IMG/VR virus record: IMGVR_UViG_3300025097_002655 | Coordinates: 1-45,113 of that record | DNA length: 45,113 nucleotides | Direction: 5' to 3' (one strand) | Origin: a virus | Shown here: positions 1-45,113 of the stretch, piece by piece | How positions within the stretch are numbered: the stretch's first letter is position 1 | How the letters are laid out: every line of letters begins with the position of its first letter | Translations under genes and position numbers: made by a program | The notes under the pieces: model-generated | Told to the model about the DNA's origin: nothing | Database searches by the model: none | What the model saw: the letters and a program-made list of their open reading frames with translations, nothing else

Positions 1-2103
1 CAACCCATTACGATCACTACTGTCATTCTCTGTTTTAATTAAATAATCTATTCCAAACCCATAATCTTTTCCAACAATTACTTTTTTATCAAAATAGTGA
101 GACCCGCGCATTAAAGGCATTTTAAACTCAGAGACCCCTCTAGACTCGAAATTGTTTCTTTCCAGTGAGCTTATATCTCTTCCTAAAGGATTAGTTGGAA
201 AAACTTCAGATAAGCGGCGGTACAACATATGGATAAAGATATTCATATGTTCAATGAATTCCTGTATGTACGAAACCCTTAAATATTCAGCGCTAAAGCG
301 ATCTGCAAAATAATCTAAAGGAAGCGTGTCCACTTTGTCTGCAAAGTTTTGAATTATTCCCTTGTACTCGGTCATGGCATATGATAGATGTTCTTCTACG
401 CTCCAAGACTTGCCGGCGTGCTTATTATAGGTTCGGATTTCCGATGCTTTAGAAGTTAGATATCCAGTGTTGTGGTCAAATATATTCTGAACATCTACAA
501 AAGTAGCGTGTTCCGCTGTTGGTCGTAATGGAGTATTTGTCAATTTATAATGCAAGTCGTCTAAAATATTCCTCACTAAGATCAACCGCTTTAGGGCTTC
601 CCTTATAAAAATAGGAGAAGCATCATATATTGTATAATCTACGCCGTAACGAAAAGAGCCATCATGTCTTGCATTTGGATCCCCCCCTTCGTTTAAAATA
701 TCTTTCCCCTCAAAAAAGGAAATCTTATTCTTAGCTATAGTTTGCCCGATTGAAGAGTCGATATTTGGGATTGCTATATCATCTAGCCTAGAAACATTCA
801 TTATTATCTTCTGCGGGAAATCACTATTTGGCCCTAGTTCAGTAGAATAACCGTTTGTTCCAAGATTATTAATAGGAAGATTAGAAGGCGGGTCTATAAA
901 GATTCTCTTTGCTGTCATGTTCATAATATATGACGGAGACTGAGTGTCCATTAGTCCTGTTCCGTCAAGAATCTGGACTGACGTGTCTCTATTTCTGTAA
1001 AGATACGGGAATAGACTGTGTTCTGCCAAATATGATTCTAGGTCGAAAGCAAAAGAGAACCGATGATTCTCTTGACTATCTTTTGTGAGCCAAAAATTAG
1101 AGAAGTAGTTCCCTTTTTTGACAATTTTTCTTATTCCCTCTCTCCGGGTTATTTTGGCAGAGGCAGGTGGGCTCGTAAGGTTCTTTTCTATCTGGGCAAT
1201 ACTAGAAAATAAAGCCCAGGCATTATTATTAGAATTAAAAATTGTCAGCTTTTGCTTATCTGGAGATGATGTAGTTGTAGTTTTGGAGAACGTGCCTTTT
1301 TTGGGCTTGTTCCCTATTCCTATCATTGGGTTATCTAAGGATATGCTTTTCCAAATAGTCTTGTTGCCTATTAGAGTTTTTGAAACAGGATTTGTCATTC
1401 CTGTAGATAATGATATTTGGGATACTCCAACATCTGAATCTGACAGAGTGTACATATAGGCATACAGGCTAAGCTGTTTTGTGTTTTTTAAATCTGTTTC
1501 CTTGAATTTAAAATGAATAGGATCAAGATGAATCAAGATTTCAGAAAGGGAGTCGTAGTCCCCCTTGTTAGCCAATTTAGATACTTCTGTTCCCAACAGA
1601 TCAGAGATCGGGGCATCAAACATTGCCATAGAAGGCGGTAAATTTACTCCATCTCCGTTATAAACAAATTGGTTTTTAAACATTAATTGAACGGCAGCCA
1701 TTTTTGAAGAATATGGTGATAGTGGTTGTGACTCTTCCAAGAAGTCATAAAAATATTCACAACCTTTGTCAGCAGACTTAGTGGAAAAGTCGCCCTTCAT
1801 GAAGGAAATAAATTGTGGGGCCGGAACCTTGGCAGAAAACTTTCCATCTTGTTCTTGTAATCCCTTATATTCTTGGATCCTCTGAGTTATAAAATCCATT
1901 ACTTCAGATGAATGCTTGCCGTATGAGGCGACTACTCTCATTCTTACATTTGAAAAGGAAAGGTGCCCACTTGATTTAGATTTTGAAGTTAAGCGGAAAG
2001 AGGAGAACACAGACATTGTGCTCTTGGTTCCGGACTCCTTCTTATCTGTAGAGTCCAGTGTTACCGAGTTTATTTCTATATCCTTAATCATTCTAATAGA
2101 CAT
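1..2103 (-). CDS. Large virion-type hypothetical protein, 3' end outside the window (partial)
   Basis: An open frame runs without a stop from an ATG at 2103 to base 1, giving exactly 701 codons; the C-terminus lies beyond the window. The start MSIRMIKDIEINSV follows the TAA stop of the upstream gene by three bases, with a GGGGA run about ten bases ahead. I recognise no domain. The sequence is soluble in character, with no signal peptide or obvious membrane segment, and is rich in Ser, Asn and Lys. It holds long alternating hydrophobic stretches in the first half and more helical segments (for example EHLSYAMTEYKGIIQNF) in the second. Its position as the last gene of a co-directional baseplate/tail series suggests a structural role. 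That is inference from context only. Confidence 0.75.
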   Translation of the reverse strand, partial: MSIRMIKDIEINSVTLDSTDKKESGTKSTMSVFSSFRLTSKSKSSGHLSFSNVRMRVVASYGKHSSEVMDFITQRIQEYKGLQEQDGKFSAKVPAPQFISFMKGDFSTKSADKGCEYFYDFLEESQPLSPYSSKMAAVQLMFKNQFVYNGDGVNLPPSMAMFDAPISDLLGTEVSKLANKGDYDSLSEILIHLDPIHFKFKETDLKNTKQLSLYAYMYTLSDSDVGVSQISLSTGMTNPVSKTLIGNKTIWKSISLDNPMIGIGNKPKKGTFSKTTTTSSPDKQKLTIFNSNNNAWALFSSIAQIEKNLTSPPASAKITRREGIRKIVKKGNYFSNFWLTKDSQENHRFSFAFDLESYLAEHSLFPYLYRNRDTSVQILDGTGLMDTQSPSYIMNMTAKRIFIDPPSNLPINNLGTNGYSTELGPNSDFPQKIIMNVSRLDDIAIPNIDSSIGQTIAKNKISFFEGKDILNEGGDPNARHDGSFRYGVDYTIYDASPIFIREALKRLILVRNILDDLHYKLTNTPLRPTAEHATFVDVQNIFDHNTGYLTSKASEIRTYNKHAGKSWSVEEHLSYAMTEYKGIIQNFADKVDTLPLDYFADRFSAEYLRVSYIQEFIEHMNIFIHMLYRRLSEVFPTNPLGRDISSLERNNFESRGVSEFKMPLMRGSHYFDKKVIVGKDYGFGIDYLIKTENDSSDRNGL

Positions 2104-2106
2104 ATT

Positions 2107-3021
2107 TTAATATCCCCAATCCTCGGCTGTGCCAATAGAATCTACAATATCGCATATATTGCCCGGCTCTCTTTCTATATTTCGGCGATAAACCGTTGAG
2201 TGAGTTGGCATCTCAATCCCTGGGACTTCTTGATCAACTAAGACTTCCAAGAAATATTCCACATAACTATTATCTAGTGACGGGTAAGCTTGAAGAATAT
2301 CATCGTCTGTGCCCTCAATTGTAGTGGCTAAAACACCAGCCTCTGCTTGAAAGAATAAATTATCAGCATTTTCTGTATTTGGGTTGATGAACCCTAGCGC
2401 CGTAATCTGGTTTGAATCATCTACTTTAAAGATTTCAACATCATAGTTCCCGTTGAGTTTGAACAAAGTGTTTATTTCTTGTACATCTAGAGTAATATTT
2501 TGGTTTTCACTTAGTCTATAAAAATTATCTTCCGTGCCCGGCAATGCAGAGACATCATACCCAATAACTAAAGATGCGCTTACGACAGGGATAGTATTTC
2601 CTGCTCGAAAATTAGTCGTTCCCGATAAGGCAACATCACTATATCTGTTTATAGTGATATGCCACGATGGAACATAATCCGACCAAGGGCTGCTGTCACC
2701 AAGATATCTATTAAAAGGTGCAGTATATTCAGCCTGCTGGTTAAAGCTATTAGCAAGATTTAGACTCCTCATGGAGACTATCGGGGAAACGCTTCCGGTA
2801 AATCGAACGAGGGGGCCAAACCGAGGAGTTTGTGTACTGATGCGGGTGACTATGTTATTTTGAGATTCTGACAGTCCTCCATACACCCCGTCATATAAAA
2901 TATCATTATCATAAAAAGCATAATATTCTGGCTTTAGTTCGCCTTTCGAGAACTTCTCTTTTCCATAAGGAGTTAGTTCTAGTCGAATAACCTCCTCTTT
3001 TTGATTTAAAAACTTTACCAT
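2107..3021 (-). CDS. Conserved phage virion protein of unknown role (304 aa)
   Basis: Complete 304-residue frame, seven bases after the 3361-residue protein and three bases before the next start. The N-terminus (VIRLELTPYGKEKFSKGEL, then YYAFYDNDILYDG) resembles a class of unassigned proteins I associate with large marine myoviruses, in which a TPYG motif is followed by an aromatic YYAF-D block. No catalytic motif, signal peptide or membrane segment is visible, and the body looks beta-rich. Its place between two very large structural genes suggests a small tail or baseplate component. I cannot assign a T4 counterpart. Confidence 0.75.
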   Translation of the reverse strand: MVKFLNQKEEVIRLELTPYGKEKFSKGELKPEYYAFYDNDILYDGVYGGLSESQNNIVTRISTQTPRFGPLVRFTGSVSPIVSMRSLNLANSFNQQAEYTAPFNRYLGDSSPWSDYVPSWHITINRYSDVALSGTTNFRAGNTIPVVSASLVIGYDVSALPGTEDNFYRLSENQNITLDVQEINTLFKLNGNYDVEIFKVDDSNQITALGFINPNTENADNLFFQAEAGVLATTIEGTDDDILQAYPSLDNSYVEYFLEVLVDQEVPGIEMPTHSTVYRRNIEREPGNICDIVDSIGTAEDWGY

Positions 3022-3028
3022 ACTTTAA

Positions 3029-6000
3029 TTATGTCTCTTCGTTATTATTTGGCGTAGCCAGTAAAGATAATGTCACTGGCTGATTAGACGCCATTGGTAA
3101 TGTTGAGCCTGGAGGAATGTTAATATTGATTGGCAACAAATTATTCGAAGAATTTTCTTCCTCTGCATACTCTTTTTCAAGGTCAGGACGGAAGCCTACT
3201 TTTGTATCAATCTTGGCTAGCTCTAGAAGTGAGAAATAGTCATATGGCCAGTTGTAGGTAGGGTTATTGACAGAGTGCTTGAGAAGATAACTATTTTTAG
3301 CGAAAGTATCTTTCATCTGATCAAGGGCAGTGAGTTGCTCCTCGGACATGCCGCTCCTCGCGAGGTAACCTCGTACGTTATCATATCCAAGGGCGGCATT
3401 TCCATCAACCTCTTCCATAACCATATGAGAATAATCCGTTAGTCCGCGCTCTTTAACTTTGAATACGAGCCATTTAATCTCGGGGAAGAGTCCATTCTTA
3501 GAGTTTGGTGTTGCAACGTCCAATAAATCATATCTAGGGTGTCCTGTTCTCTCTACGCTTAGCTCTAGTTGCTTCTTTAATACTTCTGGGAATTTTGTTG
3601 TCCCATCTTCCACTAAGTTTCCTGGCATGTAATGATCGATAGCTGAGAAACTAAGTTTAAAGTTGCGACCAATGTCCGGAAGCACGCCTTGCCAAATATC
3701 TGCAAGATCTTGGCGGCTGAGGTTTATTACGTGTTCCATCAGATAGACTACAGGGATTGTACTTATTTTTCCTCCCTGCAATATTTCATCATAATCATCA
3801 TCACCGAAGGGGTTAATCACTTCAGGTATGTGAGGATATCCGCTTGGCACAAGATCTTGTAGTTGTTTTGCTAAAGCAGGTGGGAAAGAATATTTTGTAA
3901 ATTTCTTCCTGAACTCTTTGATTTTTGGCCCCAATTCATTAGCTGGGGCGTTCAGCGTCACTAAGCGAATGTTCTGCTTTTCATCTCGATATACTGGCAA
4001 AGCAACTATAGCTTCTGATAGTTTCTTCTCATTATCTTCTGGCAATTCTCCCATTCTTTTTGCCTTATTGGGATCAAAACCCTTCCGGATAATTTCATCG
4101 GGATCAAAGCCGCACAAATCAGCTAAGGATCTTACCTGTCGCTGGGAGTCTATTACAAACTTGGGAATCTTTTTAACATATTCATAATTTACAGCGGTAT
4201 TTCCCCCTGTTCCATCAAGTTGTCCTAGGGCGACGCGATCATATTCCTCGTCTTTCCCAGTTGGAATATCCTTAATATAAAGATAAATACCCTTGTTGTG
4301 ATCAGGGGTAACACCATACTGGTGCCACATCCCCTGAGCAGAGGAAGTGTATTCACTTGGTGTGACTGAAGAAGAGAAATCATAAGAAGTTCCGCCGCCA
4401 TAGCGATTAGGGAAATCTAATATGGGAGTTTCCCACTTCGGCATAATTGTCCACTTATTAGGATCAGAAGAGATATAGGTTCCGCCAACGCCGATAGGGA
4501 ATTGATTGTGGACATTGATTGTTGCGTCTATATCCATTCGATTTTGCCAAGCCCTGTTCCACCCATAATCAGGGGTTGCTGTAGTCGCGACATCATTTCC
4601 GTCGCGATCAACATAAGACCCGCTGGCTACATCAAAATAGCTTCCACTTTCATTTAAATATTGAATGAATAACTCGCCCTCTTCGTTGTTAATAATCTGT
4701 TCTAGAGTATATTCTTCTCTCCTCGAAGATGGCACAAACAATAGCCGAACCAAGCTTGGACCATAATAATAGGGGGGAGTGAAGGGCGCAAATTCGCCGC
4801 GGTGGACAGGCCACGTAGATCCGCTTGGAGTTTGGTTTGGAGTAAGTCCTGACCAGCCTTCTGAACCGGTGGCTGTTGGTATGCCGAAAGCATAAGGATT
4901 ACTATAGAGATTAAAGTTGTCTGTCTTTAGAAGTCCAACTTCCATCATATATGCGCTCTTATTATCCACTACAACAGTTCTTTCAGGATTTGTTACCTGT
5001 TGGCTGCTCTTTGGTAGTGAGCCAAACTGTGACACAAATTTCGTTAAGTGTCCCTCGTGTCCAAACTTATTGAACTTCTTCTTTAAAAAGAACTTTGGAA
5101 CATTGGCTAAGAAGTTGGAAACCATCTTCTTATAAAGGGTGTCGTCTAGTCCCTTAGCAGAGATTGAACCACTAACATCGTGATGTAAATATTCATTAAT
5201 ATCTGATAATACGACCGGTTGGTCAAATCCTTGTTCTAAGAAACTGGCTGGATCCATGATCGATTCAAAAGGGAGCCTATCTCCCCAGAAAAATTTATTA
5301 ACGTCAGCGTCAGACCAATCTAATTCATTAGTTTGGCGGCGTTGGTTCCCAGGAACTTGTCCTGCCGCTACAGCAGCAAGTGTGCCGGAAAGTGCTCCCT
5401 TTAATGGAGTTGTAGCCGAAGAAGACAGGAAAGCGCCATCATTTCTGGTTGCTCTGCGAATAGGGTAATCAACCGCTAAACCAGATTTTATAGAGTTATA
5501 TAAAATTCCTGGAGCAAAGAATGGTTTATATATTGATCGCCAGGCTTGAGTCGTGGCTGCATCATCGCCCTCATACACTGCTTGTGAGTTATATGACTCA
5601 TAGAAAGACTTGGCGATATCCAGTGTTCTGTCTACGGGATAAAATCCATTATAAGGAAGCAGCTTAGCAACAGCGTTTGAAGAGAGTTCAAAATGACGGG
5701 GATGATTATTAAAAATAAAGTTACGATTATCTTCGCTCATTGGCATCAGGTCACCTAGGAACTCTGGTGTATCTGTTAGGGCGAAGCGTTCATAAAAAGA
5801 GGTATTAAGTCCACTGTAATTATCTCCGTTGGCTCCTGTAATTGACAGGGACGATGAAATTGTGGCTGCCAATGGCCCAAGCTGCTGATATTGAGAAACG
5901 TGCTCGCTTATACGGAATTCTGGGATAATTGTGTGATCTTTCGCTGCCAATCTTATATCTTGTGCATAATCTTCATAGGTATTGTAGAACGGATAAGAGG

Positions 6001-9000
6001 CATCGGCTGATGTTCCTTTGGCTGCGCCATCAACGTACCTGCGAGATTGTCCGGCAGTCCAAGATGGTCGTGTATATGCAGCGCCGGGTGAGCGGGGTTC
6101 TGGCAAATAATAATTGGATACGTTGGCATTTTTGCCGCCGGCAAAAGCTACAACACTTAAGTACCCTTCATCTGCTACCGCAGATCCTGTGATTGGCTTT
6201 GTATTCATCGCAGTCCCGGCGTTATCTGCACTAAGATCGACAATCCCAACTGTTGGAGATCCATTGACTGATATAAAGATTAATCCCGAGGCTTGTGCAT
6301 CAGTGATAGAGCTAGCGATCGCCCCGGCGACGTCATTAGCAGAAGAAGTTGCGTCTTGAACACCTATGATCGAGGGCGAAGATGCGGCAATGGTTACGCT
6401 GCTATCAAAAGTCATCGTATGGGTTACTGAGGCATCCTCTAATATTAAAGTCTTCCCGTCAAAATCTGCATCAGCGCCATTCGCCCAAGAGACAACACCT
6501 ATTCCGCTTGATAATCCCACAATAGAGGAGATGGTCTTGCTGTTCATCGCACTGCCAGCGGTTGATGCAGTTAATTGTATTTTAGCTGTATCTGATGGGT
6601 CTTTGTTGACGGAATAATCAACTGGAACAGACGATACGGAATCAGATAGAGCATCATACAGGGAGTCTCGAATATCCTCTGTTGTAGCTCCGGCTGAACC
6701 AACTAGTCCAACGGTATAGGTCTTCATCGCGGAGTCGTATACAAACCCACCGGTAGATTTATCAAACTCAAAATAAACAGTAGCGGATGATCCCTGCGTG
6801 GTTACTATTTCTGCTCCCCCGTGTAAAGAAGCTCTATCGGCCATCGATCCAACAGTTATCTCTGCCGTAGCAGCTTCAAGAGGTTGTCCCTGGTACAACG
6901 ACGCGGTAATTGATGCGGAAGCCGTAGCTGGGGTTTCGGATAAAGTTACAAGCTGAGTTGCCGGGATGTTATAAACATATTGAGCAGAGTTAACACTGGC
7001 TGTCTGATAAGATGCCGAGCCATTAGCATAAGAAGAGTTTGTTATATTATCGTTAATTGATCCATAGTGAGTCATCATTAGCTCACCGCAAGCCATAGTA
7101 GCAGCGTCGGCCATCAAAACCGGGATAGATGCTGTCAATACCCCCACGAGCGAGGAATTATAATCAGCGTACAGGTAGGTATCCAATGGCCACATAGAAG
7201 CCGAACCGTTACCTATTGCCTCTGGGTAGCTTGGGTCTAGCGTGTTGTAGGGCGTCTGCTCTTTTGCTAGGATAGTATAACCCTGTGAAGTGACATAATC
7301 CCCTGTTTGCCTAGGCATTTGGCGGTTATAGTAATTCTTTGTAGATGGAGTTCGAAGGCTCACATAAGATGCTAACGCAGCGGGTGAACCCCCAGGTAGA
7401 GTAGAGTTATCCTTCCAGAAATCATTTACAAAAGAGAATCTTGCGCGGGTGCCCGAAAGATAAGTGTATATTTCTTTTGGGTAGATTGTTTCAGAATATT
7501 CGAATATCTTAATCAGGTTTAACCCGTTTACATACTCTGGGAGGTTTGAGACTCTTTGGTCTCTCATTATCTCATATGGTCTTTTTATTTGTCCGTGCGA
7601 AAATTTTAGTCTTCCTTGAATTTCACGGTTTAACTCACGGTTAGCAAACCCCATTAAAGAGTTTCCATAGCTATATTTCATACCTAGAGTTGTAAGCGTT
7701 TGCCCGGTTCTTGAAGGAGTTCCTAAGGGAGTCCGAACAACGTGACGAAGGGGCTTATACCGAGATGTCAAGGGCGTTTCCTTAAACCTCTGGGAATAGT
7801 AATATCCTAAAGTATTTCCTGCTCGGTCTGTAGTTTGTCTGCTCGTTGTGCCACCGCCGTACGTAACTTCAGAAGGTGGTGACGGAATTGTAATTTTATA
7901 ACGACGAGTTGGGGGAAGTTCAAATATGTTATTTCGTCTAAAGTACGATCCCTGATTTGTTGATCCCTCTCTTAATTGTGTCCATGGTGCTATCTCAGGG
8001 TCATGACCCCAGATAAATTCATATTTCCCAGCAGAGGAAGTATAGATCGCTTTGCCGAAAGAAGGGTCAGAGTCAAAAGAAGTTACTGGGACTGGTATAT
8101 CATTAGGGTACCGATTTCCAGACAGGATATAGTCGCTATAGAGCCCAGTGTTTGATCCGGAGAGCGCCATAAACCACTGTGTGCTATCACCGGCTGGAAT
8201 AGGCCGGGTAACAAAAGCATTGTCGTAAAAGGTGCCAGTTATATAAGCCAAAGGAGAAGTTGTAGAAATCTGAAGTCTTCTAGTCTGGTTGCTTGGAGCC
8301 TTGTGAACCGAAGGAGTTGTTGGGTCTCCTGATTCATAGCCGCCAAATAGAGTATGCGCAGACAAACGAGTATTAAGAGATGTGCGTACTGGAATATTAC
8401 GGAAAGGCAACGCGTTATTAGGAGAGTACTGATTTGAGTTCACATCCCTAAATTGCTGTTTAGAATCAAGCTTTGAGCCAGGTGCTGCGAAAGTGTTGAC
8501 TATAATGGTCTGGGTTGTGCGGCGGGCTGGTCTTTGTCGAGGTGCAGCATAATCAGCAGACCCTGTAGCATTATTTGAGCGCATTGAAGGGGTTGTTATA
8601 AACGCCGAAGGCATGGAAACATCATATTGATCTGTGTTAAAAACAAAGTCGATATTTGTGTCTGCTCTGTTGTTACCTAGGACGACTTCATAGTTGCGTT
8701 CAAAGTTTCCGATTTGACGAACCCCAGAAGTAACCGAGTGGTTTGTTACTGATGTTTGAATATTTTTAAGGTTTACCGGCCGTTTGGCTGCCAATCCCCT
8801 TAGGTACTGTCCTTTGGGGGCAGAAGTTGGCGATACCGACGAGATCGTGCCTACGCCCGCGGAAATCGATAAATTGTATTCCTCTGTTCGATCTGCTGTT
8901 CTAAACGCTGCGTTATGGCGTGCTTCAGTGCCGCCGACATAGCGTCTAGTGAATGGACCCTGTAAAGGAGAAGAGCCGCCCTCTGGTTGAACCACATCCT

Positions 9001-12000
9001 GATGCATATTCGTAAGGTCTACATTCGGCAGCCCAACTGATGCTAAATAGGCATTATAGCCCGCGGTTATTGTTGTGCTTAGCGCAGTAAAGGGCGTCAT
9101 CTGCTCGCCGTTAAATGATTGTCCGCCAATTGTAGCCCGGAAACTAACTCGCTTCTTTTCATCGGGGACAGGTGAATCAACAATATCTGGCTGCTCTTCA
9201 AAGGAGTCAAAGGTTACTCCTGTTATTTTATACTTCTTGTTCTTTGCCTGATTTGCCCCCGAGCTATAATCTCCAGAAAAGCTCATTCCGAAGCTAACTG
9301 TTCTTTTTGAATCAACCTCTCTCTGGAGCGCTTTCTGGATAGATTGGCGGCTATAAATTAGTGTACCGGGGCCGGACAAGACATTGCTATATCGTTCAGC
9401 GCTTAGTTGCCACCAAGTTGCGTTATGCGACTGTAAATTATTGACAGGGGCATGATTATACCGCCAACTATAATTTGGAACTCTTGGGTTTATTCCGCCG
9501 CCAAGTCCTGCTCCGCCTGGGGATCTCGGGATTGGGCTAGGAATAACTCGATTTGGTATTGGAGGCGGGTCAATTGGTCTAATACCGCCCGGAGTGTCTC
9601 TTGGGGCGGGCGGAACGACAGGAGGATAAACAACTGCATCGTGAGGGTCGCCCTCTAGTCCTAAGTCTACAGGCGCGCCGCCAGCGTTACCGGCGGGGCC
9701 TAGAATTCCTTCTCCAAAATTTGACCGGTCTTTTAAGAGCGGGAAACCATACTGAATCTTGGGTCGTTCTAATACGTGACTCTCGACAACATTCCGAACA
9801 TTTGGAGCATAGCGAGCAGAACCCGGAAGAAGCTGCTGAATCATCTCCGACATGGCGTCGTCGAGCCATTTATAATACTTTACATATTTGTCAATATCTA
9901 TAGTGTTATTATTTACTTTCCGGAAAAATATTTCCCGCATCTTCTCCATGCGTTTATAATTGAGTCGGAATTTATTAACTGGTTCGCCGATAAGATTATT
10001 GAATTCATCGATTGAGGCGAAAAGGTGCAACATCCGGTTGGAAATGCTCCGATATAGGCTGCGCTCAACTGCAAAATAGAAGTTCTCTGGGCGGATATTC
10101 ACCCCGAAGGCTTCGTCGTCTGATGATAATACCCGAATCATGTCCTCGCTGCTAATATATTCTGGGCCCTGGAGTTTGTTTGTGTAAACGTACTCTTTCC
10201 GAACCGGAGTAGAACTAGCCTTAAAGAAGTCGCCGCGCCCGGTGTGTTGACGTAAGTTTATAGAACTTAACATCGTTCCTTGATAGTCTGAATCATATTC
10301 TCCGGCGATTGACCCAGAAGAAAAATCAACAACACTAAACTGTCCGCTAGCATTGCTGCCAGTAATATTTGTAAAGTCCCAATCTAAAGCAAGTGTCTGA
10401 ATTTGTGGAATATAAGCGTTCGGAGCGTTTGTCTGGAAAGAATAAGCATTACGGGAAGGATTAGTTCGACCATAAGAGTCTGCTTCCAGGGCCTGGTTAA
10501 CCAGGCTCCCAGTTGGTAAATAATCTGTCCAGTAACGAACGCTTGAAATTTTAGAATCTGCGTAAGTTAAAAGGCTGCCGGTATAGTTTGTACGATGTGC
10601 GCCGGCATAAATTCTCTTTGAAGACTCTATAATTGACTGCCCAGTGGCGTAAGCTATTCCTTCTTCTGTACTAAATTCTGTCTTCGCAACACCGTTATCA
10701 CAGTTAACACCATGTAATTGCAGAGTATATCCATCAGTAGCTACGGATGCTCCTAGAACCCCATCATTAAATGGCCACTTCTTTGGGCGCAAAGATAAAG
10801 TAAAGTTCCATCGCTGATTATCGTATACGTTGTTGAATATACTACTTGTTAATAGTGTTGTGCCGGCTCGATCCTTTACAAGAAAGAATGCATCCATAAC
10901 TCTGCCGGCAGGTTCATAAACGGCTGGGTATTCTCCCGGACTCTTAACTGCATAAACTTGGAGTCCATAATCATTTGGTGCAGATGCCCAGGTTAAATCA
11001 ACTGAAGAAGCAGTCGAATCAAGAGGTGTATGGAAACCAAACAGAGACGAAGAAATGACAGTGGGAAGACGATGAGAAAGAAGTTGATAGTTTTGTTTAT
11101 TTGGGAAAACTACTTCTGATTGTAAGGAGAAGACAAAGTCTTGCAGATCCGTTGATCCGCTAATCACGCCTACAGAATTAGAATTAGTCGAATCATAATA
11201 CTGATATACTGTAGCAGAGGCTGCATCAACATCTTGAAGTGCAGAGAAATCTACATACTTCTTTTCACTTGAATCTGTCTTATACGACGAAGCTAATTTA
11301 AAGTCTGAATTGTTTGAATATGTGTTTAGGGAAATTATTTCTTCACCAACACCTAAGCATCGAATAAAGTTTCTTATTGACTTTTCATTACCCTTGGACT
11401 TAAGAATGAAATTAATATTATTATAGATGTTTTTGTATATTGAATTTTTTATATCCTTTAAATTCTGATCAAAAACTATCTGTTCATCTCTCTTCAGGAA
11501 CTGTTGAAGCGTTCCAATATTTGCAAAGATTTCTGGGGTCTCAATACCCATGCTCTCGACAAGCCTATCATTAAACGGAAACTCATTCATAGAAGCAGAC
11601 AAACTGCCGCTATTATAGTTCATGTGTTTAATGTTCTTTAGGGCGGTAATCTGATTATAAATTGTGTCGAAGTAGCTTGCAATAATCTGAGTAAGGCTGA
11701 GTATTTCATTTGCACCGTCCTCTTCCTCTTCAATAATCCAAGCCGGAAGATGGTTGAGCAAGCGGGCCGAGTTTAAGCCGTCGTAGTAGCTTCCTGTGTT
11801 AACATAGGTGGTGTAGGTCGTCTGGTAAAGAGAATTTGAAGTTCTGATAATTGGGCTGGCAATTTCCTCAATATTTTTAATAGACAAATCATTTATTGCC
11901 GAACCGGTGTTGCGGCTATATGTCTCATCATATCCTAAATAATGACCATTTGAAAGTCGTCCTGAATAGTCTAATAAAACCCTATCAACACTAGCTGTTT

Positions 12001-13114
12001 GGGTAATGCCCTCGTTAAATCTTAAATAAACTCCTAGATCTACGTTCGCACTGTATTTGTTAGACCCTCCGCCGACATCGTCAAACCACCAACGTCCAAT
12101 TTCTTGAGCGTTCCTTGCCGATTTCCAAAAACGGAATTCATCTAAAGAGGCAGACAGTTTTCCGTAGCCTTGTCCGACCCCGGCAACAGTCTCGACATCG
12201 GTTTGTAGGGCACCAAGAGTTGCGATCATTGTACCAGTGACAGAGCTAATGACTCCGGATCCGGTAGTTACTGTTTCTATACATTCCCCGTTAGTATAAA
12301 AATCTATAGTCGGAGTTGATCCAGAAGTATTAAATACAAACCCAAAGTTGCGCCAGGTTCCATCAGATATAGAAATATTTCCCGCAGATGGGACAGAAGC
12401 GGTGACAAAGCCGTTTGATCCCGATCTTAACGTGACAAGAAACTTATCTTCTCCGCTTGAACCAGAAGCTATCTCAATTCGCATACGCCCATAATCACTA
12501 TCGGCGAGCGGTGCGCCGTTCCAAACATCAAGGATGACTTGTCGTTCTGAGCTTCGATCTTTATCAATCACGGAATTCTTTTTGAAGAAGAACTCAACAC
12601 TGCTCCCGCTGACGCCGCCAAATTCTAGGTTAGAAGTTCTTCCCTGGGATTCGTTGTATATTGACCCGCTATGTGGCCCGCCCTTAATACGAACAAATTG
12701 TTCTATTGACGAGGAATAATATCCAGAAGGATCTGTAGTTATTACTCCGTAATTCGCACCATTCGTAATGTAGCCCGTTGATCGGGGATAAATCTCTTCA
12801 AGAACATACTTTTCAATAGGGGCTAAATCATTATAAAACTTAGTTTTTTCCAGGAACGAACCATCATACGGATAATAATTGGCAATATATGAAAAAGCAT
12901 TTTTATAATACTCTTTAGCAGAGCCGAACTTTACAAAATTTTCTGGGTCACTATAATCTATATCTGGAAGGAAGTAGAGGCTGCGGGTTAGACTAGCCTT
13001 TAAATGAGCATCAGACTCTATGCCGTTACCTAAGGTGTTCGGAGCACTTGACTTAAGATATTTGCCAACGGTTACAGCTTGTTTATTTTTCCGGAAAAGA
13101 TTCTTAACACTCAT
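3029..13114 (-). CDS. Giant tail/baseplate-associated structural protein with LamG-like domain (3361 aa)
   Basis: A 3361-residue frame taking almost a quarter of the window. The start ATG overlaps the stop of the upstream gene (ATGA at 13111-13114). Visible parts: an N-terminal region with phage-like aromatic motifs; a LamG/concanavalin-like module at about residues 165-345 (FFFKKNSV, then DGTWRNFGFVFN and LDEFRFWKSARN); a proline/glycine-rich linker near 1155-1215; long Ser/Thr/Tyr/Asn-rich beta-type stretches; two related units at about 2095-2335; and a more charged C-terminal third. LamG folds commonly bind carbohydrate or serve as trimeric tail decorations. The size and the position after gp6-like and DNRLRE-like proteins fit a tail-fibre, baseplate-arm or tail-surface protein. 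No catalytic signature was found. The extreme length and high Ser/Thr content make it a possible glycosylation target (inference). Confidence 0.85.
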   Translation of the reverse strand: MSVKNLFRKNKQAVTVGKYLKSSAPNTLGNGIESDAHLKASLTRSLYFLPDIDYSDPENFVKFGSAKEYYKNAFSYIANYYPYDGSFLEKTKFYNDLAPIEKYVLEEIYPRSTGYITNGANYGVITTDPSGYYSSSIEQFVRIKGGPHSGSIYNESQGRTSNLEFGGVSGSSVEFFFKKNSVIDKDRSSERQVILDVWNGAPLADSDYGRMRIEIASGSSGEDKFLVTLRSGSNGFVTASVPSAGNISISDGTWRNFGFVFNTSGSTPTIDFYTNGECIETVTTGSGVISSVTGTMIATLGALQTDVETVAGVGQGYGKLSASLDEFRFWKSARNAQEIGRWWFDDVGGGSNKYSANVDLGVYLRFNEGITQTASVDRVLLDYSGRLSNGHYLGYDETYSRNTGSAINDLSIKNIEEIASPIIRTSNSLYQTTYTTYVNTGSYYDGLNSARLLNHLPAWIIEEEEDGANEILSLTQIIASYFDTIYNQITALKNIKHMNYNSGSLSASMNEFPFNDRLVESMGIETPEIFANIGTLQQFLKRDEQIVFDQNLKDIKNSIYKNIYNNINFILKSKGNEKSIRNFIRCLGVGEEIISLNTYSNNSDFKLASSYKTDSSEKKYVDFSALQDVDAASATVYQYYDSTNSNSVGVISGSTDLQDFVFSLQSEVVFPNKQNYQLLSHRLPTVISSSLFGFHTPLDSTASSVDLTWASAPNDYGLQVYAVKSPGEYPAVYEPAGRVMDAFFLVKDRAGTTLLTSSIFNNVYDNQRWNFTLSLRPKKWPFNDGVLGASVATDGYTLQLHGVNCDNGVAKTEFSTEEGIAYATGQSIIESSKRIYAGAHRTNYTGSLLTYADSKISSVRYWTDYLPTGSLVNQALEADSYGRTNPSRNAYSFQTNAPNAYIPQIQTLALDWDFTNITGSNASGQFSVVDFSSGSIAGEYDSDYQGTMLSSINLRQHTGRGDFFKASSTPVRKEYVYTNKLQGPEYISSEDMIRVLSSDDEAFGVNIRPENFYFAVERSLYRSISNRMLHLFASIDEFNNLIGEPVNKFRLNYKRMEKMREIFFRKVNNNTIDIDKYVKYYKWLDDAMSEMIQQLLPGSARYAPNVRNVVESHVLERPKIQYGFPLLKDRSNFGEGILGPAGNAGGAPVDLGLEGDPHDAVVYPPVVPPAPRDTPGGIRPIDPPPIPNRVIPSPIPRSPGGAGLGGGINPRVPNYSWRYNHAPVNNLQSHNATWWQLSAERYSNVLSGPGTLIYSRQSIQKALQREVDSKRTVSFGMSFSGDYSSGANQAKNKKYKITGVTFDSFEEQPDIVDSPVPDEKKRVSFRATIGGQSFNGEQMTPFTALSTTITAGYNAYLASVGLPNVDLTNMHQDVVQPEGGSSPLQGPFTRRYVGGTEARHNAAFRTADRTEEYNLSISAGVGTISSVSPTSAPKGQYLRGLAAKRPVNLKNIQTSVTNHSVTSGVRQIGNFERNYEVVLGNNRADTNIDFVFNTDQYDVSMPSAFITTPSMRSNNATGSADYAAPRQRPARRTTQTIIVNTFAAPGSKLDSKQQFRDVNSNQYSPNNALPFRNIPVRTSLNTRLSAHTLFGGYESGDPTTPSVHKAPSNQTRRLQISTTSPLAYITGTFYDNAFVTRPIPAGDSTQWFMALSGSNTGLYSDYILSGNRYPNDIPVPVTSFDSDPSFGKAIYTSSAGKYEFIWGHDPEIAPWTQLREGSTNQGSYFRRNNIFELPPTRRYKITIPSPPSEVTYGGGTTSRQTTDRAGNTLGYYYSQRFKETPLTSRYKPLRHVVRTPLGTPSRTGQTLTTLGMKYSYGNSLMGFANRELNREIQGRLKFSHGQIKRPYEIMRDQRVSNLPEYVNGLNLIKIFEYSETIYPKEIYTYLSGTRARFSFVNDFWKDNSTLPGGSPAALASYVSLRTPSTKNYYNRQMPRQTGDYVTSQGYTILAKEQTPYNTLDPSYPEAIGNGSASMWPLDTYLYADYNSSLVGVLTASIPVLMADAATMACGELMMTHYGSINDNITNSSYANGSASYQTASVNSAQYVYNIPATQLVTLSETPATASASITASLYQGQPLEAATAEITVGSMADRASLHGGAEIVTTQGSSATVYFEFDKSTGGFVYDSAMKTYTVGLVGSAGATTEDIRDSLYDALSDSVSSVPVDYSVNKDPSDTAKIQLTASTAGSAMNSKTISSIVGLSSGIGVVSWANGADADFDGKTLILEDASVTHTMTFDSSVTIAASSPSIIGVQDATSSANDVAGAIASSITDAQASGLIFISVNGSPTVGIVDLSADNAGTAMNTKPITGSAVADEGYLSVVAFAGGKNANVSNYYLPEPRSPGAAYTRPSWTAGQSRRYVDGAAKGTSADASYPFYNTYEDYAQDIRLAAKDHTIIPEFRISEHVSQYQQLGPLAATISSSLSITGANGDNYSGLNTSFYERFALTDTPEFLGDLMPMSEDNRNFIFNNHPRHFELSSNAVAKLLPYNGFYPVDRTLDIAKSFYESYNSQAVYEGDDAATTQAWRSIYKPFFAPGILYNSIKSGLAVDYPIRRATRNDGAFLSSSATTPLKGALSGTLAAVAAGQVPGNQRRQTNELDWSDADVNKFFWGDRLPFESIMDPASFLEQGFDQPVVLSDINEYLHHDVSGSISAKGLDDTLYKKMVSNFLANVPKFFLKKKFNKFGHEGHLTKFVSQFGSLPKSSQQVTNPERTVVVDNKSAYMMEVGLLKTDNFNLYSNPYAFGIPTATGSEGWSGLTPNQTPSGSTWPVHRGEFAPFTPPYYYGPSLVRLLFVPSSRREEYTLEQIINNEEGELFIQYLNESGSYFDVASGSYVDRDGNDVATTATPDYGWNRAWQNRMDIDATINVHNQFPIGVGGTYISSDPNKWTIMPKWETPILDFPNRYGGGTSYDFSSSVTPSEYTSSAQGMWHQYGVTPDHNKGIYLYIKDIPTGKDEEYDRVALGQLDGTGGNTAVNYEYVKKIPKFVIDSQRQVRSLADLCGFDPDEIIRKGFDPNKAKRMGELPEDNEKKLSEAIVALPVYRDEKQNIRLVTLNAPANELGPKIKEFRKKFTKYSFPPALAKQLQDLVPSGYPHIPEVINPFGDDDYDEILQGGKISTIPVVYLMEHVINLSRQDLADIWQGVLPDIGRNFKLSFSAIDHYMPGNLVEDGTTKFPEVLKKQLELSVERTGHPRYDLLDVATPNSKNGLFPEIKWLVFKVKERGLTDYSHMVMEEVDGNAALGYDNVRGYLARSGMSEEQLTALDQMKDTFAKNSYLLKHSVNNPTYNWPYDYFSLLELAKIDTKVGFRPDLEKEYAEEENSSNNLLPININIPPGSTLPMASNQPVTLSLLATPNNNEET
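6110..6845 (-). repeat. Two diverged tandem domains inside the giant structural protein
   Basis: In the translated frame two consecutive units of about 120 residues share a pattern. Unit one has TASTAGSAMNSKTI and ends in SWANGADA. Unit two has LSADNAGTAMNTKPI and ends in AFAGGKNA. Each also holds an Ala/Ser-rich helix-like segment before that motif (EDIRDSLYDALSDSV and ANDVAGAIASSITDA). This looks like an internal domain duplication. Boundaries are approximate, and the DNA itself is too diverged to be a simple repeat. Confidence 0.55.
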
Positions 13115-14631
13115 TTATCTTCTTCTTTTATCTTAAATTTAAACGTTTGTGGCTGCTCTGCATAAGTACCTTGTAAATAGTATACAAATTGAATTCCATA
13201 GGCATATCCGGATTCTAGATAACTTGTATCTAACTCAAAGTAGTTTCCACTAACATCATAAGATAAACGAGAAAATTGATTGTTTTCGCTACCCGTCCCG
13301 AAAGGGATAATGTCTAAATTATCTACAACACGATAAACTCTATAGTAAGCATCTTCTATAATATCTGGTACTATATTTTTTGAAGCAACTGTATAAATGT
13401 TGGGATCCCAATTCTTATTCCGAGCAAAAACTCGCAGTTTTGGCTTCTGTCCTTTCAAGTAGGAACTTTCTAGGTTAGTAACAGTCGTTACATATTCATC
13501 AGCGAATAAAATATCTGAAGTCTGTACAGACGAGGGTTCTACAGATCCTGTGAAGAAGGTGACTTTGCTTCCGGCAGAACCGGTTGACCATACATCGAAA
13601 AGGGTCGTAAAAGAACTAGAAGAGGCCAACGATGCTGTATAAATTCCAGTGATAATATGTCCGTTCTCTTTTAAGAGCCCAGCCTCTGTCACCGTCGCTA
13701 AACTTTGCTTATGGTTCCGAATCTGTAGCTCAGATCCAGAGGGGGAAGTTGTGCCGGAGTATATACGTACATCTAATTTATCATTGGTTAGGTTAGGAAT
13801 GTTCTGTAATTGTCCTCGAACATTGTTATAAAGATAAAGAGTGTTCATATTATTGTCTGCGGTTACTAAGCTACTACTAATAAAAAAGCTTCCACGGTTA
13901 TCTTTTCTAGAAGAGTCCCACCTGGCCTCTAGTGTTGGGCGATAATTGTAAAATTCGCTAGTTCTTCCGAAGAACATTTTCGTATACATGGTATCAGAGC
14001 CAGAAACTATACTATCTGGGAACTTCAGTAAAAGTCCTGAATTTGTTGCTCCATTAATCCAGCTATAAACAAGTTCTGATACGTCATGTTTTATATTTTC
14101 TAGCCCACTCTCGAAAAACACACTTGAGGTTGGCGAGTCAAGATAAGAGCCGCCCTCTCTGGCTGTGGATCCCTTTTCTTGCCAACGAAGGGCGCTGGAG
14201 GCACTTAGCCAGTTTGAATAACCTAGATCAGAATAGTTATCCATATCAAGCCCGCGGCCCTCGTCCCAAGACTGAGATAGCATATAGACATCTAGGCTAT
14301 AACTAAGCGGTACAGTATTCCCGTGAGGGGCGTTGTACATATTTAAATAAAATTTGATACTTCCGGAGTCAGACGGTAATGTGCCGGCTGTCATATCTGA
14401 ACTAATTGTATTTATTGGGAACTGTAAGATAATTCTGCTCTGTTCGGCGTTAGCGGCATTGGCTGCCGAAGGGGCAACCGAGATAGATGCAGATGTCTGC
14501 CCATGTATCACAAAGGTTTCGAGAATATCGGATGCGCCCATATTTGAGCCAGTTCCTCTAAGCTTTAAATCTGCCTTAAAAGCGTTTGTAATGGTATTAT
14601 CTTTTGAGGCATAGTATTTCTTAATACCCAT
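13111..14631 (-). CDS. Virion protein with DNRLRE/CBM96-like beta domain (506 aa)
   Basis: Complete 506-residue frame, starting one base after the gp6-like stop and overlapping the next gene by ATGA. The N-terminal half (about residues 40-245) has the layout of DNRLRE/CBM96-type domains: SRIILQFPINTI, a long SxSLDVYMLSQSWDEG segment, DVSELVYSWINGATNSGLLL, and the closing FYNYRPTLEARWD. In bacterial surface proteins and some phage fibres this jelly-roll-like fold binds or presents polysaccharide. The C-terminal half is beta-rich and unassigned. Its place between the gp6-like wedge and the giant LamG protein suggests a baseplate or fibre-attachment role. The domain call is by motif resemblance only. 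Confidence 0.7.
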   Translation of the reverse strand: MGIKKYYASKDNTITNAFKADLKLRGTGSNMGASDILETFVIHGQTSASISVAPSAANAANAEQSRIILQFPINTISSDMTAGTLPSDSGSIKFYLNMYNAPHGNTVPLSYSLDVYMLSQSWDEGRGLDMDNYSDLGYSNWLSASSALRWQEKGSTAREGGSYLDSPTSSVFFESGLENIKHDVSELVYSWINGATNSGLLLKFPDSIVSGSDTMYTKMFFGRTSEFYNYRPTLEARWDSSRKDNRGSFFISSSLVTADNNMNTLYLYNNVRGQLQNIPNLTNDKLDVRIYSGTTSPSGSELQIRNHKQSLATVTEAGLLKENGHIITGIYTASLASSSSFTTLFDVWSTGSAGSKVTFFTGSVEPSSVQTSDILFADEYVTTVTNLESSYLKGQKPKLRVFARNKNWDPNIYTVASKNIVPDIIEDAYYRVYRVVDNLDIIPFGTGSENNQFSRLSYDVSGNYFELDTSYLESGYAYGIQFVYYLQGTYAEQPQTFKFKIKEEDK

Positions 14632-14632
14632 T

Positions 14633-16426
14633 TTAAGTTATAACTCCTGCAATATCTGTGGTAGGTAATAAAATCTGAGCGGCTGTATCTTGAGGAATTA
14701 CTAAGTATCTTCCGTCATCTGACATATTTGAATCAATGTTATAAATATAGTTTCCATATACGCCGCCAACATGATTAACTAATTCTACATCTGTGGTATC
14801 TACTACGCCAGGGACTTGATTTAAAAGTTTGTATATCTCAGAGATATAGACAGCCTCTCCGATATCAAATTTAACATTCAGGAATCTTCGGATTAGCTTA
14901 TCCGTGCATGTCTGCAACAGTTCATACTTATTAGTTTCTAAATCTGCTATAATCTTAAAGTTAATACCAATATTAATTACTTTCCCGTCCAAAACGTCAA
15001 TAGTATCATTTATCATTCGGTACCGGTTAATCCATGTCTTAACATTCTCTTTGAGATTCTGATTTGGCTGAACAAGGTCTCCGTCTGTATCTTCGGATAA
15101 AATATACAAATTAAGATTTCTTTTAAGAGAGTTGGGATCACGTATGACATTACATTTTCTAACTTTGCCAAACTTTGCCGGCATCCGATAAATAAGACTA
15201 ATATAGTCAGATCTCGTAACAGCACGGTTCTGAGAAGCGTAAGCGCTCGATGCCCTCTCCCTGATTTCGTCTGCCAGAATAACACTAGTGTCTCCTAGGA
15301 TGGGATCTTCGTTTTCCACCTCCAGGGAGGAAATAACCGACGATACTAATGTTGAATCTAGGCTAGCCTGGTCTCTAAAATTAAAGACGGGAGTAATTGC
15401 CCTACTGACTGCTCCAACGGCAGCGTTGACAGTTCCGGCTGTATTGGCTGTATATTCCACCGTCAAAGTGGTGTTGACTGGAACTACACCGAATTTATCT
15501 GTTTGTATAAGGTTTGTTGGGTCAAAAGTCTTATCTGTAATATAATTTCTTCCGTTAATATCCAAGACAACATCGGCAGGGTCAGCTATTAAATCACCAG
15601 TAAGATTATCTTCTGACCCATATCCAAACTGAATATGAGTTGTCCCGTCTACTCCATATTGGGCAACAAATCGGCGAGGTACTGGTTTCAATCTCATAAT
15701 ATATGGAACGGCTGTCCTATCAGACGCTGTATTTCTAACCTCACTCATTACTACGTCTTGAGATAGATATTCTACTTCGTAGTATTCGTTTCCTTGTGAA
15801 TCTTTCACAGACATAATTTCTGTAATATTGGCTTTTGACAGCCCTAGGCGGAGGAAACGACGGTAGTCACCGACAGACATAGTGTCCATATATCTTTTCC
15901 CTGAAACTACTTGTCCAAATGCTTTAACAGCAAAAAATGTTGGGTTTCCCGTTATACTATCTACTCGGGCGACAGTGACTTCATTATTCTCAGCAGAAAA
16001 ATCCACATCTTCTATTAGAGTGAAGACGCTGTTAGTGTTTGAAGACAAGACCGTCCCTCGTTGAAGAATGGGGAGATAATCTATGTTTGGGCCACGAGCA
16101 TTAGCTTTTGCTGGTATAATAATATAGAATGCAACCTGTCCTGTTGATTTGGCAGCGGCTTGATGTTTATAGCCAAAAGTCTCAGCTAGCCGGCTTACAT
16201 TCTCGTAGCGGATCGCTGAATCTATGAAAGTCTCATTAGACTGGAAGTCTGCATAAAATGACAGTTGGTCGCCAACATAAGATACTAAATCGAGCATCAA
16301 TGAGCCGAAGGAAGCTTCACTAAAATCTTTAAAAGTAGTTGGGTAGTAACGTTTTGTATAATTTACTAAATCGTCACGTATTGACTGGAAGTCCCTACTA
16401 GTATAGTTAATGGGTTTTTTAGCCAT
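14633..16426 (-). CDS. gp6-like: Baseplate wedge protein, T4 gp6-like / baseplate J family (597 aa)
   Basis: The N-terminus (NYTSRDFQSIRDDLVNYTKR, then FKDFSEASFGSLMLDLVSYV and DQLSFYADFQSNETFIDSA) is the typical start of gp6/baseplate-J-like wedge proteins of T4-related and marine myoviruses. A second conserved part is RAVTRSDYISLIYRMPAKFGKV at about residues 395-420. At 597 residues it is a little shorter than T4 gp6 (660). These proteins dimerise to form the inner ring of the baseplate around the tail tube. It follows the gp25-like gene directly, as expected for a baseplate cluster. An AAGGAA ribosome-binding site precedes the ATG in the 18-bp gap. This is one of the surest calls in the window. 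Confidence 0.92.
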   Translation of the reverse strand: MAKKPINYTSRDFQSIRDDLVNYTKRYYPTTFKDFSEASFGSLMLDLVSYVGDQLSFYADFQSNETFIDSAIRYENVSRLAETFGYKHQAAAKSTGQVAFYIIIPAKANARGPNIDYLPILQRGTVLSSNTNSVFTLIEDVDFSAENNEVTVARVDSITGNPTFFAVKAFGQVVSGKRYMDTMSVGDYRRFLRLGLSKANITEIMSVKDSQGNEYYEVEYLSQDVVMSEVRNTASDRTAVPYIMRLKPVPRRFVAQYGVDGTTHIQFGYGSEDNLTGDLIADPADVVLDINGRNYITDKTFDPTNLIQTDKFGVVPVNTTLTVEYTANTAGTVNAAVGAVSRAITPVFNFRDQASLDSTLVSSVISSLEVENEDPILGDTSVILADEIRERASSAYASQNRAVTRSDYISLIYRMPAKFGKVRKCNVIRDPNSLKRNLNLYILSEDTDGDLVQPNQNLKENVKTWINRYRMINDTIDVLDGKVINIGINFKIIADLETNKYELLQTCTDKLIRRFLNVKFDIGEAVYISEIYKLLNQVPGVVDTTDVELVNHVGGVYGNYIYNIDSNMSDDGRYLVIPQDTAAQILLPTTDIAGVIT

Positions 16427-16444
16427 GTGTATTGTTCCTTAGTA

Positions 16445-16849
16445 CTAACTAGTCATAGTGGAAGTAATCTTTAGCTCATCTCTTGCATTGGCCGGCAAAA
16501 TATCATAAGTTATGGCTACTGTGATCTGGTTTGTGGCTAATGTTGCATCTTCATCACTAGTGATAAAATCAATAGAAACTAAATTTATGGCAGGGATATA
16601 CGTCCCAGTTTGTTCTTTTATCCGAGAAACAATATCAGCCATTATATCACCGTCGATGTTCTCAAACAGAAATCGTCGGAGCCCAACGCCAAACTCTGGC
16701 TCCATTATTCTCTCGCCAGGACTAGTGAGGATTAGATTTTTAAAATTTTGCTTAAGGGTCTGCCCAATCGTCTTATTAAGTCGATAAGGCCCGTCTACAT
16801 AATCGTACACCAATGGTACTTGTGGGGATATACCCTGTCTTTTACTCAT
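16445..16849 (-). CDS. gp25-like: Baseplate wedge protein, gp25/GPW family (134 aa)
   Basis: A 134-residue protein, close to T4 gp25 (132). It has the family pattern LKQNFKNLILTSPGERIMEP followed by EFGVGLRRFLFEN, and a C-terminal beta part ending with ITVAITYDI. Gp25 is part of the conserved core bundle of contractile baseplates and sheath initiation, shared with type VI secretion TssE. The old name lysozyme-like refers to an early activity report; no lysozyme catalytic signature is seen. The start overlaps the upstream stop by one base (TAATG), which suggests coupled translation with the 2038-residue gene. Confidence 0.93.
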   Translation of the reverse strand: MSKRQGISPQVPLVYDYVDGPYRLNKTIGQTLKQNFKNLILTSPGERIMEPEFGVGLRRFLFENIDGDIMADIVSRIKEQTGTYIPAINLVSIDFITSDEDATLATNQITVAITYDILPANARDELKITSTMTS

Positions 16850-19800
16850 TACTCGATAATTAGTTTCTCTAGAGAGTTTCTCTCAGTCCGAATATTTTCT
16901 ATAGCCGCTGCTCGGCGTGAAATGTCAGTATATAAAGCAGACATTGCGCGTAGTATCTGTGTTTCATTTCGCATTATAAATGGGGTAATATTATTTGGAT
17001 CATTTCGTTCACCCGTCCAGTTAGGAAGTCCGCCGCCGCCAAGTCCGCTGCGAGATGATCGCTTGCTCTCCCAAAGGGCAGAATAGAACCTTCCGAATTC
17101 TTCAAAATATTGTTTAGGAGTAAATAGCCCAGGGGAGATCTCTTTATTAATGTTGAGATAACCCGAGGATTCTGCTAAAATCAGCAAGTTTGGGTCGTCC
17201 CTTTGACTACGGTCAAAGTCTCCCAAGATGTGTTTATATACATCATTATAATATGTCATTGATGGATTGCCCCAAGGGGTTCGTCCGCTATTACGCTCGC
17301 CGGCTATTACATTATACCAGGCCCTTTCTGCTAGTTCTTTTGCGTCTTCATCATTTAGGTCGGTAAGTCCTGGGAGATTTCCATGCGACAGTCCATCTAT
17401 TATAACGTTATTCTCTCTCATCCACAATTCCACATAAGGAACTATCCTTTCTTGGAACTCCAAGAATGACATGTTGACTAATTGATCAACACTATAATTG
17501 ATAGCACCGAATTGTCCGCCGAAGCTAGCTATAGTGGCTTTGCTCTTCAAGAGTTCTAAGCGGCGGCGAACTTCTATAGAATTATAATAAGTTATCTCAG
17601 ATTCTCCTGTGTATTCTTTTACTGTCTGCGGAAAATTCCTAAATGGCTCTGAGAATTGGCGTGTTGTCACACCCCTGTATGCTGTCAATAGCGCGTCGTC
17701 GGCTCCAGCGGCCTCTAGTTGAAGTCTGTAGTTGGTTTGTGAATATCTGCCGGCTGAATTGATGGAATAATCATAATAGATAATTTGTGCGGCAGTTAAG
17801 ACTCCTAGTGGGAAATAATAATGTCCAACTGATTTTATACCATCTGGACTGTTTATAATTCTGTCAATTAAACTAACTGTAGTAGGAATTTCTTCTGGAT
17901 CTATCCCATACGTTGCTTGGTTGTTTTCAAGGTTTTCTTTCATTTCCCTAAAGAACATGTCCAAAGCTATACCATATCTGGTCAAATTTTCATTATCTTT
18001 TCCGTGTTTTGTAACATATTCTGTAGAATAATAAGAATAAGTATTTGTATTTGCCCATTCATATTCAGAATATTTAGAGATGTTATTTAACATTCCGACA
18101 TATATTGCCTCAACTAACTCGTAAAAATTATCTTTTGGAAGACTATCTCGCGAGAATGAGAAATTATTATCTGGCTCATCTGCAAAGACTTTTTCTACAA
18201 TATGTAAATTCTGATATACGAGCCCCATTAATGCACGATCTGTTAATTCTTGAGTTATGCTTCTAGAAAGATAATCACATACAATCTTTTTAGTTGAGAT
18301 AGTATTCCAGCCTGTATAAATTCTAACTATAGGCATTGCGTTTAAGAAAAGTTTTTGTACCCTTGTTTGAACAGTTTTTACAATCGCCGTAGCCTTCTTA
18401 ATATCATCATGAGTCACACATCGATCATCTAGCACCTTTAAGGGGTCTCTGTTGATTGCTCCAATGTATTGGGGTAACCTTCTTTTTCCTATATCTGTGT
18501 AGTATGTTTGGTCGAGAGCCTTTTCCGGGGACATTTTCCAATTAGCAAAAGCAGCCCATGGAGCAGCATCATTTTCTCGGTACCCGTCGCCGAGTCCCAA
18601 GAAAAATGTATTCAAAAGCTCCTGAACTTGGACATTATTGATGGATGGCATCTTGCCGGATCCAATAAAAATAGGTGTATAAGTATCGTTGTTAGTCCAG
18701 CCGGCGTAGGCATGTCCGTAAACTAGAGGTGAGTTATCTCCAGTAAGCGGCTGCCCACTGTCTAAATTTGATTCCACATCGCCGTCGAGCCATAATCGAC
18801 CCAATGTACCGATTTCTGGTGCCCACGAGGCTAATTTTTCATACTCTGGAGTATCTACCCCTACATTAATCCCATAAAAGTCATAGCCACCTCGGAGAAG
18901 ATTTCTCGCTGATACAAAGATAGGAGAAACGAAGCCCGTATAAGGCTGGTTTTTCCATGCAGTATTTGATATCTTTTCTAGAATATCCGACCCATATTCA
19001 AGTTGCTGGGAGTCTGTTCTGGGGTAATGCCCGGAATTAAATCCCGGCCAAAGTGCTTGGCGGTAGGCCCATGGGGCTGTACGTGAGGCATATTCTGCCT
19101 CGTCGTAAAATTGTTGATAGTTGTGTGGCTCTACATATGGTAACGGTAAGCGGCGGTTCGATAGGCGCGCATTAAATACATAAGAGTTATTCGGATTAAG
19201 ATATTCTATAACTACATCACCCGGCGTGTCCATGGACAGGAAAGGTACACCAAGATTTTGAAGATTGCCATTGTCATTAGATCCCTGAGGGCCTCCAAGT
19301 ACATAAAATGTCTGTCCAAAACCTGGCTGATAAAAAGCATCCCTCTCTACTGGGGGTGATGTGGTTGAGTCCAGCGTAATTACTTCAAAAGTATTAAAAG
19401 ATTTTAAATTATCCCTTATTTGAAAAAATAATTCTGCGCCCATGCGAGTACTATAAAAATTGTCAACCTTGGCAAGTGCTCGTGGTGGCGCTTCATCGAA
19501 CCACTTAGCAAATAAGGAAGTTATAAAGTCTACAAAAGAATTACTACTATCAGCTAGAAGTTGTAAAATGGCATCATACCAGTCCATTATTGGAATCCAG
19601 TTGAGCATCTCGTTGATATACTCTTCTATCTGATTAAGGCTTTGTAAAAATTCACATAAAGTATTGATTTTATTGATTCGAGAATCAATTACTTGGACAT
19701 ATTGTGTTTGTAATTGTTCCATACTAACTCTTAACTTAAGAGGCGAAAGATCTGGCTCTTTTCCGCTACAATAAGCTTCCAGCGGCGACTGAAAACTCAT

Positions 19801-22800
19801 ATCGTCAACGCCACTCATGTCGTCAGGCATCATAGCGTTGCCGACGTTCTGGAAGAATGTTCTAATAATATCCTTTGTTTTAGTCAAGCTCTTGTAAACC
19901 ACTGGTCTCACAATATAATAAGTTGGCTCCATATCACCATTGACGTCAGGCTTCTCGCCTGTCTTAATTTTTACTTCTCCGTTGGTGACAGTTTCGTAAA
20001 TTAATTCATAAAGAAGATTATCAGCCTCACCAAAAAGCAGTTGCTGTAGTTCAGCGGGAGTACACATCATTGAAATGTCCCTCAAGAACGACTTCATTTG
20101 CTGTGGAGTTGGTGGGATCGCCTCCGTGAGTCCTTGTGCGCCTTGTTCTAATATGCTTTGTTTTTCCGCAATCTGCTGAGTCAGTCTATCGACAAAGTCA
20201 TATGATTGTTGGGGCACATTCTGGTCTCTGTCTAGAGTCTCCTCAATATCGTCTAAAGCCTCTTCTCTTCGTCTGGTAAGATTATTAATTTCTTCCCTTA
20301 AATTTACTGGGAGCATGTTTTCTGGAAGAGTTACCAGTCCTGAGTCTACTGCTATTTGCCGAAGATTGAGTCCTTCTGTGTGTTCAGACAATAGGCTATA
20401 GCCATAGTCATGTCGTTTCAACAAATTATCTAATTGTTGATCTTGTGAGGGGTTTGGCCCGCAGCCCAAGGAGGCTCGTAATAAATCCCTGGCGATGCCG
20501 GCTAATAGAGACTTTAACATTTGCTGTATCATGGTCTCTATGACCTTGCCATAAACCTCTGACATATCTCCCTTGGCAGAAATAGTTGGAACCTTTTTTA
20601 GTTTTACCTTCAAAGGAAGGTCATTTACCCCGGATCTTACCAGGCTATTTATTTCTGGGGGAGCACCAATTGGATTTAATATGCCATCCTGAATAACGTC
20701 TCCGAACACATCAAGGGCGCAGGTAATCTGAGAGTTTATAAGATTCTCTATTTCTTTGCGAATAAAAGCCTGGTTTCCGTTCTGTTCGTTTGACCACAGT
20801 CCTGCTGTCTGCTCGGCCCAGCCTTCGCCGGGTTGCTTGCTTGGGTCGAGGTCTAGACTCCTATTTAAACGTTCGGCTCCGTCCAACACATCATGGTTAG
20901 ACATCCCTAAGATAAAGGCATCATTCTTTATCTCTCTCTTCATTAATATTATAGTTTCTCTAATTAGTGCCCGAACATTTTGCTTTTCGTTTAAAGCATT
21001 CCAGAAGCCAACTACATCATTAGCAAGTTGAGCTTGTGCAGTATCACAGTTTGCACCCTTTACGAGTTCTGTAACTCGGGTGCGTACCCAGTTCTTATCG
21101 GTAACTTTACGTTGATATAATAATTCAGCCTGATGGGGAGGCACACTGGCTATTTTTGAGATTCTCTCAAAGAGAAGCTTTTTCCTTTTATTTAAAAGGG
21201 AGTTCTCTTCATTTACAATTTTTATTGTTTCAGGGTCAATGTCTATTTGTGGGTATGTATATTTCGGCAGGAAAGTTGTCCACTGTTCTCCGTTCGCCAT
21301 TCCCGTACTATCTTGTCCAGAAGAAGAATATTCTCGATGAATCGTTCTTGCATGGCGAAGATATGAAAAAGTGGTGGAAGTCATAAACCCAAATGCATTT
21401 AATATGGTTCCGAACTGGCGATCCTCACCGAGCTTTACAAAATCTGTGTTCCCAAGCCCTCTTGTCAGCAGTTCTCCATCTGCACAAATATATAAAAGTT
21501 TATATTTTGAGTTAAAGAAAAATTCTAAAACGGTATCTTCTGTTATCGTTCTTTTGTTATATGAAAGAAAGGTACTCAATACATCTGGAATCGCCCCTAT
21601 CCGAGCGATCTCATCGTCTAAATAGAACATTCCGGATCTATCTGAGGGTTCCGGAGTTCTATCTTCGGGGGATCCAAAAGGCAAAGAATAAACTCCCTCT
21701 TCGGACATGCTGGTAACATAACCCTCCAATAGGATCCTAGTAGACCTAAGGTATTGTAGTAGATCATCGAAAACATATGTTTCATGATGGGCAATGACAG
21801 TTTTCTCGGGGTCCATCAATACCTCGGCCTTTTGAAGGACTGTCAATTCCTCTTCTTCATATGACATATTATCTACGCCACCAAGATTGTCAATAACCTC
21901 TCTGTCAATTTGAACTGAGAATGTCCAGCGGGAAGTTGGGCGAATATCTAAGTTAGAAAGGAAATATGCTTTCTTCGGGCGGGAATTTAATATGACATTC
22001 TGATTAGCTGCGCTGAATTTTCCAACTGATAATAGAATCTCTTTAACGCCGGCAGAAAGAGCAGACTCTATATTTCCTTTAACTGTTTGAAAGCTAGTAC
22101 TCTCTTCATCTTCATAAAAAGAAAGGTCATAATAATCTGGTGAAGTGTGTCTTGTTCTTTTGGTGTAGTAGAACTTTTGATCCCTAGCGCTATAATATGT
22201 CTTAGATGTTTCTGTGCCTGGATTACAATTGTTTGTCCAGTCGTCTAAATCTACATTTGCGTCTGTCGAGATATACCCTGTAATCTCAGGGGCCAAGATT
22301 GTACTAGCCATAGATATAGAAGAGTATGTTGCTAGCGGCGGCGTGTCTTCTTTTCCGATAGCCTTTCTTAGCTGCGCAATATATTCTGCTGAGTGGTGAG
22401 GGTCTATGTGTATGAGCTTATATCGTCCCTCGGGTTTATCGGGGTCAAAAGAGAGGGGTGCCGAGTTAGTGACATAGTTTATGCGTGCGTCACTAATTCT
22501 ATATATTTTATTAAGCTGCTCATTTGCTTCTTCTTCTGATAATACAGTAATAGATAAAGTGCCATCGTCGCTTGAAACAACTTTTCCATTCTGTGGGTGT
22601 AAGGCGCAATATGCGTAAAGATCATCGTCTGTTATTATTTGTACCCAGAGGTCGATGTTTGGAGGCTGGAATGGGAGCCTGAAAAGCCTGTTCTGGTCTT
22701 CTTCCTGCTCTTGCTCTTGTTGCTCTCTTGGTAGAGGATTTTCGGGCTCGATCCTTTCCCCTATATGATTTGGGAACAGGCGCATCCCAGCAGCGGGAAA

Positions 22801-22965
22801 CTCGTAATAAGATATATAAGATTCATGAATAGCATTTAAGACAAACTTATTTCTCCACTGATCATATGCATACCCTACTCCATTCCGTGTAGGATCATTC
22901 TCAGGATCCGAATATGTTCGGGCGGATGGATTAACAATGTTTTTTTGTGCTTGCGTGAGTGCCAT
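16849..22965 (-). CDS. Very large orphan structural protein between spike-region genes and gp25 (2038 aa)
   Basis: Complete frame of 2038 residues with an AGGAAGAAG ribosome-binding site directly ahead of the ATG. I recognise no family. Visible features are a Gln/Glu-rich low-complexity stretch near residues 78-90 (REQQEQEQEEDQN); a long helical part at about 600-1100 with heptad-like runs (NLTRRREEALDDIEETLDRD); many aromatic and Asn-rich beta-type segments; and helical segments at the C-terminus (AMSALYTDISRRAAAIENI). No signal peptide or membrane segment is evident. Its place upstream of and coupled to the gp25-like gene, and after the M23 peptidase, suggests a central hub, tape-measure-like or wedge-scaffold function. 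A classical tape measure would be more uniformly helical, so I do not call it one. Confidence 0.8.
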   Translation of the reverse strand: MALTQAQKNIVNPSARTYSDPENDPTRNGVGYAYDQWRNKFVLNAIHESYISYYEFPAAGMRLFPNHIGERIEPENPLPREQQEQEQEEDQNRLFRLPFQPPNIDLWVQIITDDDLYAYCALHPQNGKVVSSDDGTLSITVLSEEEANEQLNKIYRISDARINYVTNSAPLSFDPDKPEGRYKLIHIDPHHSAEYIAQLRKAIGKEDTPPLATYSSISMASTILAPEITGYISTDANVDLDDWTNNCNPGTETSKTYYSARDQKFYYTKRTRHTSPDYYDLSFYEDEESTSFQTVKGNIESALSAGVKEILLSVGKFSAANQNVILNSRPKKAYFLSNLDIRPTSRWTFSVQIDREVIDNLGGVDNMSYEEEELTVLQKAEVLMDPEKTVIAHHETYVFDDLLQYLRSTRILLEGYVTSMSEEGVYSLPFGSPEDRTPEPSDRSGMFYLDDEIARIGAIPDVLSTFLSYNKRTITEDTVLEFFFNSKYKLLYICADGELLTRGLGNTDFVKLGEDRQFGTILNAFGFMTSTTFSYLRHARTIHREYSSSGQDSTGMANGEQWTTFLPKYTYPQIDIDPETIKIVNEENSLLNKRKKLLFERISKIASVPPHQAELLYQRKVTDKNWVRTRVTELVKGANCDTAQAQLANDVVGFWNALNEKQNVRALIRETIILMKREIKNDAFILGMSNHDVLDGAERLNRSLDLDPSKQPGEGWAEQTAGLWSNEQNGNQAFIRKEIENLINSQITCALDVFGDVIQDGILNPIGAPPEINSLVRSGVNDLPLKVKLKKVPTISAKGDMSEVYGKVIETMIQQMLKSLLAGIARDLLRASLGCGPNPSQDQQLDNLLKRHDYGYSLLSEHTEGLNLRQIAVDSGLVTLPENMLPVNLREEINNLTRRREEALDDIEETLDRDQNVPQQSYDFVDRLTQQIAEKQSILEQGAQGLTEAIPPTPQQMKSFLRDISMMCTPAELQQLLFGEADNLLYELIYETVTNGEVKIKTGEKPDVNGDMEPTYYIVRPVVYKSLTKTKDIIRTFFQNVGNAMMPDDMSGVDDMSFQSPLEAYCSGKEPDLSPLKLRVSMEQLQTQYVQVIDSRINKINTLCEFLQSLNQIEEYINEMLNWIPIMDWYDAILQLLADSSNSFVDFITSLFAKWFDEAPPRALAKVDNFYSTRMGAELFFQIRDNLKSFNTFEVITLDSTTSPPVERDAFYQPGFGQTFYVLGGPQGSNDNGNLQNLGVPFLSMDTPGDVVIEYLNPNNSYVFNARLSNRRLPLPYVEPHNYQQFYDEAEYASRTAPWAYRQALWPGFNSGHYPRTDSQQLEYGSDILEKISNTAWKNQPYTGFVSPIFVSARNLLRGGYDFYGINVGVDTPEYEKLASWAPEIGTLGRLWLDGDVESNLDSGQPLTGDNSPLVYGHAYAGWTNNDTYTPIFIGSGKMPSINNVQVQELLNTFFLGLGDGYRENDAAPWAAFANWKMSPEKALDQTYYTDIGKRRLPQYIGAINRDPLKVLDDRCVTHDDIKKATAIVKTVQTRVQKLFLNAMPIVRIYTGWNTISTKKIVCDYLSRSITQELTDRALMGLVYQNLHIVEKVFADEPDNNFSFSRDSLPKDNFYELVEAIYVGMLNNISKYSEYEWANTNTYSYYSTEYVTKHGKDNENLTRYGIALDMFFREMKENLENNQATYGIDPEEIPTTVSLIDRIINSPDGIKSVGHYYFPLGVLTAAQIIYYDYSINSAGRYSQTNYRLQLEAAGADDALLTAYRGVTTRQFSEPFRNFPQTVKEYTGESEITYYNSIEVRRRLELLKSKATIASFGGQFGAINYSVDQLVNMSFLEFQERIVPYVELWMRENNVIIDGLSHGNLPGLTDLNDEDAKELAERAWYNVIAGERNSGRTPWGNPSMTYYNDVYKHILGDFDRSQRDDPNLLILAESSGYLNINKEISPGLFTPKQYFEEFGRFYSALWESKRSSRSGLGGGGLPNWTGERNDPNNITPFIMRNETQILRAMSALYTDISRRAAAIENIRTERNSLEKLIIE

Positions 22966-22972
22966 CTTCTTC

Positions 22973-23995
22973 CTAATTGGTCGTATTAAAACGACTCTTA
23001 AAATTATAAGCTGCCCAAGGGTTTTTCTCGGTGTTATAATTAAGCTCGTGAATTATATAGTTTATTTCCTGAATCCAGAGATTTACGAACTCTTGTGGAA
23101 GTTCTCTCAGAGCGCCGTTCAAACGGGAAGCGGCAAAACCAGTAGGGTCTACAAATGAAAGTATAAAATACACAACTAAGTTATAAAGAGTTGAAACCGA
23201 GGAGTGCAGTTGTTTCATATCATGTAGTGAAGAGTCTAGAACAAATTTTAAGTCGTCTCCCTTGACCAGGGGCTGTTGATCGGCGCTGTTATTGCCAGCA
23301 ATCAATTCAATTCCCTTGATCTTATTTTTTATATTCAACCCTAAAGATCCGTTATAAACATCGCCAGTTACAAATTTAATCCCTTCCCGTCCAACGATGC
23401 GGACAGAATCTGCCTTAACCACAATGGCTGACCTATTCGGAATATGTCCAATATTCTTTCCTGGTGCAATATTGAAATACTCTCTTCCGTCAATACCAGC
23501 AGGGCCGGCGGCTTTCTGAGTGATATAAATTCTTGCTGCATCTAATTCTGTGCTTTTGTTTGTTAGTACTTTTTCCCCGCCAGGTCTGTCAATCTCTCTT
23601 GCTTGAACTCCTGAAAGTCCTGCTATGATATCGATACACCCGTTGTGGGTTGTTGGGGATGCTCCACCGCCAGAGTCGGCGCTACCTGGACGATCACGCC
23701 CAAAGATTATAAAAGTATTGTGTTTCCCCTTGAGTCCACCATCGGCTAACGCGGCTCCCTCGGCTTCGGTAAACCTAAAGTGGGGTACCGCCTCTAAAAT
23801 ATTACTATTATATAACCCACCTTCTTTTGTAGCTCGTTGACGAAAGCTCATAGCCCTGTCAACTGCTAATTTCATTCCAGAGACAAGTCCCTTCATTGTT
23901 TTGTCTAGGGCATCATTTTCGGATAAGGCGGCTTGCGCTGCGGCGGTGCCCAGCGAGGCTTTTGCTTTTTTAGATATATCTGGGAAATCTGTCAT
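22973..23995 (-). CDS. Probable baseplate hub/spike-region virion protein (340 aa)
   Basis: A 340-residue frame overlapping the M23 peptidase stop by ATGA. The N-terminus is Ala-rich and helical. The middle (about residues 75-255) is Gly-rich with repeated short beta strands, for example SAIVVKADSVRIVGREGIKF and the preceding TTHNGCIDIIAGLSGVQ, a texture seen in phage spike or needle-like beta structures. The C-terminal about 90 residues are helical and aromatic (SVSTLYNLVVYFILSFVD). The linkage to a cell-wall peptidase and gp25/gp6-like genes supports a central baseplate role such as a spike or its adaptor. No PAAR or OB-fold signature could be confirmed by eye. Confidence 0.65.
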   Translation of the reverse strand: MTDFPDISKKAKASLGTAAAQAALSENDALDKTMKGLVSGMKLAVDRAMSFRQRATKEGGLYNSNILEAVPHFRFTEAEGAALADGGLKGKHNTFIIFGRDRPGSADSGGGASPTTHNGCIDIIAGLSGVQAREIDRPGGEKVLTNKSTELDAARIYITQKAAGPAGIDGREYFNIAPGKNIGHIPNRSAIVVKADSVRIVGREGIKFVTGDVYNGSLGLNIKNKIKGIELIAGNNSADQQPLVKGDDLKFVLDSSLHDMKQLHSSVSTLYNLVVYFILSFVDPTGFAASRLNGALRELPQEFVNLWIQEINYIIHELNYNTEKNPWAAYNFKSRFNTTN

Positions 23996-25302
23996 GAGGA
24001 TTTGCTCTTTGTGAATGTCCCGTTACGAGTGAAGCTACTATTAAAGAATATCATAGGGTCGGTTCGGGGCATTTTATTATAGCCAGTAAACTTACCAGTA
24101 ATTCCACCCCATAGCACCTCAAAGTGCAAGTGTGGCCCGGTTGAGCGTCCAGTGTTGTCAAAGACGGCAATCTGTTCGCCGCGGGCGACGCGCTGAGGGG
24201 GACGAACTTTTGTCCCAGATTGATCGAGATGGCAATAAATGGTAAAAAGTTGAGTACCCTTTAAGGTTCTTTTATACTTTTTACTCGATGCGGAATAGGT
24301 CTCTGTCGAAACTAAGTCATAAAATGGACCATGCCTTAGAATAATATAAACTCCCCATGTGGGGCTTACTCCAGATGCAGCGACCTGCCCGTCAAGAGCG
24401 GCATAACACGCTTTGCCGATGATCGGGCCTGAGTTTCCCACATTAAAATCTACTCCCGGATGGTATGATGGTTTTTTTGTTACGGGATGTATTCTTGGTC
24501 CATAATCTGCCTGCTCTGTTAAGGGTCTGATCAGGCTGTCTTCGAAGGGTTTTGTAGATGTGGCAAATTTTTTCGTCGCTGGGTGCATTGGATATTCTCC
24601 GCCAGGATCATTAAGATTAGGCAGATCCTCAGTTCTTCTATTCCAAGCTAGCGCACACTTTGGTTTTACGGCTGACTTTCTCCCTCCATTTGGTCGTTTC
24701 AATTCTGCGCCGGTGCGCGGAACCTCACAAGCCTTCCTGAACTTGGCCTGCTCAGATGATGAGCGTTTCGCTGGTGGGAGTGGGGCATCTATTGCGCCGG
24801 CTTCTACAATTTCTATTACAATTCCTTCAGGGTCAGTGCTGCCACCCAGACAAGAAAACTTAGGAGCATGGGAGGACGGAGTATATAAGCTTACTCTAGC
24901 CCAACTGCCAGGCTTAGCCATTTGTATCCACTGTTTTGGACAGTCCCATCTGGGTATCCATATATTTGATTCGCCGTCAGCGACAGGTAGCGTTGGAATA
25001 CATGCGTATGTAGAATCCGAAAATGGTCTTCCTAGGACTTGTGCGCCCTGCTCTGAGTCGGCCGCCCTTTGTTGGTGGTCTCTGGTTTCAGAGTCATCAG
25101 TATCTCCTAAGAGTTCTTTTATTTGAACCCATTTCCAGGAGGTTTTTGCTTTAGTCATGGAGTATGCCGCAGTGGCTGCCTTGACTGCCTCTATTGGCCC
25201 ATCCTCATTATAGACGGTATTGGTAATTGGCAGGGTATGATCTTCAATTATCTGTTTATTTCCAAGAACCCGATTATTTCCAAGAAAAGGAGGAGTAGCC
25301 AT
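23992..25302 (-). CDS. Virion-associated M23 (LytM-like) zinc peptidase (436 aa)
   Basis: The C-terminal half (about residues 265-400) carries the M23 endopeptidase pattern: YGPRIHPVTKKPSYHPGVDF supplies the HxxxD zinc ligands, YCHLD stands where most members have YAHL, and HLHFEVLWG supplies the HxH motif. M23 enzymes cleave peptide cross-bridges in peptidoglycan. The N-terminal about 260 residues are unassigned and include a proline- and charge-rich stretch. There is no signal peptide. Together with placement among baseplate genes, this points to a tail-tip lysin used at DNA entry rather than a holin-dependent lysis enzyme. The start ATG follows the preceding stop directly (TAAATG). The Cys beside the catalytic-region His is unusual but need not inactivate it. 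Confidence 0.88.
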   Translation of the reverse strand: MATPPFLGNNRVLGNKQIIEDHTLPITNTVYNEDGPIEAVKAATAAYSMTKAKTSWKWVQIKELLGDTDDSETRDHQQRAADSEQGAQVLGRPFSDSTYACIPTLPVADGESNIWIPRWDCPKQWIQMAKPGSWARVSLYTPSSHAPKFSCLGGSTDPEGIVIEIVEAGAIDAPLPPAKRSSSEQAKFRKACEVPRTGAELKRPNGGRKSAVKPKCALAWNRRTEDLPNLNDPGGEYPMHPATKKFATSTKPFEDSLIRPLTEQADYGPRIHPVTKKPSYHPGVDFNVGNSGPIIGKACYAALDGQVAASGVSPTWGVYIILRHGPFYDLVSTETYSASSKKYKRTLKGTQLFTIYCHLDQSGTKVRPPQRVARGEQIAVFDNTGRSTGPHLHFEVLWGGITGKFTGYNKMPRTDPMIFFNSSFTRNGTFTKSKSS

Positions 25303-25593
25303 TTATTCCTCCTTTATCAGATCAAAGAGTTCTTTCTTGTCGTCTTCTGATAATCCTTGTTGGTTTTGAGTCGAATCTTTCTTATAAACTAATGTCGCTA
25401 GCTTAACTAATTGTTCATTACTTCTTTGCAAAGTTTCTACAAATTTAGCAGCAACGGGGCCCGAATCGGAATACCGGTCAGATGAGACATGCATATATTC
25501 TTTGAGGTTTTGCAGAAGGGTTTCTGTTTCCTGGCGATCTTTGTTGATATTATCCAGGGCTTGCTCAATTAGTGAGTTTAAATCTTTTTTCAT
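25303..25593 (-). CDS. Small acidic coiled-coil protein between sigma factor and baseplate genes (96 aa)
   Basis: Complete 96-residue frame with a helix-rich, heptad-like N-terminal half (LNSLIEQALDNINKDRQETE) and an acidic, hydrophobic C-terminal end (KKELFDLIKEE). Its stop touches the start of the M23 gene. I do not recognise the family. Two readings are possible: a small baseplate chaperone or assembly factor, or a late-transcription accessory protein, because it directly follows the gp55-like sigma gene and its tail resembles in character the short hydrophobic/acidic clamp-binding ends of T4 gp33 and gp55. The second reading is speculative. Confidence 0.65.
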   Translation of the reverse strand: MKKDLNSLIEQALDNINKDRQETETLLQNLKEYMHVSSDRYSDSGPVAAKFVETLQRSNEQLVKLATLVYKKDSTQNQQGLSEDDKKELFDLIKEE

Positions 25594-25608
25594 ACAGTAA
25601 ATAGGATC

Positions 25609-26337
25609 TCAGTTGATTTCTCCTTCGTCCCATTTCTTTTTAAACAGGCGATATTTGGCTCTCATCTTATTGAGACAGCTAACTATCTGCTTGGTATTTA
25701 GCCCTGTGATCTCTCTCATATACAGGTAGATCGCCTTCTTGTTGAAAATCTCAATTTGTTCTATATTAGACATCAAGGTGGTAATTGCGTCTAAGACCTT
25801 CTTTTCGTTTGGTTTTAATTTAATATTATCCCATGATTCAATTTCTTTCATTAAAAATATCCAAAACTGGGCTTCTTCAGCGTCGTCGTATACATCTGTT
25901 GTTTTGGTGGCTATTTCTACTTCTCGGATCATTGAGTCGTAATTAATTTCTCTTTTATTCTTTTTTGTCTGCGTTTTAGCTTTATGAGTAAACCAATTTT
26001 TAGTTACTACAGAAAAATAAGAGAAGGCCTTGGTTCCCTGGGTTGGGTCAAATTTTCCTAGAATTGTGGTTAGCCATATTTTACAGTCATCCTTGTGATA
26101 TTCGATATTCTCTAGTGAGTTAAACTTATAAGTATACACGATCTTGTTTACCAACTCATCGAAGGCTGGCTGGATGTGTTTAATATAAAGCTGGCTTCGC
26201 TCAGAGGTGCTCTGTGTTGCACAATATTCTAAGATAGCATTTTCTGTTTCTTGCGTGAAGTAATAATTCTTCTTTTTCTTTTTTGCTCCCGGCTTAGCTG
26301 GTGCTCTAGTCTTTGCCTTGGTTTTTACTTTAGTCAT
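25609..26337 (-). CDS. gp55-like: Late-transcription sigma factor, T4 gp55-like (242 aa)
   Basis: The core (NYYFTQETENAILEYCATQS, a span with AFDELVNKIVYTYKF, then FDPTQGTKAFSYFSVVTKNW) matches the pattern of gp55-type sigma factors of T4-like and cyanomyoviruses: a shortened sigma70 region 2 that redirects host RNA polymerase to late promoters. A Lys-rich N-terminal tail precedes it, and the C-terminal third is helical. I chose the ATG at 26337, which overlaps the upstream stop by 8 bp and follows an AGGAAGAA site. A start 20 codons earlier would create a 68-bp overlap and add a non-conserved leader. The C-terminus (KKKWDEGEIN) lacks a clear copy of the T4 clamp-binding tail. The gene sits immediately before the structural module it probably controls. 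Confidence 0.85.
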   Translation of the reverse strand: MTKVKTKAKTRAPAKPGAKKKKKNYYFTQETENAILEYCATQSTSERSQLYIKHIQPAFDELVNKIVYTYKFNSLENIEYHKDDCKIWLTTILGKFDPTQGTKAFSYFSVVTKNWFTHKAKTQTKKNKREINYDSMIREVEIATKTTDVYDDAEEAQFWIFLMKEIESWDNIKLKPNEKKVLDAITTLMSNIEQIEIFNKKAIYLYMREITGLNTKQIVSCLNKMRAKYRLFKKKWDEGEIN

Positions 26338-26662
26338 TGGCCAGTTCTTCCTCGGGTGCTGTGGAGCTTTGGGTATTTTCATCCCCAAAAAAATCATTCC
26401 CTGATCTGACTGCGTTGTTCAACTCTTCTTTGAGATTCTTTGTGTGCTCTAGTAACCCGCTCAACACGCTATCTCCATAAAATGTTTCCATATTATATAC
26501 TTTCTCTAAGTGCTCAAAGTATTCTTCAACATTCGACAAAACTGCACGGACAAAAGAATAAGTTTCCCTTATAGAAGACAGTAGCCTACGGACATACCAG
26601 ACCATGATACCCAAAGCAACAGAAATAATAATACAAATAAGTGCGAGAGAGTATGTTATCAT
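26330..26662 (-). CDS. Small membrane-anchored coiled-coil protein (110 aa)
   Basis: The first about 22 residues form one hydrophobic segment (SLALICIIISVALGIMVWYV) followed by Arg residues, consistent with an N-terminal membrane anchor and the rest in the cytoplasm. A helical, charged part follows (VEEYFEHLEKVYNMETFYGD, SGLLEHTKNLKEEL), then a low-complexity acidic tail. Proteins of this design occur beside gp55-like sigma genes and zinc ribbons in T4-like marine phages as I recall, but their function is unknown to me. Stop and start overlap the neighbours on both sides. Confidence 0.75.
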   Translation of the reverse strand: MITYSLALICIIISVALGIMVWYVRRLLSSIRETYSFVRAVLSNVEEYFEHLEKVYNMETFYGDSVLSGLLEHTKNLKEELNNAVRSGNDFFGDENTQSSTAPEEELAND

Positions 26663-26925
26663 TTTTTATATACCTTCCCTTGTATATCTTTCTTTGAGGC
26701 AAGAAGTTCTTTTTTGCCATCTTCTATTGCTTTTTCAACTTCTTCTCCCGCCTTTTGGGTTCCTTTGCGAGAGTTTCCTTTCTTTAAGATATTGCTAACA
26801 CTTGACAATACCTTTGTCACCTTGCAGGATTTACAGGAAGAGCACTGCGCTTCTGTAAACTTATAAGAGTGTCTAAGTTCAAATTGTTCTTGACAATCTA
26901 AACACTGGTAGTCATACTTAGGCAT
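26659..26925 (-). CDS. FmdB-type zinc ribbon protein (88 aa)
   Basis: Begins MPKYDYQCLDCQEQFELRHS and continues QCSSCKSCKVTKVLSS: two CxxC knuckles in the spacing and sequence of the FmdB/CxxC-CxxC putative regulatory family. A Lys/Glu-rich, probably disordered or helical tail fills the C-terminal half. Small FmdB-like ribbons are frequent in T4-like phages next to late-transcription genes; a nucleic-acid or regulator role is assumed but unproven. An extra CxxC-adjacent cysteine (SSCKSC) is present. It overlaps the upstream gene by 8 bp and the downstream gene by ATGA. Confidence 0.85.
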   Translation of the reverse strand: MPKYDYQCLDCQEQFELRHSYKFTEAQCSSCKSCKVTKVLSSVSNILKKGNSRKGTQKAGEEVEKAIEDGKKELLASKKDIQGKVYKK

Positions 26926-27109
26926 TCTGCGGGTCGATATCCAAGCCTAGGGTATCAACTTTGTATGACGGTGGATTAAGAACAATAACTTCATCGTCCT
27001 TTACCTCTAGATCCCAATCAGACAACAGTTCAGTCATATCTGCCTGTTCGGCCAAGCACTTCTGGAGTGTTACCATAAGAGCGCCAATCGCTTGATTAGA
27101 TAGTTTCAT
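26918..27109 (-). CDS. Small conserved T4-like hypothetical protein (63 aa)
   Basis: A 63-residue frame starting MKLSNQAIGALMVTLQKCLA and continuing into an acidic segment with TELLSDWDLEVKDDEVIVLN. The ATG at 27109 is preceded at six bases by AGGAG (27116-27120), the best ribosome-binding site in this block. A longer reading from 27184 would overlap the HAD gene far more and adds an unrelated leader, so it was not used. Similar short proteins with an MKLS-AIGALM start occur in T4-like cyanophages as I recall. Function unknown. Confidence 0.75.
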   Translation of the reverse strand: MKLSNQAIGALMVTLQKCLAEQADMTELLSDWDLEVKDDEVIVLNPPSYKVDTLGLDIDPQNA

Positions 27110-27428
27110 TTTTTTCTCCTTTAAAAAACTCTTCAGAATTGATGTTCTTATCATCAATGAATAAATCATATTGAGGTTTACCAAGCTTAAGGTCGTGGTG
27201 TTTTGCTCCCCACTTCTTTAGCTGCGCAGCCGTCAAATCTGTCCAGTCTAGCCCAGTAACAGATCCTCTAGCTGTCCAATATACAATTGTATTTCCATTG
27301 TCGTATAGGTTATTTATTTTTTGTATACGTTCTTTATAGGGCATAGCTTTTGTATAATCTCGTGCTTTTGAGGTCTCTTCATCCTCATGATAACATATAG
27401 TTTCATCTATGTCAACGTAAATAATCAT
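27096..27428 (-). CDS. HAD-superfamily phosphatase-like protein (110 aa)
   Basis: Shows a compact HAD phosphatase: motif I YVDIDETIC (DxDxT), motif II IVYWTARG, and motif IV YDLFIDDKN, with a Lys-containing KLGKPQYD segment before it. HAD enzymes use the first Asp as nucleophile to remove phosphate. At 110 residues it is small, with no cap domain, and resembles the mini-HAD proteins found in capsule and glycan clusters. Its neighbours include sugar-pathway genes, so a sugar-phosphate substrate is plausible; alternatives are 5'-nucleotides or polynucleotide ends. It overlaps the downstream gene by 14 bp and the upstream one by ATGA. Confidence 0.8.
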   Translation of the reverse strand: MIIYVDIDETICYHEDEETSKARDYTKAMPYKERIQKINNLYDNGNTIVYWTARGSVTGLDWTDLTAAQLKKWGAKHHDLKLGKPQYDLFIDDKNINSEEFFKGEKNETI

Positions 27429-27595
27429 AATTCTACTTTCACTAAAAAATCCATTAATGGTTTTATATTTCCGGCTAACTTCTCATACTCGTCTATATTG
27501 ACTTTAAATCTCCTGATGAGGCTGTTAAAAAAGTTAGGCAATCGTCCCCGTAGACTGACTTCATTTCTTTCCCTCTGCCAAATAAGATTTTTCAT
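27425..27595 (-). CDS. Small basic orphan protein (56 aa, start uncertain)
   Basis: A short frame (from ATG at 27595: MKNLIWQRERNEVSLRGRLP) ending in an ATGA overlap with the HAD gene. An alternative ATG at 27622 adds nine residues but overlaps the PLD-like gene further. The protein is basic at the N-terminus, and its tail IDEYEKLAGNIKPLMDFLVK looks helical. No family is recognised. Support is the tight fit between neighbouring genes and the stop/start overlap; ribosome-binding sequence ahead of either start is weak. Confidence 0.5.
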   Translation of the reverse strand: MKNLIWQRERNEVSLRGRLPNFFNSLIRRFKVNIDEYEKLAGNIKPLMDFLVKVEL

Positions 27596-28055
27596 TCCAC
27601 AATTTATTGAATTGCTTATCAAACACTAATTTCAATTCTTTGCTTATAATTTTCATGTAATGTTCCTCGTGGCGATTGAGAGACCCGTTAAAAAAATTAC
27701 ATGTCCCATTTAAAACAATGTTATCATCTATTAGCACAGTCTTATAATGTAAAAGCTCTCCGCTATATATTTTAACCATATTTCTTAAATTATTATCTAA
27801 AAAATATGGTACAACTTCAATTTCATTTTTATGGACATCTTTCTGTTTTTTCTCGACGCTGCGCTCATCAACTATAATCTTTACTTTTACCCCTCTTTTG
27901 CTTGCCATCACAACACTCTCTGCAATTGGCAACCAAGTGAACCAAAAAGCCATAATGTCTACTGTGTTTTTTGCTTTGTTTATTTCACCAATGACAAAAT
28001 CAGAAATATTCTCCTCTGGCCCGAATATAACTTCCTCAATTCTCGCTTCTATCAA
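27561..28055 (-). CDS. Single-HKD phospholipase-D-superfamily protein (164 aa)
   Basis: Carries one HKD motif: LLHYKTVLIDDNIVLNGTCN fits HxKxxxxD with the downstream GxxN, and the trailing EEHYMKII fits the usual strand. The N-terminal part (TVDIMAFWFTWLPIAESVVM) fits the first beta-alpha unit of PLD enzymes. Single-HKD proteins such as the endonuclease Nuc act as dimers, building one active site from two motifs. The length matches Nuc-type enzymes, but no signal peptide is present, so it would work in the cytoplasm. Activity could be nuclease or phosphodiester transfer in the glycan context. Lower GC than the structural genes. Confidence 0.82.
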   Translation of the reverse strand: MIEARIEEVIFGPEENISDFVIGEINKAKNTVDIMAFWFTWLPIAESVVMASKRGVKVKIIVDERSVEKKQKDVHKNEIEVVPYFLDNNLRNMVKIYSGELLHYKTVLIDDNIVLNGTCNFFNGSLNRHEEHYMKIISKELKLVFDKQFNKLWNEKSYLAEGKK

Positions 28056-28446
28056 TATATTCCCTTATCTTATCTAAATCCATCTTATCTTTTTTGCGCA
28101 TAGTGACACTCTTGCGTCGGAAAAGCAGTTCAATATTTACAAATTTAAGCCCATATTCATTATAATGATTATCTTGACTATTGATTAATATATCGTCTGT
28201 ATAATTCTCATCGAAAAAAATCCAGTCTTCTTTAACGAGATCAACTTTGTTGTATTTATCTTTTCTTTTATTTAAAAGTTCTTTAATCTCTTCTCGATTT
28301 TGACGAAGACAGATAAAATCAACATCATTATTCTCTCGTATCCCCAGGGTTGCCAAAACAGCAGACCCTACTATACAAAAATCATCTGGGGAAAGTTGTG
28401 TCTCTGTTATAAATTCTTTAAACTGTGTTAGGTGGTTAACTTTCAT
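28036..28446 (-). CDS. MNT-like nucleotidyltransferase fold protein (136 aa)
   Basis: The segment FCIVGSAVLATLGIRENNDV-DFI contains the GS and DxD-type motif of small nucleotidyltransferases (MNT/AbiEii-like). The C-terminal RRKSVTMRKKDKMDLDKI matches the K-R-KD-D pattern often closing this fold. I chose ATG 28446, overlapping the upstream stop by 11 bp; a TTG four codons earlier is possible. Such proteins transfer a nucleotide to a small molecule, protein or RNA, and appear both in toxin-antitoxin pairs and in sugar clusters. No antitoxin-like HEPN partner is visible next to it, so I leave the role open. Confidence 0.7.
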   Translation of the reverse strand: MKVNHLTQFKEFITETQLSPDDFCIVGSAVLATLGIRENNDVDFICLRQNREEIKELLNKRKDKYNKVDLVKEDWIFFDENYTDDILINSQDNHYNEYGLKFVNIELLFRRKSVTMRKKDKMDLDKIREYIDRSEN

Positions 28447-29392
28447 TTTGTTTTTCAAAATTTTTAATTGTTTCGATCATCTGTGATGTATGGTCGAAGT
28501 TGTCACCAGCATGTACTATGTTATCAAAGTAGTAATCTGGGATGTTCTCTTTGTATGTTTCTCTAATGTGTTTTTTAACCTTTTCGACCTCTTTACAAAG
28601 TATCTTATTTGGTTCCTGTGTTTTATTTCGGAATGTTGGTGTCCATCTATGGGCATATATAATGCGAATATTCTTATAAGAGCCCATGTTCTCAAACTTC
28701 TCTTTTAGTTTCCACTCTCGAATATCATCTGGTTTATAAAGTTCTAGCCCGAGTTCTACATATTTTTGTTTATCTTTGATTTCGAAGTCGCTAACTTTTA
28801 AAATTTCAAAGTCTTTTTCTATGTCCTTTGTAATCTCTTTATAAACATCTTTTGCGGGATCCCACAGAACAAAAATAAAACAGTGCCCAACCGATAGAAA
28901 TAGTTCTTTCCTCTTAGTATGAATAATATTCATCTCTTCTTTTGAAAAATCATTCTCTTCAAACCAAGCATTCCCGTACTCTAGATATGTCTTTTTTTGT
29001 GCTTTCTTATTTACAATGGCCGATCGCCAGTCTTTCACTATTTCATATGGCAACTTTTCTATTTCAAAATATAAAGAACATGCGGCTCGGTGTGAAGAGT
29101 TTATGAGATGTCCAGCCTCATTGACCAACAGAGGGAATTCGTCTAAATACCCACTGGCTTTAAAGCTTTCAGATAATATCTCGAATTCTTCCTTACACGG
29201 ACGTCCACTGATATGGTATGTTGTTCCTGCGCGCTGAAGCTGCATTTTTTCATATAAATCAAGACACTCCTTGAAATCCTTTTCTCCGTATAGCCCTTCT
29301 AAATAAAGATAACGGACAACTAAGTCTAGCCTGCTAAAAACTCCATTATGAGTCTGGAACATGATGAGTTCGAGGGGAGTAAAAACACTCAT
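28436..29392 (-). CDS. Unknown protein with ParB/sulfiredoxin-like motif (318 aa)
   Basis: Complete 318-residue frame joined to neighbours by overlaps (ATGA at the start). The segment FPLLVNEAGHLINSSHRAAC has the look of the ParB/sulfiredoxin-like signature, in which a short strand, G-x-hydrophobic and an HR pair follow, as found in some glycan-cluster kinase-like proteins. The rest is charged and helical, with a His/Asp pattern near the C-terminus (IVHAGDNFDHTSQMI) that could be metal-binding or catalytic. I cannot name a function. Its position directly after the Maf-like protein suggests the glycan programme. Confidence 0.6.
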   Translation of the reverse strand: MSVFTPLELIMFQTHNGVFSRLDLVVRYLYLEGLYGEKDFKECLDLYEKMQLQRAGTTYHISGRPCKEEFEILSESFKASGYLDEFPLLVNEAGHLINSSHRAACSLYFEIEKLPYEIVKDWRSAIVNKKAQKKTYLEYGNAWFEENDFSKEEMNIIHTKRKELFLSVGHCFIFVLWDPAKDVYKEITKDIEKDFEILKVSDFEIKDKQKYVELGLELYKPDDIREWKLKEKFENMGSYKNIRIIYAHRWTPTFRNKTQEPNKILCKEVEKVKKHIRETYKENIPDYYFDNIVHAGDNFDHTSQMIETIKNFEKQNES

Positions 29393-30432
29393 TTAAATAT
29401 CCCTGTTTTAGTTATTTCAGATGATTGGTTCATTTCGTGTCCCTCCCCTAGGTTGTTGAATTTTATCTTTCCGCCGGCAGAAAGAACATTAGCGACATAA
29501 TCCCAAAATTCAACATACTGTCTTTTGCACAAATGATACCCGGCAGTAGCCTGATTATATCTTTTATTTTTCTGGAATGCGTGATTATGAAGGTCTCCTA
29601 ATTTTGTATTCTCTGATTTTCCATCCATCCCGACAATATCAATTGAACTCGGTTGCAGGTACGAAGCCAAAATAACCAAGCGCGGGGCAGATCCGAGCTT
29701 ACTCCTATACCTAAAATTAACATAGTTAACTCGCGATGCATATTCTTTAACAAATTCACTCTGGGTCGCAATGTCTCTTTCCATCGAGCCATCGTTTACT
29801 GTCTCAAACACAATCTTTGTATCACTATTCTTTAAAAAATTATGCAAGTCCTTATTGTTTCTAGATAAATCCACCTCTCTTCCCAAGATAGCATAATCAA
29901 CCTTGTTTTTATTTTCCCCTAATATATCAGAGATAAAAAAATGGTTACAAGATATAATCTTGTCGTATTCTTCAAAATTGATTTTATCAATATTTTCCTT
30001 AGTAGATGGTCCAGCGCCAATAACCAGCACTCTGGATACAGAGTTTTCCGAAGGGCGCTTTATATCTGTAATGATATCACGGTAGAGCCAATGAGATGGT
30101 GGTAAATTAGCCGGCTCTCTTCCCGATGGTCTTGTGAAACAGTTTTTTCCATATCTGTCCGAATCTAAAAAAGATTCTCTACTGCATATAAAAGAAGACT
30201 TATGTGGGTTCTCGTTTAACCAAGTAAGATCTGCGCCAAAACATACATCTTTAACCGCATCATACCAAACATTATTAGAGATTACGCCGTTATTCATTCT
30301 AATTTTTTGTAGAAACGAAGCCCATGCGTATGATCCCCTTAGCAATAACTCTTCGGGCGAACTTTTATCAGGGCTCGCGGGATTATACACTAATGTACAG
30401 TTATTCCAGACAGTGTTTAGGTCAATATTCAT
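29389..30432 (-). CDS. DUF115 / Maf-like putative glycosyltransferase (347 aa)
   Basis: The segment RVLVIGAGPSTKENIDKINF, followed by YDKIISCNHFF and later IDIVGMDGKSEN, fits the DUF115 (MptE-like) fold shared by Maf motility-accessory proteins. Maf proteins of Campylobacter and Aeromonas transfer pseudaminic or legionaminic acid onto Ser/Thr of flagellin. Here about 130 N-terminal residues precede the domain, with a C-terminal part of aromatic and polar segments. The gene overlaps the NeuB-1 stop by ATGA, so it is co-expressed with a nonulosonic acid pathway, which strongly suggests a related transferase substrate. Alternative: a pterin-type pyrophosphokinase, less likely in this setting. 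Confidence 0.72.
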   Translation of the reverse strand: MNIDLNTVWNNCTLVYNPASPDKSSPEELLLRGSYAWASFLQKIRMNNGVISNNVWYDAVKDVCFGADLTWLNENPHKSSFICSRESFLDSDRYGKNCFTRPSGREPANLPPSHWLYRDIITDIKRPSENSVSRVLVIGAGPSTKENIDKINFEEYDKIISCNHFFISDILGENKNKVDYAILGREVDLSRNNKDLHNFLKNSDTKIVFETVNDGSMERDIATQSEFVKEYASRVNYVNFRYRSKLGSAPRLVILASYLQPSSIDIVGMDGKSENTKLGDLHNHAFQKNKRYNQATAGYHLCKRQYVEFWDYVANVLSAGGKIKFNNLGEGHEMNQSSEITKTGIFK

Positions 30433-31262
30433 TGGTTATTTCTTAATTTTTTTCGAATTACCTTCTCGCCTGGGGTTATCTCTTTAATGCCATCACCATA
30501 AGACAACTCAAGCTCTCGGATTCCGTTAACAAGCTTTATTAATCCTTGGGGCTCTACCGATCCTAGGTGATCAGATCCCCACATTTGGCGGTCAAGGGTA
30601 ATATGCCTCTCCACGATAGATGCCCCTAGGTATACTGAAGCAACAGTCGTTCCTAATCGAAATTCATGTCCGCTATATCCCACTTCATGATCTGGATATT
30701 TTCTCTTAAGCTCCTTGATATAGGATAAATTAAGATCTTCTAACGGGGCTGGATATGTTGAATTGCAATGCAAAATACCCAAATCGTTGTTCTTTGTCCA
30801 GGCTACGGCCTGGTCGATCTCCTCTTCCGTACTCATCCCTGTTGAAATAATTATCTTCTTCCCTGTTTTTGCAGAAGCCTTCATTAGGGATTCGTTAGTA
30901 ATCATTGCCGAGGGGATCTTTATAAACGGTATATCATATTGCATAAGAAAGTTTAAACTATCTAAATCCCACGGAGAAGCTGACCATTCAATATTTCTTT
31001 CCTTGCAATACCGATCAATTTCGTCATACTCTTCTTTTTCAAATTCTACTTTATATTTATATTCCAAATATGTCATCTCGCCCCATGGAGTAGACTTCAT
31101 TACTCCTTTTTGGTGCTCTGGGACGCAGGCATCTGGGTTTCTCTTCTGGAACTTAACTGCATCGCAGCCGGATACGGAAGCAATATCTATTAATTTTTTT
31201 GCTATGTCTAAATCACCGTTATGATTAATCCCAATTTCTGCTATAATATACGTTTTTTTCAC
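30429..31262 (-). CDS. neuB-like: NeuB-family nonulosonic acid synthase, copy 1, no SAF domain (277 aa)
   Basis: Begins KKTYIIAEIGINHNGDLDIA and has CDAVKFQKR, ASPWDLDSLNFL, KIISTGMSTEEEID and LHCNSTYPAP, all landmarks of the NeuB TIM barrel that condenses phosphoenolpyruvate with an N-acetylated hexosamine. The metal-site region YSGHEFRLGTTVASVYLGAS and the ERHITLD motif are present. Full NeuB/LegI/PseI proteins are about 340-350 residues because of a C-terminal antifreeze-like SAF domain; this one ends at 277, so that domain is absent. The start is GTG in a GTGA overlap with the cytidylyltransferase. Substrate (sialic, legionaminic or other) cannot be decided. Confidence 0.9.
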   Translation of the reverse strand: MKKTYIIAEIGINHNGDLDIAKKLIDIASVSGCDAVKFQKRNPDACVPEHQKGVMKSTPWGEMTYLEYKYKVEFEKEEYDEIDRYCKERNIEWSASPWDLDSLNFLMQYDIPFIKIPSAMITNESLMKASAKTGKKIIISTGMSTEEEIDQAVAWTKNNDLGILHCNSTYPAPLEDLNLSYIKELKRKYPDHEVGYSGHEFRLGTTVASVYLGASIVERHITLDRQMWGSDHLGSVEPQGLIKLVNGIRELELSYGDGIKEITPGEKVIRKKLRNNQ

Positions 31263-31966
31263 TTTGGTTTCTCCCTCTGATTTGAAAGATATATGGATTC
31301 ACACATTTTAAATTCCCAAGGATAATCTATATCAAGGCACTCAAATTCTTCCATTGGGAAAAGTTCAATGTCACCTGGACTATTAAAGTCTCCCATCCAT
31401 ACCCCATCTTTAATAGTATCTAGTCTCCCGGCATATAAACAATGGGCAGCTTCTAAGGTCTCTTCTACTTCTTTCGTGTTTAGACAGTCTTGCCCGGCAG
31501 GCCATGGAGTTACTAATTCTCCGCCCTTGTTCCAAAAATAATTCTTCTTCTTCATTACGCCAAACATTCCCTCTGATTCGCTATTGGCAAATGAATTTAT
31601 AAATGAATCAATTGTCTCTGGCTTTAGAAATGGGGCGCAGGCATTAATAAGAATACAATATTTAAAACCTAGTTTATCATGCCATTCATACATTTCTCCC
31701 ATAGGATTTCCCTCTGAGAACGCAGATTCTCTGCTTCTGTGAAAAACCTGTAGTCCGTACTTTTCTGCAACATTTTTCAATTCTGGCTCATACGCCGACA
31801 AATAAAAAGACTTTTTCCAGTCTATAGCTTTGATATGGGTTATTTTTTCTAGGGCGATGTCCATAATGTTTGTATCAGAAAATGGCAAGAGCATTTTTTT
31901 TGGAAGTCGCTCAGATGAAAGCCTGGCTTGTATAATTAAGCAGATATCATTTAAGTCTTTCTTCAT
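31259..31966 (-). CDS. CMP-sugar cytidylyltransferase (NeuA/SpsF-like) (235 aa)
   Basis: Starts MKKDLNDICLIIQARLSSER followed by LPKKMLLPF, the nucleotide-binding N-terminus of the SpsF/NeuA/KdsB cytidylyltransferase group; the later ILINACAPFLKPETID and ECLDIDYPWEFKM fit the metal-ligand Asp region. The enzyme would activate a nonulosonic acid with CTP for transfer. I chose the ATG at 31966, one base after the upstream TAG and preceded by AAAGGA; a start 12 codons further up would lie inside the SDR gene and add an unrelated leader. Flanked by NeuB-1 and two SDR genes, it completes an activation step. Confidence 0.85.
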   Translation of the reverse strand: MKKDLNDICLIIQARLSSERLPKKMLLPFSDTNIMDIALEKITHIKAIDWKKSFYLSAYEPELKNVAEKYGLQVFHRSRESAFSEGNPMGEMYEWHDKLGFKYCILINACAPFLKPETIDSFINSFANSESEGMFGVMKKKNYFWNKGGELVTPWPAGQDCLNTKEVEETLEAAHCLYAGRLDTIKDGVWMGDFNSPGDIELFPMEEFECLDIDYPWEFKMCESIYLSNQREKPK

Positions 31967-31967
31967 T

Positions 31968-32744
31968 CTATAGTCCTTTCGACAGCCATCCGCCGTCAAC
32001 ATAAATATCTTGTCCAGTGATATATTCAGATAGGTTAGAACAAAGGAATACTACCGTGCCAGCAATATCTTCGGGCTTTCCCCACCGACCCAAGGCCGTC
32101 TTATTTTTTCTTTCATTATATATTTTCTCGTTAGACCAGCTTCTTTTTGTCATCTCTGTCTTCATGTAACCTGGCCCTATGTTGTTTGCCCGGATATTAT
32201 ACTTCCCCAAATCAATGGCTAAAGATTTAGTTAATTGTTTCAAACCTCCCTTGCTGGCAACATAAGCAGGGTTGTTGGGGAAAGCTAGTTCAGAATTTAA
32301 ACTTGTAATATTAATAATTGACCCACCATGGTCTTTCATTAGGGGCACAATATTTTTGCATATCTTATAGGGAGCAGTTAAATTTATTTTTAACGTCTTC
32401 TCCCACATGTTATCTGAATATACCTCTGTATTCTGGGGGAATGTCACCCCAGCACAATTTACAATTCCGTCAAGTTGGGAAGTGTGTATATATAGCGATT
32501 CTATTAATTCACCAATCTGCTCATCATTTGTCAGGTCGGCGCATTTCATATAACAATCGTGTTCTTTCTTTTTTAAAGACTCGTATGTTTTCTGCAACTT
32601 GCTTCTATCGCTATCAGTCAGAAATACAATAGCTCCAAATTTAGCTAAATACTCACAGATCACCGAACCTAATCCGCCTGCTGCGCCAGTAACTAGAACT
32701 CTTTTTCCATCTAACAGTCTTAGTTGCATATAATCATTGGACAT
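31968..32744 (-). CDS. Short-chain dehydrogenase/reductase, PtmA-like context (258 aa)
   Basis: Classical SDR: dinucleotide-binding KRVLVTGAAGGLGSVICEYL, the NAG motif IVNCAGVTF, the catalytic Ser-Tyr-Lys pattern with NITSLNSE and YVASKGGLKQLT, and C-terminal DIYVDGGWLSKG. Full length. These enzymes oxidise or reduce sugar hydroxyl or keto groups with NAD(P). In Campylobacter the SDR PtmA stands beside the CMP-sugar transferase PtmB and NeuB-type synthases in the legionaminic acid locus, so the present order (SDR next to the cytidylyltransferase) suggests a similar role. Overlaps the upstream SDR by 11 bp. Confidence 0.88.
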   Translation of the reverse strand: MSNDYMQLRLLDGKRVLVTGAAGGLGSVICEYLAKFGAIVFLTDSDRSKLQKTYESLKKKEHDCYMKCADLTNDEQIGELIESLYIHTSQLDGIVNCAGVTFPQNTEVYSDNMWEKTLKINLTAPYKICKNIVPLMKDHGGSIINITSLNSELAFPNNPAYVASKGGLKQLTKSLAIDLGKYNIRANNIGPGYMKTEMTKRSWSNEKIYNERKNKTALGRWGKPEDIAGTVVFLCSNLSEYITGQDIYVDGGWLSKGL

Positions 32745-33423
32745 TGTATCGATTGACTCGCACTTCTTGAATAATCATATTACTGTCTCTATTCGTAGTA
32801 GAATAAATGTATTCGGCCAATTCTTTTGGATCGATAAATGTAGAATAGTCCTGATTGGGTACTTTTTCCCCCATGGGTGTCTGAATCGACCCTGGAGCAA
32901 TGAAGAAAACTCTTGTACCAGTGTCTCTATATTCCTCAAATAATGATCTGGAAAGTCCAAGGAGGGCATGTTTAGATGCACAATAGAGGGTGGTATCTTT
33001 GAACCCTGCGTAAGCAGAAGATGATCCTATATTTATTATTTGCTTTAGATTACCTTTTTTTTGTAGAGATATTGACAAAAAATATGGTGCTCGAACATTT
33101 AAGTTAAAACAAGAGTCAAAATCATCTATACCTACTTCTGTAATCGATTCTACATTAAATAAAGCTGCGCAGTTAATCAGGATATCTATACCATCGTCCC
33201 AGGAAGAAGCCTGAGACACTACTTTATTTAATTCCTCTGGGTCTTGTAGGTTGGCAGCGATCGTCATAATCGATATTTTACATTGGCTTGATAGTTTAGA
33301 ATTAATATCGTTTAGTTTATACTTGTCCCTTGCTACCAAACATAAATCATGTCCTGCCATAGCATACTGAGATGCTAGCTCTCTCCCTAGTCCCCCAGTA
33401 GCACCTGTTATTAATACTTTCAC
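32734..33423 (-). CDS. Short-chain dehydrogenase/reductase, second copy (229 aa)
   Basis: KVLITGATGGLGRELASQYA binds the cofactor, ILINCAALF replaces the usual NAG, and the active-site Ser and Tyr-Lys are in NIGSSSAYAGF and YCASKHALLGLS. The C-terminus is shorter than in the neighbouring SDR, ending soon after APGSIQTPMGEK. The two SDR genes are clearly different in sequence, so they are not a recent duplication. Start GTG follows a GAAGAAAAG purine run. A redox step on a sugar is the likely job, acting with the flanking NeuB proteins. Confidence 0.87.
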   Translation of the reverse strand: MKVLITGATGGLGRELASQYAMAGHDLCLVARDKYKLNDINSKLSSQCKISIMTIAANLQDPEELNKVVSQASSWDDGIDILINCAALFNVESITEVGIDDFDSCFNLNVRAPYFLSISLQKKGNLKQIINIGSSSAYAGFKDTTLYCASKHALLGLSRSLFEEYRDTGTRVFFIAPGSIQTPMGEKVPNQDYSTFIDPKELAEYIYSTTNRDSNMIIQEVRVNRYNVQ

Positions 33424-33431
33424 CTTTTCTT

Positions 33432-34271
33432 CTATTCCCAGTACCTTAATTTATTGGCAATTGGAATCTCATCGTCGAGTAAAGATTTTTTTCCGTTCCC
33501 GAGAATTTTCTGAACTTGTCTAATAGTGGAAACCAACTCTTTTAATTCTTTTGGATTCAAAGAAGCTGACTGATCCGATCCATACATTTCCTTATCTAAG
33601 GTTATGTGCCTCTCAATAACTGGTGCTCCTAATGCCGCGGCCACAAGGGTAGGTAGTCCGCCAGATTCATGTCCACTATATCCGACACCACAGCCATACT
33701 TTTCCTCTAAAGATTTTATAGTCAAAAGATTACTATCTTCTTCTTTTGTCGGGTAAGTTGACACACAATGCAGAAGAGTAAAGGGGCAGTCATTATTTTT
33801 AAATATTTCTACCGCAGCATCGACATGTTCCATTGTTGATAGTCCTGTGGAAATATAAGTATGTTTCCTGCACTTAGCTACTTCATTAAGAAACTCTGCA
33901 TGAGTTAACATAGCAGAAGCGACTTTATGAAACGGGACATTGTAATTATTAATAAAATATAGGCTTTCAATATCCCAAGCAGAGGATGTCCACTTGATCC
34001 CCAATTCTCTACAGTGCTCATCAATTATGTCATATTCTTCCTTCCCGAACTCTAATCCCTCTTTTTGTTGTCTCTGGGTGGTTCCCCAGGGGCTCTCTCG
34101 GGGACAGTCAAGGACATCCTCGGAATAAACGGTATTGATAGTTCTTTTTTGAAACTTTACTGCGTCACAGCCGGAACTATGGGCGATATCAATAAGCTTT
34201 TTTGCTATTTTTATATCTCCGTTGTGGTTGATCCCCACTTCTGCAATAATAAAAGCATTAGTATCTGACAT
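33432..34271 (-). CDS. neuB-like: NeuB-family nonulosonic acid synthase, copy 2, no SAF domain (279 aa)
   Basis: NAFIIAEVGINHNGDIKIAK, CDAVKFQKR, TSSAWDIESLYF, TYISTGLSTMEHVD, LHCVSTYPTK, YSGHESGGLPTLVAAALGAP and ERHITLDKEM follow the NeuB barrel from end to end. It is clearly paralogous to copy 1 but diverged throughout. Like copy 1 it stops near 280 residues and lacks the C-terminal SAF domain found in cellular enzymes. It heads the nonulosonate gene block, with an AAGGA site eight bases ahead of the ATG and an 88-bp upstream gap, so it could be the first gene of a transcription unit. Specificity unknown. Confidence 0.9.
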   Translation of the reverse strand: MSDTNAFIIAEVGINHNGDIKIAKKLIDIAHSSGCDAVKFQKRTINTVYSEDVLDCPRESPWGTTQRQQKEGLEFGKEEYDIIDEHCRELGIKWTSSAWDIESLYFINNYNVPFHKVASAMLTHAEFLNEVAKCRKHTYISTGLSTMEHVDAAVEIFKNNDCPFTLLHCVSTYPTKEEDSNLLTIKSLEEKYGCGVGYSGHESGGLPTLVAAALGAPVIERHITLDKEMYGSDQSASLNPKELKELVSTIRQVQKILGNGKKSLLDDEIPIANKLRYWE

Positions 34272-34359
34272 TGTACATCCTTACATTGTTACATTGAGGT
34301 AAATAATTTTCTCTCAGGAACAGTATACACTATGCCACAGAGAATTGTATAGTTAATAA
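34272..34359 (-). promoter_or_regulatory. 88-bp gap ahead of NeuB-2, possible weak promoter
   Basis: This is the longest gap between protein genes between 1 and 42.9 kb. On the minus strand it contains TATACT as a -10-like hexamer near 34329-34334, but the upstream region has no good -35 match, and the AAGGA ribosome-binding site of NeuB-2. No hairpin with a U-tract is seen. It may hold an internal or phage-specific promoter for the nonulosonate genes. Confidence 0.3.
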
Positions 34360-34725
34360 TCAATCTCCTTTCGCTAGGCGATAGCTATCACTATCAAAAT
34401 GCTGTGTTGAAAATTCATATAACTCAGTATCCTCAAGAGCAATAATGCGATGGCGAAGTCCTCGTGTTACGTGGAACCTCTCACCCTTTGATAAAATAAG
34501 CTCGTTGGACTCTTTAATATCATCGGACTCACCATATTTTACTAGAACTCGTCCAGATTGTACATAAAAGACCTCATCTTTAAGCTTGTGATAGTGCCAA
34601 GAGCATTGTTTTCCTTTTACGAAATATAGAAGCTTTCCACAATATTCTTCTGAGTTGGCGATCCATTTTTCGAATCCCCACCCCTTTGGGACAAAATTAA
34701 CTAATGAGGTATCAGGCTTCTTCAT
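34360..34725 (-). CDS. Single-domain cupin protein (121 aa)
   Basis: Cupin motif 1 is seen in CSWHYHKLKDEVFYVQSGRV (two His and a Glu as metal ligands) and motif 2 in GERFHVTRGLRHRIIA. Length and order fit the small cupin_2 class, often found as sugar-phosphate isomerase- or epimerase-like proteins in polysaccharide clusters. Substrate unknown. It overlaps the preceding DUF115-like gene by ATGA and is followed by the 88-bp gap, so it is the last gene of the upstream sugar block. Confidence 0.85.
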   Translation of the reverse strand: MKKPDTSLVNFVPKGWGFEKWIANSEEYCGKLLYFVKGKQCSWHYHKLKDEVFYVQSGRVLVKYGESDDIKESNELILSKGERFHVTRGLRHRIIALEDTELYEFSTQHFDSDSYRLAKGD

Positions 34726-35492
34726 TGTTGGATATCCTCTAATCTAACACGGGGTATGTTTTCATATAGAGAACTTTGAGATGAAACAAGATGTAAAGAT
34801 ATTCCCTTGGACTGTAGCCAATAATACAACTCTTTTGATGCGGATCTTGTTTCCCCTATCTCCCAATCTAACATGTCTCCCCGGTTCAACAAATCCAATG
34901 TTGAACCAAAAAAGTGGTTATATTCGTCAACCTTGGTGATGTTCTTGGCGCTCAAGTCCCAACCAAGGGCATATATGTTCTTTACCCCAAGATGAACTGC
35001 TGTATATATGACTGTCTCTAGCATGATCCCTGGCCCTGATGGTCTTTGGTGTCCGTTGCTTAGGAGAAACTTATCAAAGTTCTTAGTGCGGCAAATAAAC
35101 TCATTGTTTTTCTCCGTTCGGATCGGGACTTTTAGGAAAATATCATGTTCTTGATACGGAGACCACCGAAGAGCGGGAGAATAATTACTAGAAGTTATAG
35201 AAATAGTATCGGAATCTTTATAGTCGTAATGTATGAATTTATCCTCTCCTACAGGAAGATTACAACAATTAAAAAAGTGAAAATCACTAATCTCGGGGTG
35301 CCGGTTGTATGCCTGTTTCACACTGAGGACTAATTCGTCTGCCAAAAGATCATCAAGTTCCTTTTTAGAATACTCGTTCAATGATTGACCGCAAGTCAAG
35401 ATATAACAATCTCTCCCCTTATAGGAGTCCTGTAGGCAGAGGATCTTTTCCTCGATTGAACTTGCAGATGCGATTTTAGACTTTAATTTCAT
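34722..35492 (-). CDS. DUF115/GT42-like putative glycosyltransferase (256 aa)
   Basis: The N-terminus has GRDCYILTCGQSLNEYSKKE, a G-x-SL loop like those of DUF115 and sialyltransferase-42-type folds, and the middle has RPSGPGIMLETVIYTAVHLG followed by KNIYALGWDLS. This layout (nucleotide-binding loop, then a Gly-rich helix start and a strand ending in GWD or GMD) is shared with the Maf-like protein at 29389-30432. A CMP-sugar-dependent transferase is plausible given the two NeuB genes downstream. It overlaps the PfkB gene by 17 bp. A non-enzymatic role cannot be ruled out. Confidence 0.6.
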   Translation of the reverse strand: MKLKSKIASASSIEEKILCLQDSYKGRDCYILTCGQSLNEYSKKELDDLLADELVLSVKQAYNRHPEISDFHFFNCCNLPVGEDKFIHYDYKDSDTISITSSNYSPALRWSPYQEHDIFLKVPIRTEKNNEFICRTKNFDKFLLSNGHQRPSGPGIMLETVIYTAVHLGVKNIYALGWDLSAKNITKVDEYNHFFGSTLDLLNRGDMLDWEIGETRSASKELYYWLQSKGISLHLVSSQSSLYENIPRVRLEDIQQ

Positions 35493-36270
35493 TTACTTCA
35501 CAGACCTCTTCGGCAGTCAGAGCGTGGGCTCCAATTTTTGATACAGTTATGGACGCGCACCGGTTGGCATATTGTATAGATTTTATCATATCTTTTGTAT
35601 TCAAAAATTCCTCTACCAAAGATGCAAAAAAAGTATCTCCTGCGCCGCAAACATCAAACACTTCAGTCGCGATCGAAGGTATACAGTTGTCCAACCATTG
35701 GGCACCAGAGCCACCCAATGTAATAATTATATCATAGTTTATAGGATATTTTACCACCTGTTCAGCTTCTTTTTTATTTATCTTCAAAATAGCACCCTCA
35801 AAACATGATAAATCTTGCTTTTTACTATCAACAAAGAAAGGGATTTTATGTCGCGCACACAGAGAAGATATCTTTAAGCACTCTTCGTGCCTAAGAAACC
35901 CCTTATTATAATCAGAGATAATTACACAGTCATAGTCTTCTATGTTGTTAGGGATTTTGGATAATGGCTGGAGTGAAGCTCCCTCGCCTTTATCTATTCT
36001 CAAAAGTTGCTGGTTGAATTTATTATCGATGAACCTCTCTTTTGTTATTAAAGAAGGGTCATTAGATACTAGAGTTACCTTATTGTTGAATGCCAGAATA
36101 TTTTTTTCTACATTTGATGCCATGCCGGGTTTGTGTTCCGTCGAAATCAACTTAAAGACGGGAACTGGCGCTTCTTGACTCAGACGCTCACACACCCCAT
36201 AATGATACATGTCTGTGCAACTATCACCCAGAAGAAGTATATTGTAAGATTTCAGTGCTTGAATATCCAT
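35476..36270 (-). CDS. PfkB-type sugar kinase, HldE N-domain-like (heptose kinase) (264 aa)
   Basis: NILLLGDSCTDMYHYGVCER followed by LSQEAPVPVFKL matches the RfaE/HldE kinase domain (RISPEAPVP in cellular enzymes), and DVCGAGDTFFASLVEEFLN is the PfkB signature with the catalytic Asp. It would phosphorylate D-glycero-manno-heptose 7-phosphate at C1. It is shorter than the usual about 310-residue domain. The start lies 47 bp inside the preceding nucleotidyltransferase gene, so the two parts of HldE are adjacent but separate, in reversed order. Substrate could be another sugar phosphate. Confidence 0.83.
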   Translation of the reverse strand: MDIQALKSYNILLLGDSCTDMYHYGVCERLSQEAPVPVFKLISTEHKPGMASNVEKNILAFNNKVTLVSNDPSLITKERFIDNKFNQQLLRIDKGEGASLQPLSKIPNNIEDYDCVIISDYNKGFLRHEECLKISSLCARHKIPFFVDSKKQDLSCFEGAILKINKKEAEQVVKYPINYDIIITLGGSGAQWLDNCIPSIATEVFDVCGAGDTFFASLVEEFLNTKDMIKSIQYANRCASITVSKIGAHALTAEEVCEVNEIKV

Positions 36271-36622
36271 CTATAACCTCAAAAAAAGATAAAGTTTTTG
36301 CGTGTTCTGATCCGATCACCTCTTTGTGTCTGTAATCTGACCCTACCACCATATGATCCGGGTTTAAGTTCTCTAACCGGGATCTTAATTCGTCGTGAGA
36401 ATCAAAGATAAAAACTTCCGCCACGCCTTTAATATTCTCAAGGAAAAATTTTCTATCCTCTTGGTTATTATAGGGTCGGTCATTACCCTTGGAAGATCTC
36501 ACCATTCGATCACTATCGATACCAACCACTAGATGATCTACTCTCTCAGTAAGAGAACTTATTAATCTTAGGTGGCCAACATGTATAATGTCAAAACATC
36601 CGTTAGTGAATCCTGTTAACAC
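36224..36622 (-). CDS. RfaE2/HldE C-domain-like nucleotidyltransferase (132 aa)
   Basis: TGFTNGCFDIIHVGHLRLIS carries the HxGH motif of the cytidylyltransferase superfamily in the form typical of HldE C-domains. Later VVGIDSDRMVRSSKGNDRP, MVVGSDYRHKEVIG and the closing DGYSSTEIL also match. In the heptose pathway this step makes ADP-D-glycero-manno-heptose from the 1-phosphate and ATP. The start is GTG, one base after a gap of three from the GT9-like stop. Other members activate glycerol- or ethanolamine-phosphate, so the exact substrate is inferred from the neighbour kinase. Confidence 0.86.
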   Translation of the reverse strand: MLTGFTNGCFDIIHVGHLRLISSLTERVDHLVVGIDSDRMVRSSKGNDRPYNNQEDRKFFLENIKGVAEVFIFDSHDELRSRLENLNPDHMVVGSDYRHKEVIGSEHAKTLSFFEVIDGYSSTEILQYTSSG

Positions 36623-36625
36623 TTC

Positions 36626-37480
36626 TTAGTCCAGAGAAAATTCGTTATACGCCACATCAGACTCCGAGTGGTTTATCCAGTTGTTAATTAAGATGTTTCT
36701 CATGTAGGGGTGGAAGTGAGGCTCTTCGCTTCCAAGGTAATGTTTAGTTACCTTTTTCAGAGATGGTATAACTTCCACATAATTAGCCAAGCACGAATCT
36801 ACACACATAATAGCTTGGGCATTTTCTAACACCATCGTCCAGTCATATATTTCGTAACCTTTAATATAAGAGAAATTGATTGGATTGGATACTTCCACTT
36901 CTGGGAGTTTTTTTCCATTCTTATACTGGTGTACTATGGAATATTTTTCGGATCCATACTTTTCTTTAGCGTAAGAAGTGATAAAATTATAGAGCTTCTG
37001 TTCTTTTTCTAAGTCGCGGGTCCAGCTATAATTCCACCTCTCTTGCAGAGGAACATTGGCGAGAAAATATTTTAAGTCAATCCAGTTTCTATTTCTTTTT
37101 GAGAAAATCTGGGTCATTTGATTATTTATGTCATTACGATGTCCTGGAAATGTAAAACAAAAATCTAAAACCTCGTATTCTTCTTGGTCGGGTTGCTTGG
37201 TCAACCACGCCGCCAACTTTCGAAAGAATTCAACCCCCGCCATTATAAACACATCTGGGTTATTTGCATCGATGCGTGTATTTGTGTAATAAACATAAGG
37301 ATTCATCGACACCCCCAAGGAGAATGTCTTGATGTCTGGGAACTGTTTAAAATAATCTATATAGTTATCAAATACGGGCCACACTACCTCGTATCCTTGA
37401 TCCGCATAATATTGTGCGATCGGAGTGGTGATAACTATATCCCCCATTTTGCCGGGTTGAAGGATTAATTTTTTCTTCAT
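36626..37480 (-). CDS. GT9-like glycosyltransferase (heptosyltransferase-like) (284 aa)
   Basis: LILQPGKMGDIVITTPIAQY resembles the N-terminal loop of GT9 heptosyltransferases, which bind ADP-heptose, and VLENAQAIMCVDSCLANYVE resembles their C-terminal donor-site segment (usually VGVDTGLMH). The protein is somewhat short (284 versus about 320-350). Together with the split HldE genes immediately downstream, it suggests that the phage both makes and transfers heptose. The match is by motif texture rather than full alignment. Confidence 0.7.
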   Translation of the reverse strand: MKKKLILQPGKMGDIVITTPIAQYYADQGYEVVWPVFDNYIDYFKQFPDIKTFSLGVSMNPYVYYTNTRIDANNPDVFIMAGVEFFRKLAAWLTKQPDQEEYEVLDFCFTFPGHRNDINNQMTQIFSKRNRNWIDLKYFLANVPLQERWNYSWTRDLEKEQKLYNFITSYAKEKYGSEKYSIVHQYKNGKKLPEVEVSNPINFSYIKGYEIYDWTMVLENAQAIMCVDSCLANYVEVIPSLKKVTKHYLGSEEPHFHPYMRNILINNWINHSESDVAYNEFSLD

Positions 37481-38784
37481 CAGAGATTTTGTGTCTTAAA
37501 TAAAGCAAAGTCATCCTCGTCTAACCCCGGTTTCGGAGCTAAATCGGGATGGCTGCCAAGGGAATCCAATATCTCATTTAAGAATTTAGAGTATATTTTT
37601 TCTTCCGAAAACTTATTTCTTATGTGTTCTTGTAATATCTTTGCATCATTTCTATAAGATGTAGGAGATTCTAATAACGATCTCATATTTTTCTTAAAAT
37701 GCTTTTCATCGATATATGCCCATTGTGACCCTTCTATGATAATTCCTTGCATAATTGCACGGGGATCTACCGGCTTTAGCTCAAAACGAGTTTTAAGGAA
37801 TAGGTTTTTTGACCTTACCTTTCCGGATGTCTCGTTTACTACCGGGGCCTTTAAAAAATCCAAATACCCAGACCAAGTTGGTGCTATTACCGGAAGCCCT
37901 GAATATACTGCTTCAAATACCGGGAGTCCAAAACCCTCTCCATGAGTAGTCGTTACATATCCGAATATTCTAGGATCGCTATACAATGAATGAAGCTCGG
38001 CCTCGGTTAGGCGTCCGTGTAATAGATGAATCTTACATTTGCGTTTATCCTTTGGGTCTATCGCTTTAAGCATTTGCCCAATTAGTTGGCTGGTGTTTCG
38101 ACGGTCAATAATTGAGTCTGTTACCATATTTGCCTTTAACACTAGTCCAACTTCTTCTTCCTTAAATTCTTCCACAAAAGATCGGATAAGAGCCTCAACA
38201 TTTTTTCGTGGAGCGAACTGAGCAACAGATAAGAAACATTTCTCTGAGATATTTAAATTTTTAGAGAAATCATCAGGAATATATTCCTTGACTGGGTACC
38301 CTATCACCTTGGGATTATTCTCACAACTAAGGGTTCCAACATGGTTCCCTTGTTTATCCTGTAGTGGGTAAGCGTGCTTAGTGAGGGATGTACTAGCATG
38401 CTCAGATATCGTAATAACCTTATCCATCTCATTACAATTGCGGATCCATTCTGGGTTACACCTATCTGTTTCAACCGCCGCTGTGATGCCTATATTTATT
38501 GGAGCTATTTTCTTCCACTCATTAGGAAGAGCAACCTGGAGGGAAATGTCATATTTACCTTCCTTATACTGTTGTGTCCTCTTGATGCAATTAATGATGA
38601 ATTTGTTTTCGGGTGTGTCCTTGGTGTCTGTAGACGTTGCGCCCCAGGATGTTGGTGCTATATAAATATCAAACTTCTCTATGTTCCTGATAAGAGAACG
38701 CAAAACACACCTGGCATGCTCACCATACCCACTATTCGACAGGATTGGGCCGACTAATAATACTTTTTTAACCTTGTTGCTCAT
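37480..38784 (-). CDS. GT4-family glycosyltransferase, copy 1 (434 aa)
   Basis: GT-B type transferase: KVKKVLLVGPILSNSGYGEH is the acceptor-domain Gly-rich start, and the donor site is seen in FLSVAQFAPRKNVEALIRSF, then HGEGFGLPVFEAVYSGLPVI (the E-x7-E motif). I chose the ATG at 38784, which overlaps the upstream stop as ATGA; an earlier start 6 codons up would add a short leader within the neighbour. The last base of the frame overlaps the GT9-like start. Acceptor unknown. Confidence 0.88.
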   Translation of the reverse strand: MSNKVKKVLLVGPILSNSGYGEHARCVLRSLIRNIEKFDIYIAPTSWGATSTDTKDTPENKFIINCIKRTQQYKEGKYDISLQVALPNEWKKIAPINIGITAAVETDRCNPEWIRNCNEMDKVITISEHASTSLTKHAYPLQDKQGNHVGTLSCENNPKVIGYPVKEYIPDDFSKNLNISEKCFLSVAQFAPRKNVEALIRSFVEEFKEEEVGLVLKANMVTDSIIDRRNTSQLIGQMLKAIDPKDKRKCKIHLLHGRLTEAELHSLYSDPRIFGYVTTTHGEGFGLPVFEAVYSGLPVIAPTWSGYLDFLKAPVVNETSGKVRSKNLFLKTRFELKPVDPRAIMQGIIIEGSQWAYIDEKHFKKNMRSLLESPTSYRNDAKILQEHIRNKFSEEKIYSKFLNEILDSLGSHPDLAPKPGLDEDDFALFKTQNL

Positions 38785-40055
38785 ACTGTGTTTAACTCCC
38801 AAGATTGATAATTTTTTCTATTCTCCCAAGATCCACAACTTTCATGGAGTTCTAACATTGTTCTAACCCAAGTTTCTTTGAAGTTTTCGAAATTATAATT
38901 CTTCATTACATGTTCCCGACCTTTTTGTCCTAGGGCTGTTCGATCTTCGGGCGTCATGTTGTATATCTTTTCCAAAGCATTGACAAAAGACTCTTCGCTG
39001 ACCCTATCCTCATAAATAAATGGCACGTTTAGAGAACCTATTAGTGACTTAGAAGTTGGCTCAAGTCCGACGCCAAACCACTCTTCTCCGTCTGTTACTT
39101 GCTCCTGTAAGCCACCAGTCATTGACACGATGATTGGAGTTGCACAAGCAAGAGACTCTAGAGTTGCCAATCCAAACCCTTCTGCGTCAGCAATGTTTAC
39201 CGTACAATCTGCCCATCTGTAGAAGTTACACAATTCTTCAGCCGGCATCTTCTGAACAGAAAATACAACCTGTCCTTTGTTTAGTCCCAAATGTTCTAGG
39301 ATATAGTCCAAAGGCTGCCCATGTTCATCTCGGATATCAGTATGCATAATTAAGGTAGCCTTATCATGCCCTACTTTATCCAAGAAGGTTTTCCACCAGA
39401 ACAGTAACGTGCCACTCTGTTTGCGGCGGGCGTTTCGGTTATTCCAAAATACTATAAACTTATCCTCATTCATATGAGGGACAGCATCTCTTATTTCTAC
39501 ACACTTTTTAATTTCTTCCGGCGTTTCGGCTGGGCGAAAAATAGTTGTGTCAACAGCATGAGGAATATACTGCTCTTTAACATCTGGGGAGACTGTCTGG
39601 ACAATATCACTCGTCACCTTCGAAATAGTGGCGATCATATCGTTAGAATCATAGAAAGATTTGTTGTAAACCGGATAAGGCCTATTATCCCATACATGGT
39701 AATAAATCATAGGAACAGCATGTCTGATTTCATGTTCCATTCCCCATAGCCAATGATAGAATCTAGGGTCGGTCATGAAATAAAGTATATCTGGTTCATA
39801 TTGTGCCAAGAGTGCTCTAATTTGCTCTTGTGTACCATAACCATCAACTGGGATGATTTGCCAATCTTCCTCATAGCCCTGGACACGTACAGGAGTATAA
39901 TCTTTATGTTTTACGGCTGCACCTAGAGAAAGGACAGAGAATTTTCCACTATCCAATAATGCTTGTATTATATATTTTGTCTGAGTACCGACACCAGAAG
40001 GCAACAAGGGGTGGTCGCTCAGTGTTAATATTTTTATCTTCTTTTTCTCTGTCAA
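38781..40055 (-). CDS. GT4-family glycosyltransferase, copy 2 (424 aa)
   Basis: A second GT-B protein: KIKILTLSDHPLLPSGVGTQ starts the first domain, IPHAVDTTIFRPAETPEEI joins the domains, and DAEGFGLATLESLACATPII is the E-x7-E donor motif. It starts with TTG at 40055, supported by AGGAGG at 40064-40069 eight bases ahead, one of the strongest Shine-Dalgarno matches in the window. It is diverged from copy 1. It heads the glycan cassette, following the nuclease gene after 12 bp. Donor is probably an activated hexose or the heptose made downstream. Confidence 0.88.
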   Translation of the reverse strand: MTEKKKIKILTLSDHPLLPSGVGTQTKYIIQALLDSGKFSVLSLGAAVKHKDYTPVRVQGYEEDWQIIPVDGYGTQEQIRALLAQYEPDILYFMTDPRFYHWLWGMEHEIRHAVPMIYYHVWDNRPYPVYNKSFYDSNDMIATISKVTSDIVQTVSPDVKEQYIPHAVDTTIFRPAETPEEIKKCVEIRDAVPHMNEDKFIVFWNNRNARRKQSGTLLFWWKTFLDKVGHDKATLIMHTDIRDEHGQPLDYILEHLGLNKGQVVFSVQKMPAEELCNFYRWADCTVNIADAEGFGLATLESLACATPIIVSMTGGLQEQVTDGEEWFGVGLEPTSKSLIGSLNVPFIYEDRVSEESFVNALEKIYNMTPEDRTALGQKGREHVMKNYNFENFKETWVRTMLELHESCGSWENRKNYQSWELNTV

Positions 40056-40063
40056 AAGAATAT

Positions 40064-40069
40064 CCTCCT
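40064..40069 (-). promoter_or_regulatory. Consensus Shine-Dalgarno that fixes a TTG start
   Basis: AGGAGG on the minus strand, eight bases before the TTG at 40055 and overlapping the stop codon of the nuclease gene. It supports the non-AUG start of the GT4 gene and translational coupling to the nuclease. Confidence 0.8.
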
Positions 40070-40907
40070 ATGGACAATGTTCCGTTTGGTAAAACTCACA
40101 AGTTCCAAAGCGGTCTTTACAATTTGTACAAGCTGCCCGGTTCTTAATATAGTTCTGTTTATTGATATTATGCAATGCTTTTGTCAAGGCGTTAAGGGCG
40201 TCAGTTGTTCTTTTTTTAGCTGCCGTTACACGCACAAACTCTGCCTTCTTTCCGGCCTTGGCTGTCCGCTTCAGCAAAACGAAGTGACAATCCACATCTT
40301 TTGGGTCTACTTCATATTTCTGAACATAAAAATGCTTATAGAAGACAAGCTGGTAAGCGAGGATTTTGTCGCTCTTCTTTTCACGCTTCCATCCCCACGA
40401 GCAGGTCTTCCAATCAATCAGGTGAACCTTTTCATCCTTTTTGGAATAAACCACAAGGTCGATAAAGCCTTTGAAGTTTTTTTCTGCTTCCGTGAATTCG
40501 GTGATGGGCACATAGAGTTGCTCTTCTGCTCGGAGCACTTCCCAGTCCTCTCCCAGCTTGCCAAACTTGTCGGTCAGGCAACGGTAAAGGTCAGGAATGA
40601 TTTCTATTCCACTTACAAGCCACTCTTTGAGTTTGAAATCACGTTTAGCTCTTTGCTGCTCACTCTCGGGCAGAGCCTTCAATTCTTTCAAGAACTGCTC
40701 TTTAACTAGCGCCTCAATAGCGCCGGCTTCCCTGTACTTTTCGGGGGAAGTCAAAGTAAACTCACAAACAGTGTGAAGAGCTTTACCAAAGGCTGTAAAA
40801 ATATTGCCCTGGAACTGAGTTACTTTATCAATGTAAGTGAGTTTATGGTAGTGAGGGCAAACATGCCAGTTCCGCCACTCAGAATAAGAGATGTGTTTAC
40901 CTGCCAA
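40068..40907 (-). CDS. PD-(D/E)XK nuclease, RecB/Cas4-like with Cys cluster (279 aa)
   Basis: The catalytic part reads NFKGFIDLVVYSKKDEKVHL then IDWKTCSWGW: the D and D-x-K residues of the RecB nuclease motif, followed by the Q-x-x-x-Y motif in LAYQLVFYKHFY. A cysteine near residue 17 plus four C-terminal cysteines (CTNCKDRFGTCEFYQTEHC) match the iron-sulfur-bearing Cas4/AddB-like subgroup. Likely a 5'-3' or endonuclease in phage recombination, DNA processing or host-DNA breakdown. Start TTG at 40907; no in-frame ATG exists near the conserved N-terminus. Not part of a CRISPR locus here. Confidence 0.87.
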   Translation of the reverse strand: MAGKHISYSEWRNWHVCPHYHKLTYIDKVTQFQGNIFTAFGKALHTVCEFTLTSPEKYREAGAIEALVKEQFLKELKALPESEQQRAKRDFKLKEWLVSGIEIIPDLYRCLTDKFGKLGEDWEVLRAEEQLYVPITEFTEAEKNFKGFIDLVVYSKKDEKVHLIDWKTCSWGWKREKKSDKILAYQLVFYKHFYVQKYEVDPKDVDCHFVLLKRTAKAGKKAEFVRVTAAKKRTTDALNALTKALHNINKQNYIKNRAACTNCKDRFGTCEFYQTEHCP

Positions 40908-40922
40908 TTGTAACCTGCTTTC

Positions 40923-41591
40923 TTAAAAATTTCTCTGATGATGAAGTTCATTAATCTTATCATATAGCATTGGGCTAATTTTTTCTAGGGTGTCGCGCTT
41001 CCCTAAATAGTAAGCTTCAAATCCAGTAGCAAAATACTCCCTTAAAGAGACCGACGCATAAGGTCTTATGAATAATCCCGTCGTGACCATCCGGAGCATT
41101 GACTTCCCGAGACGCTTGTATAGGAACTCATCAAATTTTTCGTCATACCTTAGATTATCGAAATTATAATCCTTCAACCAGTACCCTTCGCTATGAAGTT
41201 CAAATTTTAGGCTAGTCCTTTTTCCAATGAATTCGCGAACAATTGACTTATCTCCATAGATCAAATCTGTGTATACTGCTTCTAAATGATGAGCAAACTC
41301 ATGAACTACATCATCTAGAATGCTTTTAGAATCAGCTTGGTCGTGATTAATATAGAATATTCCATCGTCGTAAAGGGCAGTGAAATTCTTGTCCCGAAGG
41401 TCAATAAAATTGCCAATTTTAACACTTTTCAAGCCTGTGAAATAGTGTGATGGAAAATGATTCTCGACAGCCTTAAATACTGCATCTAGGCTAACGTTCT
41501 CTGGTGGAGGTTCCAACTCTTCAACCTCAATGCTTCCAAATTTAAAATATCGAGTAGTATTTTCTACTTTTTCAGTAATATAAGTTATCAC
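40923..41591 (-). CDS. HExxH zinc metallopeptidase-like protein (222 aa)
   Basis: VVHEFAHHLEAVYTDLIYGD holds the HExxH zinc site, and SLREYFATGFEAYYLGKRD about 85 residues later supplies a Glu-containing helix as a probable third ligand, as in gluzincin-type enzymes (lethal-factor-like group). No signal peptide, so a cytoplasmic or virion-borne protease is implied. Start GTG overlaps the PhoH stop (GTGA). Target unknown. It lies between PIN-PhoH and the nuclease, not in the glycan block. Confidence 0.75.
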   Translation of the reverse strand: MITYITEKVENTTRYFKFGSIEVEELEPPPENVSLDAVFKAVENHFPSHYFTGLKSVKIGNFIDLRDKNFTALYDDGIFYINHDQADSKSILDDVVHEFAHHLEAVYTDLIYGDKSIVREFIGKRTSLKFELHSEGYWLKDYNFDNLRYDEKFDEFLYKRLGKSMLRMVTTGLFIRPYASVSLREYFATGFEAYYLGKRDTLEKISPMLYDKINELHHQRNF

Positions 41592-42895
41592 AGGATTTCA
41601 GCCGCTAAAGTTGCCAATTTTGATCTCTCTCCCTTGTATAGCGTCACATGCCCAGAAATGCTATATTCCTTAAATTTCTCTACAGCGTGAGTCAACCCAT
41701 TCGAGACAGCATCAACATATGAATTATCAATCTGTTGAATATCGCCTGTCAGGACTAATTTAGTACCATGCCCCACTCTAGTTATTATAGTCTTTAATTC
41801 GTGAGTTGTTAAGTTTTGTGCCTCGTCAACTATCATAAAGGCGTTTGAGATCGACCTGCCTCGAATATATGTCATGGCCTCAATCTCTACAATTCCTTGT
41901 TCCATGTGCATCTGAAGTGCCGTCTTGTCCCCAAAAAGATATTCTAAATTATCACGTATAGGAGCTATCCAGGGCAACATCTTCTCCTCTAGAGTGCCGG
42001 GCAAAAACCCAATATCTCGACCCATGGGCTGTACTGGCCTTGTGATTATCAATTTATCGTACCCGCCGTTAGCTTTTGTATTATGTAAGACCTGTTCTAG
42101 TCCGCAAGCTGCTGCTATAAGTGTTTTACCAGTTCCTGCCTGTCCTGTCAAGGATATTATCTGAATGTCTTTGTCAAAAAGGAGATCCATGGCGTATTTC
42201 TGTTCTTTGTTTTTCGCCGAAAGTCCCCAGATGTCTCGATAAGTATAAATCTTTTGCAGAGGTGTTTCGTAGTTTTTGAATCGACAAAGCGCTGTCTTCT
42301 TTGGATCTTTCTCTGATTTAAGCACCAAATAGTGATTTGGGAACAATTTTGATTTCTGGTCTGGCAGAAAGACTTCTATATCGTTGTAGAAATTCTCCAC
42401 CAACTCATCAGGTACAACAATCTCCGAAGAGCCGTCATATAGGTTTTCTACAGATTTTACTGCTTGTTGAGGCTGATAATCATAGCACTCTATCCCGAAC
42501 GAGTCACATTTAACTCGCATATTAAGATCACGAGAGATCACGGCGATATCGTGGCCCTCTATTCTCAGTCGAAGAGCAACAGCAATTATTTTGTTATCGG
42601 AGTCTTCTTGATCCATGCCGGCGGGCATATATCTTGGATCATATTGTGCGGCAAAGACTTTACCTTTTCCGCTGCCAAGTGGAACGCCATGTAATAAACT
42701 TCCTTTTGAGCGAAGCTTATCTAACACTCGATTCATTGTCCTGGCATTTAAGCCTGCTGTATCTTGTCGGTGTTTGTGCCGGTCAATCTCATCTAGTACA
42801 ATAGTTGGAACTGCAACGTTACTTCTGCCAAAAGAAAAAAGAGACTGTGCGTCTGTTAAATAAACATTAGTATCAAGTATAAGAGTTTTTGTCAA
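41588..42895 (-). CDS. phoH: PIN domain-PhoH ATPase (435 aa)
   Basis: N-terminal PIN ribonuclease-like domain (about residues 1-130): TLILDTNVYLTD, VLDEIDRHK, DNKIIAVALRL and VISRDLNMRVK provide four acidic positions of the active site. C-terminal PhoH ATPase: Walker A SLTGQAGTGKTLIAAACGLE, Walker B NAFMIVDEAQNLTT and the TGDIQQID motif. The architecture matches PhoH2/YlaK-type proteins, RNA helicases with linked RNase in characterised cases. I chose TTG 42895, preceded by GGTGGT; a TTG at 42940 would place the start in the U-tract of the tmRNA terminator. The acid residues look intact, so nuclease activity is expected. Confidence 0.92.
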   Translation of the reverse strand: MTKTLILDTNVYLTDAQSLFSFGRSNVAVPTIVLDEIDRHKHRQDTAGLNARTMNRVLDKLRSKGSLLHGVPLGSGKGKVFAAQYDPRYMPAGMDQEDSDNKIIAVALRLRIEGHDIAVISRDLNMRVKCDSFGIECYDYQPQQAVKSVENLYDGSSEIVVPDELVENFYNDIEVFLPDQKSKLFPNHYLVLKSEKDPKKTALCRFKNYETPLQKIYTYRDIWGLSAKNKEQKYAMDLLFDKDIQIISLTGQAGTGKTLIAAACGLEQVLHNTKANGGYDKLIITRPVQPMGRDIGFLPGTLEEKMLPWIAPIRDNLEYLFGDKTALQMHMEQGIVEIEAMTYIRGRSISNAFMIVDEAQNLTTHELKTIITRVGHGTKLVLTGDIQQIDNSYVDAVSNGLTHAVEKFKEYSISGHVTLYKGERSKLATLAAEIL

Positions 42896-42938
42896 TTTAC
42901 CACCAATCTTAAAGGCATATAATAAATAGATTCCCCAC

Positions 42939-42964
42939 AAAAAAAAAGCCGCCCGAGGGCGGCT
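42939..42964 (-). terminator. Strong intrinsic terminator behind tmRNA
   Basis: Minus strand AGCCGCCC, a 2-nt turn, GGGCGGCT and nine T residues: a perfect 8-bp GC-rich stem with a U-tract. It begins at the last base of the encoded CCA, so it both ends the tmRNA transcript and sits ahead of PIN-PhoH, whose expression would need read-through or another promoter. Confidence 0.92.
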
Positions 42965-43287
42965 GGTGGAGGTAGGGAGAATCGAACTCCCGTCTTGTCC
43001 AGTTTCACAGAAAGGTCATTCACAAGGTTAGGCCTGTTTTTTTCGTCGGACAGCCCGCTTGACTAGATCATCTTATTGTGGCTGAGATAATCAAAAGCCT
43101 TAAGGTTCTCAAATACGGCTTTCTGTTTATCGGCTGCCGTCGCCTCAAGAGAGGTCAGGTTTTTAAGCTGCCATCTCCATGTTAAAATCGTCGTTTGCGA
43201 TTAAAAGTTTAAGCGTTTTTAGTGAGCCACGCTTCCCTCACCCTTGCACCTTTTCTACTTCCCCGTCAATCGATACCGGTTACCCCC
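42964..43287 (-). ncRNA. ssrA: Transfer-messenger RNA (ssrA), complete, 324 nt
   Basis: The acceptor arm GGGGGTA at the 5' end pairs with TACCTCC ahead of an encoded ACCA tail, with G3-U as the third pair, the known alanine identity signal. The T arm is GGGAG-TTCGATT-CTCCC. Pseudoknot 1 is complete: GTGAG pairs with CTCAC while AAGCGT in its loop pairs with ACGCTT (43211-43241). The resume region TCGCAAACGACG equals the enterobacterial form. The tag frame ends with TAA, and the later region has ACGGC/GCCGU stem and other pseudoknot-like pairings. One-piece type, shorter than E. coli (363 nt). tmRNA with SmpB releases stalled ribosomes and tags nascent proteins for ClpXP. SmpB is not encoded in this window. 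Confidence 0.96.
43163..43198 (-). other. tmRNA tag reading frame (proteolysis tag)
   Basis: Eleven codons followed by TAA from the GCA resume codon: ANDDFNMEMAA, so the full tag would be A-ANDDFNMEMAA with the alanine carried by tmRNA. It keeps the AND start and the AA end used by ClpX/ClpA/SspB-type recognition but has Met in place of the usual Leu before AA and an extra residue compared with the E. coli ANDENYALAA. Confidence 0.93.
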
Positions 43288-43298
43288 ATTACTATAGT

Positions 43299-43327
43299 AC
43301 TATATAGCAATACGCTAGAGTTGTCAA
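43299..43327 (-). promoter_or_regulatory. Sigma70-type promoter of the tmRNA
   Basis: Minus-strand TTGACA (43322-43327), a 17-bp spacer, and TATAGT (43299-43304). The -35 is perfect, the -10 is 5 of 6, and the expected transcription start falls within a few bases of the tmRNA 5' end at 43287, so little leader is left for RNase P to remove. It is a host-sigma promoter, suggesting early or constitutive expression. Confidence 0.85.
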
Positions 43328-43362
43328 CTTATTTATTCTTACTTATATGCTAGCAGAGTTTT

Positions 43363-43429
43363 AAGCTGTTATAGTTAGAATAAAGTAGTAAGAAGTAAAG
43401 AATAGTTTAGATTAGTTGTTAAACAGCTT
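43363..43429 (-). repeat. Inverted repeat in the tmRNA upstream region
   Basis: AAGCTGTT at 43363-43370 and its exact complement AACAGCTT at 43422-43429, 51 bp apart. If the distal promoter is used, the two arms could form a stem in the leader RNA. No U-tract follows. The spacer is very AT-rich. Confidence 0.55.
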
Positions 43430-43435
43430 GCAGCT

Positions 43436-43463
43436 ATTATAACGAGCCCTGAGAAAGTGTTAA
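43436..43463 (-). promoter_or_regulatory. Second sigma70-like promoter, distal to tmRNA
   Basis: Minus-strand TTAACA (43458-43463), a 16-bp spacer and a perfect TATAAT (43436-43441), ten bases after the stop codon of the acidic-protein gene. It would add about 140 nt of leader to the tmRNA. Its near-consensus quality and lack of any coding gene before the tmRNA argue that it is real, but it is unproven. Confidence 0.6.
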
Positions 43464-43472
43464 GTTTTATTT

Positions 43473-44264
43473 TTAAAGTTCTAAGCCGAGATCTGCTTCG
43501 CCGGCTGGGGCGTCGGGTGCGAATTCGCTGCCGGCAGATGCAGTGTCATGCTTCTCTTCTTCATATTCCTTGGTAGAAACATCTGGAAGCTCATTGGCCA
43601 ACTCATCTTCAAACTTATCAAAATAGAGGAGAAGATTCGTAAGCAGGTACTCATAAAACATATTACGGTCTTCATCGTCCGCCAATAGGTCATAGGCGTC
43701 TACTATTTGTTTTTCTATTTTTTTAAATGTTTCCGCAGCAAAGTTGCGACCTGTTTCATTTTGATCGTCAACTCTTACAAACTCATCTTCTACTGGTGCG
43801 GAGTCCTCGATATCGATGAACTCACCTTCGACGGATTCGGCTGCCTCATCATCAACAACCATAGCTACTTTTTCTAAAAGGATATCGGCATCAATTTCAT
43901 ACTCAAAGCGTTCTTGGACGTCTTCTGCGTCTTTATTAACTTCAATCGGACGTAAAGTATTCTTAACAGCGTGGATTATATGAGTCCTAAATGACTGCCT
44001 CTGCGCTTCTGAAGTAGTAAGCATTTTGTAACCATCTCCCAGGACAGGTACGATGCTTTTTAATAAATCAGCTAGCACATTTATTCCAGTAAAGCTATTT
44101 GGCTCTTCTGTGCCTGTTTCCGTTTCAAGTATCATCCGACGAATTACTTTTCGAAGCTTACCTTCATTCTGTCTTTGTTCTAGGATCTTATTTTTAATTC
44201 TTTTACGAACGTGTTCGCGAATTACTTGTTCGGCTATCATTTGTTGTCTATCTATATTTTTCAT
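43473..44264 (-). CDS. Acidic conserved phage protein (263 aa)
   Basis: A basic helical N-terminus (IREHVRKRIKNKILEQRQNE), a middle segment FTGINVLADLLKSIVPVLGD followed by MLTTSEAQRQSFRTHIIHAV, then a strongly acidic, low-complexity C-terminal half (FIDIEDSAPVEDEFVRVDD) and an Ala/Asp/Glu-rich end. No family I can name; the INVLADLLK block resembles proteins found in large marine T4-like phages near head genes. The frame starts ten bases after the neighbour. The charge pattern suggests a scaffold, assembly or DNA-mimic-like role; function unknown. Confidence 0.75.
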   Translation of the reverse strand: MKNIDRQQMIAEQVIREHVRKRIKNKILEQRQNEGKLRKVIRRMILETETGTEEPNSFTGINVLADLLKSIVPVLGDGYKMLTTSEAQRQSFRTHIIHAVKNTLRPIEVNKDAEDVQERFEYEIDADILLEKVAMVVDDEAAESVEGEFIDIEDSAPVEDEFVRVDDQNETGRNFAAETFKKIEKQIVDAYDLLADDEDRNMFYEYLLTNLLLYFDKFEDELANELPDVSTKEYEEEKHDTASAGSEFAPDAPAGEADLGLEL

Positions 44265-44274
44265 AGTATTATAA

Positions 44275-45087
44275 TTACTTCCGCCTTTGTCGTTTTGCCC
44301 GCTTAACTTTAGGTTTTTTTACTTTACCGGGAGTATAGGGGTTATAGGTATTGGGTGGACCGAAGCCAGAACCACCGCCAGAAACGGCTCCGGATCCCAT
44401 CGCCGAGATCTCGTCTATCATAAAGTCTACGTGCTCGTTATATGATTCGTTTGGATGAAAAATATTCCATATTTCATCTGAATCGATAACTTTTGGTACA
44501 AAAGTATTGAAAAGGACAGCGTCATTCATGGCTATAGCTTCTCTAGCATCTTCACCATTGTAAGGGGTTCCATCTGGACGGCTCACTGGGTCTTCTTCTA
44601 TTAGTTCGACACTTACTCCGGGATTATTTCTTTCAGCATAAGATTGAGCGCCCTCAAAGCGCGTGTCTCCAAAATCTTTACTACTCTTAATAAGCATGAT
44701 AGTATCTCCAGAGCGAGCCTTGACGGGATCAGCTACATATTCGTAGACTGAAGTAATTGGACTACGGTAGTCTGCGATTTCGACTTGAATATTATCGGGA
44801 GCGTCAGGAGAATCTAAAAACTTATTCCAAATACTTAGAGATTGCTGAGGATTAACCTCAGGTTTGGAAGAGGGTGAAATTAATATGACCAACTCATCTA
44901 CATCTTTTCTTTTGGCTACTTTTTTTGCAAATTCATAATGTCCTCGGTGAGGTGGTTTAAACTTGCCTGGGAAGAGGGCTATTCTTTTCCCGCTTTGGTC
45001 GCCAGAATTAGTTAACCCTGGAGTATAGGCCGCTTCTTTGACCAATGTTTCCCCAAGTCCTTGGTCTTGTGATATTTGTTGGGTCAT
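44275..45087 (-). CDS. Nucleotidyltransferase-fold protein, NadM/NMNAT-like, start possibly outside the window
   Basis: KRIALFPGKFKPPHRGHYEF carries the HxGH motif; LVILISPSSK and the Thr/Gly-rich PYNGEDAREAI segment fit the adenylyl/cytidylyltransferase fold of NMN adenylyltransferases. The C-terminal about 50 residues are a Gly-rich linker with a strongly basic end (KVKKPKVKRAKRQRRK), not part of the enzyme. I see a usable ATG at 45087, but the frame stays open to the window edge without a stop, so the true start may lie upstream and the gene may be partial. NAD salvage enzymes of this kind occur in phages; a structural-fold role is the alternative. Confidence 0.75.
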   Translation of the reverse strand: MTQQISQDQGLGETLVKEAAYTPGLTNSGDQSGKRIALFPGKFKPPHRGHYEFAKKVAKRKDVDELVILISPSSKPEVNPQQSLSIWNKFLDSPDAPDNIQVEIADYRSPITSVYEYVADPVKARSGDTIMLIKSSKDFGDTRFEGAQSYAERNNPGVSVELIEEDPVSRPDGTPYNGEDAREAIAMNDAVLFNTFVPKVIDSDEIWNIFHPNESYNEHVDFMIDEISAMGSGAVSGGGSGFGPPNTYNPYTPGKVKKPKVKRAKRQRRK

Positions 45088-45113
45088 TTCTTGCCCAATC
45101 GTGTCAGAATTCT

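Follow-up and report, generated by a model that had tools for sequence, protein, structure and literature searches.

Genes for tmRNA, the RNA that rescues stalled ribosomes and marks the incomplete protein for degradation, have been reported in 402 of 18,146 phage genomes (PMC9004378) and, together with SmpB, in huge phages (PMC7162821), so that a phage tmRNA is not new in kind. The initial annotation of the DNA described here held that a small number of large phages carry such genes; that phages carry them stands, although in view of these surveys their supposed rarity does not. Mycobacteriophages including Bxz1 and Wildcat, Bacillus phage G (PMC4131195) and Bradyrhizobium elkanii phages (PMC12656738) have a complete ssrA in the genome, as is the case here; what sets the present gene apart from all of these is a fixed position before phoH and a modular tag. 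The OM43 phage Melnitz (PMC9004378) offers another likeness, being a marine T4-like phage without an integrase in which ssrA lies at an early promoter, but its tmRNA is two-piece, of alphaproteobacterial type and found in 17 of 47 related contigs, whereas the one considered here is one-piece and occurs in 28 of 28. One-piece tmRNAs from marine sources are few (2.5%; PMC9004378). In the huge-phage sets the tmRNA forms part of a takeover of translation and is accompanied by SmpB (PMC7162821), unlike in the present clade; the distant relative LR756508 has a tmRNA too. With bacterial one-piece ssrA (RF00023) the gene shares its fold, pseudoknot 1 (PK1), resume codon, tag frame, alanine G-U pair and CCA, and it differs in being encoded by a phage and in specifying a tag of the form ANDDFxxxxAA, with the endings MAA or QAA instead of the common LAA. 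The part that looks new is the tag, which is modular and swapped between phages; no description of strict phoH linkage with exchange of a tag cassette was found in the limited literature searched. Why phages carry tmRNA is a standing question, and the choice of tag by a virus becomes testable here.

The tmRNA gene and its transcription unit

The window (the whole stretch of DNA analysed, a virus record of 45,113 bases) is a fragment of the genome of an uncultivated T4-like phage. It contains gp25 and a baseplate wedge gene (T4-type gp25/gp6 baseplate), and T4-like terminase, gp20 portal, sheath and gp21 prohead protease are present in relatives (G027, G024 and others); across the window and its relatives, these genes place the phage among the T4-like Caudoviricetes, and they bear out the proposal that the tmRNA is phage-encoded. 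A DnaB-type helicase, ribonucleotide reductase and a GroEL-type chaperonin are also found in relatives, the longest of which is 190.5 kb. The relatives are metagenome contigs gathered by means of the neighbouring phoH (77 loci, 28 of them close); the sibling contig G001 matches the window over 9.4 kb at 98.6% identity. The features of the locus are as follows.

42964..43287, minus strand: one-piece tmRNA (ssrA) gene, 324 nt, 3' CCA encoded (ARAGORN; Rfam RF00023)
43281..43287, minus strand: acceptor 5' strand GGGGGUA, pairing with UACCUCC at the 3' side; includes the G3-U70 alanine identity pair
43211..43241, minus strand: PK1, GUGAG/CUCAC and AAGCG/CGCUU, paired in 22 relatives
43166..43198, minus strand: tag frame ANDDFNMEMAA; translation resumes at GCA (43198-43196) and stops at TAA (43165-43163)
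43143..43183, minus strand: exchangeable cassette made up of ~6 final tag codons with their stop, the loop and the P5 3' strand, recognized by a drop in between-class identity and by the mosaic L126
43299..43327, minus strand: sigma70-type promoter TTGACA-17-TATAGT, 11/12 matches, upstream of the tmRNA
42939..42964, minus strand: intrinsic terminator GCCGCC-CUCG-GGCGGC plus T tract, immediately 3' of CCA; stem 42964-42947
41588..42895, minus strand: phoH, PIN_4 and PhoH domains, PhoH2 type (Pfam PF13638, PF02562; NCBIfam NF053827)

A complete one-piece tmRNA had been proposed from the letters of the sequence, with no strand given. ARAGORN and Rfam cmscan confirm it, agreeing exactly on 42964-43287 of the minus strand, and the RF00023 match is complete (model positions 1-374; score 89.7 bits, with the cut-off at 47; E=1.2e-33). 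The CCA, alanine G-U pair, T arm, PK1 and tag frame ANDDFNMEMAA that had been described are all found. The G3-U70 pair is G-U in 22 of 22 relatives, in which the T arm is 100% paired and the two stems of PK1 are kept in 98.2% and 100% of cells; the covariation test for PK1 is weak because its stem sequence is nearly invariant. Over 71 hand-written pairs, PK1 included, 95.1% of cells pair among 22 distinct sequences and 23 pairs change on both sides (10.2 +/- 1.8 in shuffles), it being understood that the structure behind these counts was derived from the same 22 sequences. Sliding one side of the helices cuts pairing to 35-48%. Compensatory changes back the first stems of P5, PK2, PK3 and PK4; in PK2-PK4 these are the stems that were resolved. 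The structural support exceeds chance. It should be noted that the tmRNAs of several relatives were missed by ARAGORN and found by the covariance model.

The tmRNA is kept directly upstream of phoH in all 28 close relatives, of which 26 have a full tmRNA above the Rfam cut-off and the other two begin inside the gene at a contig end. tmRNAs are common too in more distant relatives, whose PhoH is ~50% identical, and there, in the loci covered, they usually lie on the same strand as phoH, 1-6 kb upstream, and encode different tags, for example ANNNNHFESVRLAA and ANDNVEFEYAVAA. A comparable tag frame resuming at alanine is present in the tmRNAs of relatives. The tmRNA is a maintained phage gene and not a scrap of an attachment site.

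It is also its own transcription unit. The promoter and terminator that had been noticed at the outset are both present in the window and conserved in relatives, although the surrounding intergenic sequence diverges: the promoter is found at 10 or more of 12 matches in 26 of 27 full tmRNA copies, with a spacer that is always 17 nt, and in L017 and L024 the terminator stem has changed on both sides in a compensatory manner. A promoter of this type, read by the host sigma70, suggests early expression; the earlier proposal that the tmRNA could serve late, mRNA-degrading infection is not supported as far as timing is concerned. The part of that proposal concerning mRNA cleavage is plausible, as judged from sequence, because a PIN-PhoH gene always follows the tmRNA; the PhoH2 arrangement couples an RNase to an RNA helicase (PMC7824862). 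The start of phoH is likely to be the TTG at 42895 rather than 42940, homologues beginning at residue ~16. Between the terminator and this likely start (42895-42940) an AT-rich motif (CTATTTATTATA and similar) is kept across relatives, and its sequence is possibly that of a phage promoter for phoH. The protein encoded after phoH (40923-41591) weakly resembles zinc-metallopeptidase models of Pfam, with scores under the cut-off.

The exchangeable tag cassette

Three main tag endings are seen in the close relatives, namely NMEMAA (the EMAA class), QLAQAA (AQAA) and LALAA (ALAA). In the EMAA and AQAA classes the N-terminal ANDDF hardly varies, and all alleles retain the terminal Ala-Ala. In their distribution the classes follow neither phoH nor the remainder of the tmRNA. 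By parsimony they need 13 changes on the phoH tree (from a quick search, with SH-aLRT as its sole measure of support), the well supported branches of which alone force at least 5-6 switches per class, and 12 changes on a quick tree built from the tmRNA after removal of the tag region, in which few branches are well supported. What is exchanged is a segment of ~40 nt comprising ~6 terminal tag codons and the P5 strand that pairs with them. The last six codons are 0.938 identical within a class and 0.612 between classes, a comparison that is partly circular because the classes were defined on those codons, as was not the case for the P5 strand and flanks: the non-coding P5 strand gives 0.891 against 0.693, the tRNA-like end 0.926 against 0.922 and P2/PK1 0.955 against 0.948. 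Since members of a class share their codons, the tag alleles are probably inherited copies and not convergent peptides. The most direct case is that of L126 and L140, whose PhoH shares ~50% identity with the main-clade protein. Their backbone before the resume codon is 84% identical to L224/L225 and 58% to L012, whereas in the cassette they match L012 at 93% and L224 at 61%; on these sequence comparisons the tmRNA is best explained as a mosaic that arose by recombination.

The tag does not appear to be bacterial, as far as tested by sequence searching. The pattern ANDDFxxxxAA followed by TAA matched 39 virus stretches, whereas a search of 84,980 species of bacteria and archaea for this pattern, which is distinct from the ALAA form ANNNAELALAA, yielded no tmRNA bearing it. 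Three genome matches to the pattern, considered as a bacterial source of the tag, were rejected, as ARAGORN detects no tmRNA in them.

What the exchange means for the phage can be read in two ways. In the first, which falls a little short of even odds, ribosome rescue alone is selected and the tag is nearly neutral, varying by recombination between conserved flanks and by the need to pair in P5. The last tag codons are indeed base-paired in P5, where their changes are matched on the facing strand (columns 117/138 and 118/137), every allele keeps Ala-Ala, and the resume frame of one related tmRNA, at L221, reads simply Ala-Ala-stop. ClpX is known to recognize the two terminal alanines together with the carboxylate, and in E. 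coli a change at the antepenultimate residue (Leu9) raises the Km only modestly (PMC7652416); EMAA and AQAA tags are thus probably still degradable, perhaps more slowly. Nevertheless, a few exact peptides, with the same codons, recur across divergent phages where drift would be expected, and the near fixation of ANDDF within two classes also sits poorly with neutrality.

Alternatively, the cassette may be under diversifying or host-matching selection, the phage tag, compared with that of the host, making the degradation of a tagged protein (of phage or host) faster, slower or dependent on a different protease. We regard this as possible, though clearly below an even chance. The repeated switches on the phoH tree, the movement of the cassette between backbones ~50% diverged, the swapping of the tag endings as a unit and the carriage by these phages of a putative ClpP and, in two of them, FtsH are all consistent with it. 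Exchange by itself is, however, no proof of selection, and the universal Ala-Ala and modest Km effect mentioned above tell against the steering of rescued proteins to different proteases that the initial annotation put forward as a possibility.

Whichever applies, a single clade that always keeps its tmRNA yet exchanges the tag alone separates ribosome rescue from protein marking. It supplies natural C-terminal degrons missing from the bacterial tmRNAs surveyed, and natural variants of the tag, for example AANDDFNMEMAA, AANDDFQLAQAA and AANDDFQLALAA, allow a direct test of its role in infection. The L221 locus (L221:2320-2400; IMGVR_UViG_3300009129_001478), where the resume frame is just GCA GCT TAA, apparently derives from a partial duplication of the tag end, and would be either a natural, nearly tagless tmRNA or a fault of assembly or sequencing.

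Proposed function and partner proteins

The gene and its structure, promoter, terminator and conservation, the exchange of the cassette, the absence of SmpB and the presence of a putative ClpP in relatives are matters of sequence. The reading that we prefer, with a probability of about 0.8, is that they describe a functional, phage-owned tmRNA, expressed as a separate unit. The host RNA polymerase would transcribe it early, given the type of promoter; host AlaRS would charge it with alanine; and host SmpB would load it onto stalled ribosomes, which would be released for use by the phage with the addition of a short tag ending in Ala-Ala. SmpB was found in none of 42 phage records by a search that matched 10 of 14 genomes as a control, and it is for this reason that the host protein would be used. 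Further steps are more speculative. Some of the stalling might result from cleavage of mRNA, perhaps by the neighbouring PIN-PhoH protein; tagged proteins might pass to Clp protease, including the phage ClpP; and the cassette might be chosen to fit the proteolysis system of the host. The fullest version of these ideas, that a T4-like lineage has its own branch of trans-translation, in which a ~40-nt tag cassette is swapped so as to meet the right protease or escape the wrong one in each host, possibly together with phage ClpP, is tentative and on balance unlikely.

The putative clpP gene lies outside the window. Its product is encoded in 11 of 11 close-clade records that extend upstream from the tmRNA by 43 kb or more, as well as in the sibling contig G001, and its catalytic Ser, His and Asp positions are intact in the relatives (PF00574) when aligned to solved ClpPs; the NCBIfam scores are far under the equivalog cut-offs. 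In the four records that cover its region, the gp21 prohead protease is a gene separate from ClpP, which makes it unlikely that ClpP is the head protease. A ClpX gene was looked for in the phage records and not found. Two long tmRNA-bearing records, the fragments G040 and G046, lack ClpP, and the Microcystis phage Mel-JY01 encodes ClpP but carries no tmRNA. A functional link between tmRNA and ClpP was sought through their co-occurrence and not established: an independent-pairs test had two pairs and gave no significance, and the association is confounded by descent.

FtsH was found in two of the 12 close-clade records searched, G001 and G080, and the idea that all of these phages have it was rejected (loci G001:2037-3236 and L204:886-2751). 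The protein is full-length in both (TIGR01241, above the equivalog cut-off; 678 bits in G001), and that of G001 is ~43-52% identical to the best phage and plasmid records among the matches listed, which gives no pointer to a host.

Against a functional tmRNA it could be argued that the RNA is a decoy that inhibits host tmRNA by competition, an effect proposed for mycobacteriophage DS6A, the tmRNA of which consists of the TLD only, TLD fragments being said to inhibit tmRNA (PMC4131195); this is very improbable, because the mRNA-like domain, the tag frame and the pseudoknots are conserved and covary here, and none of them would be required of a decoy. Many temperate phages integrate at ssrA (PMC9004378, PMC12656738), and the gene might be supposed to have been left behind when a prophage excised imprecisely from such a site in a host; this reading is already contradicted, and has next to no likelihood, in that the gene is complete, with its own promoter and terminator, compensatory changes and a place in 28 of 28 T4-like relatives, and blastn against 399 Pseudomonadota genomes gave just two 29-nt matches in the T arm. 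Against 50,697 phage records the blastn matches of the window tmRNA did not exceed 42 nt; most lay in the T arm, as did the best, or were attributable to chance.

Other genes in the window and relatives

Between 31968 and 45087 the window has phage genes of sugar or surface-polysaccharide type, as listed here.

31968-32744: FabG-like reductase
33432-34271: NeuB-family synthase
37480-40055: two glycosyltransferases
44275-45087: cytidylyltransferase-like protein

Two very large open reading frames lie in the tail/baseplate region, at 3029-13114 (3361 aa) and 16849-22965 (2038 aa). In the 190-kb relative (G027), genes for DUF2201 (metallopeptidase/VWA), DUF444 and SpoVR are clustered at L155:8177-18349.
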